From Eutypella sp. D-1 (taxonomy: Eukaryota; Ascomycota; Sordariomycetes; Xylariales; Diatrypaceae), in NCBI GenBank assembly GCA_023313575.1, contig JAJTTP010000001.1:1364001-1428000 (forward strand): 64,000 bases of DNA. The letters are read 5' to 3'. The notes beneath the pieces were generated by a model. It saw nothing but the letters and a program-made list of their open reading frames with translations, was not told the DNA's origin and did not search any database. The position numbers and the translations under genes are program-made. Shown here in pieces: positions 1 to 64,000 of this stretch. Numbering within the stretch: the first letter of the stretch is position 1; every line of letters starts with the position of its first letter.

Positions 1-1637
1 AGCCGTCGCACCGCTCGAAATCCGGCCCCGGCACCCTCCACGTCTGGGGCCCCGACTCGCCCAGCGACTTCCTAGTATAATGAATCAATCGTCCGATCGA
101 TCGCTCGATTCCCGTCCTTGTAACCCTGGCCTGACAAAGGAATTGTGCAGTCGAGGGTACCGGCGTGCGGACTGGGTTCGAGGGGCAAACATATTATATG
201 GATAAATGGTTATGTTATTGATGGAAGGACAGGTCGGACATACGAGATACGATGCATGTATCCCCGCTCGCTGTAATACTAGGCTCATGTGTGTAAATTG
301 ACGAATGTTGATGACTGGCTTTTATTATATCATAACGCCTTCATTTGATTTTCGAGTATCACGATGCAGCTAGCCCTGCCGAGCCTAGGTAGGGTTCCCC
401 CTTTTCATCTGAAAACATAACGTGAGTTTGACACCGCTGAAAATGAAAAAATCTACGTCAGCGCATGGGGATAATCGCGAGACAAATCTCAAAGGAGTGA
501 ACGGCTAGCTCTTCTAACCCATCATTCTCTACAGCCTTGTCTTATTTGCATACATAAAATCATAAGATCGTAGTGTTCATCTCGGGCCGGAAAGGAGGCG
601 GTTTCGCAAGGCCGCGGATTCCATATTACGGCAAGCTCCATCGTGTGTACCATAGGGTTGTTCACATATAGTAGGTATAAAACCGAATCTTCAGTCTCAA
701 CCCTTCATACAGTTAGTTACATGGCCAGTAATCGCCAATGGCGCGTTTATTACGGTTTCGGCCCCAAGCCGGGGCGCGTAGCCCCTGGATTGTGGATACT
801 GGAAGTGATTGGGACTTGCATAATAACGTCAAGCTACTCGCCGCTGGGGATCTCTGCTTATTCCTGTTACTTAGACAGTGTGTCTGGGAATAAATATGCT
901 TTGTTTATTGTCCTGGCCATCAAACGACAATTGTCACTCTTGTCATGGAGAAATTGTGTACCCGGAGCTGTCTTGTGGTGCGATCCGGTGTCAAGGGCCG
1001 TTAATGTCACTTTATCCACGCCCATCTACAAAGAATAGGCAGGGTAGAGAGCAACGCGTTACTAGTTATCGAGTCTTCTACATAACCTTGGAGATGTCGG
1101 ACCCAGGAGAGGGCGCTAGGCTTTGTTAGGTGATCTAGGGGCGTCTTGACTCTCGCTTCCTGCGCCAGTCTGTCGTTAGGTAAGGGCTTGAGATCAAGGA
1201 TTCAGCATAACATTTGATGTTGCTATCCGTTCTGACTGAGCTCGAGACACGCGACATTGCTAGGAAATTCAGATCCTCTTTCTTTGATCAGACTTACAGC
1301 AACGCGTACAAAAGCCGGCAAAGCTATAGGCGTGGTATTCAACGCTCAAGGCGGGGAAGAAAGAATGGGGAAAAGAAAGGAGAGACGACAAAATGGAAAC
1401 GAAAACCGCACTCAATGCAAGTACATCACTCTGGTATAGCCTCTCGTAGACGCCTGCCTCATCCCCTCCGTAGCAAAGCATGCGCCGAACACCGCGTGGG
1501 AAACCCCGAAAACACGAACGCCGCTGTGCCGATGACTCTCGTGGGACTCCTCGCCAAGCTCTGCAAATGGGTCCACCTGCCCCTCCAGGTTTCTGGTGTT
1601 TCCTTCTCTTCTCTTCTCACCCATCCCCCTCGTAGAT
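1..1637. other. Gene-free stretch, left edge
   Basis: I see no convincing gene here. Several short open frames exist (for example 643-1038 on +), but they show no recognisable domain, no splice-supported extension and no coding-like composition. One copy of the word ATCTCGGGCCG lies at 579-589. It matches the motif found in the accessory-cluster promoters, but no gene start can be assigned to it in this window. Confidence 0.5.
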
Positions 1638-2343
1638 TCACTGTGGTCTACCGGCCGTGGCCGGCTCCTTGCCCTTTCCCTCGCTGGGCTGCTGGTCTTC
1701 CTCGCTGGGCGCGTGACCCTGGGGCGCGGGAGCTCGGTGCGACGAACTAGCCTGAGCCGCCTGATGTGTCTGGGTCGGAGTCGGCGCCGGTGCCGAAGCG
1801 GACGCATATGCTGAAGTGGACGCTTGGACTGAGGAGGACGGCTGAGGTTCAAACTGGGGCACGAGCATGTTGTAGATTCTCATGGCCTCGGCGCGGTACA
1901 ACAGGTAGCCCTCGAGGAAGACTTCGTAGTAATTGCTGGTGGGACCGTTGCGATAGGCCTCGGCGCGCATGCGGTCGATGCACTGGCGGCCGAGTCGGCG
2001 CAGGTGGCGCTCCAGGTCCGGGTCGGCGCCCGCGTCCTTGACCATGCGCTGCATGGTGCGTAGCCCGTGCAGCATCTCCTCCGGGTTCGGGTCCTGCGCG
2101 TCGCACCACGGGCACCACCCGTCGTATCCGTCGTATACGATCCTCCACTTCTTCGGGCTGCACAGCGGCTCCCACTCGTACCGGTCCGGACGCCCGCACA
2201 CTTCTAGCGGGAGCGGCGTTCCCTCCGGGTCTCCGTGAAAGCAGCCCGGCCAGCCCTGGTACTCTCGCGTCAGTAGTGATACAGGTATCAGTGATCTGTG
2301 ATCGGTGTTTTCAATTGCGTTTACCGCTTCGTCCGTTTGTCAT
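1638..2343 (-). CDS. Small Cys-containing protein of unknown function (two exons)
   Basis: I do not recognise the family. The C-terminal exon (2263-1638) is clearly protein-like, rich in W, C and charged residues, with a CPWC motif and further cysteines in the first half, then a low-complexity Ser/Ala/Thr/Pro/Gln tail. That exon has no ATG. I propose a 19-nt first exon (2343-2325, beginning MTNGRS) joined across a 61-nt intron (2324-2264) with donor GTAAAC, a CTGAC branch site and acceptor GCGAG. Phase matches (1/1) and gives 214 aa. The spaced cysteines (including CxxC) could bind zinc, but this is inference. The short first exon is the weak point; the body of the gene is more certain. Confidence 0.55.
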
Positions 2344-5081
2344 GATAGGAAGGAGGATCCGCCATAGAATATAAATAGGAGAACATGATATAGGGAAAAG
2401 GTGTACGGTATGAAAGCGCAATGAAACAATATACACAGAAGAAGTGATCTTCATAAGACCTTCCCGGAGGGGGCACTCACTCGGTATCTAGATATTTACA
2501 AGTTAGCGATGATTCTCTTAGATGAGGGGACAGAGATGATAGGCACAGCCTATTGCGGATGGGACATTCCATACCTTCTGTAACACATCTTGTTGGTGTT
2601 TCCGAAGTGGTCAAATTGATGCGGCTATGAGGATGATGTTGGAAACAGTGGCAATGAAGTTGAAAAATCGTGATAGATCAATGAAAGTCCGTGGATGGAT
2701 GATGATTATGATGATGATGATGATGATAAGGGTTTGGATCTTGCTAGGAAATAAATAGAGAAGAGTAAATCCAACTATGCCTTGGTATACCCTCAGGTTG
2801 GAAATTTCTTATGGGTGTATGCGTATAGAAGAAGAAGGATAGTACGGGGGAGTCATAGGGTATGATCGTGTAGCATATTTGTGTATCAAGGAGTTAAGTA
2901 TATAAAAGGGTGTACGTGTGTATCTGGCCTACATATGGTAAGGTCACTTGATAGGTAAAGGGGAAGTAAATAGCTACATCCAAAGTCATCGTTGCCTATG
3001 TCACTGCCCTTTAATATCATGTGCTACAATGACAACCTCTCTATTCCCATGGTACCTAACAGAGAGCGGATCATGGTGCTTTGTGTGTTTTTGTGACTCA
3101 GCAAGTACTTCACAGCATGGAATCCAGCTTGCCCAAACATGTCTACCTAGTCACCCGAATTTACTTTACAGAACTTTCACCTGATGTGACTGGAGTAGAC
3201 GCGTAGGTGAACCTGGGAAATTAACTTGTACGTAGCGATATGGTAAGCGGGCTGAAGATCAGATGACTCTGGCAGAGGCTATGCGCATAGGGACACATAT
3301 GTGCCTACGGACAAAGTGTATGTCTAGCTACCGAACATGCGCCTATCAGTAATATCCTATAGGCAGCGCACCCTCTTGAGTACGGGCCATACGGGGCAAG
3401 CCACAGCGCAGCTGTAGGTAGTGTCCAGCTGATATCAATCTTAGGCTGCGATGCCCTTACATAGATCTACTCGCATGCTTCTAATGCGGAGCCATAATAT
3501 ACTCTCCTTATCAAGTTTGTAAGCTCTGCGTGGATTGTGAAGCTGATTACTTCCCTGTGACCACCAGACCAGAGCCTGTAGCTACTGCTAGCCAAATTGT
3601 GCCCGAGGTAAGGAGTATTGTGTTCTTCTAGATAGCTGTAGGAGTTGGGAGAGTAGAAGACTTGACATTAACAGTTGTCCTCCCAAAAACAAAATATCCG
3701 CAGGGGTGAAAACAATCCTTAAGACACATACACCATACGTGCCTAGGCCGTAGGTGCGTAGCCTAAGTTGCCAACCCTTCACCGGAGACGGCACCACCAC
3801 TATTATAAAGTGCTGTCCTGGTCTGCACGTAATGGGAACTGGTGAATGTCACAAAATAGGATAGACTACTTCGGGGTTTATACCAGCAACAACAAGATGC
3901 CATATTTAGGAGGACTGTCTATTCTTTTCATGTTTACATTTGGTTCTAAAAGCATACTGTATCTTTTCTGGAGCTAGTTTGTTAAGCATCTGGCTGTTAA
4001 ATTGCTGTATTGTAATCGGTCTCTACAGACAATATGATTGATAAAGGAACTACCGCAGTTGACAATTATGTGCAGTGATTTCCCCTTCATCCTGTCTTCT
4101 GGGGGTAGTTAATTATATATCTGTTGGTAGGTACGTACGTAAAAGGAATAACAATAACAATATGAAAAGTGGTGAGACTGGTGTTGTATTCTGGTCTAAG
4201 GTCTACTATCTATCTATGAGGGATATGGGCGAAGCCCATACCCTTTATATAAACGGGGGATAGGTACATAGGTTCTTCCTACTGGTATGTGGGTCCATAC
4301 CAGTGACCACTAACAACCAACAATATCATTTGATACATGGGACCTTTGTTGGACCTGCTCCTGAGGTAATGGACATCTCCTTCTCCACACTAAAGACGGC
4401 CATCTCGACTGCTTGTCAGGGGAAAAAGGGGCATCACGCTAACCTCTTAGCGCCACCTATATAACTCCTACACAGCATATCGCTTCCTACTTTAGGCCAT
4501 TCTCACTATCATTGCAAAGGTTATCCGAAATCTTTACAACATGCCTGAGAAGCCCATAGTATCTGTGACCCAGAACAACCGCCAGTCCGGACTTCGGAGG
4601 CCGTGGAGTTCAATATTCTGTATAAAATGGCCACCTTTTTGCCCTTGCTAAGTGAGATTGCCATTTGGAGGGATGCTACTCGGCTTATCAATTTTTAATT
4701 TTTTACAACTGGATGGCAGGCTAGCAGCAGCTTATATTTCTTATAGCTTGTAGCATTTTCTTTTATTTAAATCGAAAACATGTGAAAGATAATATCGTCA
4801 GTTCGACTAGTTCAAAAGTGTGCACCTGTGACCTGTCTCCGGTCCCTGCATAAGCCCCGCAACGCGTGGTGTATTGGTGGGAGCTCTTTGGTTCGCTTCC
4901 ACTAGTAGATCGAACACCTTCGTTTGACCGACATTTTTTGCATTTTCCGATTGGACGGGACCTAAAAATCTCCCATGGATAAAACATTCACCTCGATGAA
5001 ACTGAGAAAATAAACTCTATAAGTCGAACCCTTTTTGAACGTTAGGAATTATAGACCGTTTTGGTCTCTTTACTTTACGCT
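2344..5081. other. 2.7-kb gene-free stretch
   Basis: No open frame here has a recognisable domain or plausible exon structure. It contains a GAT/TGA microsatellite near 2700 and otherwise unstructured AT-leaning sequence. It may hold promoters for the divergent genes on each side. Confidence 0.45.
2698..2736. repeat. GAT/ATG trinucleotide microsatellite
   Basis: Near-perfect tandem GAT (ATG/TGA) triplets, interrupted once by ATT. It is intergenic and has no obvious function. Confidence 0.8.
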
Positions 5082-6321
5082 ATGATTCGCCCCACACAGG
5101 ATTCCGACTCTTCTGAGGACGAGTGGGAGTATGATGATGAGGATGGGATTGCAGACTGGAACTCCGACGACAGCTTCTCGCATCTGCCTCCGGAGGTCTA
5201 CGAGAACTTCGAGAAAGGTATGTTTATTCAAGCACACTTTACCGGACCCCGGCCATCTACAGACCACGTGATATCCGTTGGAGGGGATCGGGGGGGATTC
5301 GGCGAAACATACATAGTAAACCTGGCCCATACTTATCATGCAAACAGAACAAGCGAAGTACCCCCGCAATCCAAAGGATGAAGTCAAGCGCACACCCGCG
5401 GGACCCATGATCATCATCCACGACACCGACTACTTCATCCCGCAATGGGATGAGCAGATTCTTGGTCCGGCGTGGAGACAGCAGCGGGGGAAATGGGACT
5501 ATGACAACCCGCCGCAACCTCTGCTGCCGGATGCGGCCGAAATGAAGGACGCGTTTAAGTACTGCGAGCAGTGCCAGCTGACGTGGCTCGTCGGGCACGA
5601 CAAGGAGGAGGGCCACAAGCATCCGCAGCACTATGCGTGGAAGCCGGAGGCCGAGTATATCGATGTCCATCGGTGGGGGTTAGAACCCGAGGCGTCTATC
5701 ATTGTCTATGTGCACGGTGCCTGCATTGCCGAGGGTGAGGAATCGAAGAGTATCGTCGCGAACCCGGCCGGCACAGGCATATTTTTCGGCAAGGGCTCCA
5801 AGTACAACATGGCGGCACCGCAGGGAAACAAGTCGACCCCGTTCGACAGGGAGCGGGCGGAGCTGGGGGCCATACTACTGGCGCTGACCCAAGTCCGCTG
5901 GAACATCGTCGAGGATCGCACGGACTTCCTGAAAGAGCTCGCGAGGAGCAAGATCGAGGGCGGCAAGGCGGGAGGGGCGGGGAAGAAGGAGTTAGACGGT
6001 GAGAGTGACAGTGTTGACGGATCCAGCGAGATTGAGGACGAGGAAGACATTGACCTGTCGTTCCGGGTCATCGTGGTGTCGGACAACAAGCAGGTCGTGG
6101 ACAACATCTGCGAACTCGAAGACAAGGAGCCCGCCAAACACGGCGACCTGTACGACGGGCTGGACGACCTGATTGATGAGCTGGACGAGGTTGACATCGA
6201 CGTTCTGTGGTACTGCGTGCCCGAGGGCGTGAACAAGGAGGCGGCGGCCTTGGCGAATCAGGCTCTGGAGGGACATTTCGAGGGGCATACGAAGGAATAT
6301 AAGCCCAAGAAAGACCAGTGA
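5082..6321 (+). CDS. RNase H-fold protein, probably catalytically dead
   Basis: Two exons, 5082-5217 and 5348-6321, with a GTATGT donor and ACAG acceptor in matching phase, give 369 aa. The N-terminus is acidic (SSEDEWEYDDEDG). From about residue 160 the order of elements is that of an RNase H domain: strand IIVYVHGAC, AGTGIFFG, helix RAELGAILLAL, strand RVIVVSDNKQVV and C-terminal helix NKEAAALANQAL. Of the four canonical acidic residues only E217 and D291 remain. The first Asp (DG[SA]C) is H168 and the last (NExAD) is A345. An acidic Gly/Lys linker (about 245-280) interrupts the fold. I infer a nucleic-acid-binding or pseudo-enzyme role; RNase H activity is unlikely. The nearby ATG at 5082 is used because upstream frames start with TTG. 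Confidence 0.8.
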
Positions 6322-7738
6322 GGATGCTTTAATCACCAACTTTTACAGCTGGCCGAGATGAGATGATATTCAGGGTCTGTGCTGAAGTTTCTTGAGACGC
6401 GCGATATACAGATTCAAGCATGAATAAATGTTGTTGGTTATCCTAGGGTTAGTGCTGGGATGCACTACACGCAGAAAACGCCACCTAAGTGCTAGATACC
6501 TCCTTTTATATAGGATAAGTAGGCACTGCCTTCTAAGTTTTTTATCGTGCATACTACGTAGGTTAAGACGCAGATGTCCCATGCCATGATACTTGCGGCA
6601 GGCCAATACTGAGCAGGTCAAGGATGCAGAAACCAGTAGAAGGGCCAACCCTCCCAAACTCTATCCGAACTTTGAACCTTGGATGGTTTGAAAAATTCAG
6701 TAATTAGCTACCTTATGTAGGTAGCCAACTGCATTCCAGGGGATATCCCTATTCAAGTGTTTCTCGTATCCTAGCCCTGGTGGATTCCCCCCCTATGATC
6801 TAGTCGAGTTTTGCAGTTCACTCTTCGAACTCCTGCATGAATCTTTCAGTTCCATCACCTTTCTCTTGCACATGAGACGCGGCGAGGTTGATACCCAGAG
6901 TCGCAGTTTCTCAAGCATGAGCTGCCACTGGGCAAGTCGAGCTAAAGGCATGCCACGCCATGCCTTTAGGTTGTTTGGTTGACGTCGTGGACCTGCGGTA
7001 TCTGCTACCGACAGAAGGAACAGGAACGGAGACAGAAGTATTCGGGAAGCCTCATCCTACCTAGCCCAAGGAAATAGGTACTACGTAGTAGATTAGCGGG
7101 ACAAACCATGATCGAATTCCTTTATGTGGACTAAACGAGCTGTATTCATCCATATGGATAATATCTGTATTATATACATATGTACCGAGGTATCTGGGCT
7201 GTCCGAAGCTGAGCAGTCCATACCTGGGTACATAGAACAGGCACCTAAGCGTGTAGCAGTTTAAGTATATATGCATGTAGAGTATATATGCAGCCATACG
7301 ATATTCTAATAAACAAACTATTTGTTACCTGCATATCTAGGTACGGTGATACATGGAGGTACCTTGTTCAAGCTGCAATCCATGGATCGCGATGAAGAGC
7401 ACTGATAAGACTTCGGGCTCCTTGATAAGCATCAACCTTCTCATATAATTCATCGTTCATGAACCTCACTCACCCTCAGCCTCGTCCTGCATCACTACAA
7501 AATAATCTCGTAATCAATCCTGGCTATTTCGTACGGTGTATCGTCTCATCAACCGACCGGATTCTACTGAAATACCATTGCGACCTACAAAAAACCATCT
7601 ACGCGTCTCGAAATCCTACACGTTTGCCCCATCGCGCTACCAGCCTGCCTACCAGCCAGCCAGCCAGCCATCGCCCGGCGCAACATCCTCAGCGATAAAC
7701 CCACCCACCTACACACATATACACTACACACATATAGA
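6322..7738. other. Gene-free stretch between RNase H-like gene and BUD13
   Basis: No gene recognised. It holds the 3' end of the upstream gene and the promoter of BUD13. The last 60 bases before the BUD13 ATG are rich in CCAG/CCCACC and ACAC repeats, as in many fungal 5' leaders. Confidence 0.45.
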
Positions 7739-8785
7739 ATGTCCTCCGACCTGAACACATACCTCGCGACGCGGTACCTAACCGCGGACCCAAAGCCCTC
7801 GAAGAAGCGGAAGCGGAAGCAGCAGCCCGGCGGAGGAGGCGACGCGGGCGGCCTACAGATCACAGACGACGGGGACGCGGCGTGGGCGCGGCCAGGAGCA
7901 GGCGCGGACGACGATGATGGTGGAGACGACGTAGCCGGGCCCTCGGTCGCGGGCACCAGCGCCGAGTTCCGCAAGGCGAAGAAGTCCGGGTGGAAGGTTG
8001 TCGGCGGGAGCTCCAGTACGACGACGACGACGACGGCGCAGAAGGACGGGGCGCGCGGAGCGCAGGGGGACGGCTCCGACGCGGATAGGATACTGGCCTC
8101 AGCGGCAGCGGAGTCGCACGCAGCGGGCGCAGCAGCGGACGACGGGCCGGCGGTGGTGACGATGTCAGACGGGACGCACGCGGGTCTGCAGAGCGCAGCG
8201 GCAGTATCAGCGCAGCTAGAGGCGCGACGGCGGGCAGAGCGGGCGGAATTCGAGGCCACGACTGGGGGCAAGCAGCACAAGGAGCGCGAGACGGTGTACC
8301 GGGACGCGACGGGGCGGCGGGTGGACCTAGCGTGGAAGCGGGCGGAGGCGCGACGCGAGGCCGACGCCGCGCGCGAGAAGGACGAGGCGGCGCGTCGCGC
8401 GCTCCGCGGCGACGTTCAGCGCCGCGAGGCCGAGGACCGCCGGGACGCCCTCCTCGACGCCCGCACTATGAAGTTCGCCCGCGACGCCGACGACGAGGAT
8501 ATGAATGCTGAGATGAAGGGCCAGGCGCGCTGGGGGGACACCATGGCGCAGTTTGTTGGCGGCGGTGGGGGAGAGAAGAACAACAGCAACAGCAAGAAGA
8601 AGAAGGGCGTCAAGGGCCGTCCCGTGTACCAGGGCGCCGCGCCCCCTAACCGGTACGGCATACGACCCGGCTACCGCTGGGACGGCGTCGATAGGGGGAA
8701 CGGGTTCGAGGCCGAGCGGTTCAAGGCGATCAATCGCCGCGAGAGGAACAAGGGGCTCGAATACTCGTGGCAGATGGACGAGTAG
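7739..8785 (+). CDS. BUD13: Pre-mRNA-splicing factor Bud13/Cwc26 (RES complex)
   Basis: This intronless 348-aa protein matches the Bud13/Cwc26 family. The N-terminus has YLATRYL and a Lys/Arg cluster (KPSKKRKRK). The conserved C-terminal half runs from KERETVYRDATGRRVD through GRPVYQGAAPPNRYGI and ends GYRWDGVDRGNGFE...LEYSWQMDE, the family's UHM-ligand and terminal signature. Bud13 joins Snu17/Ist3 and Pml1 in the RES (retention and splicing) complex, which binds the activated spliceosome in the nucleus and supports splicing and retention of unspliced RNA. The middle (about 40-170) is low-complexity and rich in Ala, Gly and Asp, as usual for fungal orthologues. The first ATG of the frame is used. 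Confidence 0.95.
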   Translation: MSSDLNTYLATRYLTADPKPSKKRKRKQQPGGGGDAGGLQITDDGDAAWARPGAGADDDDGGDDVAGPSVAGTSAEFRKAKKSGWKVVGGSSSTTTTTTAQKDGARGAQGDGSDADRILASAAAESHAAGAAADDGPAVVTMSDGTHAGLQSAAAVSAQLEARRRAERAEFEATTGGKQHKERETVYRDATGRRVDLAWKRAEARREADAAREKDEAARRALRGDVQRREAEDRRDALLDARTMKFARDADDEDMNAEMKGQARWGDTMAQFVGGGGGEKNNSNSKKKKGVKGRPVYQGAAPPNRYGIRPGYRWDGVDRGNGFEAERFKAINRRERNKGLEYSWQMDE

Positions 8786-9276
8786 TCTTACGTTGCCGGC
8801 CCTCCATTGGGCGCGGTACTGGTTTTTCGTTCGGGGAAGTCATGTCATAATTAGCGTTTATATTTAACTAGCACGTAATTGACTGCCAAGGATGGCTCAT
8901 TATCACGAATTTGAACATTTACGCACTGAGAGCTGCCTGAGACGAAACGCATATTCATTTTCGATGGGTATATCTACCTAAGTAGCTTTAAGCTATACTA
9001 AACGTACTTGGGCATGATGGTACAGTTGTGCATCTATGCGTAGCTACTACCCCTTTGTTATCGTACCGCAAAGATTAGGCCGGAAGATGGGGCCCAGGCC
9101 GCAAGCCAGCTCCAACATGCGGCAGTATCAAATTGACTTGTACTCTTTCATATCTCACTTTCCTTCCTCTTCCAGCAAAAGAAACAGCAACACATGGCAA
9201 GATCTAACCGTGTCCCGGACGCCTCTGGAAATCGTAGGCTAGGCCCAACCTGATACACGACACGACACGACAAAGC
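8786..9276. other. Convergent 3' intergenic region
   Basis: It lies between the 3' ends of BUD13 (+) and the TFIIF gene (-). It should contain both polyadenylation regions; nothing else is recognisable. Confidence 0.5.
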
Positions 9277-11622
9277 TTACTCGGCCTTTCGGCGCAGCAG
9301 CTTGTCCTCCTTAGAGTAGACGCTGCAGCTATTCACCAGTTTCAGGAAGACCTTCTGCGGCATGAGACCCGGCTGGCCGTCCAGGGAGAGCCGGGACTTG
9401 AAAGTCGTGATGAACTTCTTCAATGAAACACCCTCGGGACGAGGCGGCAACGCGTCGATGATCTCTTGTACCGTGGGCGGGTTGACGTACTTCGAGAGGT
9501 CAACGGGGTCCGCCTTCTCCTTCTCGGGAGATCCAGCGCGCGACGCACCTATTTTCAGAATTAGTACCTGCTGGTCTACAGCCGAGACGGAGTATGAGTG
9601 TAAGGGATTGTCAGGAGGACCAGAGAGCTTTGGACAAGCCCCCTCGACACATAATTCTTGAGACGGGCGAGAGCTGGAGACCACTTACCAGCACTAGGGC
9701 CCTTGGCGATCGATGTGCTGGCCGCTCTGCTATGCTGGGGTGGAGCAGGGCTACCAGCCCGTGATCCTGTGGGGCTTCCCTTGGTGCCAGCGCCCATGGG
9801 CCTGGGCTTCTTCCCGCCTGCACCGTCAGACATCTCGCCGCCTGTGGCCTCGCCATCGCTGGTGGAGCCTGCTCCCGTGCGAGCCCGTGCGCGTGGAGTA
9901 TCGCCCCGACTGCCGGGACCCGAGGCGTTCGGGCCCGTCTTCTTCTTCTTGCGGGTGGATTCAGTCCCACTGGAGTCCGATGGCAGTGGCGATCCGGGAC
10001 GTTTGAGAGACTTGCCCTTCTTCCCTGCTTCGGCGGCAGCCTTCTTACCCTGGGGCGTGTTATTGCCCTTCGTGTTGTCTCCGGAGCCGTTGGCCTTATC
10101 CTTGTCACCCTTCTGATCTTCATTCTTCTTCTCATTCTCGGAGTCGGACTCATCGGAGTCACTCTGCAAGGCATCAGAGTTAGCAATACACATACGAATG
10201 GGTGATAACGGCCTCGGAAAGACGAACTGATGAAGCAAATGGATCGCGCTCCTTCTCAGAATCGCTGTCCTCGTATTGGAATTGCTTGTCACGGCGCTTC
10301 AGTGCCTTTCTCAGGCCTTTGCCGAACAGCTTTCTCTCGAGCTCCTCTTTTCGCTCTTCATCCTCCTCTTTATCAACCTCCTTCTCGTCCACATTGCCAA
10401 AATTGTTCGCTTTGAGCTGTTCACGCCGGATTCGATCGGTTGAGTCCTTCGCATCTTCATCCCGGTCGGGCTCGTAACCAGGGTTCTCGTCGTCGTCTTG
10501 GAACTCATCTCCAGAGAAATCAATGTCATCGTGGTCCTGCTTCTCTCGGCGCGACGTCTGCTTGAAAGTATTGCTTTCCTGCTTGACAGCAACGCGCCCA
10601 TTCACGATGGTCCGCGATTCAGCCATCTCCTTCTCAGCCTTCTCTCGCTGTGCATCCCGGACGGCCCATCTAGCTATTGGCATCTTCGTCCCCATAACCC
10701 TCTCAGCCTCCTCAATCGACATGGTCTGAATAGCACCACGCTTTGACGTGAATTTGTACCATTTCTCGAGGGGGATCATTCGAAAACCTCCGTTGTGGAT
10801 CTGTAGCCCGACCTTGGCATGTGAGAGCGGCGCCTCATACTGACCAACCCATACATTCTTTCCATCGACATCTTCCAAGTGCCACGGTAGGGCTTCTTCG
10901 TATCTGATCTCAGCCTGCTTCTTCTGTTCCTCGGTCCGGGCTTCGTAATGGAGCTGCGTCCCGTGCTTCTTCTCCCGTTCTTTAGGCTGCTGCTTCTTAG
11001 GGTTCATATCTTTGGCAACTGGGGCTTTCTGAGCATCGTCAAGCGCGCGCTGGGCTTCTCTGTCGGCCTTGGCCTGCGCAATCTTCTGTGCCTCTTCGCT
11101 GTCAACAGGTATCGGTTCAGCTACCTCTTCCTTGACTTCTCGTCCAGGCGGCGGCTGTCTAGGGTCGCGTCGCTGCAGGGTTACGGGGCGGGTGAATTGG
11201 TTTTGGTCAGTAGGGTCGATGGAGCCCTTGCCAGAACGAGGATTACGGGCATGGGGAGGGAGGAATTTCATGACATGAAACCGTAACCCTTCCTTCAACT
11301 CCCTCTTCGTAATGTAGAGGGGATAGTCCATTGCGTCAGGGGGTTTAGGTTGGGACCAGCCCTCATTTTGCTTCCTAAGTGCTTCGAAATTCGGCGGTTG
11401 TTGTTGTGCCTGTTGTTTGGGTGGGATCGGTTCAGGTGCCGTACCAGGAAGATTAGTGATTTTTGTGGTGGCAGTGCCAGGCGCTGCTGGTGGAGGTCGT
11501 TTGATGGGAGCCTTCCGAGCCACGAGAGGATTACCGGTAGTACGAGGTCGACGAGGAGGACGCGTTCCTGGAGGCGGGGTGGGCTTCTGGCCTCCAGGAC
11601 CGACGGGGGGTGATGCGCCCAT
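9277..11622 (-). CDS. TFG1: Transcription initiation factor IIF large subunit (Tfg1/RAP74)
   Basis: Three exons: 11622-10228, 10163-9689 and 9548-9277. Introns of 64 nt (donor GTTCGT, acceptor TTGCAG) and 140 nt (GTAAGT, AATAG) have matched phases, giving 713 aa. The N-terminal part carries the TFIIF-alpha dimerisation region (PLYITKRELKEGLRFHVMKF, then VWVGQYEAP and GFRMIPLEKWYKFTSK). The centre is highly charged and Lys/Ser/Glu-rich. The last about 90 residues (DLSKYVNPPTVQEIIDALPP ... LVNSCSVYSKEDKLLRRK) form the winged-helix domain that binds the Pol II CTD phosphatase in other RAP74 proteins. It works with Tfg2 in nuclear Pol II initiation and elongation. The GTTCGT donor is unusual, but the nearest GTATGT would give a 35-nt, out-of-phase intron. 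Confidence 0.93.
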
Positions 11623-13719
11623 GATGATAGGCGCGACGATGGACGTGACAATGGGTGCAGCGATAGGCGCAAAGAATGTTGAGTGGCCTCGGCAATAGTG
11701 ATGGTCAAGTGATGGTTGATGTCGGTATGTGACGTCGAAGAACCGAATTGTTCGGTAGGCAGAAAAAGAGGAAAGATTGTTACTCGATCTCCAAGATGAA
11801 AATCATGTAGTTGGTGGGAATGAAAGTAGTGATTGAAAGAATGTCTCGTATGTATGTATGTTCGTGTGTTGATGTAAAAACGTGGGTTGGGTGAGTAGTG
11901 AGAATAAAGGGAATGGAAAAGAGAAAGAGGAAAAGGGTAAGAAATAACGGAGAAATAACTTGTGCTGAAGTATGATGTCAAGTCAAGAACGTCAAGCAGA
12001 ACGTATTGTGCTGGCTTCCGTTGCGATCAATACGTATTCAATATACACAATACCGGCCTCGTCGGACGGAACCTTGAAAATAGTGACTGATTGTAAGAAT
12101 GAAGAACTGGTGGGCGCAAATAAGCACGCGCAGGGTATCTTGAGTATGTAGTTGGGTAGTTGATGGTTGCAGGTCTAAGAATGTGTAGCTACCTAGGTAC
12201 TTGGGAAGCTTGGGAAGTATGCAAGACAGATTGATGCTAGATAGGTACCTAGGTACCTAGAAAGAATGGAATGACTTAAACGTGTTTGCTGATCAGCCCA
12301 AGTAGAGAAAAGTATCCAGCTACATAGTAGTAACGGAAGTAGCAACCACCCTACTGGTACCTGGACTTTCACAATACCTACCTTGTAGGTGCCTAGAGGT
12401 ATGTAAGTAGGTACCTAGGTAGGTAGAAGCGGTAATGTAAGTACTGTACCCACATGCTCCTGCCTGCTTGGTTCAAAGTCCTTTTTACCTTTATAACTGT
12501 ACACACCCAGGAGACAGGACAGTCTAGAACAGACAATGGTAAGAATTGATTTTATAAAGGAAATCAGGAGTGTATCAAGAGTTTCAAAATTTGTACGTTG
12601 GGTACCTAATCAGAGTCTAACTCCTACCTGAGCATTACCTAGGGACTCAGATAGGTGCCTACTTAGGTACCTAAATACTTAGGTAGGTAAAGGTATTATC
12701 TTCCAGGTGTCCATCCTAAAATGCCTAACGAATTAGGTAGACGTAGGCAGTAGCCACATGCATACTCATGTACCCATTACATCATAAAGAAAGCAGGCTT
12801 AGGGTTAGAGGTTTCGTTTGCTGGTAAACAACTTATTCAGGTGAATGTGCTGCTGAAGATGTACTCAAGTACCTACAGTAGTTTCAACCTGGAAGGTTCT
12901 TTTTGGAAATACCTGATACATTCATAAATACCAATTGGCACCCCGGGCCCCGGAAACCTCAAGCCTGTAAGCCTGCCCCGGAGCAAGCCTAACCTTACTT
13001 ACATAACCTACTTATGTACATAGATAGCTCTTAATTCATCTTCACCCCAAAAATGGACCAATCACTCTCCAGCTTCATCTGTTAACAGGCCTATCTTCAG
13101 CAGGTTGAGGACTCCTAGGTTGTCGTTCATCCTTCACTTGATAAATCCACCAAATCATCAATTTGCGATATATCAGCACCAACCCTGATCAGCATATGCG
13201 ATATTCCTTAGACGGACTACTTTGGTACTTAGAGAGCGTTCTCACTGTTTGTTCATCAATACCAGGCATTGCTATACAGGTACAGGTACGCTCATATAAT
13301 AACATGCCTGTTGCCTTCCATGAATGTTTACCTACTTACCTATACCTAGGTATAGTTACACCAAATACAAACTTGGACTTAGGATCATCGGCCCATCAAG
13401 CCCAACAAGTCAGTATATACCTACCCACTAGTGATTCCATCTAGGCAGAAGTAGTCTCGTCAACAAGAGTCTGTAGCATTAATCTATCAACAGGTGGTGT
13501 CGTTGTCAGGCCCTTCGTTGGCAAATACCAGCGTGTTCATCCGCAAAGCCTAACGGCAGAACTACGGGAATGCGACATTACTGTAATGCGTGCACTGCCT
13601 CATCAGTATCATCTCCTCTTTCGTCTAAAGAAGGATCCTAGTCGGCTTTCAAATTTCAGATATTGACTTTCAGAGTCCTGTTTTCGCCGTAGGAGGGCCT
13701 ACTCTCCGTCTTGGACAAT
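11623..13719. other. 2.1-kb intergenic region between divergent TFG1 and CID1-like genes
   Basis: This is a bidirectional promoter region with no gene. It is rich in TAGGTACC-type repeats (see the repeat entry). A small open frame at 13163-13444 shows no domain and includes such repeats. Confidence 0.5.
12178..12691. repeat. Dispersed TAGGTACCTAGG palindromic simple repeats
   Basis: Clusters of ACCTAGGTACC/TAGGTAGG occur at about 12190-12200, 12241-12262, 12404-12426 and 12651-12691. Similar runs occur in this window at about 13335-13352, 47270-47292, 53843-53895, 58400-58445 and 62221-62275. They are all intergenic. Confidence 0.8.
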
Positions 13720-16700
13720 ATGCAGCCGTCTCAGGGTAGCGACCCGGCTCTCGAGAACCGCTTGCGCAACCTCATCCTAATCAATACTGAGCCCGGAACT
13801 GCTCGATTAGACCAGATGCCTATTCCTCAGTCTGGAGATGCCATATGGTCGCGTGACCGTTCAAACAGGACTGAGCCAGAAGCAACTGCTCTCCCGCCCG
13901 AGCACCCCCAGGGTAGATCCAAGGCGCCCAAGAAGCGCATGAATCAAGCTCAGCGGCGTGAAATGAATGCCGAACTCTCGATACCTATCAATCCCAGAGT
14001 GTCCTTTGAAGACCCGTTGAAGTCGGGCATGTCCCATCAACCCAACAAGTATCAGCAGAATGGACGGCCCTTTTCCTATCCCAATTCATCGCGCGGGGCA
14101 CATCGTAATGGCTCTCAAAAGCACTCAGCGACTGGCCCGAGCGTCACTCCATCCGTTCAGCAGCGCCATCATACCACCTTTAGCCAAGGTCAGAACACTT
14201 TACCTGACTATAAGTCAGATTGGAGAGCCCAGCAGCCTAATCGCCACGGGAATTCAAGGGGTGTTAATGTCCTCCCCGCAGACTCTTTTCCTTCTCGTGG
14301 TCGTCAGGGCTCTCACCCGACCCTGTACAACCCTGAAGGATATCGTTCCTATACTGTCAACCCGGAAGAGTTCGCCAATCAGTCACATCTTCTTGATGGT
14401 CTATGCCATCTTGTTGTTTCTCGCGCTGAGATCGAGTTCAACGAGATTGCCGAGAAGGAAGACTTTCGCATTCGGGTCGAAGCTATTTGTCGTGCTATCA
14501 TAGCTCGCCATGAGGCCGGGCAGAACGAAAATCTGGCTTTTCCTCCCAACAGTGTGCAACTGAAATGCTTTGGTAGTCTCTCCTCAGGCTTTGCGACTAA
14601 AACAGCAGATATGGACTTAGCCCTTCTCTCCCCCCTCTCACGACTTACCCCAGATGTACCAGACTCGCCCATCCCCCGTCTTGTTGAAAAGGCTTTACTT
14701 GATGCCGGCTTTGGCGCCCGACTTCTCACCCGTACCCGTGTGCCCATCATCAAGCTTTGTGAGAAGCCCGATGTAAAACTTCGCAAGGCGCTCCTGGACG
14801 AACGAGCAAAATGGGAGCAGGGCGTGGTTGGAGACACTCATGATGCGGAGGACGAGACACTAGACGATACGCATGCGCTTGGCGACACTATGGCTTCTCG
14901 GGACACACCAAAGGAAGAGTCACTATCAGATGAGCACCGAGATGAACATGAGTTGCAGTATGCCGACGAAGTCGGGAGGTCTCCTGAGGAAAGACTATGC
15001 TCCTTTAGACAATCTCCGAGCCAAACACTGGCTAATTATTATGCCAACGCCAAACGGCTTCTTCGGTTGGTAAAGGGTCGTGATATCACTCAATCTAACT
15101 TCGGAGACTTCAAAGAGGATGATTTCAAGCTACTTAACGTCGTCGCTGGTGCTTTTGTCAACGGTCTCGCAGACGAACATCTGAAGCATCGGATCAAGTC
15201 ATACCAATCTTTCTATGCGGGCGTAGACACAGCACAGATCAACTATCGCTCTCTCACCGGAGTCATGAGAATGGTGGAAGGCGAACAACTCGTCCTGTTG
15301 TGGGAGACGCGAGTTCTGACTGAGTGCAGTGTTCAGCGAGAAGAAATGTCCCAGAACGTTGTAAATCGGTGGAAGAGCCTACAGACTACCAAGACATTCG
15401 GCATGAACCCACTGTCATTCAACAAAGATCTTCAGCACGCCGTAGAGAGCCTTCGGAGCTTACCATCTATCCAACTGATGCAACTAAAACAAGACCAACA
15501 CGAGACGGCAGCAGAGTATCACGCCAGAGTGGTCCGGATAAGGAATGGACTACGCGGATCCAATGCGCACAATGGTGTACACAACGATGTGCCCACTACT
15601 ATTATCAACACCAAGGTTATCGAATACTACGTATCGGGAATCTACGACCGGCAGATCCGCGAAGAGGTACGCGACTTCGCGCTTACCTCAGGGGTTCAGT
15701 CACTGGTGACTATTGCAAGAAAGCACAAATCTCTGCAACTCGCCACCGAGTATCAAAGGGCCCTCGAGAAGAATATGTATAGCGAGTCAGATTCCGCGCT
15801 GATCCAGGAGTACATTACGCTTCTTCGCCGTGGTCCCGTTCCATTCGCTGCGAAGGGAGGCGAGGCTCACAACTACGTCATCCCAGTCACCCATAGCACG
15901 GTGAGACTAGTACAACAGATACGACAGCTTCCTGATCCTTCGAAGCTGGCTCCTAATCAACCGAGAGATCGATACCATGACAAGCTCGAGTTCCCTAAGA
16001 GTGGAGTCGGGGTTCAATGCGATATCAACTTCTCTGCTCACCTGGCCCTACAAAACACGCTGCTACTTCGCTGCTATTCGTACACCGACCCACGGGTCCG
16101 TCCACTCGTCCTCTTCGTAAAGTACTGGGCGAGGGTGCGTGGCATCAACAACGCGTACCGGGGCACTCTGAGCAGTTACGGTTATGTATTGATGATGTTG
16201 CACTACCTCGTCAACGTCGCAGAGCCATTCGTATGCCCCAATCTCCAGCAGCTGGCACCTCCCGACCCGATTCTTCCACCCGCATCCCTTGAGGGTCTGA
16301 TAACCTGCAAAGGCCGCAATGTCCGCTTCTGGCGGGATGAGCAGGAGATCCAGAGGCTAGCTCGGGAGGGGGCACTCAATAACAACACGGAGTCGGTCGG
16401 CGCGCTTCTGCGAGGCTTCTTCGAGTACTATGCACAGAATAACATGATGAGCACGACCCAGAAGCGCGGGTTCGATTGGGGCCGAGACGTCATAAGCTTG
16501 CGCACCCAAGGAGGTCTGCTGACAAAGCAAGAGAAGAAGTGGACTGGCGCGCGGACTATCACACAGCCACAAATGGGCGGCCCGGATGCCGAGCAGCCAG
16601 TGGCGCCAGGTACAGCAGGATCAACGGAGCAGAAATCCAGCTCCAGTGGTAATGCCACAACGACCGCTGTCGGGGCTGCTAAGCCGAAGGAAACAAAGGA

Positions 16701-16992
16701 GATACGCCTGCGGTATCTGTTCGCGATCGAGGACCCGTTTGAGCTGGACCATAATGTGGCGCGCACAGTAACGCATAACGGCATCGTGGCGATCAGGGAT
16801 GAGTTCCGGCGCGCCTGGCGCATCATCAAGTCAGCGGGCAAGACGAGTCAGGCGCAGGCACAGGCGCAGGAGGATCTGCTCGAGGACGCCAAACTGCGCG
16901 CCGAGCAGCTCGAGAGGAAGCAGTTCGCCGACCTGCTAGACGAAATCCATGGTCCCGTCGTCTTCCCCGACGGCCCTCTCGGCGGTGCATGA
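13720..16992 (+). CDS. Cid1-family nucleotidyltransferase (poly(A)/poly(U) polymerase) with a large Gag-like insert
   Basis: Intronless, 1090 aa from the ATG at 13720 (the open frame extends to a TTG just upstream). After a disordered N-terminus (1-225) comes the nucleotidyltransferase palm: G285-S286 and D297-x-D299 (GSLSSGFATKTADMDLALL), then VPIIKL. The third catalytic Asp (D768, QCDINF) comes about 410 residues later instead of a few dozen. The PAP/25A-associated domain follows (VKYWARVRGINNAYRGTLSS, SVGALLRGFFEYYA, FAIEDPFELDHNVART). All three metal-binding Asp are present, so activity is expected: untemplated addition of U or A to RNA 3' ends. The insert (about 360-760) has two segments resembling retrotransposon Gag (LANYYANAKRLL...AFVNGLADEHLKHRI and AAEYHARVVRIRNGL...YYVSGIYDRQIREEV). 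The insert's origin is inference; the catalytic assignment is firm. Confidence 0.88.
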   Translation: MQPSQGSDPALENRLRNLILINTEPGTARLDQMPIPQSGDAIWSRDRSNRTEPEATALPPEHPQGRSKAPKKRMNQAQRREMNAELSIPINPRVSFEDPLKSGMSHQPNKYQQNGRPFSYPNSSRGAHRNGSQKHSATGPSVTPSVQQRHHTTFSQGQNTLPDYKSDWRAQQPNRHGNSRGVNVLPADSFPSRGRQGSHPTLYNPEGYRSYTVNPEEFANQSHLLDGLCHLVVSRAEIEFNEIAEKEDFRIRVEAICRAIIARHEAGQNENLAFPPNSVQLKCFGSLSSGFATKTADMDLALLSPLSRLTPDVPDSPIPRLVEKALLDAGFGARLLTRTRVPIIKLCEKPDVKLRKALLDERAKWEQGVVGDTHDAEDETLDDTHALGDTMASRDTPKEESLSDEHRDEHELQYADEVGRSPEERLCSFRQSPSQTLANYYANAKRLLRLVKGRDITQSNFGDFKEDDFKLLNVVAGAFVNGLADEHLKHRIKSYQSFYAGVDTAQINYRSLTGVMRMVEGEQLVLLWETRVLTECSVQREEMSQNVVNRWKSLQTTKTFGMNPLSFNKDLQHAVESLRSLPSIQLMQLKQDQHETAAEYHARVVRIRNGLRGSNAHNGVHNDVPTTIINTKVIEYYVSGIYDRQIREEVRDFALTSGVQSLVTIARKHKSLQLATEYQRALEKNMYSESDSALIQEYITLLRRGPVPFAAKGGEAHNYVIPVTHSTVRLVQQIRQLPDPSKLAPNQPRDRYHDKLEFPKSGVGVQCDINFSAHLALQNTLLLRCYSYTDPRVRPLVLFVKYWARVRGINNAYRGTLSSYGYVLMMLHYLVNVAEPFVCPNLQQLAPPDPILPPASLEGLITCKGRNVRFWRDEQEIQRLAREGALNNNTESVGALLRGFFEYYAQNNMMSTTQKRGFDWGRDVISLRTQGGLLTKQEKKWTGARTITQPQMGGPDAEQPVAPGTAGSTEQKSSSSGNATTTAVGAAKPKETKEIRLRYLFAIEDPFELDHNVARTVTHNGIVAIRDEFRRAWRIIKSAGKTSQAQAQAQEDLLEDAKLRAEQLERKQFADLLDEIHGPVVFPDGPLGGA

Positions 16993-18153
16993 GCTCAAGA
17001 AATCCTGACCCCTCTTTTACGTTTTACTTTCCCTAGCCAGAGAGGAGTTGGTCGTCTGATGATAGCACATGACCTTTGCGTTCATTCGGTGCGAGTGCAT
17101 GTGTGTGTGGAGGAGGCTAGGTGTACGATACGATCCCCTGCGAGTTCATTGGCGTTACTTTTTTTTTTCATGCGGCAAAAAGGGGAGAAAAACGGAAAGG
17201 AAAAGTTATGAAGGGTTTTTCTTTGTGACGGTGGATGAACACGCATTACGTTTACTCGGTTTGCTTTTCCCTGAAATGCGAATGTTAGTGGCTTCATCAT
17301 TAAGGGGAGGGCTTATCTGTTCAAGTCGCTTCGCGTACAGCAGTGAGGGCCCGCGGTACAGCCGGAGAATTAGCATCGCTTTGCCCATTATGTGTGTATT
17401 CAACCTGTTTTTCACTCGAGCAGTGTAGGTATGGCCTTCATGGAGTCGGGTCCGATGATCTGTATTGCTAGGGTAAGGCTCTCGATAGCTGGGTCAGTGT
17501 CAATAAGATCGTCGTCCCACAAATAACTTGCACACTTGAAGGCTATTATATGTGTACCCCAATGTGTGTTTACGTGGATCATCAGTTCATCCGAGAATGG
17601 TGTCCTGTAAGTGTATAGGCATGACACATCGTAGACTGCCTATGATCAGCGCATCCGCCGTCCGGCATAATCAATCACAGTCCTCGTGCGGCCGACCATT
17701 TTCGTTACTCTACTTTAACATAGCGTCCTCTACACACAGCCTTCCCCACTAGCATCGGCATTTCCATGGTTACCTAAAGATACGTGGACAGGGACGGAGG
17801 CAGCGGCCCGTATGTCACTTATAAAAGCTACGCAAGTAGACCTTATGGTGCTTAATCGCAACAGTAAATGAATATTGGTATTATGAGTCTTCTTTCGCGA
17901 CTGCATGTGTATTGTTATATAACATTTGGTTCGTCATCCGTTCCATTCTATGAGTTGTTGCTCGCTCGCCACCTTCCCTCTTCCATCATCGTCATACATG
18001 TAGTAGTCGCGAGAAGGTCAATCGCTTTATGCAGCTGAGTTACACACCCTAGATCCCCCAAATGCCAGTATGTGCATATACACTAAACCCCAGTGTTCTC
18101 TACCCATCTTTGCTTCCTCCTTCCGTTCTGGCCCTCCCTCTTCAATGTCTCTC
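16993..18153. other. Intergenic, 3' side of two convergent genes
   Basis: No gene recognised. Short open frames around 17069-17428 are in T-rich sequence with a T10 tract near 17160. It probably holds 3' UTRs of both flanking genes. Confidence 0.45.
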
Positions 18154-18660
18154 TCAGGCGTGGCGGGAGCGATGGAGACCCACGCGCAGACCGAGGCGCT
18201 TGGTATCCTGATCGAATTCCTCCTTGTCGACGGGCAGCGCTGCTTTGTCGAATTTTTCCACAACACGCTTCGGCGGCGCCTTCCACGGCGCGTAGTGCGC
18301 GGTGCCTGGCGTGCGCCTAGGTGGGGGTGAGGTGGGAGAGGCGATGGTGGTTCGGCCAGCCATAGCAGGGGTGGTGGTGGTGGTGGGCTTCGCCGGGGCA
18401 GCACGCGCGGCGGTAGGAGGCTGGGTCCAAGCACCTGTGACTGAAGGTTTTGGGCCCGGACGGCGGGCCTTCCCATGATGCGGAACTGGCGCCTTCTTGT
18501 GTGGGTGGAATGGCAGGTTCTTGGGCGCAGTTCCCGCCGGTGGCAAGATCGTGCCCTGCGGAGTTCCAAGGTTGATGGCTACCGGCTGCTGCGATGGGTC
18601 CGGATAGGACTCATCGGTCTGCGTAGAGGCGTCGACCATCTTCTTAGAGCTGGGCTTCAT
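18154..18660 (-). CDS. Short Pro/Thr-rich hypothetical protein
   Basis: 168 aa, family not recognised. It starts MKPSSKKMVDASTQTDESY and is rich in Pro, Thr, Ala and basic residues, so most is probably disordered. A C-terminal segment (HYAPWKAPPKRVVEKFDKA...LPVDKEEFDQDTKRLGLRV) looks conserved-like. Just upstream is a well-formed intron in the 5' leader (18736-18669, GTATGT ... TAACTATTTTAG, 68 nt) preceded by a short upstream ORF that reads out of frame past the start codon. An additional 3' exon cannot be excluded, because a GTGGGT donor-like site lies near the end. Confidence 0.6.
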   Translation of the reverse strand: MKPSSKKMVDASTQTDESYPDPSQQPVAINLGTPQGTILPPAGTAPKNLPFHPHKKAPVPHHGKARRPGPKPSVTGAWTQPPTAARAAPAKPTTTTTPAMAGRTTIASPTSPPPRRTPGTAHYAPWKAPPKRVVEKFDKAALPVDKEEFDQDTKRLGLRVGLHRSRHA

Positions 18661-19586
18661 GGTTTTCCCTAAAATAGTTAGATCCTCCTGCTAAGCGGTG
18701 CCGAATATAGCATGTATGGGGTGAATAAACACATACTGGAGGCCCAGGAGTTCCCGTTCCGTGCCATCCTTCCTTAGATATGTCTGACTTCGGTAATAGC
18801 TACTGAAAAGGTCACGACGGCGCTTGATACTAAATCAGGTGAGACGTAAGGATTGTTGTGATTGTCGCTGGTGTAGGAGGAGGAGTAAGGATAATGAGAA
18901 TCTTAGGATGTGATGGTTTGCTAAGTGGCAAGAAGTTTTGAGATCCGACCTATTTAAATAGATCGGATGAAATTCATGTATACACTGATGGACGGAACTA
19001 ATGAATAAGGTTTTAAGCTGTAGGACTATTCAACAATGTGATAGGCATGCACTCTGCCGGCAGTCACAATGGGGGGGGTCTCATACAATAGGAGCTCTAC
19101 AATAGGTAGTATGGCATCTGATAGCTTCTATGGCTTAGACCCTATTGAGGTTACTACCTGTGTAAGCTAGCCCATCTGTGAATAACTTCATATTCTCTGC
19201 TCCTATTTACTACTTTCTCACCCCTTTAAACATCTCGCATCGTACTGGTAGATTTGCTGTTTCATCTTCGTGACTTCCACTCCTATCCTATAAGTTGGAG
19301 GTGCGTCCTGATACGCCACTTGTCTTCAAATACGATGCAATAGAGTATTGTTTTCTCTTTTGTTTAACTATATGCCCCTGGCATACCCTAAATGAAGCTA
19401 TCTTATGATCGTGTGGGATGAGTGAAATGAGATGAGGCTCTTAGCTAGGCTGAATCCATGGTCTCTCATGGCCTTTATTGATTTGATTATTACGAAGTTG
19501 AACCTCTTGAGAAACTCGTTAATACGGGCTAATACGGAGGACAAGCAGACGTAGTGGTAAAGTACCGTGGCACCTTAAAGCAATAA
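18661..19586. other. Intergenic region with 5' leader intron of the 18.6-kb gene
   Basis: It contains the leader intron 18669-18736 of the downstream minus-strand gene and, further right, the 3' region of the Zn2Cys6 gene. Nothing else is recognisable. This is roughly the left border of the accessory region. Confidence 0.45.
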
Positions 19587-22056
19587 TCAGGGGCCACTGT
19601 TTGCATCCGTAGCTGTGGGAGGCATTTCCCAGAAGAAGCCCCCATCAAGAAGATTGGCCAAGCTCTGGATGTCTAGGTTCTGTCGAGGGTCACTAGCAAG
19701 TCCGAACATGGTGGCATCATTCTCGCCTGCTTGACAGCTGTACCCTCCTAGGCCACCCGACAAGACATGTGCCGCTTGCAACGTTGTATCATCAATTTGC
19801 AAGTCTCCGCCTGTCTGAATATGCAAGTGCGGAGATAGTTCTTCCAAATCCGACGTCGCTACCACTTCCGTGTCGGATGGGCGCTGCGTGGGTGGAGCCG
19901 AGTCCAAAAGGTCCGCGAGCGAGTCGAGGTACGCGGAATGTAGGTTCACGGTGTCCTGCTGTGACCGCACACACTGCCCCACGTGCCTAGCGATGTCTCG
20001 TATAAGACCTACCGCAGTCTTCTGGAAGGCCGGGCCGAGAATGCCGTTGCGCGGTAAGCATAGCAAGAGGCACAGGAACAGTGCAGCGTTCGGGGCTAGC
20101 AGGAGGACTGCATCGGGGGCCCGGCGGAGGTCATCGGGCGGGAACTTGAGTAAGTAGCGTAGTGTACTGAATGCACCCTCTACGCTGCTGCTCAGCCCGG
20201 GGGTGTCGGGAGACAAGGCCTGCTCAATCGCGCCAATATCGAGCCCTAGCGATGACGGCGTGGGCTGGCCGCTGCGGCGGAGCGATGAGGTCACCGAGGC
20301 CATCAGGGCTTGGCGGAGGATGGCGGAGGAGACGTTAAGCCGGACGCTGTGCTCCCAGACGCCCACGAGCCGGTGAAGGTGTGGCTTGCCCGGGTATAGT
20401 AGCCTCCGGTCCAGGGACGGGTCATCGCGCGGCTGCACCCGGCCCTCTCCCTCGAGGTGGTCCTGCCACGTGGCTTTCCACCGGCTCAGCTCCGCATCCA
20501 TGAGCTCGAGCAAGCACGGCAGCATTGCCGACGACGCCTTCTCCACCAAGGCGCGAAGCCTGGACTGTAGCCGTCGTAAGTCAGCACTACAGCAGGCGAC
20601 AAAGTCGAGCGGCAGCGCGTACGGCATCTGCAGCCATGTATCGAGGTCACCGGCAAATGGGGCGTGAGTATCGCCATCACTCAGGTTCAGCGAGGCTCGC
20701 CGCACGAAGAACAGGCTCTGCTGCCGGTCCTGCCGGAATAGAGCTAGCCATGTCCGCTTGCGTAGTGCCGCCTGCCTTCCTCCATCGTAGCCATAGTCAG
20801 TCTGCTCTAAGTCTAGGTCATGCAACACCCTGATGGCGTAACCGCTGTGAAGGTAGGATACATCATCGTCCGCGTCCTTCCAGCAGACTAACAGGTAGAA
20901 GGCCTGCATCGCCTCAATGGACCGGTTGCCCTCCGCTAGCGTCCGGATCGCCAGACTACGCGCGAGACTGCAAAGCCGGCACTGTAGAAAGGGATCCGTG
21001 ACTGGGGTTGTTACATCTCTTCCAGCTCCTCCCTGCTCAACGTACGTGCAAAACTTGGAGGAGCAGAAGAGTACTGAAGCAAAGAGTAGTGGACTTCGCT
21101 GCCGGACGTCGTCGTGGGTATCGACGTGGGGATCCAGGACGTACTCCCATTTGGCGTTCATGTGTAGCATGAAGTGCTCAAACAACGCTACCGAGGCATC
21201 TCGGCTGAGCATGCCGCTTGAAATCGGGTCCGTGACCGTCTGGCCCAGCGTCATGGATGAGAGGTAGCTGGGCATCTGGACAGGCACGGCCGATCGCCGA
21301 TTATTATCATCATTGTCGTTGCTGGATGCGTGTCGGCCATCAGCTCGCAAGGGACGCAAAAGCCAAGACAACTTCAGCGAAGGGACAGACTGGAGCCGTT
21401 CTGAAGATTGTGGCTGCGAATGAGGGGCGTGGTGACCAGAATCATCTCCGCTAGCTTCAGCGCTGAATGAATGTCGATTTCCCGACGTGACGAAGCTGAA
21501 TGGCGCTCCTCTCTTGCCCTTTAGAGTAGCTAACGTAGCAACAATCCTCGCCCGGATCTCGTTGGTGATAACAGGTGACTGCTGGTGTTGCTGTTGCTGC
21601 CGCTGGCTTGCTCCGGAACAGCGGGGTGCAAGATCCTCATTACTAGCAGGCGTCACGGGCGGAAGCGCAGAAACGGCATCGTCATTGGGAGAGGACCGAG
21701 ATGGTGATGCCAGATACCCATCCTGGACATGGTCCTGTTCAGGGCTGTGAAAGTGGTCCCTGGTAGTGAGGTCACGTGTCGTTGGACGCTGAGGGGGATA
21801 TGGATTGACTCTTGTCCTGGTCCTCTTCGGTTGAGCAAAGACACATTCCGTATCATTGCTGATGCATCGGTCGCATCTATCCGGCCGTCGGGAAACCAGA
21901 CATCGGACCTTTGCCACCCTGCACTTCAGACAGGCACTAAAAATGGGGTTTGATTAGCGAGCGGAACTTCCCAAGCTTCCCAAGAAGCACGGTTTATGAC
22001 ACGACTTACACGGGAGCACGGTGCAAGTTAGACGGCGTGGCAGTCGATGGCGCCAT
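19587..22056 (-). CDS. Zn(II)2Cys6 fungal transcription factor (regulator 1)
   Basis: Two exons, 22056-22010 and 21936-19587, joined across a 72-nt intron (GTAAGT ... TTTTTAG) in phase 2, give 798 aa. The splice restores the complete zinc cluster at the N-terminus: C18-x2-C21-x6-C28-x8-C37-x2-C40-x6-C47 (VACLKCRVAKVRC ... CDRCISNDTECVF). A basic linker follows (PKRTRTRVNP). The middle and C-terminal parts are helical, without a clear named signature beyond a generic fungal regulator middle region (about 250-560). It acts in the nucleus on CGG-type sites. It is divergent from the short-chain dehydrogenase gene, with 337 bp between starts and an ATCTCGGTCCG site in that promoter. It is a candidate local regulator, but its targets are unknown. 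Confidence 0.9.
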
Positions 22057-22393
22057 GACTTCATGGGCGGGCCGAGAGCCCAGTGAGAGATTGTTGTAAT
22101 GTTTGCGACTTTGTGGGGATAGGTGCCGAGAGTTGGGGAGAATTCAGAAACCACCGGGTCGGGTTTGGAAACCGAAGTCTCCACTCTTCCCAATCTCGGT
22201 CCGGAAAGCCTTGGATGCGACTTATTATAGCCGCATTTCGGTATAAGTAAGTAGGTTTTAGGGATGTGTATGAGCTTGGACCTATTATTCTAGTCGTCTA
22301 CACAATCCGCAGGCATATAGCGACGTCATCATTCTTATTTTTCCTTCCTCACTCGAGACTCCTCGTATAATCCAGTCAGACCCACCAATTAAC
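22057..22393. promoter_or_regulatory. Bidirectional promoter between regulator 1 and the dehydrogenase
   Basis: 337 bp between divergent start codons. It contains ATCTCGGTCCG at 22193-22203, a CGG-T-CCG inverted half-site pair with the same flanks as sites upstream of the P5C reductase, permease/PRODH and P5CDH genes. Confidence 0.6.
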
Positions 22394-23250
22394 ATGTCTG
22401 GCCGTTTAGACGGGCAAGTTGCCCTCATCTCCGGATCTAGCCAGGGCTTCGGGAGAGGTATTGTGGAAACCTTTGTCCGCGAGGGTGCTGTGGTCCTTGG
22501 CATGGATCTACAGGCTATCGATGGTCCGGTGAATGGCTACACCGAGAAGCAGGCCTATCAGATCAAGGCCAACGTCGCCGAGGAGTCGAGCTGGAAAAAG
22601 GCTGTAAGCTAGCGCTGCCTTCCTTTGCCGTGCGCGCCATGGCACTCATGTTTTACTCTGCTAATAGAGAGTCCTTCTTGCTTACCCCCGAGCAGTTAGA
22701 GACTTGCGTCGCGCGGTTCGGGAAGGCCCCCTCTATCGTCGTTCACAACGCGGGCTGGTCGTACCCAAACAAGTCGGGCCTCGACGTGACGGTGGAGGAA
22801 TTCGACCGGCTCTTTAACGTCAACGTCAAGAGTATCTATCTGGCGTCCAAGGTGCTGGTGCCCGAGATGCGCAAGAATGGACCAGGGTCCACCGTCGTCA
22901 TCTCGAGCGAGAACGCCATTCGGCCCGGCGCGAGCCAGACCTGGTATAACGCTACCAAGGCCGGGGTCTCCTCGGCCACCAAGTCCATGGCCCTGGAGTT
23001 CGCCCGGGACCAGCTCCGCTTCAACACCATCTGCCCCACCTCCGGGAACACGCCCCTACTTAACAAGTTTGCCGGCATCGCCGATGGCCCCGTGCCCGCT
23101 GATATCATCAAGGCAAAGTGCGAGGCAATCCCCATCGGCCGCCTCGTGGAGCCTTCGGACGTGGCCAATGTCGCGCTTTTCCTCGCTGAGCCTGCTAGTT
23201 CCATCATAAGCGGCGTCGAGATTCTAGTGGATGGCGCTCGCTGCGTATAA
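22394..23250 (+). CDS. Short-chain dehydrogenase/reductase (SDR, classical type)
   Basis: Two exons, 22394-22603 and 22696-23250, give 254 aa, the normal size of a classical SDR. The splice (GTAAGC; acceptor GAGCAG) was chosen among several AGs because it keeps phase 0 and produces the family-typical SSWKKALETCVARFGKAPSI. Motifs seen: the NAD(P)-binding glycine motif SGSSQGFG (14-20), HNAG in place of NNAG, the catalytic Ser in VISSEN (S140/S141), Tyr154 and Lys158 (YNATK), and the C-terminal ISGVEILVDGARCV. Reaction: NAD(P)-dependent oxidation or reduction of a carbonyl/alcohol; the substrate is not predictable. Expression is probably linked to the motif at 22193. Confidence 0.92.
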
Positions 23251-24449
23251 CCTAGAAGGAGGATAGTATTAAAAGGATAATAAGAGATATATATCTAAAT
23301 TCTACATACGAAGACAAGAACGAAATTTACTTGGCGAGGTAGTAGTTTAAGCATCACTGTTCATGCTATAACTTAGATAGTGCTTGGTATCAGGGGACAT
23401 AGTGACAGAGAAAACTCCTTAATAGACTGCTAGAAGTACGTATTACCGAGACGTTGGGATGCATTGCGAACGTTTCTATCATTATTAACCCTTGGCGATA
23501 CTCCCTAGAAGGGGTGCGAGGCCCTTTACGTGGTAGAGGCGGCCGCTGACGGGTCGTGAGTTGGTGGTCTATCGGAATCCATACCTCTACTAATAGTCCT
23601 CCTATTACCCCTTGTAGCTATATCTTTTGGGAAAGTAAACCTGCATTTCACCTTTTATTCGCGCTTTCGCTACAGATCTACTGGACTACTACTGGCTTGT
23701 GGATGGTCGTCCATCACCATAGCCACAGTGCCACCCTCGCTGGTAGTTATGGTTTAGTAAATCCGAATCAATCAGTTTTACCATCTTCTTCCGTAGTTTA
23801 CTCCATCCGAGTCCATGATATGCCCCCTATCTCATCGCATCGCCTGATGCTGTATTGCTTAAAAACAGCGTCGGTGAATGGCTCAATAGCGACCGGGTGA
23901 GGGTCTAAGCGATCCAGAGTACTCCATAATTAGTTCCAACTCCAACATGCAAATACATATGTAGACTGGCTGCATGATACCTAGTACTTCATGATAAGCC
24001 ACATAAGCCAGTGGATCCAAATTCGAGTCCTTCAAAGGGCCGAGATCGAAGATGCGGCGATTCCATCCAGCCCACCCCTGATCCTTGCCCTAGTAATCCC
24101 TGCACTCAAAATCCGGGGTATGCGGGGAGGGGTAACATGTACGTAAAGTTTCCTAATACGGAATGCCGCAAGACTTATCTGATAGAAATGTTACTATGGC
24201 ATATAGACCTCCATGACCCTGAAGTAGAAAGACCCTTTGACTGGCGAAATGTTGGTCTTAGTATACCTGAGGCCTTCTGGGGTTATATCGGATACGTGAG
24301 TTTACATCAACTTCGTTATCTTCGTTATTCACTTGGCTATACTCTCTTGCACAGGGTTGGTATAGGATTGATTCAGAGAACATCTTACGATGCCTTCTCA
24401 CTTAGCTGTCTTTCCTCAAACACCTATTGTCATTCTTCGTATTTAAAAT
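23251..24449. other. 1.2-kb region upstream of regulator 2
   Basis: No gene recognised. An open frame at 24011-24478 lacks any domain and overlaps the first exon of the next gene in another frame. Near 24037-24046 lies GGGCCGAGAT, the reverse of ATCTCGG-C-CC, a one-base variant of the cluster promoter motif, about 410 bp before the start of regulator 2. Confidence 0.45.
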
Positions 24450-27026
24450 ATGATCCCATCCCAGTCTGCGCGAGTTAGAGTTCCTAGGAGAACCCCACGG
24501 GCGTAAGTACTTTTGACATTTATAAGGCAGGTCGATCCAAAGCTGACAAAGTGATAACTAACGCTTCCAGCTGCCGGCAGTGCAGAGCAGCTAAAGTCCG
24601 ATGCTCTGGGATTCTTCCTTGTTCTAGATGTTCTCGACGCCGAGACGATTGTGTCTTTCCGGAAGATGATCCTAAAGTCGCCGTGTCAGAGAAGTGACTA
24701 GCCCTACCCCTAACCCCAACTCATGGCGTAAGAAAGTACTTACGAAATATAATCTAAATAACGTAGATATTTATTGGAGCTCGAGCGTAGGGCTAGCCAA
24801 GCAGAACTACCTACGGAGAGAGCGAGTTCTACTATGCTCGATATTTCTTCAGAGCCAACCAACGATAATGATTGTCGAACCGAGGTAGCCTCTAGCGCCG
24901 ATGTTGACTGGGATTCCTCTTCAACCCTGATCAGATCACCAAATAGCCATCCCCCTCAGATCTTCTTAAGTGAAAAAGGGGGTAATATCCATCCAAGTTT
25001 CTATAGTTATATAACAGTAACTAAATGTGGCCTTAGATCACAATGCATCTGCTATCGACCGTAGATCGAGTGAGGTCTTCACCTGCAACCCCCTCGTCCA
25101 AGACTCGCCCTGGATCAGGGATCCTCACGGCCGATATCGTATGGGTTACTTCTTGCTATCACCATTGTAACTTGAATGCAAAGCTTACGTTATCATAGGT
25201 TACATGGGCCCAACATCCACATGGTCATTTTTCCGCCATGTCGTTTCGCTAGTAGAACGGCGCCATCCCATCTTTCCTGGCACGCCATTTGAGCCTTTAA
25301 ACACGGACGGGACCGCGTTTCGCCTCAGATGGAGCGCGCTTCCCGCGGATCAAATTCCCGAGATTGGCGATTTACCGCCGCCCGACCACGCCATGTATCT
25401 TTTCCACACAGTCCAGTTCCACCTAGGACAGCTGTTTCCAACCATACACGAGCCAGTATTTCTCCACCGTCTCAACCAGTTCGAGACTGACCCGCTAGGG
25501 GTTTGTCGGACGCAGAGGCTCTGGCTCGCCCAATACCTCCTAGTCCTGGCTTTTGGCGAGGCCTTCCTGTCCCGAGACGCGCAAGCTCCTGCACCTGTCG
25601 GCAGTGCTTTCGCCGCGCGCGCTATGGCCTTACTACCTGATGTTACGCAGTTCCACGACGAAGGGCTGTTAGCAATCGAAGTTCTAGCCATGGCGGCGTT
25701 ATATTTCCATTCCATTGATATGAGAGTCTCCGCTTTCCAATATGTAAGTCTAGCCCCTCATGAGTATCCTATCGCAAAGTATACGCCCCTTATTACTTTA
25801 GCCAGATCGGCCAGGCTCTTCGCCTTTGCTATGTAGAAGGTCTACACCGGGAGATTCACGAGGATCATGGCACAGAACTTTCTCACCATTGTCGAAACCT
25901 GTGGTGGACTGTGTACATACTCGACAGACAGCTATCCTCGCTGATGGGCGCCCCAAGTTCCATTCGAGATGAGGATATCACCATGGCTCTACCCTCGGTG
26001 AAAGACACTAGCATCGCCGCCACCGCGACCACGTTGACTATCAAACTGTCTCGCCTCTTAGCTCAGATTACAACCAGTAAGCTACTGAGCTGTTTCTAAC
26101 TATCGAGCCTTTGCTGATTGTTTCCAGCTGTCTACGGTGTTAATACAAAGCTGGGCGGCTCCTTCGTGAAGAACACCAAGATCATCATCAAAAGTCTTGC
26201 TGAGGTGGCACAAGAGATCGAAAGCACGGTACTCACCCGTACAGTCACCGCCTACCCCTCTCGCGTCGTGAGCGCAGTCACGTTGATGTACCACCACTGT
26301 ATCATCCAAGCCACGAGGCCGCTGGTCATGTGCCTGCTAAAGGGTTTCCTCAGCCCAACAACGACAACAGCTATAGAATCTACCCAGCATCAGCAGCAGC
26401 ACTCGGAAGTGACCTGGGTATCACCGCCAATCGTGGCACTTTTGAAGACGTCCGTGTCTTCGGCCCTAATGACTCTGAAGCTCCTGTGCCGCCTCCGCGA
26501 GCACAGACTTCTCGGTAAGTCATGCCCCACGCAGGACCCACTGGAGAATTATCAAGATGACAAGTCCTCACATCACACACACGAGAAAGAACCGTTCCTC
26601 CCCTTCGATCTGGAGTACGCCTTCTCGGCGGCCACGCTGCTGTGCATCGTGCAGACGGTCCTACCTGGTTTCATCGAAGACGCCGCAGCGTGGCGCGGCG
26701 CAACTGACTCCTTGCTCGACATCATGGCTAAGCAGGGGAGCGTGGCCGCGGGGCTTCGCCAGTCCGAATGGAGCTACCTGCAACAGCCCCTGGCGGCCCT
26801 ATGTCCGTCGGGCCCAGTCAGTGAAGTAGACGGCGGGATCCAATGCCCTGTGGCCGTAGCAGCCAACGGAGATCCGCTTACTGAGGACGACGTACATGGG
26901 TGCCCGGGTCTCTGGAGCGCAGAATTTGAGGCGGACAGCATGATGAGCGCTGGCCCTGATCACCTATTTGACCTAGTAGCTCAGCTCGGGGCAGATTCGG
27001 AGATTGATATTATTGGAAATCTGTAA
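24450..27026 (+). CDS. Zn(II)2Cys6 fungal transcription factor with Fungal_trans domain (regulator 2)
   Basis: Seven exons: 24450-24502, 24571-24693, 24767-24981, 25037-25138, 25199-25743, 25806-26076 and 26128-27026. All phases agree and give 735 aa. The zinc cluster is spread over exons 1-2: C19-x2-C22-x6-C29-x5-C35-x2-C38-x6-C45. It is followed by the usual VSEKYLLELERR coiled segment. Then come CNPLVQDSPWIRDPHGRYRYMGPTS, typical of this subfamily, and the Fungal_trans middle domain (LGQLFPTIHEPVFLHRL ... RLCYVEGLHREIHED ... WWTVYILDRQLSSLMGAPSSI). The donor of intron 2 is GTGACT, unusual but in phase. It acts in the nucleus. It sits between the SDR and the P5C reductase and is the best candidate for the cluster-specific regulator. 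A GTAAGT at 26515 was not used because the frame stays open. Confidence 0.9.
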
Positions 27027-27435
27027 CTAATTTCGAAACACTTTCAGTATATCCACGAAAATCTGGATCGGTTTACCTGGCCACCTGCTAGCTATGTTAT
27101 GTCTTGAATGCGAAATATCTCCTTGAACTCAAGTTTCTGTTGTTACTCCCAAGTTACGAGAAAGGACTTAAAATGCGAGACGCCACGTTAAGTGCGGATT
27201 TATCAAAAGTCCCATAGCAACGTTCAAACATTGGCTTGGGTGCTGCATACATTACCTGATCACTCCATACTTAATCAACTTGGATAACTATGGAGGGATT
27301 TGCTCTACCGCCTTGCTCAGGCCTTGAAATATTCAATTATTTCGCAAAACGGCCTGGCGCATTATGACCTTGAAAGTCATTTTCTAAGCAAGTGTACCCA
27401 CTATACAGCTCAAATAAATCTTGGTGTTCCCATTT
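27027..27435. other. Convergent 3' intergenic region
   Basis: It lies between the 3' ends of regulator 2 (+) and the P5C reductase (-). Nothing is recognisable apart from presumed polyadenylation signals. Confidence 0.45.
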
Positions 27436-28404
27436 TCACGATGAAGACATTTGCTTTGATCTTTCCGCCGCTGCCAGGATGGCACTCGTGAAGCTCGACC
27501 GGACCCCTTGTTTCTCGAGCTCTAGTAGCGCGCGGATGGAGCAGCCACCGGGAGATGCGATCTGCTCCCGTAGGACACCCGGGTGAGCCCCCGCCTTGGG
27601 CACCAGCTGCATCATGCCGATGGCACTGTTGACCACCATGTCTGTTGCTTCGGTCCTCTTCACGCCTTCGGCTACGGCGGCGTCCAGCAGCCCATCGACG
27701 GCCAGCAAGAGCAGCGAGCCGGCGCAGCCCACCAGCACCGCGCAGATGTCGAATGTACGCTCGTCGGCAACCCGTTGCGCTGTACCGACCGCGCCAAAGA
27801 CCCACGCTGCCAGCCCCAGACTCGCCTCCGTCGTGCCTGGCGCGGCCGTGTATAGCGTGACAGCACTGCGGATACGGGCCGCCATGTTGGGCATCGCGCG
27901 GACGGCCTGCAGATCCTCCCCATCCTTTCCGTCACCGCCGAGGACCAGCCGGCGCAGCTCCGTGGTCGAGATGCCGGCCATGATGCTGAGGATTAGCTTT
28001 CCGCGCAAGGCGTCTCGAAACCCCGGGGCGCCGAAGACGTCGGCCCGCTTTGCGGGCTTTATGGCCAGCAACACTACATCTGCCTCTTGCACCACGTGAT
28101 TGTTGTCCTGCTGGAGCCGCACGGAGAGCCGCGACGCGTGTTGGGACAGGGCATCTTCCACTCGGCGCTTAGAGGGCTCAGTCCCAACCGTGGCCACGAT
28201 ACGCTTGATTCCGATGCTATCCCCGTTCGGAGCATCCAGGATGCCAGCGGCAATAGCAGTTCCGAGTGTTCCTGTCCGATGGGTGGTGCCATACGTTAAT
28301 GAGGGACTCCTTAGATTTGCGTCAGACGCTAAGAGTGTTAGGAGTGCATTGTATGTCTTACCACAGCCGATGACGGCTACTGTTAGCTCGGTTTTGGCTC
28401 CCAT
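27436..28404 (-). CDS. Pyrroline-5-carboxylate reductase (P5CR)
   Basis: Two exons, 28404-28362 and 28271-27436 (90-nt intron, GTAAGA ... GGACAG), give 292 aa. The splice builds the Rossmann motif VAVIGCGTLGTAIAAGIL. Further family marks are VVLLAIKPAKRADV, LILSIMAGI, VRAMPNMAARI and the C-terminal P5CR signature LREQIASPGGCSIRALLELE. Known reaction: reduction of delta-1-pyrroline-5-carboxylate to proline with NAD(P)H, the last step of proline synthesis, cytosolic in yeast (Pro3). Its place beside PRODH, P5CDH and a permease suggests a cluster-specific paralogue; the housekeeping copy should lie elsewhere. Two copies of the shared promoter motif lie about 160 and 200 bp upstream. Confidence 0.93.
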   Translation of the reverse strand: MGAKTELTVAVIGCGKTYNALLTLLASDANLRSPSLTYGTTHRTGTLGTAIAAGILDAPNGDSIGIKRIVATVGTEPSKRRVEDALSQHASRLSVRLQQDNNHVVQEADVVLLAIKPAKRADVFGAPGFRDALRGKLILSIMAGISTTELRRLVLGGDGKDGEDLQAVRAMPNMAARIRSAVTLYTAAPGTTEASLGLAAWVFGAVGTAQRVADERTFDICAVLVGCAGSLLLLAVDGLLDAAVAEGVKRTEATDMVVNSAIGMMQLVPKAGAHPGVLREQIASPGGCSIRALLELEKQGVRSSFTSAILAAAERSKQMSSS

Positions 28405-28910
28405 AATGGCGATTTCGTCTGCTTCACGTCGCTAACGCTGGAAAATATGACGACCAATGCTTTGGAGACCGCCGGGGTATTTTATCATAAATGCTATTAG
28501 ATCACCTTATAATGAAACCTCTACGTCATGTCTTTCTGTAATTCTGACCATGTGTGGCGTCATCGGCCCGAGATAACTAGGAGCGAGCTTGATGCTTTAT
28601 ATCTCGGCCCGATCCCATATACCGGCATCACCCGTTATGGCATACATCCAAAGAAACACTCATATTAGTGAGTTTCTACTTCTGCATCCGTTATCGATTC
28701 ATGCTTCCAAGTTTAGATGGTTATTGGTGGCCCGCGCCCAGCACACAGGCGGCGTTTCATCCTCTGGCGCATTAGAGCCGACTCCAAGCTGGACACGCAA
28801 ACGATACGACAATGTACTTAAAGCAAGAAAGCACTTCATACTATTATGTAATATCTATTCGGATAATATTGGATGCTATCTGTCCAATAATAGTCACATG
28901 GTTATTTCTA
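28405..28910. promoter_or_regulatory. P5C reductase promoter with two inverted CGG-N-CCG motifs
   Basis: CGGCCCGAGAT at 28564-28574 and ATCTCGGCCCG at 28601-28611 are the same 11-bp word in opposite orientations, 26 bp apart. They lie upstream of the P5CR gene (-). The cupin gene's 3' end is on the other side, so the sites most plausibly serve P5CR. Confidence 0.6.
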
Positions 28911-29612
28911 TTAGAGCTTGCTAGTATAGGTTATGCCGTTAGTAGAAGGGGCAATGCCATTTTCACGCCATGCTGTATAGAGTCCCTGCGGTAACTTGCC
29001 AAACACAGGATCCAGTTCGGGCTTAGGAACCGCCCAAGCTTTCCCGTACTCTCCCCCCCTCTTCACAAAATCCCAATCGCCGCCGCTGTACGCCCCCATC
29101 ATCGTGTAACCGGAAAGCTGGATATCGGCCAACACCTCTTTGATATCTCTCCCCCCCGTTTCGATGCCATGCCCAGTGCCGGGCGTGAGGAGCTGGAACT
29201 TGGCTTCGGGCTTAGTGTTGTACGTCTTATGGGCGATGCCCGCGGGAATCACGAAGACGTCGCCGGCCTCGGCCGTGAGTTCGATGCCACCGTCCTCCCA
29301 AGCTTGCCCGTAGGTGTTGGCGTCGAGGTCTTCGGACGTATCGGCCACGCCAAACCGGATGGTTGCGGTGCCCGAAAGCACCGCCATGCACTCGTGCGCT
29401 TGAGAGTGGTAGTGCGAAAACTGCGTCGGACCATATCGGAAGATCCATGAAACCCTCCACCTGTTGCCGTGGAACATGTTCCAGACCTCGGCAGGGTCGC
29501 AGCGCTGATTGTCCGGGCTTCGGGGTAGGACATCTTTGTAATGAAGCAGGGGTCGGGGGGAATTAGGGATGAGGTCCGTGGGGAATAGATGGTACTTCCT
29601 AACTTCAACCAT
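28911..29612 (-). CDS. Cupin-domain protein
   Basis: Single exon, 233 aa from the ATG giving MVEVRKYHLF (an in-frame upstream extension exists but is not needed). Cupin motif 1 is HYHSQAHECMAVLSGTATI with H67, H69 and E74 as metal ligands. Motif 2 is GDVFVIPAGIAHK. This is a small single-domain cupin of the kind common in fungal metabolic clusters; members act as metal-dependent dioxygenases, isomerases or binding proteins, so the reaction cannot be named. It is divergent from the Baeyer-Villiger monooxygenase gene (716 bp between starts), which suggests co-regulation. Confidence 0.85.
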   Translation of the reverse strand: MVEVRKYHLFPTDLIPNSPRPLLHYKDVLPRSPDNQRCDPAEVWNMFHGNRWRVSWIFRYGPTQFSHYHSQAHECMAVLSGTATIRFGVADTSEDLDANTYGQAWEDGGIELTAEAGDVFVIPAGIAHKTYNTKPEAKFQLLTPGTGHGIETGGRDIKEVLADIQLSGYTMMGAYSGGDWDFVKRGGEYGKAWAVPKPELDPVFGKLPQGLYTAWRENGIAPSTNGITYTSKL

Positions 29613-30328
29613 GGTCGCGAATGGTATCTTCAAAAGCGTTGGGTGTTGTAGATACGACGAGTATTCCTGTGATATAACTATGTGCTTAGTGTTAATGAAC
29701 TGTCGGATTCGGATTCCGAGATCCAAGCCCGGTGGATCATGTGTCCACTATTATAGTTCTGCCCGAGAAGATAACAAACAGTAGTGCGTTGACAGACAAC
29801 GGCACGGTTAACAAACAATGGTGCGGTTAAGAAATAATAGTACAGTGATATGTAACTTACAGTGGAGGTTGCCGCGACTATTCAGCACCTGGTGCTTATT
29901 AGAGATTCTCCTCACAAATGATCTAGAAGTCTCTTCAAACCGCGGTCTTCGCTCCTTCAGCCCGACTTACTAAGTCAAACTTATCCTTGTCATAGTAGTC
30001 TTCTAATCACGAAGGAACATGATACTCGGTCTGAGTTTCCGGCCTCGATATTGCAGGAGTAATGCTATCTCGGGCCTTGAAATCTCGCGGAGCGTAAGAT
30101 CAAGTCACATGGTACTGTGGAAGCTGTTAGAGATAACCGTATACTTCATGATTCGTTCATGCTTCCCCTCAGAAAGGCTAGGCAAAGGAATAGGAAAGCG
30201 ACCCTGACTATCGTCAGGAATAGTAGATATAGAACGAAGATAAAAGGGATTGAAATTTGAATGTATTGCGATCTACCGTCTTAATCACATTCATCACCTC
30301 CCATTGTCTGGACAAAAAACTTGAAAAG
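29613..30328. promoter_or_regulatory. Bidirectional promoter, cupin/Baeyer-Villiger monooxygenase
   Basis: It contains ATCTCGGGCCT at 30067-30077, one base off the shared ATCTCGGNCCG word, and CTCGGTCTGAG at about 30026-30035, a near-palindromic one-mismatch relative of the CTCGGTCCGAG site before P5CDH. No gene. Confidence 0.45.
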
Positions 30329-32321
30329 ATGGCCTCAATTCTTGATCTTGGACACCCTCCGGCCTCAAGGGCACGCCTAATCAGTGATCGAGCTATCGAT
30401 GCCGTGAGACCCCTTAGAGTGATCTATATCGGAGCTGGGATCTCTGGGATAATTGCGGCGATCATCTTCCGTGAAATGGTCCCCTCGCTAGACTTGGTGA
30501 TTTACGAGAAAAATCCAGAATTGGGAGGCACTTGGTACGAAAACAGGTATTGTCATCTTCTATGTATAGGCCGGTATAGAATTCTTCAGCTAATGTATGA
30601 CTAGATATCCAGGTTGCGCATGTGGTAGGTTATGGGCAGCCATATTATTTTGGTGTAGGACCTGCGGACTAAACCGACAATCTAATTGTAGATATTCCAT
30701 CTCACTCCTATCAGTTGACATTCGAGTCGTCAACTGACTGGAGCTCCTTTTACGCGTCTGCCCCAGAGATCTTGAATTATTGGATGAGAGTGGCGGACAA
30801 GTACGACGTTCGAAAACACATCCTCTTCCAACACAAGTGTGTCGAAGCATCTTGGGATGAGTCAAGCCTGAAATGGAAGGTCAAGCTTTTAAGAACCAAT
30901 GCCGACACTTCGACTATCGTGAATGACGAGGCCGACGTACTAATTACAGGCACCGGGCTCCTTAACGAGTGGAAATGGCCATCTATACAAGGCATGCAGA
31001 GCTTTAAGGGGGAACTGCTCCATACAGCAAACTGGGACGAGGGATTTGACCCAACTGTAAACAATGAATATCCTCGTCTAAAATATGATGGGAACTGCTA
31101 ACAGCTATCTAGGGCAAAAGCGTTGCGGTAATCGGAGCAGGGAGCAGTGGTATCCAAGTGGTTCCTGCAATCGTCGACAAAGTCCGGTCGATGGACCACT
31201 ACGTCCGTGGGAAAACCTGGATCGCCAACCAGCTCAGCGAGAAATTGGTGAAGGAGCGAGCAGGGAACGATAGCTCATCTAACTTTCAGTACAGTGAGGT
31301 AGAAAAGGAGTTCTGGAAACTGAACCCGGAAGCCTACGTGAGGTACCGGAAGACGCTGGAGTTCGGGCTGCAGGGCAACTATAAGGTGACCCACCGCGAG
31401 AACCCGCAGCACAACGTTGCTCGCACCCAGTACGAAAACACTATGAGGAAGCGCCTAGCCGCAAAACCAGAGCTGGCCGATCTCCTTATCCCCGACTTCC
31501 CGCCACTTTGCAAGAGGCTGACGCCGGGGCCCGGCTACCTGGAGGCCCTAACAGCCCCCCACGTCAATGTCATCCCGGAGAAGATAACCCACATCAACAC
31601 CGAGGGCATCGTGACAGCCGACGGGGTGAGCCGGCCCGTTGACTCCATCATATGTGCGACCGGGTTCGAGACGGCGCCCGGCACCGGGTTTCCCATCTAC
31701 GGTCGGGATGGAGTCAATCTGCGTCACAAATACGCCGCACGCCCGCGGAGCTACCTGTCAGTATGCACCGACGGCTTTCCCAACTTCTTCCAGTCACTGG
31801 GTCCAAATTCATTCCAGGGTTCTGGCAGTCTTCTGATGCCGATGGAGCAAGTTCACCGCTACATGGGCCAGATCCTACGGCGGCTAGCGTGCGGCAACGT
31901 GAGGACAGTCGAGCCAAAGCGCCGAGCAGTAAATCTATTCACCGACTACTGTGATCAGTACTTCCACCGGACCGTATACACGACCGACTGCGTCAGTTGG
32001 TACAAGGCAGCTCCCCCAGGCGCCTCGCCGGATGAGGCGAAGAGGGCGCGGGTCACAGCACTGTGGCCCGGCAGCAGCGTCCACTGCATGAAAGCGCTCG
32101 AGTTTGTTAGGTGGGAGGACTACGAGATCGAGTCCCTAGACGGCAACGAATTTGGATGGTTTGGCAACGGGTACACGGTGGGCGACCAAGATCCCGACCC
32201 TGCCAACTCTGAGCCACTTACCTGGTATCTCAACAACACTGGCTTCTTACACGAGAGTCTTGATGCGGGGCCAGAGAAGGAAATGTTGAAATCGGACGGT
32301 GACAGTGGCGTATGGGAATAG
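30329..32321 (+). CDS. Flavin-dependent (Baeyer-Villiger type) monooxygenase
   Basis: Four exons, 30329-30546, 30605-30624, 30692-31056 and 31113-32321, give 603 aa. Exon 2 is only 20 nt, but it supplies the conserved RYPGCACD segment. Motifs: FAD-binding GAGISG (35-40), the Baeyer-Villiger fingerprint FKGELLHTANW (184-194), and the NADPH-binding GAGSSG (209-214). Length is normal for the class. Reaction: NADPH and O2-dependent conversion of a ketone to an ester or lactone, or N/S-oxidation of a soft heteroatom; the substrate is unknown. It shares a promoter region with the cupin. It is a probable tailoring enzyme of the cluster. An in-frame upstream ATG at 30257 is an alternative start. Confidence 0.92.
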
Positions 32322-32758
32322 AACAGCTCCATAGTCTCTTGCCGATTGATATAATTGATTATATGTCAATTGAACTTTTCCGTTTAAGGTTGTGGTAAAT
32401 GCAAGTTAACCTAGTGTTATGCGATATACTCTCGAATTGTAAACATAATATATTTCCTCTGATATTTTGGTAGTTCTTCATTATATATCGGCTTTATCAT
32501 GAGCTAATACATTAAAAGCGAACCGAAAGGCAACTGGGGAAAACCTCGTTGTGACGGATAGATATAATAGAAATCACTGTGTGACGATTCACATACAATG
32601 GCGCATATACAAGCACTAGTATCTGCCATGGAAAACAGAATTGAGCATAATCAAGAATGGGCTAATTCCAAAACACATGTATGCAGTAGTCATATGGCAT
32701 GATTTAGTTAAACGGACCTATGATACATGACTCATGGAATAAAGAGAATTTAAACCTC
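32322..32758. other. Convergent 3' intergenic region
   Basis: AT-rich sequence between the 3' ends of the monooxygenase (+) and the permease (-). No gene seen. Confidence 0.45.
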
Positions 32759-34258
32759 CTAGGAGTTGTCGCCGCAAGAAAAGACGCCCCTTACGGCCCC
32801 ACTGTGATAAGACTGCTGAATACTGAGGACAGACCCATAAGTACCTCCAACGATGATGAATGCACCTGACAGAATCAGAAAACACGCAAGAGCTAGCGCC
32901 ATAGCGTTCTTCCACCCCTTTTGGTAAGCCTTGAAGGCGCCGATGAGCCAGAGTTGCTCATTCGCATATTGTTCCGAAACCGGTCGCAGTGGGACTCCGT
33001 CTCTGGCTTCCGCCGGTCTCCGGGCAATATAGAACATGATCATGAAGCCTGGAAGGACATTGGTGAATATGGGATTCACGAGCGCCCCGACCAGGCTCAA
33101 GAAATCACTAAAGAAAGGCACGACGCCGACAACAATAAAGCCGAAGATGACTGTCACCGCCATAGACCCGACCCAAATGGTCCAGTGTTTGACAGTGCTG
33201 GACTGTAGGTGGCGCGTGCCGCGGAGGATGCGCACGAACCAGTACTTGGCCGCAATGTGACTGTACAGAACGGCCGTCATAACCAGCCCGGGTAGTGCAA
33301 TGCCGTACGAAATCTTCTTGATAAGGGGCCCTGCTGATCCCAGTGCCGGGCTTGCCAGGTACTGGCCGATCTTTCCGTAGACGATAGAGCCGATGGCGAT
33401 GCAGGTCAGTACCATGAAGGATTGACCAACCAACAGGGCGCGGGTGAATTTATCGGGGTGCCGCATCTCTGCTGCGACGGAGAAGAAGGTGCCCGACGCT
33501 CCGACAGCAAAGAGTTGGTTCGAGATGGCCGCCATGGCCTGAGCGAAGGTGGAGTGAGGTAAAATACGGATGTCGAGGTCGACGGGCCCGGGTGGAGCCG
33601 CCGCAGGACGGTCCTGAGCGAGGCATGCGATGGTGGTGACCCAAATGGCGATGACTATACCGGCCACGCCGACCCAGCTGAGCCATGCGACACGCTCCAG
33701 CGACCGGAACCCAGTGCCAATAACAAAGGCGACAGCGGACGACACGGCGACGAAGATAGTAGTGCAAGCACCATGGTCAGAGAGAGCGTTGAGCGCGACC
33801 GACGTAGTCAGCATACCTGCACCTGCCGTCATAGCCAGATAAATGTAGTAGACGCCGCCGACGAACTCGCGCGCGCCCGGGCCGAAGAGCAGCGCTGCCG
33901 CGTCGCCGATGCTGTGTAGGTGTGGGTAGTAGCGGCGGGCATTTCCGCAGACATAACCGGCGACGGTGGATACGGCGGTGATAATAAGGAAGCAAAGGAT
34001 CCCTGGGACGAAACCCAGCACATGGAAGGTATGAGGGATGCTGAGGGTGCCGAGCCCGATCTGGAACTTGGCGATCAGGATTGCGGCCGCTGGCCATGAG
34101 ACGCCGCGGAAGTCTACGTCGCCCTGCTCGCTGTTGAACACGTCGGCAGGTGCCTCTATGGTGGTTCCCACGGTGTGGGACTCAAAAGGCCGCAGATCAT
34201 TGTCACCGTCGTTGAGTACGGCTGTGTCCTCCTTGCTTTCTTCACCCGGTGTCTTCAT
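32759..34258 (-). CDS. Amino-acid permease, Aa_trans (AAAP) family, mtr-like
   Basis: Single exon, 499 aa from MKTPGEESKE (the open frame extends upstream through a TA repeat with no family-like sequence, so the internal ATG is chosen). It has about 11 hydrophobic membrane segments. The first follows the family motif GVSWPAAAILIAKFQIGLGTLSIP, typical of the Neurospora mtr neutral/aromatic amino-acid permease group; the C-terminus ends GVFSCGDNS. It is a plasma-membrane proton-coupled uptake protein for neutral or aromatic amino acids. In the prn clusters of Aspergillus the proline permease is of the APC family, so this is a different transporter class. It shares a 936-bp promoter region with PRODH, where two cluster motifs lie. 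It may supply the amino-acid precursor or substrate. Confidence 0.9.
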   Translation of the reverse strand: MKTPGEESKEDTAVLNDGDNDLRPFESHTVGTTIEAPADVFNSEQGDVDFRGVSWPAAAILIAKFQIGLGTLSIPHTFHVLGFVPGILCFLIITAVSTVAGYVCGNARRYYPHLHSIGDAAALLFGPGAREFVGGVYYIYLAMTAGAGMLTTSVALNALSDHGACTTIFVAVSSAVAFVIGTGFRSLERVAWLSWVGVAGIVIAIWVTTIACLAQDRPAAAPPGPVDLDIRILPHSTFAQAMAAISNQLFAVGASGTFFSVAAEMRHPDKFTRALLVGQSFMVLTCIAIGSIVYGKIGQYLASPALGSAGPLIKKISYGIALPGLVMTAVLYSHIAAKYWFVRILRGTRHLQSSTVKHWTIWVGSMAVTVIFGFIVVGVVPFFSDFLSLVGALVNPIFTNVLPGFMIMFYIARRPAEARDGVPLRPVSEQYANEQLWLIGAFKAYQKGWKNAMALALACFLILSGAFIIVGGTYGSVLSIQQSYHSGAVRGVFSCGDNS

Positions 34259-35194
34259 TATGGCAAAATTTACTGGAGTAGATTGGAATGGGGGACTGGC
34301 TGTCTTAAACCCTAAGAAGCAATATGGTTGGTAGACATGAGGGTTTCGACAGTATATATATATATATATATAGCCTTTTATCTCTCCCAACTCCTATTTG
34401 TCTTTCAGCTTATATATCTGGCAAGTCCCCCAACCGACTAGCGCCCCTTTCCCCAGATTTTACCCCGGATACAAGGCAGAGAGAGCTTCACAGGGGCATG
34501 CGTAATTTTCCGCTGATCTATCTGGGATTATGTTTGCTGTTCGGTCACTGAAGTGGCGTTAGCCAATTCCTGGGGGCTGACGATAACCCTCGTCGTTGTC
34601 ATAGAGCAATGTAGCCCCTGGATCTTACCCCACCCTACTTCCCCAGGTGATAACTTAGCTCCCACTCAACATCAAGTTTCTACTCATGTACTTAGTAACA
34701 GCGAAACGTTATTATCTATAAATGGGCTTAGATAGGTTGACGGGTATTGGCACTGAAGTCAAACTCGAGACTCTTGCCCAAGTTTGGAGGCGTCGGACCG
34801 AGATGGGCTCCACTTAACCGACCAAAGGGTCCCGCCCGGCCCGAGAACTGAATAGGGGTCTAGCCATGCCGCAGTTCCGAACCAGCATTGACCATTCAGT
34901 TCCAGTGCCTGTAAGTCTATCTAGACTGGGATTGTAGTGTTTTGGTAGGCTTCTCGGTGGCATTTATCACGACCTTTAATATCACCCACACAAACTTGAC
35001 CAACCACCAAACAGGCGATTCTTCATTTTCGTAGCAAGTAGACGCTATATCCGAGATATTCACGGCTTACACTTATCAGCGGAAGGCGACCTAAGGCTAT
35101 AGAGATAGTTTACATATGTAGCCCGCCTATCTTAAACTTTGCGTTCGTCCACTCGCACTAATAGTCTTGCCTCCACATTTCCGGTGCTTGAAAC
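34259..35194. promoter_or_regulatory. Bidirectional promoter, permease/PRODH
   Basis: 936 bp between divergent starts. It holds CGGACCGAGAT at 34794-34804 and CGGCCCGAGAA at 34837-34847, both copies of the cluster word (reverse orientation, second with one mismatch), 360-400 bp from the PRODH start. A (TA)10 tract at 34353-34372 lies about 95 bp from the permease start. Confidence 0.55.
34353..34372. repeat. (TA)10 dinucleotide repeat
   Basis: Perfect TA dinucleotide run in the 5' leader or proximal promoter of the permease gene. Confidence 0.85.
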
Positions 35195-37116
35195 ATGCTG
35201 CCTTCCTTAGCTGCCCGGCAGCGTATATTATTAACGGCTCGACGGTCCCTTCTCGTGCGCAACCCCCGGCTTCTCCAATCAACGACGACCTCAGCATCAT
35301 CTACAGGCAGTTTGAAAGGTGCTGCTGCTTTCAACAAGAGGAGAACATTGTACACACTAGGCGGTTTAAGTCTGTCCGCTATTGGTTTGTTATGGAGGCG
35401 GGGAAACGAGGCTGAGTATCGTGACGATCCGCGCGACGTGAAAGCTTTGTCGATGGTCCCTTTCGGTAAACTCTTTTCCGGGTGGATGTAAGTATATACT
35501 CGTAGCAGGAGAAAAGCCCTGCCTATCTTTACTATTTGGGGCTGTCTATTCCATCATGGTTACCTACTCACAGTTGTTTACTCCCAGAGCTTTTGCCTTT
35601 TGCTCCTCTCCCACTTGGGTGGATGCAAGCGAGTCCTCGTACAACATACTCTCCAAGATCCCTGTAATATCCTCTATCGTCCACTTCGTCGTCATGGGGA
35701 CCTTCTTCAACCAGTTCCTGGGCGGAGAGACTACTGCCGAGTGCATCCCAAAGATAGAGGCGCTGCATGCGCAGCAGATCGCGACGCTGCTCGGTTACAA
35801 CATCGAGGCTAATCTTGATGGCTCGAGCAAGGACCCGGCGTTGATCCGCGAGCAGATACGACACGTGCTGGCTTCAATTGAGGCCCAGGGCGAGCTGGCC
35901 CGGAAGCTCTGGCCCGACGCCAGCGCCACCAGTGGCGACAACCGGTTCTGGGTTCGTATTAAGATGACAGGCCTGCTTCCCCATCCCGTCGCTTTGTACC
36001 GGGGCTCGGCCGCCATTCTCCAAGCGAGGGAGGAGAGGGGACTGGACAAGGACATCCCGTACCCCGGCCTGCCCCATGACGGCGACTGGGAAGCTGCGCT
36101 CCATGGCAAGGGCGTTACGGATGAGGACCGCCAGCAGCTGCGCGGTTTGCGGGCCACGCTAGAGATTATAGCGAGCAAGGCACGGGACCACAACGTACGC
36201 ATCGTTATCGACGCTGAGCAGTCGTGGTATCAGCCCGTCATTGACAGTCTGACCGACGAGCTCATGAGGAAGTACAACGCCCTGGATGGCGACGGACCCG
36301 CGACTTGCATTGCTTCGTTCCAGGCCTACCTGCGCCGCTACCCGCAGCTGCTAGAACAGCAGATCCGGCGCGCCGACGAGAAGGGCTATAAACTCCTCTT
36401 CAAACAGGTCCGAGGTGCTTACATGGCGACTGAGGCCGATCGGTGGTTTAGGGAAGGGCGCGAGGGGGAGGGGCCGGTTTGGTCCACCAAGGCGGAGACA
36501 GACGCCAGCTATAACTTTGGCGTCGAGAAGACGCTAGCTACCGTTTCCAGGCAGCTGCAGGAGACAGGCCACTCCCGGATCGGCGCCGTGTTTGCGACAC
36601 ATAATGCGGTCAGCATTGATCTCGCCATTAGACTCATAGAGCAGTACCAGCTGGCTAGGCGAGATGAAAGCGAGGATAAACTTATAGTACCAAACGAAGT
36701 TGCGAGTAGCATTGCGTTTGCGCAGCTGTATGGTGAGTTTGCTCGTTGGGTCAAATCCGGGAAATTATGCTGATGTACCACTGCTAACACTCTCTGCTTG
36801 TAATAACAAGGTATGAAAGACGACCTCACCAACAGGATTACTGGAACGCTTGAAAGTAAGGGCAGGTTCCCGCTTGTTGTTAAGGTGAGTGAGAGATTCC
36901 ACCACTCTAGCTCTCAGGGGCAACTTCCCCTAAGTCAACCGTTTTAACCAAGCACCACAGTCAATGAGTTATGGGGACTTGAAAGAGTGTCTACCATTTC
37001 TGGCTAGGCGAGCCGCCGAGAATAAAGCTGTGTTAGAAGGAAGGGGCGGAGCTGTTGCCGAGAGGATAAGGTTGGGTCGCGAAATTCGGAGGCGTCTCCT
37101 ACCCATCAGCTCATGA
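35195..37116 (+). CDS. Proline dehydrogenase (proline oxidase), mitochondrial
   Basis: Four exons, 35195-35487, 35588-36732, 36811-36884 and 36961-37116, in consistent phase give 555 aa. The N-terminus is an Arg/Ser-rich, acid-free mitochondrial presequence (MLPSLAARQRILLTARRSLL). The TIM-barrel PRODH motifs follow: IDAEQSWYQPVID, ASFQAYLRRYPQLLEQQI, LFKQVRGAYM, FATHNAVSIDLAI, and the C-terminal SMSYGDLKECLPFLARRAAEN with the conserved RRR helix. Reaction: FAD-dependent oxidation of L-proline to P5C, passing electrons to the respiratory chain. It is the equivalent of Aspergillus prnD and yeast Put1. It neighbours P5CDH in the same orientation. As P5CR is also in the cluster, both directions of the proline/P5C cycle are encoded here. 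Confidence 0.94.
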
Positions 37117-37707
37117 GTAACCATGCCGAGGCAGCTTCTGGTATAACCATATCGTTGAGATACGGAACCCATTAAACCTTACATAGAAATTCACCCCAGA
37201 GTACCGATAAAGCCTAAGCCGGAGGCCTACAGACAAAGGAGTTGTCATTTAATTGTGTGCCCGGCGCAGCAGCCGGTGAAACGAGGGTCCTGATGGATGT
37301 CGCATGTGTACCGATGATCTATCGTCTAAACGCCCCGGAACGGGTTAAATAATTGGGGTCTGCATAAGCAAAGTCGGTAATGTCCTCTGTCTCTAATGAT
37401 CTCGGGCCGGCGAGCTAGACGGATGGAGGTGCCCTTAGCAGCTATCTTAGTTCCGATTACTAGTTATTAGATCAGCCGACGATGAGAGGCTCTTTGTTTA
37501 TGCGACGAAATAGATGCTACTATCCTGCAGTGGTTAAAGGCTTGGTATTCCTCGGTCCGAGGATGATGTTAACCAGGTTGGATAATGGGGCCATGCTGGT
37601 GATTATCTATGTACATACGACCAGCGTTATCCAGCCTCGCTGCGTTTTCCATTGACCTCAGCATTCGTCTCACTATCACATGAGTATTTATCTTATCGAG
37701 CATGATC
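37117..37707 (+). promoter_or_regulatory. P5CDH promoter with two CGG-N-CCG sites
   Basis: ATCTCGGGCCG at 37399-37409 is an exact copy of the cluster word. The perfect palindrome CCTCGGTCCGAGG is at 37550-37562. They lie about 305 and 155 bp upstream of the start codon. Confidence 0.6.
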
Positions 37708-39476
37708 ATGGCCGGCACTATTCTATACCCAGAACCTGCTAATGCCGAAGGGGTAGGTATCCCTCCCGTTTCATCATAAGCATCCTGTGAAAGTGTATCA
37801 GCCCTGACTAACCTTACCCGAGTTCTCAGTTCCCATACGAACCCGGCTCGCAGGAGCGAAAACTCTTGATCGCTGCTCTTGCGGAGATGGAGAGCGTCAC
37901 CGCCGATATCCCAAGCATCATTAACGGCGAGCGCATTTACAACGGCCGGAAGAGGACTCAGGGCAACCCTTGGAAGAGATACGGCATCCCGCTAGCGGAG
38001 TATTACGAAGTAGAAAAGGAAACCATCGAGCAAAATGCCATTCCCGGTACCCTTGCGGCGCGGAAGAAGTGGGCCAACCTGCCGTTCCGGGAACGGGCGG
38101 CCGTCTACAAGCGCGCGGCTCAGCTCGTGGCGTCGCCCCGGTGGCGGTGGAGACTCATGGCAGCGACCATGATCGGGCAGGGTAAGACATGTGGGCAGGC
38201 TGAGGGCGACTGCATCGCCGAGGTGATTGACACCCTGAATTTTCACGTCTACCTCTGTTACCAGCTCTACCAGCAGCAGCCGTCAAAACAGTCCGATGCG
38301 GAGTCCAACTTCCTCGACTACAGGCCGCTCGAGGGCTTCCTCCTAGCCATTTCGCCTTTCAACTTCACCGCCCTGGGCGCGCACATCGCCTTCACCCCTG
38401 CTATACTTGGTAACGTTGTGCTCTGGAAGCCATCACCGATGGCTGTGCTGTCAAACTACATTCTGTACGAGATCATGGAAGAGGCAGGACTACCCGCGGG
38501 CGTTATCCAGTTTCTCCCTGCGGCGGATCCTGACGTTGTGGTTGAGCCCGCCCTCGCAAGCCGACACTTTGCCGGTCTCCACTACACAGGTTCCTCCGCC
38601 GTTCTGCGGAGCCTGTGGGCGCGTATCGGTGCCAACACACCCATCTACAAGACCTTCCCACGTGTAGTCGGGGAGAGCGGCGGAAAGAACTTCCACCTAG
38701 TGCACAACTCCTGCTGCAGGGACGGCGATGCCGACTGGCTGGCATCGGCGGCTGTGCGCTCTGCCTATGAATTCCAGGGCCAGAAATGCAGCGCCTTGTC
38801 CCGCTTCTTCGTGCCCCAGTCCATGTGGGACAAGGGCGACCTAAAGACGGCGCTTGTGCGAGAAGCCGCTAAGATGACGCATGGCGACGACGTCAAGCAG
38901 ATTCACCACCCCCTGGGCCCCTTGGTATCCCAGGCTTCATTCGAACGCTTCGTCGGGTTCGTTAAACGTGCCCAGAACGACGGTCACCGACTGATCTACG
39001 GTGGCGAGGTGGGCGGCGGCGACGGATTCTTCGTCCAGCAGGCCATCTTCGAGGTCAATCAAGCTGCCAATGGAAACGACCCAGCAGAGTCAGAGCTGAT
39101 GACCAAGGAGCTATTTGGGCCCCTGCTCGCAGTGCAAACGTACGACGATGTCTCACCCACGGGGTTCCAGGACGTGTGCGACCTCATCGATGGTACGACT
39201 GAGTATGGACTTGCGGGTTCTGTTTTCGCACGCGACCGGGAGGCAGTGCGGCTCGCAGACGCGCGACTACGGGACTCGGTTGGCATGTTCTGTATCAATG
39301 ACAAGAGCACGGGGGCCGTCATCGGCGCTCACCCTTTCGGGGGTGCGCGTTCCAGCGGCACCAATGACAAGGCCAACTCCATCAACGTGCTCTTGCGCTT
39401 CTCAAGCATTCGCTGCATCAAAGACTCCTACGTGACCCGGAGCAGTACACTGAGCGCTTTCCACATCCCCGAATGA
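37708..39476 (+). CDS. Delta-1-pyrroline-5-carboxylate dehydrogenase (P5CDH, ALDH4 family)
   Basis: Two exons, 37708-37752 and 37830-39476 (77-nt intron, GTAGGT ... TCTCAG), give 563 aa (an in-frame ATG at 37702 would add two residues). Family marks: SPFNFTALG, LWKPSPMAVLSN, the catalytic Glu in VVGESGGKN (E297) and the catalytic Cys in GQKCSALSR (C335), FGPLLAVQTYDD, and HPFGGARSSGTNDKANS. Reaction: NAD-dependent oxidation of glutamate semialdehyde/P5C to glutamate, the step after PRODH (Aspergillus prnC, yeast Put2). Known fungal enzymes are mitochondrial, but this N-terminus (MAGTILYPEPANAEG) has no Arg-rich presequence, so location is uncertain. It probably works with the adjacent PRODH. 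Confidence 0.94.
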
Positions 39477-39874
39477 CACAACAGCGGTTGAAAGCAAGCA
39501 GGATTGGTAGGGCCGTAGTTTATTGGCATTAAACGATTTCTGTGGTCTTGGCTAATACTTACTGGTCAAGAATTATGTACTTTCAGCCCTTGTTAGCAAT
39601 AGAGCAAAATTTCCAAGGAATGGGAGCACATAGCAAATCCAACGGCACACTGCCGCGGTCAGAACTGGCGGTTTAGCTGAATATTATCGTGGATCATGGT
39701 CACATCTCCGTTGATGGTTATATAAATATATATTGGAACATATACTCCATACTCCCTGGCGGAGCCAGAACTAGGAAGTCCCCATCGTACACCAACATCA
39801 TTGACTGCTTCCTAAATACATACATGTAGTACATCCTGTTCTCTACATGGATAAACGTTTCGATTATGAATTCC
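39477..39874. other. Convergent 3' intergenic region
   Basis: It lies between the 3' ends of P5CDH (+) and the isocyanide synthase-TauD gene (-). AT-rich, no gene recognised. Confidence 0.45.
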
Positions 39875-42084
39875 TCAGTCAAAGTGTATTCTCCATAACT
39901 CGCGGTCGCACCCAGCCGTGAAGTCGCTCCGGGTGTGCATGGCCAGAATATTATCACTGACCAGCAGATCACCCTTCTCCCACGCGTGGTAGTAAACCAC
40001 GCGGCGATCGTATAGGAGACCATCGAGGGTTTCGCATATCGCTTTCCCATCCCGTCCAAGGGCAAGGTCAAGTCCAAGCCCAGGCCCCTCATTAACGTCG
40101 TCGTCGGTGTCATCAGCGTTCTCGATCTCTACTAGTGTCTGCTCGAACTTGGTCTTACTCTGCGGCCAAGGCTCGTGATACCGGAGGCACGGCTGGCCTG
40201 TGGTCGGGTGATCCGTCACTAACGGCAGGCCTCGCAGCACCGTTGCGTTGAACGACGAAGTCGACACACTCCAGGTCAGGCCTCGGAGGTAGTCTAGAGA
40301 CAGGTGATGCGGCAGATGCTTGAATACCTGTGTCGAGCTTGAGAAAAGAGTGAACCCTGTATCCTTGGGTGATGTTGTTACGGCCGCAAACAATTGAAAC
40401 CTGGGCAAGGGTTAGGTCAAAGACCATAGTAAGCTTACGTAAGATAGGGGTGGTGAAAGATAATAGGTTTGGGTGAGGGAGGGGGGGATATACTTCGGGG
40501 GAGTTGACACCAGCCTCTCGACTCCATCATCACCTGTTTGTTTCTCAGTCTTGAACAAGCCATCGTAGTGGAACGGCATCCACTCGGCCGAAAGCACGTT
40601 GTTAAGTCCGCGTGTGTCTGTGCCGCGATCCTTGACCTCAAGCACCAAGCCGAACTTCCACGGCAACGGCTTGCCGAACTGGTCCGCTTTACCGACGAAT
40701 TTATCTCGATCAGTGCAGCCCCGGAACCCACGCAACACTACAGGGGAGTTCCGCTCCGCAAGTGCCCGCACCTTGGCCGCCTCTATATCCTCGATGGACA
40801 AAGCACCCTTGCCCGCCGCTGGGTGGATGAGGAGGCCTGCTGGATACAGCGGCTCGCTTACGATGCCCCCACTCTTTTCCGTGTCCCACATGAGAAGGTC
40901 GGTTTTCTCGCGGTAGTAGCTCGGACGGCCATCCTCATAGACCAGCTCGAGTTCCGGGTTGGAGTCGAACTCGGATCGCGGACCCGTCGTTGTAGTCCCG
41001 TCTAGCCGGAAGGCGATGCTACAGTGCCATGGTGTGGTGAAAATTGTGTCTGTTGGCAGTAGGTTGACGGACAATTTGTTCTCGCCTGTCGAGGGGTGGA
41101 TAGAGAGGCGCAACCGGTCGCGGAACTTCTCGCGGACGGCTCGGGCGAAGGCCTGGGTGGGTGTTAGCTCGTTGTACATCCGCAGAAAAAGAATATATCA
41201 CTGACATCGCCCCTATTAAGCATCTGCTTCGCGATGTACTCCACGCCCCTCTTATACTTAGACTTGCTGCGAGCCTCACCGACAGGGTAGACATCTTGGA
41301 GGTCGGTGGCGAGGAACTTAATGTAACCACGATAGGTCAGGCAGGTGTCCTCGTCCTCAGAGATCTTGAGCGCGGCATTGTACTCGGGTCGACTGAAGTG
41401 GCGCAACAGTGCAAGCCGGAAGTTAGTCGCGTTAGCTACATAGGTGATCTCATCCAGTTCGTCTGGCACGTCGATGTGCACCAGGTCCTTCAGCCGGGAG
41501 AACTCGATATGGTGGAACCCCTTCTGCGCACTCAGAGCCCGCAATGCCTCGCCGTACGCCCAAACCTCCTTGTCCGGTACGCTAAGTAGGTCTTAAGACA
41601 AACGTTATGGTGTCAGCTTCGTAATCAGGACAGGTACAGGAGAAAAGTAAGAAATTGACGGTACAATACCATTATACACCAGGCCATCTGAGATGATCAT
41701 TAATTTGGCTCCCGGGGGGTATATATCCTTGATCGCGGCACACAGGCCGTTGAGGTGGGCCAGCGCGAACTCCTCCGCTTTGTCGGGTAGACGCCCCAGC
41801 ACCTTCGTACTTGTGTTGGGAGACTTAAAGGGGAACGCGGGCAGGCACATGAGGATCGGCTGGCCGGCGGCTACTTTAGTATAGACCTGGGCGAGGAAGC
41901 CGAAAGTACCATGAGCGGATTTGGTGGTCGACGCATCCCGATGGAGTCGATACCTGGCGATGACGTCTAGGATTCGGGACGCCAGCTGGAGACCTGAGGG
42001 GTCCAGGTTCCCAAGGCGCGTCGCGGCAGAAGGGGAATTTGACTTATGTGTCTCTTCTGAGACTGTATAGATTGCGGACGGCAT
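39875..42084 (-). CDS. Isocyanide synthase-TauD dioxygenase fusion (DIT1/PvcA + TauD/TfdA)
   Basis: Four exons, 42084-41670, 41591-41206, 41152-40494 and 40400-39875, phases 1/0/2, give 661 aa. The ATG at 42084 is used; the frame's earlier start is TTG. Residues about 15-340 match the DIT1/PvcA isocyanide synthase family: SDG at 132-134 followed by VYNDLL, AKQMLNRGDAFARAV, and RLSIHP at 282-287. Residues about 370-661 match TauD/TfdA Fe(II)/2-oxoglutarate dioxygenases: HYD (H462, D464), SPKDTGFTLFSS, distal H642 and Arg653/657. Known chemistry: the synthase condenses an amino acid's amine with ribulose-5-phosphate carbon to give an isonitrile; PvcB-type dioxygenases then oxidise it, often with decarboxylation. 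The intron 2 donor is GTCAGT. No canonical cluster motif lies upstream. This is the likely backbone gene; the amino acid used is unknown. Confidence 0.93.
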
Positions 42085-43285
42085 CGTGAGCAAATTTCTT
42101 CTCTTTTTTTATCTCTGTATCGGTATGGCAGTCTCTGATGCAACCGGGGGACTTGGCTTTGAGATCAGATGTTACCCAACAATTCCCAGTGTACCCGTAG
42201 CACCGGTTGAATGGGTTTTGGTGGTAGATAAGAGAGTTCTGGAATTATTCCGTCGCTGTCTCCTTTGTCACCGGTCCTGCAGTGTCGGTCGTAGTCAATG
42301 CAGTTATCAAATAGCAGAACGAGTGAAAGTTCAACCCGGTGTTCCACGGTGGTATATGAGTTAAATCCACCACAAACTGCCGAACGATTTCCCTCCCCCT
42401 TGCCCCTCCTCCATTTCGGCCGTTCACATACACGACCGTCGGGTCACCACTCAAGGCCAAGGTAACGTGAGAACAAACTCTGCGACACCCGGGCGGCCGA
42501 GGACGGGGTCTACCTACGCATAAGGAAGCTGGATCCACACGGAGGGTTAGTTCACAACTGACGATTCTAGGTCACATACACCCACTCTTTTTCACTTATT
42601 GATGCCGTGCTATTGTTTTCCGGTGGCGTTGAGCGGCTAAATCTTGATCTTCCTCTTTCTGACCCCTGTCTCAAAATCCTCCGTCACCTAACAAAAGTGG
42701 AAAGTCAATATACTCGGCGCCAGTGGGGAAGCTGGGTTTATGTGCCATACGCCCGTGGCAACATACAATCCGGCCAGAGCACCTACAATCGAGCAAGAAC
42801 ACATGAAATTCGTTTCGCCTGCCTGACCTGGTTCTTAGTTGAGGTTACACTATATGCCAGGGAAGGCGAAATGCTTCCTAATTGGGTTCGATTTCCTAGT
42901 TTGACGTGATACGCGGTCATCGGCGGCCCCGGCCGGCCACGGCGGTCTAGCCAACTACTGGACCGATAGTTCGGAGGCTTTTAGCTCCCCTATAACTCGT
43001 GGGTGAGGTCCGTTTGCTATCGAGCGATCATCAGTCGACTCCGTTAATGCGCAATTTTCGTGTTACAAATCAATGTGTTTCCCTTAACCTCGATCTCGTA
43101 TAATCTCCAGCCCCTACGCTGAAATAGTTCGCGCCAAGATTCAGTCAACTCCTCATTCAATTCTTAGAAGTTGCTTGTTCGGGGCAGGGCAGTCACTTAT
43201 CTACACGTGTAATACTGCTGCTCGATCGAACTTACGCCGCAAGCCTTTCACCACAAATCGTTACTCGTAACCTCCAGTTGTCACC
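42085..43285. promoter_or_regulatory. 1.2-kb bidirectional promoter, isocyanide synthase/FAD monooxygenase
   Basis: The space between two divergent starts. I looked for ATCTCGGNCCG and found no exact copy. The closest are GTCACCGGTCCTG near 42270 and GGCGGCCGAGGAC near 42495 (no spacer), plus a GC-rich CGGCCCCGGCCGGCC run near 42925. No gene recognised; an open frame at 42607-42909 has no domain. Confidence 0.4.
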
Positions 43286-45189
43286 ATGGGCAAGTACCTT
43301 CACGGCTCAGAGGCCGAACAGCAGGAATTCGATTTGGCAATTATAGGCGGTTAGTCTTCGGATCACGGCATGTGCCCCTCACTTTTTGATTGCCTCACTG
43401 ACACACTCCTTTAGGCGGGCCGACCGGTCTTCTATCAGCCGCCTTAGCAGAAAAGCTCGGGCTGTCAGTGTGTGTCTTTGGTACAACAACCACTTCTTGG
43501 TAGCACTGTGTAGGGTCACTTGCTCACGGCGATACAGATGCAAAGCCAGGTCCCCTTGAGCTGGGACGGGCAGACGCCTTGAATGCCCGAACGCAACAGT
43601 ATTTTGAAATCGTGGGGATCCTCGACGAACTTTTGCCTAAAGGCCTTAAATGCAACAGTAGGATATTAACAGAAACCCCCCCAACTTGGAAGGCATTACG
43701 TAGCGGACATCTAATAGGCTGCAGCAAGCTCGACGTTTGCCGATGGCGATTTCAAGTCTCGCCAAAGCCATTGGTGGACGAGTCTCGAGCACTGCCTGCA
43801 CCGCAATTTCTTAATGATTGGCCAGCCTGAAGTCGAGAAGGTCATACTCAGCCGCCTCAACACCCCGGTTTGGTTCGGCGAGCAGGTCGTCTCCATTTCG
43901 GAGACTGATACCGGTGTATCAGTGACTTCGGACCGCAGCCGGACGGTTCGGGCTAAGTACGCCATCGCCGCCGACGGGGCGCGGTCGACCATCCGGAATG
44001 CGCTGAACATCGACTTTGCCGGCACTAAACCCGAGATGGTCTGGGCAGTCCTCGACACATTCATTGACACCGACTTCCCGGTCTGCTCGGAGATCATTAC
44101 CTTCCAACTCAGAGGCCAATCACGCGTCGCATGGATTCCCAGGGAACGGGGGATGGCGCGGTTCTACGTTCTCCTTGAAGAGGGGCCAATCACGCAAGAC
44201 AGGGCAGAGAGTTCGCTTCGAGAGCACCTCGCTCCCTATAAGATTGACTTTGTGAAGACAGAGTGGTTCAGCACGTTTGAAGGTACGTTCATATTGCTAC
44301 TGGCCACCATAGCAATGGCTATCGAAAGTAGTAAAAACTGACGTCATGGGTCTTCTCATAGTCAAAGAGAGAATCGCGTCGACATTTGTGTCAAAGCAAG
44401 GAACTGGTCGGATTATTCTAGCCGGGGATGCAGCACACGTACACTCCGTCAATGGTGGACAGGGACTGAATACAGGGATTGCCGATGCCTTTGCTCTGAC
44501 GTGGCGGATAGTGACGGCTATCAAGAGTACGTCCTTGACTCCAGATGGAGCGCTGAAGCTCATCCGCAGCTACGACACGGAACGCCGCAAGGTTGCACAG
44601 GAGGTCATCGATGTCGCTGCAAGGCTGGTGAGAGACACGATACACACTGCTAAGCAGTACGTTGCGACGATTGAGAAGAACGCCGCATACATTACCGGTA
44701 AGAGAGAAAGCATCCTTCGTTCTCCACCTGATCAAACACTCGTCAGGTCTAACGTTGCACGACATAGGAATGGGTGTATCATATGACGGGCTCGGTTCTG
44801 AGCTCATCTCAGAGTCCGAAAGGGGTATCTGGAAAGCTGGCAAACGGTGTCCAGACATCTACCTCAGTCAACCTGGAAGTGATACAATGCGACTGTACTC
44901 GATGCTGTCATATGGAAAGTTTGTGGTCCTTGCCATAGGGGGGCCACAGGGCTGCCACGGTCACTTCACGGACGTATGCACACATCTCACGCTCCTTCCC
45001 GACGCCTCTAGGGAAAAGCACGCAAACGGTTACTCTAAAGAGGCTCCCGCGGAGGAAAAGATCTTCTCGTCCGACGTCGTTACCAACGACCAAACCTTTG
45101 TGGTTGTGGTCCGCCCGGACATGTATATTGGGTATATCGGTGACGGTGAGGGATGGAAGGAGTACTTAGCAAGCGTTTTCATGCATTAA
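43286..45189 (+). CDS. FAD-dependent aromatic-type monooxygenase (phenol hydroxylase/PheA-TfdB family)
   Basis: Six exons, 43286-43349, 43415-43480, 43538-43657, 43725-44282, 44362-44697 and 44747-45189, in consistent phase give 528 aa. The FAD_binding_3 fold is clear: IIGGGPTGLLSA (residues 19-30), VFDAKPGPLELGRADALNARTQQYFE, the AADGARSTIRNAL motif, and GRIILAGDAAHVHSVNGGQGLN. A C-terminal thioredoxin-like lobe follows (MLSYGKFVVLAIGGPQG ... VVVRPDMYIGYIGD), as in phenol hydroxylases. Reaction: NADPH/O2 hydroxylation, usually of a phenolic or other activated ring. An aromatic substrate would fit an isonitrile made from tyrosine or tryptophan, but that is inference. The first intron has a GTTAGT donor. 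It shares a promoter with the isocyanide synthase-TauD gene. Confidence 0.92.
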
Positions 45190-47799
45190 CACATGTACTC
45201 CTGGGCGAGGCTAGCTTATGATGCAATAACCGTAGGCCTTATCTAGTTACGTTATGGTATGCGATTCGAAGTGTTTGCCCTGCCAAGTATAGTCGCCGAC
45301 TAAGTACGAGACGCCTAACCACTCCCAGCAACAGCGTTGCCTCGATTCGGCAGGCATCCGAAGCTAGTAAGAGCAATTGCCAGTTTCACCACGACGTATC
45401 ACAACGCCTCCCTAATCCATCAAAGTTGGCCGATCAGGAATACGGCTCCGAGTACGGACGCCATCCTTCGTGTTGCGTTCACCTATCAGCAAACCACAAA
45501 GCCATGTGTAATTAGGCTTGGTGAGAACACAAGTGACACCTCCGCCACTCCATACGGATCATATTACTACATTCCAAGCACGGAATTAAGCGATCCAATT
45601 AAGCACAGATCAGAAAAGGTCACCTGCCTATCCTCGGGTTGAATGAAGAAGCAGTTCGTCGATGACTTGAACATGGCGGATTAAATTACCGGCCTAATTA
45701 CCGGTTTGCTAGTCTGTTCCACCAGAGTGACCGACCGATCGATTGAATCCACAGTCGTATCAGGGACCCGATAAAACATATGTATCATAGAGATATATGT
45801 GCTGGCTGTTAATTCAAGGCTAGGAAGCATTACCGAGATATTATTTGAAAAGCGCCACGGGCCGCCATCAAATGCAAGTGTACGCCTGCAACCGGATTCC
45901 ACCTTCTAGAATTGGATGTAGTGTGCGTTCAAACCCATATTACTAGGACCGATCCCAGATCACAATCTAGTGACACCATAAAGTAGTATCCGAGTGGGAG
46001 AAACTATGTATGGAGAAAGCCTCGACCCGGTAAGTGGATCAGAGCCTGTCGACAGCATGATTTCTGGGCTGAAGATCGGAGTTGGGTCACTATCTATACA
46101 AGAATCTCTATCACACCAACTTCCCAGGTCAACCATTCTCTCCCTGATTACTAAAAGTCTTAGTAATAATACAACCCCACCTCCCACCTCCCACTCCGAA
46201 CCCTCATGCCCTCTTCCTGTATTGTGTCGATGGCAAAACCGTACTGTGTTCGTTATGAGAATCCTTATCAATCATTGGCTTAGTGGCTGAGTAGAACAGT
46301 TAATATCATGAATCTCAAATAGTGTAGTTCAACTTGGTTACTATTAGTTTAAGGGGATGATTAGACGGTCACGTGTTGTGTTGCCCAGCTTCAGTCTGAA
46401 ATGCAAACACATGTATCATGATATTGCGCGTTGTGATTAAGGGGCCTGAGACTTATGTAAGAACTCTGGCATATTCCGACTCATTAACTCCATGCCCAAA
46501 TTTCTTCTGTTCTAAGGGGTCGACGAGAAGTCAAACAAATTGTATGTGCAATACGTACAGACATTTTATCATGAATAGTGTATGATTATGTTCTGTCCAG
46601 CCCTATCCCAGTGAATGATCAAGTGGGATTGAAGCAAGATCTACTTTTACGATCAGGGATAGAGATAGTATCATGGCTCTACAATTTCGCTAAAAGTAAT
46701 AGTGACAACACGAAGAGAAGGGGAATAGAAAGAAACAGTTCAGCATGTTTTTCTAGGGTATTTATGTCTTGCAAATTCCAATAGTGATGGCTTTCATATT
46801 AACCCCTAAGATACGTGAGCCACTAACAATGATTTGGATTTTAGAATTGAATGCCACCAGGCCAGATGAGATATACATTTCAACCTTGACAAGAAGATAA
46901 GTATGGCCAATACATTACCAGTGCAGGTCAGTGCTTGTACATTCGAGCAAGCAATCTCAGAATAGCAGCACTAGTTACATTCAATAATTGTATACCTACG
47001 TCGGGTATGTGAGTATCCTAATTTCATATCATCATAGAGGGCAATGATGACCATAACAACTTTCCAGAATGGTCACTAGGTCCATGATGAGAGAGGCAAG
47101 AGCTATAAAAGTCCAACTACATATACCAACTGCTGTAGGTAAGCTCCTGGTGAAAGGCTGCCACTAAGCTGTATCCTGTATGTATCATATCAGTCATCTC
47201 CTCATTTATCAGGTTTCAAGTCAGAACTCTGACTCTACATTTAAGAGCTCATGCGGGGCAGAAGGGAAAGCTACCTACCTAGGTAGGTAATGGGAAACTG
47301 TGCTAGGTTTAGGTAATGGTAGTTTCTTGCTTGCCATGAGGGGTTCAGGTACTATGAAATCATGGCAAGCAGCTCAATTCAATTCCAGACGAATCTTACA
47401 CTTGAAGGTATTACTCACGGATTAGACTCTCTGAAACCTCTATGAGTCCATCTAAGTATTGCCATACACATAATTAATGACCTTCTGAGAAAGAATCTGC
47501 AGCTTACCTAGGTATAGGTATACTTCAACTTAGGCATTTATGTAAACTCATCCAAGTACATATGATCGTCTGCCTAGCTCCTTCCTTCCCTTCTTCCAGC
47601 CTTCACTCTTTCCTTCCTTCTTGCAATTGACTTGAAGAATTCCATCTCTTTCAGATTCTGCCTGGAACATCCTTTTTGGTAATTTGAAATTCTTTACTTC
47701 CTCATTTCCTCACCCATCCAAAAAGAACAGTTGCGGCAACAGAAGCAACAACGACAGGAACAAGAACAAGAACAAGAAAAATATAAACAAGCCGACACA
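45190..47799. other. 2.6-kb gene-free stretch, right border of accessory region
   Basis: No supported gene. Open frames at 45337-45642 and 45994-46290 carry no domain and no exon extension. The AT-rich left part grades into sequence with a TAGGTAGG-type repeat at about 47270-47292, the first such repeat right of the cluster. The last 70 bp before 47800 are rich in CAAGAA repeats, forming the 5' leader of the next gene. Confidence 0.5.
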
Positions 47800-50247
47800 A
47801 TGACTGAACTTAAGAGAAAGCTCAGGACGCCGACCCCAAGTCGTCAATATCAAGGGTCCAAGCGTCTTTGCATTGGGGAACGTCCCAGCACCATCGGCAG
47901 CGGTAATAGCAATAGTTTCAGCACCAACGCCAGTAACAGAAGCAACAGCAGTCCGCTTTCAGAAGTCCCTTCTGAGAAAGTCCCTACCCAATTTGCATAC
48001 AGCATCCTAGAAGCCCAGAGGGAGGCGGACGAAAAGGGCTTTGGTCTTGATTACCACGCATATGCGTTCAGTGAGCTCCAGAAGGCTGTTCGGCGCCTCG
48101 AGGGAATCAACGCGGACGGACTGCTGGACAGCGACGCGATTGAATATATTACCATAAAGATTGGGGAGAACATTGCTGCTAAGGCAAATAGTTCGCTGCA
48201 GTCATCGACTTCTTCCACTACTTCCGATACCTTTTTCGAGGCAGAACAGGGCTCCTCCTTTCCTGCCGTCGGCCGGGAATCATTCGGCTCCGAAGCCGGA
48301 CCCACCCTGGACTTTATGGGGGCCGATCACCACACTAAGACCCACAGCCCCGAAAGCGTGGCAGGTAACAACTACAATCTACACGAGGCCAATCTTCTTC
48401 ATTCCGAACCCGCCACCCAATCCGTGGCCACTGATACAATGGGCTATGTAGCCTCGTATGTGGAGTCATCGACACAAGCTGTCAGCATCTCGCGGCCGCC
48501 ATACACCGAGGCCGCGACGCAGACGACATTGGACTCTCCCGCCCCGGTCTCATACACGGAGGCATCTACACAGACTCCGCCTACTGCCCCGGTCTCTGAC
48601 ATCGAGCTCTGGAAGCGCCAGCTAGCGCACATCCGCAGGGAGAAACCTCTCGCTCCTTTGCGCGCGCGTGAAATTGTCGTCAGGTGCCCTCGCAAAGAAC
48701 CCCAGAGATCGGCGCCCCTCGCTGCACACGCGGCCACGTCTGCGTCTACTTCTACGCATATGCAGAAGACATCAGCCGCTACCCCTCAATCATCACGAGC
48801 ATCATGGTCCGCGCGCTCGCAATCGCAGCAACAGCAGCAGCAGCAACAACAGCGAAGGCACACAGCTCCAGTCGTGGTACTTGATAGCGACGAGGAAGAT
48901 GAAACCAATGTCACCCTGCCCCCTCCAAACAGCAGCAGACATGATAGTGCGTTCCGAGTTGGCGGCGCCTCCTCTTCGGATCCTGCCAGCGACCCTTCCC
49001 AGCATAGTTATTACGATGCATCATCAGGCGATCCAATTAAACCGGTGGACGGTACCTACACCATTCAGCTCCACGAGCTTAGGGAAGAACAGCAACAAGG
49101 AACGCGCGGTCACGACCGCGCCCGCAATCACAGCTGGCGGGAAGTGGAAGGGTTCTACGGACTGGAGCGGGGAGCGTCGGGGACAGAGCGCGGCCGCTAT
49201 GCACTGCGATACCAGGATCCGCGCAACAGTAACGGCTACACAGCGTTGCCAAGCCCGATGACAGGCCACCAACTCCAGCTAAAGCGCTATCTCGAAAACA
49301 CCAATACCACGCACCGGCGGGACGTAGGGGCTGAGATCGCGCACGTCCTGAAGCGGACATCCTGGGGTGTGCGCAAGGGATTAGATGAGGAGGCCATCGA
49401 GGCGCGCTGGCAGTCGTCCCTTGGCGTCAACGGTGATGGTGGCGAAACGCACGTGATGCGCGGCTTCCCCCTGATAGAGGATGTGCGGTTCTTGGCGCCG
49501 GCGAACCACGGTAAGCCAAGCGGGGATTGCTACTGGCGATCGGTGGCGGCGCATATGTACGGCGGCGACGCTGAGGGCCACTGGGATCTCGTCAAGGCCG
49601 AGCACCTCGGCTTCGTGTACCACGTGCTTACGACGGGTCCGAGCCACCCTCGCTACAATCTTTATGCGGAACAACTGAATGCGCGCTTCTTCGACACCAC
49701 ATCCTCGGCAATCACGGGCGTAGACGGAGCCGGGGGTCGGGTGCGCAACGGCCCGTTCAAGGCGAACCTCTGGCAGGTCCTGCACCTGGCGCACGTCTGG
49801 ACGCCGGCGCTCATGCAGCAAGTGACGGCGGATCTGTACGGGGTTTGTCTGGTGACATTCAGCGTCGACGTGCGGCCTCTGAACCCGAGCCAGTACCCAT
49901 CTCCTAGTCCGCGGGTGGAGATGGTCGTGACAGAGACTACGATGCGCGGGTCCTACAACGCGCGGCACATCTTCCTCCTGTACAACGCCCACAACAGCCA
50001 CTTCCAGCCGCTGCTGCCCGCCGACCACCTCGCCTCCGAGTTCCAGTACCCGCGGCCGACGGTCGCCGCGACGGCCCCCTACAGCTTCGCGCCCAAAGAT
50101 CGAGGCACGGGAGGCAGGAAAATGCGGGCCACCGAGCACGCCTGGCGCCGCGAGTTCACACCCTCGGTGCCCCCGCCCGTACCGCGACTACACGGGTGTC
50201 ACGTTGATAAATTACGTGGTCTCATGGGGAGCCGACCGAGGTCATGA
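47800..50247 (+). CDS. OTU-like cysteine protease with long disordered N-terminus
   Basis: Intronless, 815 aa from MTELKRKLRT (upstream frame starts with TTG and is a Gln/Glu leader repeat). The N-terminal 500 residues are Ser/Thr/Gln-rich, with a polyGln run (QQQQQQQQQ) and an SDEEDE cluster. Four TQ motifs lie at about 205-258 (ATQSVAT, STQAVSI, ATQTTLD, STQTPPT). The C-terminal part (about 560-745) has the layout of an OTU deubiquitinase: SGDCYWRSVA with putative nucleophile C577, the middle strand LYGVCLVTF, and HIFLLYNAHNSHFQPL with putative catalytic His H734. The usual DGNC is altered to SGDC. If active it would cleave ubiquitin or a related modifier; a pseudo-enzyme is possible. I am fairly sure of the fold, less of activity. 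Confidence 0.75.
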   Translation: MTELKRKLRTPTPSRQYQGSKRLCIGERPSTIGSGNSNSFSTNASNRSNSSPLSEVPSEKVPTQFAYSILEAQREADEKGFGLDYHAYAFSELQKAVRRLEGINADGLLDSDAIEYITIKIGENIAAKANSSLQSSTSSTTSDTFFEAEQGSSFPAVGRESFGSEAGPTLDFMGADHHTKTHSPESVAGNNYNLHEANLLHSEPATQSVATDTMGYVASYVESSTQAVSISRPPYTEAATQTTLDSPAPVSYTEASTQTPPTAPVSDIELWKRQLAHIRREKPLAPLRAREIVVRCPRKEPQRSAPLAAHAATSASTSTHMQKTSAATPQSSRASWSARSQSQQQQQQQQQRRHTAPVVVLDSDEEDETNVTLPPPNSSRHDSAFRVGGASSSDPASDPSQHSYYDASSGDPIKPVDGTYTIQLHELREEQQQGTRGHDRARNHSWREVEGFYGLERGASGTERGRYALRYQDPRNSNGYTALPSPMTGHQLQLKRYLENTNTTHRRDVGAEIAHVLKRTSWGVRKGLDEEAIEARWQSSLGVNGDGGETHVMRGFPLIEDVRFLAPANHGKPSGDCYWRSVAAHMYGGDAEGHWDLVKAEHLGFVYHVLTTGPSHPRYNLYAEQLNARFFDTTSSAITGVDGAGGRVRNGPFKANLWQVLHLAHVWTPALMQQVTADLYGVCLVTFSVDVRPLNPSQYPSPSPRVEMVVTETTMRGSYNARHIFLLYNAHNSHFQPLLPADHLASEFQYPRPTVAATAPYSFAPKDRGTGGRKMRATEHAWRREFTPSVPPPVPRLHGCHVDKLRGLMGSRPRS

Positions 50248-51681
50248 GGTTGGAGTTTTTGGAGAAGAGACGGTTGCAATGAAAACCGTACGGGGTAGAA
50301 GAGAGCGGGTGGAATATTCGGAAAGGGGGGCAAATGATAAGGACGCGCGATTGCCTAGGCTGGACCATAGGTAAAGCTATTGCTATATTTCCAAGTCACT
50401 CCCCTGAATCTACAACGGAGTCGGCAACTCGGTTCATTGAAACGATTGATTTGTTTTTCTTTTCTTTTTTTTTCCATCGTTCTTTTTTGACTTCGCCTAT
50501 CATAAGAGTGGAATAGAACAGCGTCAAGATACCCGTTCAGATCTTTCGTACTTTCCCGATTCAGAGGGGCTATAGAAGGTAGATAGGGGGAATACAGGAA
50601 CATTGAATACCCAGAGTATTTGGAAAAAGTCCATCTAAGGACGCACTCTTTGCCCGCACTGCACTACAAGACCAGCAAACACTGCGAAGGCAGTCATCGT
50701 GAAGCGTAATCTCGAGCCTCTTTCTCCAGCAGAAAGGGGCATCGGCTTGATTTGATGCACGCGCCATAAAGTACCACAGCGGCAACCCTGACACACACCC
50801 ACGAGGATTCACACATGGAGGTAGATCAAGTGAGGTGATTGTTCAATGATTAATTAAGGTAGTTGTAGTAAAATTAAAAACCGAGCGACCCAGCCCTGGC
50901 TAAGTAATCTTCGCCCCCCCCCCCCCCCTTATGTGTTCTACGAAATAATAAGGGGGTGGGTGGTTGAACTTGTCTCATTATCGATGATGCCCCTTTTAAA
51001 AAAAAAAAATAGAAAAAAAACATCCATCTAGGCAAAAAAAGTTTGCGTCAGTTAGTATGTATGTATGCTACTTAGGAAGGAAGCGAGGGAAAATGTCCGA
51101 AAATCTCTCTTGCCAACCACCCACCATCGCGAAGGATGCGGATCATTGGTAATTTGTCCGGGTGGTTGGCCTTCTATAATCGTGAAGAAGCGTCCCGGAG
51201 GACTAAAATTCTGATCTACCAACGTTCCGTTCAGAGCTGATCCGGGGATGGGATTTTCAGTCCTGGCTACCCGAGGGTAGCACCGTTGGGGGAGGGGTGG
51301 AGGAGGGAGATGATGATGATGAGGGCAATGAGGATCGCGCGGGTAACCGCACGTGGAGGGTGGGAGGTATAGATCGCCTAGAGCGATGATCCGGCATCAC
51401 CGACGACACATACCTATGGGTAACCATATAAAATGTGGGTAGTTTTGAATTCTTTCCTTTTTGTTTCCCTAGCCCCGATCGCGAAGCACGCTTGAAAGCC
51501 CTGAAGCCAGCCCTATTTCTACCGCTCCAAACGCCATTACATGTTCTTTTTGCTGCGTAACCCGCGCCCTGTACTCATTGTATTGTATTGGTCATAACTC
51601 ATCATAGGGGTAAAGATGATGCGAAAGAAAAGAATTCGCAAGTTTTTGAATGCTCTAATCGTGGCATTATGTGCCGAACCT
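50248..51681. other. 1.4-kb intergenic region with homopolymers
   Basis: 3' regions of two convergent genes. It contains a C15 tract at 50914-50928, A-rich tracts near 51000-51020, a GATGATGAT run near 51310 and T-rich stretches. No gene recognised. Confidence 0.5.
50914..50928. repeat. C15 homopolymer
   Basis: Uninterrupted run of about 15 C. Exact length may be affected by sequencing error. Confidence 0.7.
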
Positions 51682-53392
51682 CTACTCGGCGAAGTGCTGG
51701 AATAATGGAGAGATAGACTCGCCGTAGTGATTCCTCCGTATAGCCTCGGAGAGAAGGAACGACAGATCCAGGATTACCAGTTTGGGGGTGGCCTTGATCT
51801 TCTTCTCGGGTATAGGGAAGCTATTAGTTACGATGATCTGGTCAATACAGTCGCAGGCTTGAAGCTGTTCCAGGCAATCCGCGCCGAAGACTCCATGGGT
51901 CGCCATGCAGTAGACCTTCTTGGCCCTGCCTCGCTTGACGACGGTCTCGGCTGCGGCGATCCAGGATCCGGCTTTGTCGATCATGTCATCGACGATCAGC
52001 ACGGGGCGGTCCTTAACGTTGCCCACGAGCGTGATCATGTGCTCGACCTTGGGGTTCTTGAACTTATCTTCCTCTTCGTCCGACGATCCTTCGGCATCAC
52101 CTGATCCACCGAGGGCGTGTGGCTCAGGAGCGAAGAAAGAGGATGCATGAGACATAGTCATAGGGTCCTCTTCGCCGGGCTGGGACTGACTTCCATCTGC
52201 GCCAGCCTCTTCAGAGTGGCTCGGCGATGGAAAGTCGTCGGCAACTACGTGACCTTGAACGAGCCGCCCATGCGTCACCTCCTGTGTACGGTGATCGTTA
52301 TACTCATGTGTTGTATTTTCGTCGTCTTCTGCTTCTTCTTCGTCGGGTAGTTCCTCAAGAGGAGACGCTTGAGAGGAATTGTGAAACGAGCGCGGATTAG
52401 AGTGACGCGTCGAATTATGAGTCCGCGGTGGGCCATTGACGCGTCTTGGAGAACCCTGGGAATCCGTCATGGTTCGAGATGACCGAGCGGAACCCACAGC
52501 GTCCTGGGAGGGCGCGGATTCTTGATCTTCCGAGACGGCCCCAGAGTCCCGATTCATGAAAGCGGGAGGGTGGTCCCAACCGTCCAGATGATTCATAATC
52601 ATACTAGCGGTCATAAAATTCTTCGCACGCTTGCGATCGGTGGTGACGAGGCCGAAATTGAGTTTGAGAGCGTCGGCCAAGGACGTAACCCTTTTCGTCC
52701 CTCCCGCATTTTTAGAGACCACAACGGCATCCTTCCAATTGGGAATGTTCAGACGAATCCATCGGGCTATGAGGGGCTCGGCATGCAGATTGTCGACCGG
52801 GCACTTGAAGAATCCCTGCATCTGCGAAGCGTGAAGATCGACGGTAATGACATGCTTGACACCTGCTACATGAAGTAAATTGGCTAGCATGCGAGCAGTG
52901 ATGGCACCTCGATGGGACTTCTTCTTCGACTGACGGCTATACGGGAAGTATGGCAGGACGGCTAAAAAAGACAAGAAGGGAGCGGCCGTTAGCTGCGGTC
53001 GCAGTCTCGGCGGTGGAATCAATCAATCGACAGAGCCCTTACCAGTGATCTTGTTTGCAGAGCCACCCTTGCAAGCAGAAATCATGATGAGTAGCTCCAT
53101 GATGGTGTCGTTGATGGTTGGGCTGCCGGACTGTACGACGAAGACATCTTTATCACGGACACTCGTCAGGATGCGGACGCTGGTTTCGCCCTGCGAGGTA
53201 AAAAAAAAAAGGAGTTTAGTAAAGGGTAAAACATTTATATTTATGACCGCGATAGACAGACACGGCGATAGACAGACATACATTGGAAAATTGAGAGAGG
53301 TCGGCCTCTGCCGGTGTCATGCCCAGGTTGGAACAGATCTTACTGGTGAGACCCGGGCATGACGTACCCGAGAAAACCAGCGTACCTCTCAT
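51682..53392 (-). CDS. Ribose-phosphate pyrophosphokinase (PRPP synthetase), inserted Prs5-like type
   Basis: Three exons, 53392-53282, 53190-53043 and 52961-51682, give 512 aa. Catalytic features: FSGTSCPGLTSKICSNLG at the start, VVQSGSPTINDTIMELL, YFPYSRQSKKKSHRGAITARM (ATP/catalytic loop region), VDLHASQMQGFF, and the PRPP loop VLIVDDMIDKAGS. Reaction: ATP plus ribose-5-phosphate to PRPP and AMP in the cytosol, for nucleotide, His and Trp synthesis. About 168 extra residues (about 224-390), acidic and Ser-rich with SSDEEED, split the second half; similar non-homologous regions occur in yeast Prs5 and are phosphorylated there. Catalysis probably needs partner subunits, as in the yeast Prs complexes. 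Confidence 0.93.
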
Positions 53393-54182
53393 GACTGGCT
53401 GGATTTTCTTTTTGAGGGTTTATTTGGGGGTTGGTCCCGAGGTCTCAGGTCTCAGGGTGATGCAGAAAGAGAAGAGAAGAAGAAAGTCGGAGATCAAGCC
53501 TGGTTAGAAAATATTCTTCAGATAAAAAGTCGGAATTTGTTTGATAAGACCCGGACTTGGATCGATGGATTTAGTGATAGAGTGATAGAGTGGAGAAGAA
53601 AAGGAAGCGGTTCCGGCCGGGGTTGTTCTGCCATTCAGACCTGTCAAGTCAACCTTAGCCAGCAGGCCGCGGGGGATCAAGGGATAACTATAATGTACAT
53701 ACGTTACCTAAGCAGCTTAGACACTAAAGCCGTTAGTATCGTCAGCAAGAGCCGGTTAGCCAATCATGTAGCAGCGATTTGATGGATGCATAAAGGCAGC
53801 TAGTCCATATTGGGTCAAGTGCGTGGTAACTTACATACTGCCTAGGTATACCTAGGTACCTACCTAGTAGGCCAGTAGGTAAACCTTATTAGGTACCTAG
53901 TAGTAGATACTATCCACAAAACGTCACCTATCCGGCACCTATCTATCTGACAAGCCTGGCAGCCAACAGAGAAGATAGCCCACACTACCTACATAACCTT
54001 TGGCCACTCAGGCATCACTTATATTAAGTATATCACTGTATCCGTACATAGTATTAACTCCCAACCCGACCGACCCCCGATCTCCTTTTAGCCATCCCTT
54101 TCGACCTTCACCTCATCCCACCCCAAACTTCCCCCCCCTGATTTCCCTCACAAAATCTCATCAGGTTCCGTTGTTGGAAACG
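53393..54182. other. Intergenic region between divergent PRPP synthetase and ATG33-like genes
   Basis: A 790-bp bidirectional promoter with a TAGGTACC-type repeat cluster at 53843-53895. No gene recognised. Confidence 0.5.
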
Positions 54183-55131
54183 ATGGCATCCAAGAAAGTC
54201 TCCGTCCTGAAATTTGTAGGGACAGTGTCCCTTGGTCTCTTAACTGTAAGTTATTACTCATGTTCCATCCATTCATCCATGCATGGATCCTCATCGTAAT
54301 CATCGTCATCAATATTGCCCCTCACATAAAAGAAGTAGCCCCGCGCGCTTCCGGCTTCAGAGATGAGAAGAATCCATCGAAGTCACTCCAAACGCGCAGG
54401 AATACAAACAACAGCATCATCTTGTTTTCATCATAATGGAAACCAGCCATTTCACATGATCACACATGATTATTTCCATTTCCATCTTCCCAGTGGAATT
54501 ATATCGCTTGAACTGTAACTAAACTAAACTAACAACCCAATTCCAGGGATCCTCATATACCCTTTCCGCCCTTACCGTACCGTCGCTCCTAGAACTTCCA
54601 TCCGCCTCCAACGCAGCTAAGGCTTTCCGCTCCCTCTCGGCCACGGCTTCCACTCACCTGAGCGCCCTGAGCAATGCGGCGGGCTCGGCTTTCCTGCTCG
54701 CCTTCGCGCTCTCCCCGCGCGGATTCCGACACCCCTATCTGATCTACACCTCGATCTTCTGCTTCAGCACGCACCTGACCCAGTACGTCACGCCGACGCT
54801 GTTCGGAACGTCGGCCGCGCCCTCGTCCTCCGCCGCCGCTAAGAAGCGGAGGGCCGCGCTCGCCCAGGCCCGCAAGAACAAGCGCGCCGCCCGGCGCATG
54901 GAGTCGAGCTACGAGGTCCTCGGCGACGCCCACAGCGACGAGGGCGCCGGCAGCAACAACAGCGGCGACGAGCTCGAGGAGGACATCAACGGTGAGGAGG
55001 TGCGCGGCGAGGTCGAGGCCTTCGTCCAGAACAAGATCGTGCAGACCGCCGTCTCCGCCATCGGCTTTGCCATGGCCGTTGTCGGCATCTGGGGCGACGG
55101 CGTCCAGGAGACGTTCATCATCGGTATCTAA
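54183..55131 (+). CDS. ATG33: Atg33-like mitochondrial membrane protein
   Basis: Two exons, 54183-54245 and 54547-55131, give 215 aa. The intron (301 nt, GTAAGT ... TTCCAG) is long for this window. The protein has a hydrophobic N-terminal segment (VLKFVGTVSLGLLTGSSYTLS), a second at SAFLLAFALSPRGFRHPYLIYTS, a charged loop with KKRRAALAQARKNKRAARR and acidic stretches, and a C-terminal membrane segment (QTAVSAIGFAMAVVGIWGDG). This order and the RHPYLIY and AIGFAMAVVGIWGDG blocks resemble yeast Atg33, a mitochondrial outer-membrane protein needed for mitophagy. Naming rests on overall layout and short motifs; the role is by homology. Confidence 0.75.
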
Positions 55132-55714
55132 GAACATAAGAAGAAGAAGAAGAAGAAGGGAAACCCCCACATAAAAAAAAACAGGAAAAACAAGGAGGAT
55201 ACAAACCCCCCCAGAACAGCCGGAGCAATTCAGGCGTTTCTATCATTTACGGGAAGGATGAATTACGAATAGGCCGTGGCCTGGTCTTTTTTTTCTTTTA
55301 GTTTTCTCACTTTCACTACAGGCGTTAGGCACGTGAGAATGAGGAAGCAACCACCCCCCGCAAGAACATATCCAGGTATCTCCAGAAAACAGAATTTCCG
55401 AGTATGAATAAGACGTTTTTGTTTGTATCTTAAAAGACCCCAATCCCTCCCTGCTCATCAGCTTCTGGCATCTGCTACTACCATATCCCCCATATATAGC
55501 AATAATAATAGACGATGGTCGAGAGAATCATCGGAGGTCCATCCACGAAACCTGTTGCTCCTTCTCTGCTTATTGAGAATAGACCGGTTGTGCGAAAGCA
55601 ATCATTGTCTTCTTGTGCTCGTGAGGATACTCTAATGGCTATAGGTCGAGATAGGCGGGTGCACCTTCATCGGTGCCAGCTACCCATGGACCTCGTTGCT
55701 TCCGAAATGGGCAA

Positions 55715-55775
55715 CTGGCCTATTGCGTAGAGCTTCCAAGGTTCGCTAGAAGTTCGATTCCCGAACGCGGGCCAG
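55715..55775 (+). pseudogene. tRNA-like remnant
   Basis: CTGGCC at the start pairs with GGCCAG at the end. Between them are GTAGAGC (D-arm-like) and GTTCGATTCCCGAAC (B-box GTTCGATTC). The total of 61 nt is too short, and the T-stem does not pair in the normal register. It is probably a decayed tRNA or tRNA-derived element; chance resemblance remains possible. Confidence 0.3.
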
Positions 55776-55930
55776 GAGGAATGAGCTCGTTATCGTAGCT
55801 CTTATCAGGCGGGGTGGGGGATGATATATGGTAATCTAGGTAGGAACGTCTCGAGGGGTTCTTAAGGTGTAATAAACAAGCTGGTATCCCAATGATCCGG
55901 GGGGCGTGTCGGAAAAGGTGCCACCCAGTG

Positions 55931-56216
55931 GGCAGCTTTGGCGCAGCGGTTAAAGTTCTCTCCCGTGGTATATGGCGGGGTTCGTCCGGACGGGTTACGA
56001 GTTCGACGACGGGAAGGGAGAGGATGTCCTGACCAATGCTACAGCTGTCCGGCATACCGCCGACATACCTACCATACCCCCCGTGGTCGAAGACACGTAG
56101 GGCCAGACCTTCGGGGATGGCCCGAAGTCTTTTGCCATCCGTGTCTTCTGAATCTTTTTTCTTTTTGGTTTGTGCTCAGGTTTCCTGTTCGAGCCCCGAC
56201 GTAGGCCTTTTTTTTT
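55931..56216 (+). other. Possible Pol III unit or SINE-like element
   Basis: TGGCGCAGCGG at 55939-55949 fits the A-box consensus exactly. GTTCGAGCC at 56187-56195 fits the B-box exactly and is followed by T9 at 56208-56216. An internal T6 at 56155-56160 would end a simple Pol III transcript before the B-box. It could be a tRNA-related SINE, a Pol III RNA with a downstream B-box, or coincidence. Confidence 0.25.
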
Positions 56217-56767
56217 CCCCTTTGCGTGCCCTTTTCGTGAATGGGCTAAGAATCGAAGCTCCAGAACTACCTACCACCAGGCACAGAAAGAGAGGAACAG
56301 CAATGGCTACCAGCAGCGACTTAGCAGTTTTTAATCTACTTTCATGTCCACATGGGGAAATAGTCACATGTTTCCGAGAGCTCTGACTGATAGACAAACA
56401 TACATACATACATATACAAATTCTGCACGCCCGCTTGAATAGAGGCGATGCTATACTACTATATATAAAAGGTGGTGATGATGATGATGAGGATTGACAG
56501 GAGAGAATCGTAGAAAGTGATAATGATAGGGTATCCAGACGCCTTTTAAACCAAGCAAGCCTCTCGCAAGAAACCAACAGACATTTCCTTCCTTGCCTAC
56601 CCTCAAGAGTGCCTCCCTGCCTCTCTGCCTCCCTACACCATCAGTGTACCATAGACACGATCGAAAATAAGCCAGGGAAATCAACTAGTACCAGCACCGC
56701 AGACTAGCCTTATATAACGAACCCCGCCATGCCACCATCAAACAGAGCTTTTACTATTTCCATAGCC

Positions 56768-56786
56768 AAAAAAAAAAAAAAAAAAA
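56768..56786. repeat. A19 homopolymer
   Basis: Run of about 19 A immediately downstream (in the gene's sense) of the GRF-protein stop codon. Confidence 0.75.
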
Positions 56787-56789
56787 GGC

Positions 56790-58385
56790 CTACAGGCCCC
56801 TAGCCAGATGAAGTCCGGGTCTCCGTCTGCCGCCGGGACTTCCTGCCGCACTACCGGCGCGCGCGGCGGCCGCCGAGGACGCATCCATGCGGCGACTATT
56901 CTCTAGATCGGCAACCCGGGCCTGGAGTTCAGCGATGCGGGCCTCGGCGCGACGGGCGACCTGCCGCGAGACGTCGCGACCCCGCTCGAGACCCCGGGCC
57001 TTGGCGACGTGGCGCTCGAGCGCCGCCCGCACGCCCCGCAGCACCGGCTCCGGGACCGACTGGCCCCGCAGTAGTTCCATCACCTCCTGCGTCACGTTGC
57101 CTACGCCGACGCCGTTGTTGCTGCTGCCCGTCGACGGCGTCGCGACCATGGTGGCAGTGGTCGCGGTGCTGGGGGTCGCCGGCTCCGGCGCGGGCGCGGG
57201 CGACGTTATGGGTCGGTGTTGGTGTTGCTGGTGGTGGTGGGCAGAGTTCCCGGCCTCATCCAGGCGCGACCGTTTGGCTGCGCTGCCGCTGCCGCTGTCC
57301 GCTTCTATCTGGTCGGCGAACAGGACGCGGCGCACGGGTCTCTCGGTGAGGGGCGTGGGCATGCTGGATCCGGCTTCGACGTCGTGCGTGCGTCCTGCAG
57401 CGACGGCGGGTGTCTCCAGGGCCGTCTGATGCTTTTGTTGCTGTTGCTTCTTCGCTGAGTTATCCGCGATCGACATCAGCTCTTCCTCCTCACCCGACGA
57501 CAGATCATCGTATTGGGCCTCTTCTTCTTCTTCTTCTTCCTCGATGAGCGGTCGCTTGCGCTTTGAGCCTGCCATGGATGTGGCTGCGGTTGCGGTGGCG
57601 GTTGAACTTGTGGTGCGAGGAACCTGTGGCTGAGGTTGCGGCTGCGGCTGCAAGCGGCCCGTCCCGTCGGCAAGATGCACGAGTTCGTCGTCCTCGGAGT
57701 CACTGAAGAGATCAACAAATTCCCGTTTCGCAACCACTGGCCGCGACGACGACGACGAAGGCGGTGACTGTGGGGCCGCTTGCGGGGCGGAGTCGCTGGC
57801 CCTTACGGTAGACGAGGTGGCAGTAGTCGAGCTGGCGCCCTTTGACGGAGATTGAGCCCCGCCGCCGAAGTCGATATCCGCGAGCCTCGAGATGGGCGTC
57901 TCCCCGTTCCGGATCCCCTGCCTGTCGGTACGCGGGGTGATGCTGGCGTGGAGGGTAGTCTGCCTCAACTGCCTCGGTTTCGACGGCGTGCCATCGGCGC
58001 CGGCGCCGCTCGCCTTCTTCCCGGACTCGCTGCGCGAGTTACTCAAGACGGCGCCGATCTCGCGCTTGCGGGCGTCCTCGGACCAGAGGAAGAAGCCGCA
58101 CTTGTTATCCTTGTCCTTGTCCTTCTGGCACGTGTAGAACGAGCGACCCTTGTTCTCGGTCTCCCGCCGCACGGTTAGCTGCAGCGCCGGCAGCCGCGGG
58201 CTACAGTCGCAGTACCAGGTCCCACCCCGCAACTGTCCCTGCAGAGGCCGTGTCTCCGTGCTGCTATTGCTGTTGTTCTCCGGGCCCTTCCACCGGTTGT
58301 TCTGACCCCTTTTTTTCCTGCGCGACGACGACGGCGACGACGGCGATGCGGCGGACGGCGTGCTAGGCCGCCGCGGCTGCACCAT
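56790..58385 (-). CDS. GRF-type zinc-finger protein
   Basis: Intronless, 531 aa. An N-terminal basic stretch is followed by a GRF zinc finger (about 56-104): WYCDCSPRLPALQL, KGRSFYTCQ and KCGFFLW, with C59, C61, C86 and C96 as likely zinc ligands. The centre is low-complexity with an acidic run (EEEEEEEEAQYDD), polyGln and polySer. The C-terminus has a probable coiled coil (RGVRAALERHVAKARGLERG ... RIAELQARVADLENSRR). GRF fingers bind single-stranded DNA in proteins such as APE2, TOP3 and NEIL3. No catalytic domain is present, so I infer a nuclear DNA-binding or scaffold role. Confidence 0.88.
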   Translation of the reverse strand: MVQPRRPSTPSAASPSSPSSSRRKKRGQNNRWKGPENNSNSSTETRPLQGQLRGGTWYCDCSPRLPALQLTVRRETENKGRSFYTCQKDKDKDNKCGFFLWSEDARKREIGAVLSNSRSESGKKASGAGADGTPSKPRQLRQTTLHASITPRTDRQGIRNGETPISRLADIDFGGGAQSPSKGASSTTATSSTVRASDSAPQAAPQSPPSSSSSRPVVAKREFVDLFSDSEDDELVHLADGTGRLQPQPQPQPQVPRTTSSTATATAATSMAGSKRKRPLIEEEEEEEEAQYDDLSSGEEEELMSIADNSAKKQQQQKHQTALETPAVAAGRTHDVEAGSSMPTPLTERPVRRVLFADQIEADSGSGSAAKRSRLDEAGNSAHHHQQHQHRPITSPAPAPEPATPSTATTATMVATPSTGSSNNGVGVGNVTQEVMELLRGQSVPEPVLRGVRAALERHVAKARGLERGRDVSRQVARRAEARIAELQARVADLENSRRMDASSAAAARAGSAAGSPGGRRRPGLHLARGL

Positions 58386-59433
58386 GGTCGGGGTCGGTGG
58401 GTACCTAACTGAGATACCTACTAAGTAGATACACCTAGGCAGGTAGATGAAAGGAAATAGACAGGCGGTCGGGTCGTTTAGAGTTCAATAGGGTGAGTTT
58501 ATCGGGGTGAACCTTAACCCAGATGGCAAGACATACCACCTTCGTTGACGTAAGAAATTGAGGAATCGCATATGCAGGTGGGCAGGTTTTCATCGAGTAA
58601 ACTCCGCATTGGAAGGTATTAGGTAGTAGCTGATGTTCACCCAGAGATCTGACCTCAGTTGCTATGACGACCTCTTAAGCAAGTTAGTGTATCTATCGAA
58701 GTACCTACATACAGCCAGATCTGGAGTCCATAAGGTTTCGATACCTTAGGTACCTACCATACTTAAGCGGCGACCTGGAGTAGCCATTAGGTACTTACCT
58801 CCAGTATTCCAGGTGCCAAGTAGGTACTCAAGTACCTTAGCTAGAGGGGTTGATTGTCCCGGGGTCGGGTGGAGCCGTCTCATCTTAGCCCAAATCAGTG
58901 TCTAGATACTGTACCTTCTCCGTACAGAGCTTTATATGGATGGCCCTCTCGTAGTATCTACAACTACTAACCTAGGAGTCGTATCTATGAAAGGACTTGA
59001 GATCATTGAAACAACAGGAAGGTAAGCATACATTCGTCAGCGTACGAGATTATAACATTTAATCAAGAGGACTCGAAAGTTTGTGGTTGCTTTTGTGGTT
59101 ATTTTTTAGTAGAAGCCATGTATGTACTCGAACAACAGCAACAACAAGTGCGAAACGACGAGCACCGCCAACCCCCGAAACGCCCAGACAACTTGCAAAA
59201 CAAAAAAAAAGGATGCAAAGTGCTACTAATCCAGACACGGCTTGCTTTCCCTCCCATGCAGTTCAGGGTATATAAAATCCTCTCCCGTAACAACTCGTCA
59301 CTCGTCGCTCGCTCGCTTGCTCTTGCAATAGATAATAGCCATGGAACCCGAAAACACGGCCCCCTATCCTATCCGTCCTACATTCCCCCAAGTTCCCCGG
59401 TACACGCCACGCCACATCGTCGAGAAAGACGCA
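58386..59433. other. 1-kb intergenic region
   Basis: TAGGTACC-type repeats occur at about 58400-58445 and weaker copies near 58740-58830. No gene recognised. Confidence 0.5.
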
Positions 59434-61596
59434 TCAGACGTACCAGAAATCGTAGTCCAGTCCCTCTCTGCTCGGAACAACTCCCAGGTCCTTCGGCGGC
59501 CCTGAATATATCACATCCGTTGCGAAGTTGAGACGGCGAATCTTGAAACCGTAGTCGCCAACCATTTTGATTAGCCTTTGGGTCTCTGCTGTAATGGGCT
59601 TCTGGTCCAACAGCATGAGGAGCCCGTCTAACCACTCCGACGCGAGTACGTGATTCGTCGGGTGTAGTGTGAGCAGGGCCTCCTCCTTCCCCTCAACTCC
59701 TCTGTGGGCGTCCTGGGGATCGGCGTATCTATAAATTGTGATTTTCGTCGTGTGTCTGCTAGGCGGGGGCGGGCCCAACGAAGTCTTCGATGCCGACTCG
59801 GATGAATAGCTCTTGGTGTCCTCGTGACCGGCCATGACGTTGGAGACGACGGAACTAATAGTTCTCAAGTCAATCTTCTCGCCCAGGGAGTCTAGAGAGG
59901 GATCTGAGCCGGTTCGCAGCACGAAGTCCGCATAGTGCAGGAACCTGCGGTTGTGCGACAGCTTGGCGAATCTCCAGAGGGTGCCATTGGCAGCTCGACG
60001 GGGAGGAACACTCTCGCCCCGGCTGTCTTTCCGCGATGACGGTTTCTGGAACCAGGACCCATGCAACAGGCATCTTATGCGCTGCTCCTTGACAAAAGCG
60101 AGTGATTCCCGGTTAAGGTCGCTCCGCACCTGTTTGAGGTGATGGCCCCATTGATCCTCGAAGGAGAGCTCTAGGAGCTCCATCTGCAGTTCGCGCAGGC
60201 GGCCACAGTCGTACTCGCTAAGATCCTCCTCAACTTCCACGACGTCCTTCGACCGTCCAGCTTGACCGATAACCTGATCAATGAGTATTCGCGAAAGATC
60301 TGCCACTTTATCGAAGTCCCACTGTTCAGCTCCAGTCGCTTTCCACAATCTGAAGAACGAGGAGAGGCCCGCAGTGTGTAGTCTCGACCATTGGAGAAGT
60401 AGGGGTCGGAATAATTTGTCGACTTGCTTCCCATCTGAGAGCTGATAGCCTCTAAGATCTTCCATCTCGGACCTGTCGCAATCGAAATGGTCGTATAGTA
60501 TCTGAGTGATAGCAAGACTTGCTCGGGCGATAGGGCACCTATCCTGCATAGGTTTTGTGGATTGCTCGAGGAGAAGCTTTTGGAAGCTATCCTCATTCTT
60601 TCGTACGAAATCGGTGAGGTCCATCATGCCCAGAAAACCGGCCTGATCGAACTCGCTAGCAGGGCTTTCAGTCTCGAATCCCAGTCGCCGCCACTTCTCG
60701 GGATTATGCTTCCTGGTTCCTTTCTTGCCGTTTTCTTGGAGTTCCTCTACTTTCGCACCAGAACCGTTCGCCAAGTCCCTACTTGGAGCGCTCGAAAGGT
60801 GGAGTCCCTTTAACGCCCTCCTATGTTCGGGCCGCTCGATATCGACCTTGATATGCTTCCACTTCTGGAGGAGCACCTTAGTAAGGGACTGAAACTCTAG
60901 TAGTGGGTGGGCGAGGTCCTGCAATGCCGAACTTTGCATCAGATTATAGACAGCCTTGATCAGGCCTAAATCTTGTAGCCTCTTCACAAATTTTGCCCAA
61001 TCATCCCCAGATCCAGGGGACCTTGCACCACTATCTTTAGTGCTTTCGCCCGATACGGCGTCTCGGATGAGCGCATTCAGAAGCATAAGAGCATTGGCGC
61101 AAAGCGCATGATCGGCAGATTCCAGTTGCTGGATGACTAGGTCGAAGAATGTTGGATAAACGGCGACGGCAGGTTTAAGGGCGCGGAAACCAAAGGTGCC
61201 AGGTGTTCGTAGAGTACCTCGTGGTGTTGACTGGGAATGGCTGACAAGCGCGACAAGAATTGACATGGCACCACGGAGAATATTGACGAGGGGGTTCGTA
61301 ACGATTAGCTCTACGATGCGCTCGACGAGATCGGCTGCTGTTGGTCCCTCAAAAATCTCCCACCCCATATCAACCTCGAGAAGTCGACTCAGACTCTGTA
61401 GAGAATATGCCAGGGTATTTCCGCCAGTACCCATAATCAGTCGTCGTAGTATAATAAGACCGCCAGAGGAGATGAAGACATCGGCAAAGGAAGGGTCGTT
61501 AATGGAGGATTGTAGCTTGAAGACGGCCATTTTTCTTACGGCATCTTCATCGCTGGTTAAACGCGACAGAAGCGCGGGGATTTCAGCTTGGTCCAT
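59434..61596 (-). CDS. ELMO/CED-12 family protein
   Basis: Intronless, 720 aa. The N-terminal half is an armadillo-like helical region (PALLSRLTSDEDAVRKMAVFKL, GGLIILRRLIMGTGGNTLAYSLQSL). A central ELMO domain is seen at about 330-450 (KQVDKLFRPLLLQWSRLHTAG ... FRLWKATGAEQWDFDKVADL). The C-terminal region (about 500-700) resembles an ELMO-type PH domain, with RFAKLSHNRRFLHYADF and WLDGLLMLLDQKPI. In animals ELMO pairs with DOCK-family exchange factors to activate Rac; fungi have an ELMO-DOCK pair with similar roles in polarity and signalling. No DOCK gene is in this window. The family assignment is good; function is by homology. Confidence 0.85.
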   Translation of the reverse strand: MDQAEIPALLSRLTSDEDAVRKMAVFKLQSSINDPSFADVFISSGGLIILRRLIMGTGGNTLAYSLQSLSRLLEVDMGWEIFEGPTAADLVERIVELIVTNPLVNILRGAMSILVALVSHSQSTPRGTLRTPGTFGFRALKPAVAVYPTFFDLVIQQLESADHALCANALMLLNALIRDAVSGESTKDSGARSPGSGDDWAKFVKRLQDLGLIKAVYNLMQSSALQDLAHPLLEFQSLTKVLLQKWKHIKVDIERPEHRRALKGLHLSSAPSRDLANGSGAKVEELQENGKKGTRKHNPEKWRRLGFETESPASEFDQAGFLGMMDLTDFVRKNEDSFQKLLLEQSTKPMQDRCPIARASLAITQILYDHFDCDRSEMEDLRGYQLSDGKQVDKLFRPLLLQWSRLHTAGLSSFFRLWKATGAEQWDFDKVADLSRILIDQVIGQAGRSKDVVEVEEDLSEYDCGRLRELQMELLELSFEDQWGHHLKQVRSDLNRESLAFVKEQRIRCLLHGSWFQKPSSRKDSRGESVPPRRAANGTLWRFAKLSHNRRFLHYADFVLRTGSDPSLDSLGEKIDLRTISSVVSNVMAGHEDTKSYSSESASKTSLGPPPPSRHTTKITIYRYADPQDAHRGVEGKEEALLTLHPTNHVLASEWLDGLLMLLDQKPITAETQRLIKMVGDYGFKIRRLNFATDVIYSGPPKDLGVVPSREGLDYDFWYV

Positions 61597-62593
61597 TTTG
61601 GCAACTCAAATCCAAAACGACAAACAACAGAATATCGTAGGCAGAGAGGGAAGTGGAAATGTAGCTGTTCGCGACGGTGAAGACGATAAGGGCAGAGTCA
61701 CCAGAAGTGAATCCTTGCTCTCCTTCCTCCTTTTTGCTCCTTGCACCCCCTATAGAATGCCCTGGCTGTCTTGCCAAACAGAGGATTATCGTATCGCCTC
61801 CTCTTATATCAGCAGGACGAGTATCAGTTCTCTAAAGTCCCTTCATTACTTCTGACGGGAGAGGAAAAAAAAGTGAAGGAAACCGGTACAAATGAAATAC
61901 GCACAGACACGCTTAGATGGACTAAGAAGGAATTAATGGGGTTTCATTCAGCTGCCCGCAGGAACACAGAGTAACGGTACCTCCCTACGGTGCTTTATGT
62001 GTCCAGGTACATAGGGTCGGGGTTTATTGTAAGAGTTACCTAACACTACGACGATAAAACACGCTAACGGATTCACTAACATTCGGTGCACCTTCCTTCT
62101 TTCAGAACGCGTAAATTGCAGTCCAGGCCTGAAATATTATTATATCCGTTATTACTTACCCAGGTAAGTGTAAAACGGAAGCGACATACACTCAGCAGGT
62201 GGGCTTCTTCATGTGATACTAGGTACATACCTACAAGTAGGTAGGAGGTAGTATCTACCTAGGTACCTAGGTACTTATAGATCTGGATGGAGACTGATCT
62301 GGATGAACAATAGGTACTAAGTACAATCACGTCTTATGTAAGCCCTTATTGTACCATGTAAATATTATTATAACTAATATGTAGTTTCTTAAGGCCCAGT
62401 ATCCATTATCTAGCATCACAGGTTGCTTTCTAAGGAAGGCTTCTACATAGATATGGTATCTGGTTGCTAAAAATTCGCTTACCTCATGCATCCTACAGCT
62501 CCCCTGAATCCTTGGGACTCTATGCCATGACAACTTGTATTGTAACTAGGCTAGCTAGACAGATATCCCTGTCCTCGCTACATTGGTAGCCAC
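61597..62593. other. 1-kb intergenic region
   Basis: TAGGTACCTAGG repeats at about 62221-62275. An ELMO promoter at left and the 3' end of the sugar transporter at right; no gene recognised. Confidence 0.5.
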
Positions 62594-64000
62594 CTAAGCC
62601 GGGCTGACAGTAGTGACGACAGGCTTCTCAGAGTCGAGGTGTGCGTCGGCCGTGACGTCCTCGCCGCGCTCCTTGCGCTCGAGAACAGCCTGGATCTCGG
62701 CCTCGAGGCGGGATTCTCCCTTCTTAGTCTTCCAGGCGGGTATGGCGCCCTTGGCGAAGAGCGTCTCGACTTCCTCAATGGTCTTGCCGCAGGTCTCCGG
62801 GTAGCTGAAGAACGCCTGGATGGCGGAGCCGATGCAGAGCACGCCGAACACGATGAAGATGTTGCCCTTGATGTTCTGCAGCGCCGGCGGCGTGAACATG
62901 CCGAGCGCGAAGTTGAACAGCCAGTTGGCCACCGCCGCGAACGACATACCCGTCGCCCGCGTCCCCAGTGACCACACTTCCGCCGCGTAGATCCACGCCA
63001 CCGGCGCCAGTGTCAGTGCGTACACCACGATCAGCAGGTAACTGAACGTGATCACGCCCGCCGCCGGACCGCCCGTCACCTCGATGACCACGTTGTGGTT
63101 GTCGCCCACGCCGCCCGGCACGTCTCGTCCGTACGTGTCTAGGAGTCCGCCCACCACGAAGTGGCATACCGCCATCCCAATGGAACCCCAGATGAGCAGC
63201 GTCCTCCGGCCGGTTTTGTCGATAAAGAAGAACATGACTGTGGTGAATCTGCGAGACGAGGGTGCATAATTGGTCAGACATACGATTCCCGAGTGCGACG
63301 ATATTTGGGGAAGTAAGTGGCTGTAACTCACATGATGAACAGGGCGTATTGGACACCCGCGGAGATGAGGTTGATGTCACCCTGAAGTCCAGCCATCAAG
63401 AACACGTAAGGCATGTAGTACACCATGACGTTGGCGCCGCTCAGTTGCTATATGATTTGTCATGTCAATACGTGCTTATAGCAAAGGGGAAAGGGCGGGG
63501 AGAGTGGGTATGCTACTGACCTGCCATGCCTGGACGCTCACTCCGGCCAACGTCCGCTTCCACATGCCATTCTTGAAAAACATCCTCCAGCCCCCGCCGC
63601 CGACTGTCTCGCGCTCCGCGACGAGGACCGTGTAGATCTCCTCCCACTCGGCGACGACCAGAGGGTCGTCCTTGTTGCCGCCAGCCTGGATATCGGCGAG
63701 GGTCTGGATGGCTTCCGCCTCGCGACCGACCTTGGCGAGCCATCTGGGTGAGCGGGGCAGGAAAGGCAGTCCGACCATGAGGCAGACGCAGGGAATGAAC
63801 TGCGTTCCCCAGGCAGTCCGGAAGGAGGCGGTGCCTGCGATCTTGGTGCAGCCGTAACCGATGAAGTACATAATAAGAATACCCCATTCAATAGCCAGCT
63901 GCTGGATGATGATGATGCGGCCTCGTTTCTCCTACATAGTAGTTAGAATGGTAACACCTCCGGCATAAGTATACAGAAGGGTGTTACATACGCGCTTCGC
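62594..64000 (-). CDS. MFS sugar transporter (SP family), 5' end beyond window
   Basis: Partial gene. Exons seen: 64000-63992 (its start lies outside), 63931-63521, 63447-63332 and 63248-62594, with phases 0, 0 and 2. The visible protein runs from EKRGRIIIIQQLAIEWGI through PRSPRWLAKVGR, VQAWQQLSGANVMVYYMPYVF, FFFIDKTGRRTLL and AWIYAAEVWSLGTRATG to PETCGKTIEEVETLF and a hydrophilic tail ending VSPA. These are the sugar-porter signatures (R-S-P-R-W, D-x-x-GRR, P-E-T-x-G-x-x-E-E), so about the last eight of 12 membrane segments are present. It is a plasma-membrane hexose or related sugar uptake protein; the substrate is not predictable. The donor after VQAWQ is GTCAGT. Confidence 0.9.

What the first reader, a model, noticed from the sequence alone, without database searches (positions are those of the whole stretch)
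39875..42084. Fused isocyanide synthase-TauD dioxygenase as a cluster backbone
One 661-aa protein joins a DIT1/PvcA isocyanide synthase to a 2-oxoglutarate dioxygenase with intact HxD...H ligands. In bacteria (PvcA/PvcB) these are separate proteins acting in sequence. The fusion predicts an isonitrile, perhaps vinyl isonitrile, made by a single polypeptide. Standard PKS/NRPS-centred cluster prediction can miss such genes.
Basis: partly seen in the sequence, partly recalled or inferred. Interest (0 to 1): 0.85.

Follow-up and report, generated by a model that had tools for sequence, protein, structure and literature searches.

The report
Known fungal isocyanide synthase-dioxygenase fusion
A fungal gene does encode one protein that should both make an isocyanide and reshape it, but such fusions are already known and common in fungi; the more useful lead is a neighbouring ring-oxidising enzyme gene that accompanies it in a number of related fungi.

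Summary
DIT1_PvcA covers residues 67-336 (E 1.8e-99), TauD 387-658 (E 1.9e-22); iron ligands are H462/D464/H642. The novelty claim fails. The fusion is the published ICS-DOX / ICS-TauD type (A. fumigatus XanB, IcsB; 36.2% of fungal ICS proteins), a bacterial two-domain example is published, and all 120 listed relatives carry both domains. The addition is a divergently transcribed FAD aromatic hydroxylase gene (43286-45189): relatives lie on the same contig as the synthase for 41 of 120 listed synthases, and 13 organisms give consecutive locus tags, 10 of them among the 41. A proline dehydrogenase on the other side shows no such linkage in the listed rows. I read a two-gene cassette making a tyrosine vinyl isonitrile that is then ring-hydroxylated. 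No product was shown.

The parts
41670..42084 (-). ICS-TauD exon 1 (ATG at 42084)
   Evidence: reading frame and GT-AG junctions
41206..41591 (-). ICS-TauD exon 2
   Evidence: 53-nt intron 2 chosen because relatives lack the 5 residues of the alternative
40494..41152 (-). ICS-TauD exon 3: end of the DIT1_PvcA domain and start of the TauD domain, including H462, D464 and K468
39875..40400 (-). ICS-TauD exon 4: rest of TauD, with H562, H642, R657 and the stop codon
42085..43285 (.). 1.2-kb region between the divergent ICS-TauD and FAD hydroxylase starts; one GAGCAAA 7-mer at 42088 (copper-type motif, recalled; 10 in the whole window counting both strands, so no evidence of function)
   Evidence: gene models; motif counts
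43286..45189 (+). FAD-dependent aromatic hydroxylase (FAD_binding_3), 6 exons, 521 aa, GxGxxG / DGxRS / GDAxH motifs present; likely pathway partner
   Evidence: same contig, and in 13 organisms consecutive locus tags, with ICS-TauD relatives

Best explanation
A two-gene, divergently transcribed cassette. The 661-aa ICS-TauD first converts the amino group of an aromatic amino acid, most likely L-tyrosine, into an isonitrile, taking the carbon from ribulose-5-phosphate; the fused Fe/2OG domain then desaturates with decarboxylation to a vinyl isonitrile. The neighbouring FAD-dependent aromatic hydroxylase then most likely hydroxylates the phenol ring. Shown by computation: the fusion, the ligands, the vinyl-type residues, the intact partner gene, and its linkage in other fungi. 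Inferred: substrate, order of steps, ring hydroxylation and product.
For: Both domains far above Pfam cut-offs; best PDB relatives are isonitrile synthases and their Fe/2OG partners; predicted structure of the 77% relative matches PvcA/PIsnA and PIsnB/PvcB. Condensation of Tyr/Trp nitrogen with a ribulose-5-phosphate carbon is the established route (abstract of PMC7949033 in a listing). Selectivity positions: PIsnB K107 -> K468 and N188 -> H562, carboxylate-binding R265 -> R657 (PMC9467999 sections 7 and 12); the alignment of PvcB to relative P0001 shows Leu and Cys at the two positions. K468, H562 and R657 are conserved in 113, 119 and 117 of 120 relatives. FAD partner: 41 of 120 listed ICS rows share the same longest contig, by length and organism name, with a listed FAD row; 9 of these contigs are no longer than 107,649 bases. 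13 organisms have consecutive tags, e.g. JX265_012885/012886, AK830_g6625/g6626, QQS21_008860/008861, 10 of them among the 41. Distances of the 41 pairs plus the window correlate at r = 0.885, 0 of 2000 permutations as high.
Against: No expression or metabolite data. The ICS part scores only 133 bits against the L-tyrosine isonitrile synthase equivalog (cut-off 600), so tyrosine is not established. The selectivity residues are correlative: single swaps in PIsnB-Ah did not change the product. Sharing a contig is not adjacency, and many of the 41 contigs are megabases long; only the tag pairs show neighbours. The distance correlation is also expected from shared species history. The comparison rests on the 120 best rows of each search. 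Some listed ICS proteins have no linked hydroxylase in the lists: Neonectria ditissima AK830_g7197 and Hirsutella minnesotensis HIM_11602 (second copies) have none listed, and Dactylonectria macrodidyma has its listed ICS and FAD proteins on different contigs.
Confidence: 0.6

Rival explanations
1. Same enzyme, different substrate: the ICS domain uses tryptophan, valine or another amino acid, so the product is not phenolic.
For: A fungal ICS, CrmA, makes a valine-derived isocyanide (start of the abstract of PMC9381783 in listings); the tyrosine equivalog cut-off is not reached.
Against: A PIsnA entry among the closest solved relatives is a complex with L-tyrosine and PIsnB one with tyrosine isonitrile; the linked partner's relative resembles phenol and hydroxybenzoate hydroxylases, which fits a phenolic substrate, though its best PDB match is VibO and rifampin monooxygenases come next.
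Confidence: 0.17
2. The TauD domain acts as PvcB does and gives an isocyanoacrylate, which the hydroxylase carries towards a coumarin-like product.
For: The bacterial pvc pathway ends in a dihydroxycoumarin isonitrile, paerucumarin (passages of PMC3639982); the selectivity residues alone do not decide the outcome.
Against: Both diagnostic positions are vinyl-type, and PIsnB is the closer match (1.2e-20 against 2e-16).
Confidence: 0.12
3. The cluster is larger and takes in the adjacent proline-metabolism genes (P5C reductase, permease, proline dehydrogenase, P5C dehydrogenase).
For: They sit next to the ICS gene and the genome has other PRODH, P5CR and P5CDH matches; the window PRODH is only 32-34% identical to the two others over about 160 aligned residues.
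Against: 0 of 120 PRODH rows share a contig length with the 120 ICS rows or the 120 FAD rows; in F. sarcochroum (FSARC_8414 against 3815), F. lateritium (ACHAPT_013501 and 013001 against 009029) and Conoideocrella luteorostrata (contig 66601 against 77109) the PRODH lies elsewhere. Most PRODH rows come from other species, so the control is weak, and only PRODH was searched.
Confidence: 0.08
4. The two domains are separate genes wrongly joined.
For: Only that no transcript data were available.
Against: 120 of 120 listed relatives carry both Pfam domains in one protein; the domain border lies within exon 3.
Confidence: 0.02

Closest known systems
Fungal ICS-DOX / ICS-TauD proteins (A. fumigatus XanB, IcsB)
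   Same: Same two domains in one protein; same class as described in PMC5974471 and the preprint PMC10153163.
   Different: XanB is proposed to work with the Dit2-like XanG, which would dimerise its product to xanthocillin; here the linked partner is an FAD hydroxylase, and no P450 appeared among the frames scanned. No XanB or IcsB sequence was compared here.
Bacterial PvcA/PvcB (paerucumarin) and PIsnA/PIsnB (rhabduscin)
   Same: Same two catalytic steps expected; both domains are homologous; vinyl-type residues as in PIsnB.
   Different: Fused here; the bacterial downstream enzymes differ (PvcC as a flavin hydroxylase of another family is recalled, not tested).
Yeast Dit1/Dit2
   Same: DIT1_PvcA domain; dit1 and its partner gene are also divergently transcribed.
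   Different: Dit1 is a single-domain ICS; Dit2 is a P450.
Class A flavin aromatic hydroxylases (phenol 2-monooxygenase, 3-hydroxybenzoate hydroxylase type)
   Same: The partner's family by Pfam (window protein) and by PDB and NCBIfam matches of the relative P0241; 'class A' is recalled.
   Different: Linked here to an isocyanide synthase.

Membership tests
ICS-TauD (ICS-DOX) fungal isocyanide synthase | PF05141 domain | tested here: met
   E 1.8e-99, residues 67-336
ICS-TauD (ICS-DOX) fungal isocyanide synthase | PF02668 domain in the same protein | tested here: met
   E 1.9e-22, residues 387-658; domain border inside exon 3
ICS-TauD (ICS-DOX) fungal isocyanide synthase | Isocyanide product | not testable with these tools
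   no metabolite data
Fe/2OG vinyl-isonitrile-forming (PIsnB-type) enzymes | HxD...H metal ligands | tested here: met
   H462, D464, H642
Fe/2OG vinyl-isonitrile-forming (PIsnB-type) enzymes | K/R at PIsnB 107 and N/H at PIsnB 188 | tested here: met
   K468 and H562; PvcB shows L and C
L-tyrosine isonitrile synthase (NF045653 equivalog) | Score above the curated cut-off | tested here: not met
   133.2 bits against cut-off 600, so the tyrosine substrate is not filed as shown
xan (xanthocillin) cluster | P450 partner and other xan genes beside the ICS | tested here: not met
   No P450 among the 20 of 38 window frames of at least 180 aa that were given to Pfam; smaller exons and the other 18 frames were not all scanned
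Conserved pair with FAD hydroxylase | Hydroxylase gene adjacent to ICS-TauD in other fungi | tested here: met
   13 consecutive tag pairs show adjacency; 41 of 120 ICS rows share a contig, 10 of the 13 being among them. Orientation elsewhere was not tested.
Nickles gene cluster family 6 | Domain content of that family | not testable with these tools
   The preprint text gives its wide distribution, but 'FAD', 'flavin', 'monooxygenase' and 'hydroxylase' do not occur in the main text; figures and supplements were not available

The most novel reading that the evidence does not exclude
The ICS-TauD plus class A FAD hydroxylase pair is a widespread, minimal fungal pathway that arrived independently at the logic of bacterial paerucumarin-type synthesis (isonitrile, desaturation, ring hydroxylation) with a different flavoenzyme family, and whose product is a small catechol vinyl isonitrile able to bind copper or inhibit phenol-oxidising copper enzymes.
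Probability: 0.3. Interest if true: 0.5.

Novelty: new member of a known kind. Interest (0 to 1): 0.3.

Why it matters
The fusion adds one more member to a well-described class. The useful part is the recurring neighbour: the pair shows up by consecutive locus tags in 12 organisms that I place in Sordariomycetes and in Emydomyces, which I place in Eurotiomycetes (classes recalled; tags), and it gives a concrete prediction for the product of a widespread orphan isocyanide gene. If right, two genes expressed together would be enough to make and identify it.

Tried and rejected
First splice choice for intron 2 (38 nt, 666 aa) was rejected by comparison with 120 relatives. The idea that the proline genes belong to an isocyanide pathway was tested with the PRODH search and contig comparison and not supported; the literature search for 'isocyanide synthase' with 'proline' gave 4 papers whose titles showed no such pathway (listing only). 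The copper-type 7-mer scan gave nothing beyond scattered copies. Placement against XanB/IcsB or a tree with them was not done because A. fumigatus XanB and IcsB were not among the listed hits. The journal version of the fungal ICS survey was not held. Search for fungal ICS with FAD hydroxylase: 'isocyanide synthase' + FAD + hydroxylase + fung gave 2 papers, reviews by their titles (listing); 'isocyanide synthase' from 2022 gave 35 (listing); 'ICS-TauD' gave 1 (listing). I saw no printed account of this gene pair in those listings and in the passages read, which do not cover figures, supplements or most subscription journals.

Papers: PMC10153163 (preprint) outline, sections 18, 20, 21, 31 and passages; PMC5974471 passages; PMC9467999 outline and sections 4, 7, 9, 12; PMC3639982, PMC11563359, PMC11457142, PMC13005658 passages; PMC9381783 and PMC7949033 start of abstract in listings only.

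Full report
Observation. The window lies in a 48.5-Mb, 72-contig assembly; the closest ICS-TauD relatives are from Monosporascus (75-77% identity; Xylariales), so the fungus is probably in or near Xylariales. On the minus strand I rebuilt the gene from four exons (42084-41670, 41591-41206, 41152-40494, 40400-39875) with three GT-AG introns of 78, 53 and 93 nt, giving 661 aa. My own first choice for intron 2 added 5 residues that 99% of 120 relatives lack.

Domains and catalytic residues. Pfam gives DIT1_PvcA over 67-336 and TauD over 387-658, both well above cut-off. phmmer against the PDB finds PvcA, the PIsnA entries, PIsnB and PvcB (with the 666-aa model; alignments for the relative P0001). 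The Fe ligands map to H462, D464 and H642 (117, 118 and 118 of 120 relatives). A structure predicted for P0001, 77% identical to the window protein, with a 56-row alignment, has pTM 0.89 and its best PDB matches are PvcA/PIsnA and then PIsnB/PvcB.

Chemistry. Kim et al. 2022 (PMC9467999, sections 7 and 12 read) report K/R at PIsnB 107 and N/H at 188 for vinyl-isonitrile enzymes against L and C in PvcB-type ones. The window protein has K468 and H562; the alignment of PvcB shows L and C. The same paper warns that single swaps did not change the product. The substrate is inferred: the tyrosine synthase equivalog cut-off is not reached (133 against 600 bits).

Not new as a fusion. Lim et al. 2018 (PMC5974471, passages) define three ICS architectures, one being the two-domain ICS-DOX in both bacteria (V. 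cholerae IsnAB) and fungi (IcsB, XanB), and say that all fungal PF02668-type dioxygenases exist as hybrids with ICSs. The preprint of Nickles et al. 2023 (PMC10153163) counts ICS-TauD as 36.2% of fungal ICS proteins. All 120 listed relatives here have both domains (739 proteins passed the threshold among 7997 scored candidates, 120 were listed).

Neighbourhood. Upstream and divergent lies an intact FAD-dependent aromatic hydroxylase, 43286-45189, six exons, 521 aa, FAD_binding_3 E 9.2e-58; its relative P0241 is closest in the PDB to VibO, rifampin monooxygenases and 3-hydroxybenzoate and phenol hydroxylases. I searched its relatives (4816 passed, 120 listed) and compared the longest-contig lengths with those of the 120 ICS rows: 41 are shared, each time with the same organism name. 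Sharing a contig is not adjacency: many of these contigs are megabases long, and 9 of the 41 are no longer than 107,649 bases. Thirteen organisms have consecutive locus tags in the two lists (JX265, AK830, QQS21, HIM, FSARC, IL306, PRK78, F66182, ACJ41O, ACHAP8, PWT90, Fc.00g (numbered in tens), FVEN), ten of them among the 41. The shared-contig count is a lower bound, since each row stands for a cluster of proteins and only its longest contig is shown. Exceptions: AK830_g7197 and HIM_11602, second copies, have no listed partner, and Dactylonectria macrodidyma has its listed ICS and FAD proteins on different contigs. Distances of the 41 pairs plus the window correlate (r 0.885, 0 of 2000 permutations), as expected for co-inheritance but also from shared species history.

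On the other side stand P5C dehydrogenase, proline dehydrogenase, an amino-acid permease, a flavin monooxygenase-like gene (one fragment just under its cut-off), a cupin and P5C reductase. The genome has further matches to PRODH (3 places in all), P5CR (3 places in all) and P5CDH. PRODH relatives share no contig length with ICS or FAD rows (0 of 120), though most come from other species, and the other neighbours were not searched in other fungi. I treat them as a separate, prn-like set.

Second ICS. The only other PF05141 gene found in the genome is on C17 (108887-109892). It aligns only to the synthase half (46-50% identity, query residues 33-350), so it looks monodomain, and lies beside fragments that look like an NRPS-like protein (read by eye; no family scan was run).

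Verdict. It is a new member of a known kind with one worthwhile lead, the recurring FAD hydroxylase partner.

Noticed in passing
window 27439-39473: A run of proline-metabolism genes (P5C reductase, permease, proline dehydrogenase, P5C dehydrogenase) with a cupin and a flavin monooxygenase-like gene; the PRODH is 32-34% identical to the genome's other two over about 160 aligned residues but 75-76% to proteins of Fusarium vanettenii, Pseudogymnoascus sp. and Aspergillus caelatus, with an unnamed 98% match.
   Followed up: partly
G000 C17:108887-109892 (L014): Second isocyanide synthase, apparently monodomain, beside what looks by eye like an NRPS-like gene and further on a P450-like and a PKS-like frame.
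   Followed up: partly
relatives P0268, P0279, P0289, P0307, P0329, P0330, P0350: Seven FAD hydroxylase relatives of 883-933 aa list PF07690; the hydroxylase is N-terminal in all seven and MFS is C-terminal in the one scanned (P0268). True fusions or merged gene models; a transporter may often lie beside the pair.
   Followed up: partly
window 40058-40105 (protein residues about 586-601): About 16 residues in the TauD half that 94% or more of relatives lack; insertion or a small intron.
   Followed up: partly
window 19590-21953 and 25171-27023: A Zn2Cys6 transcription factor gene (Pfam) and a second stretch that looks TF-like by eye but whose two fragments gave no Pfam hit; relation to the cassette unknown.
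   Followed up: no
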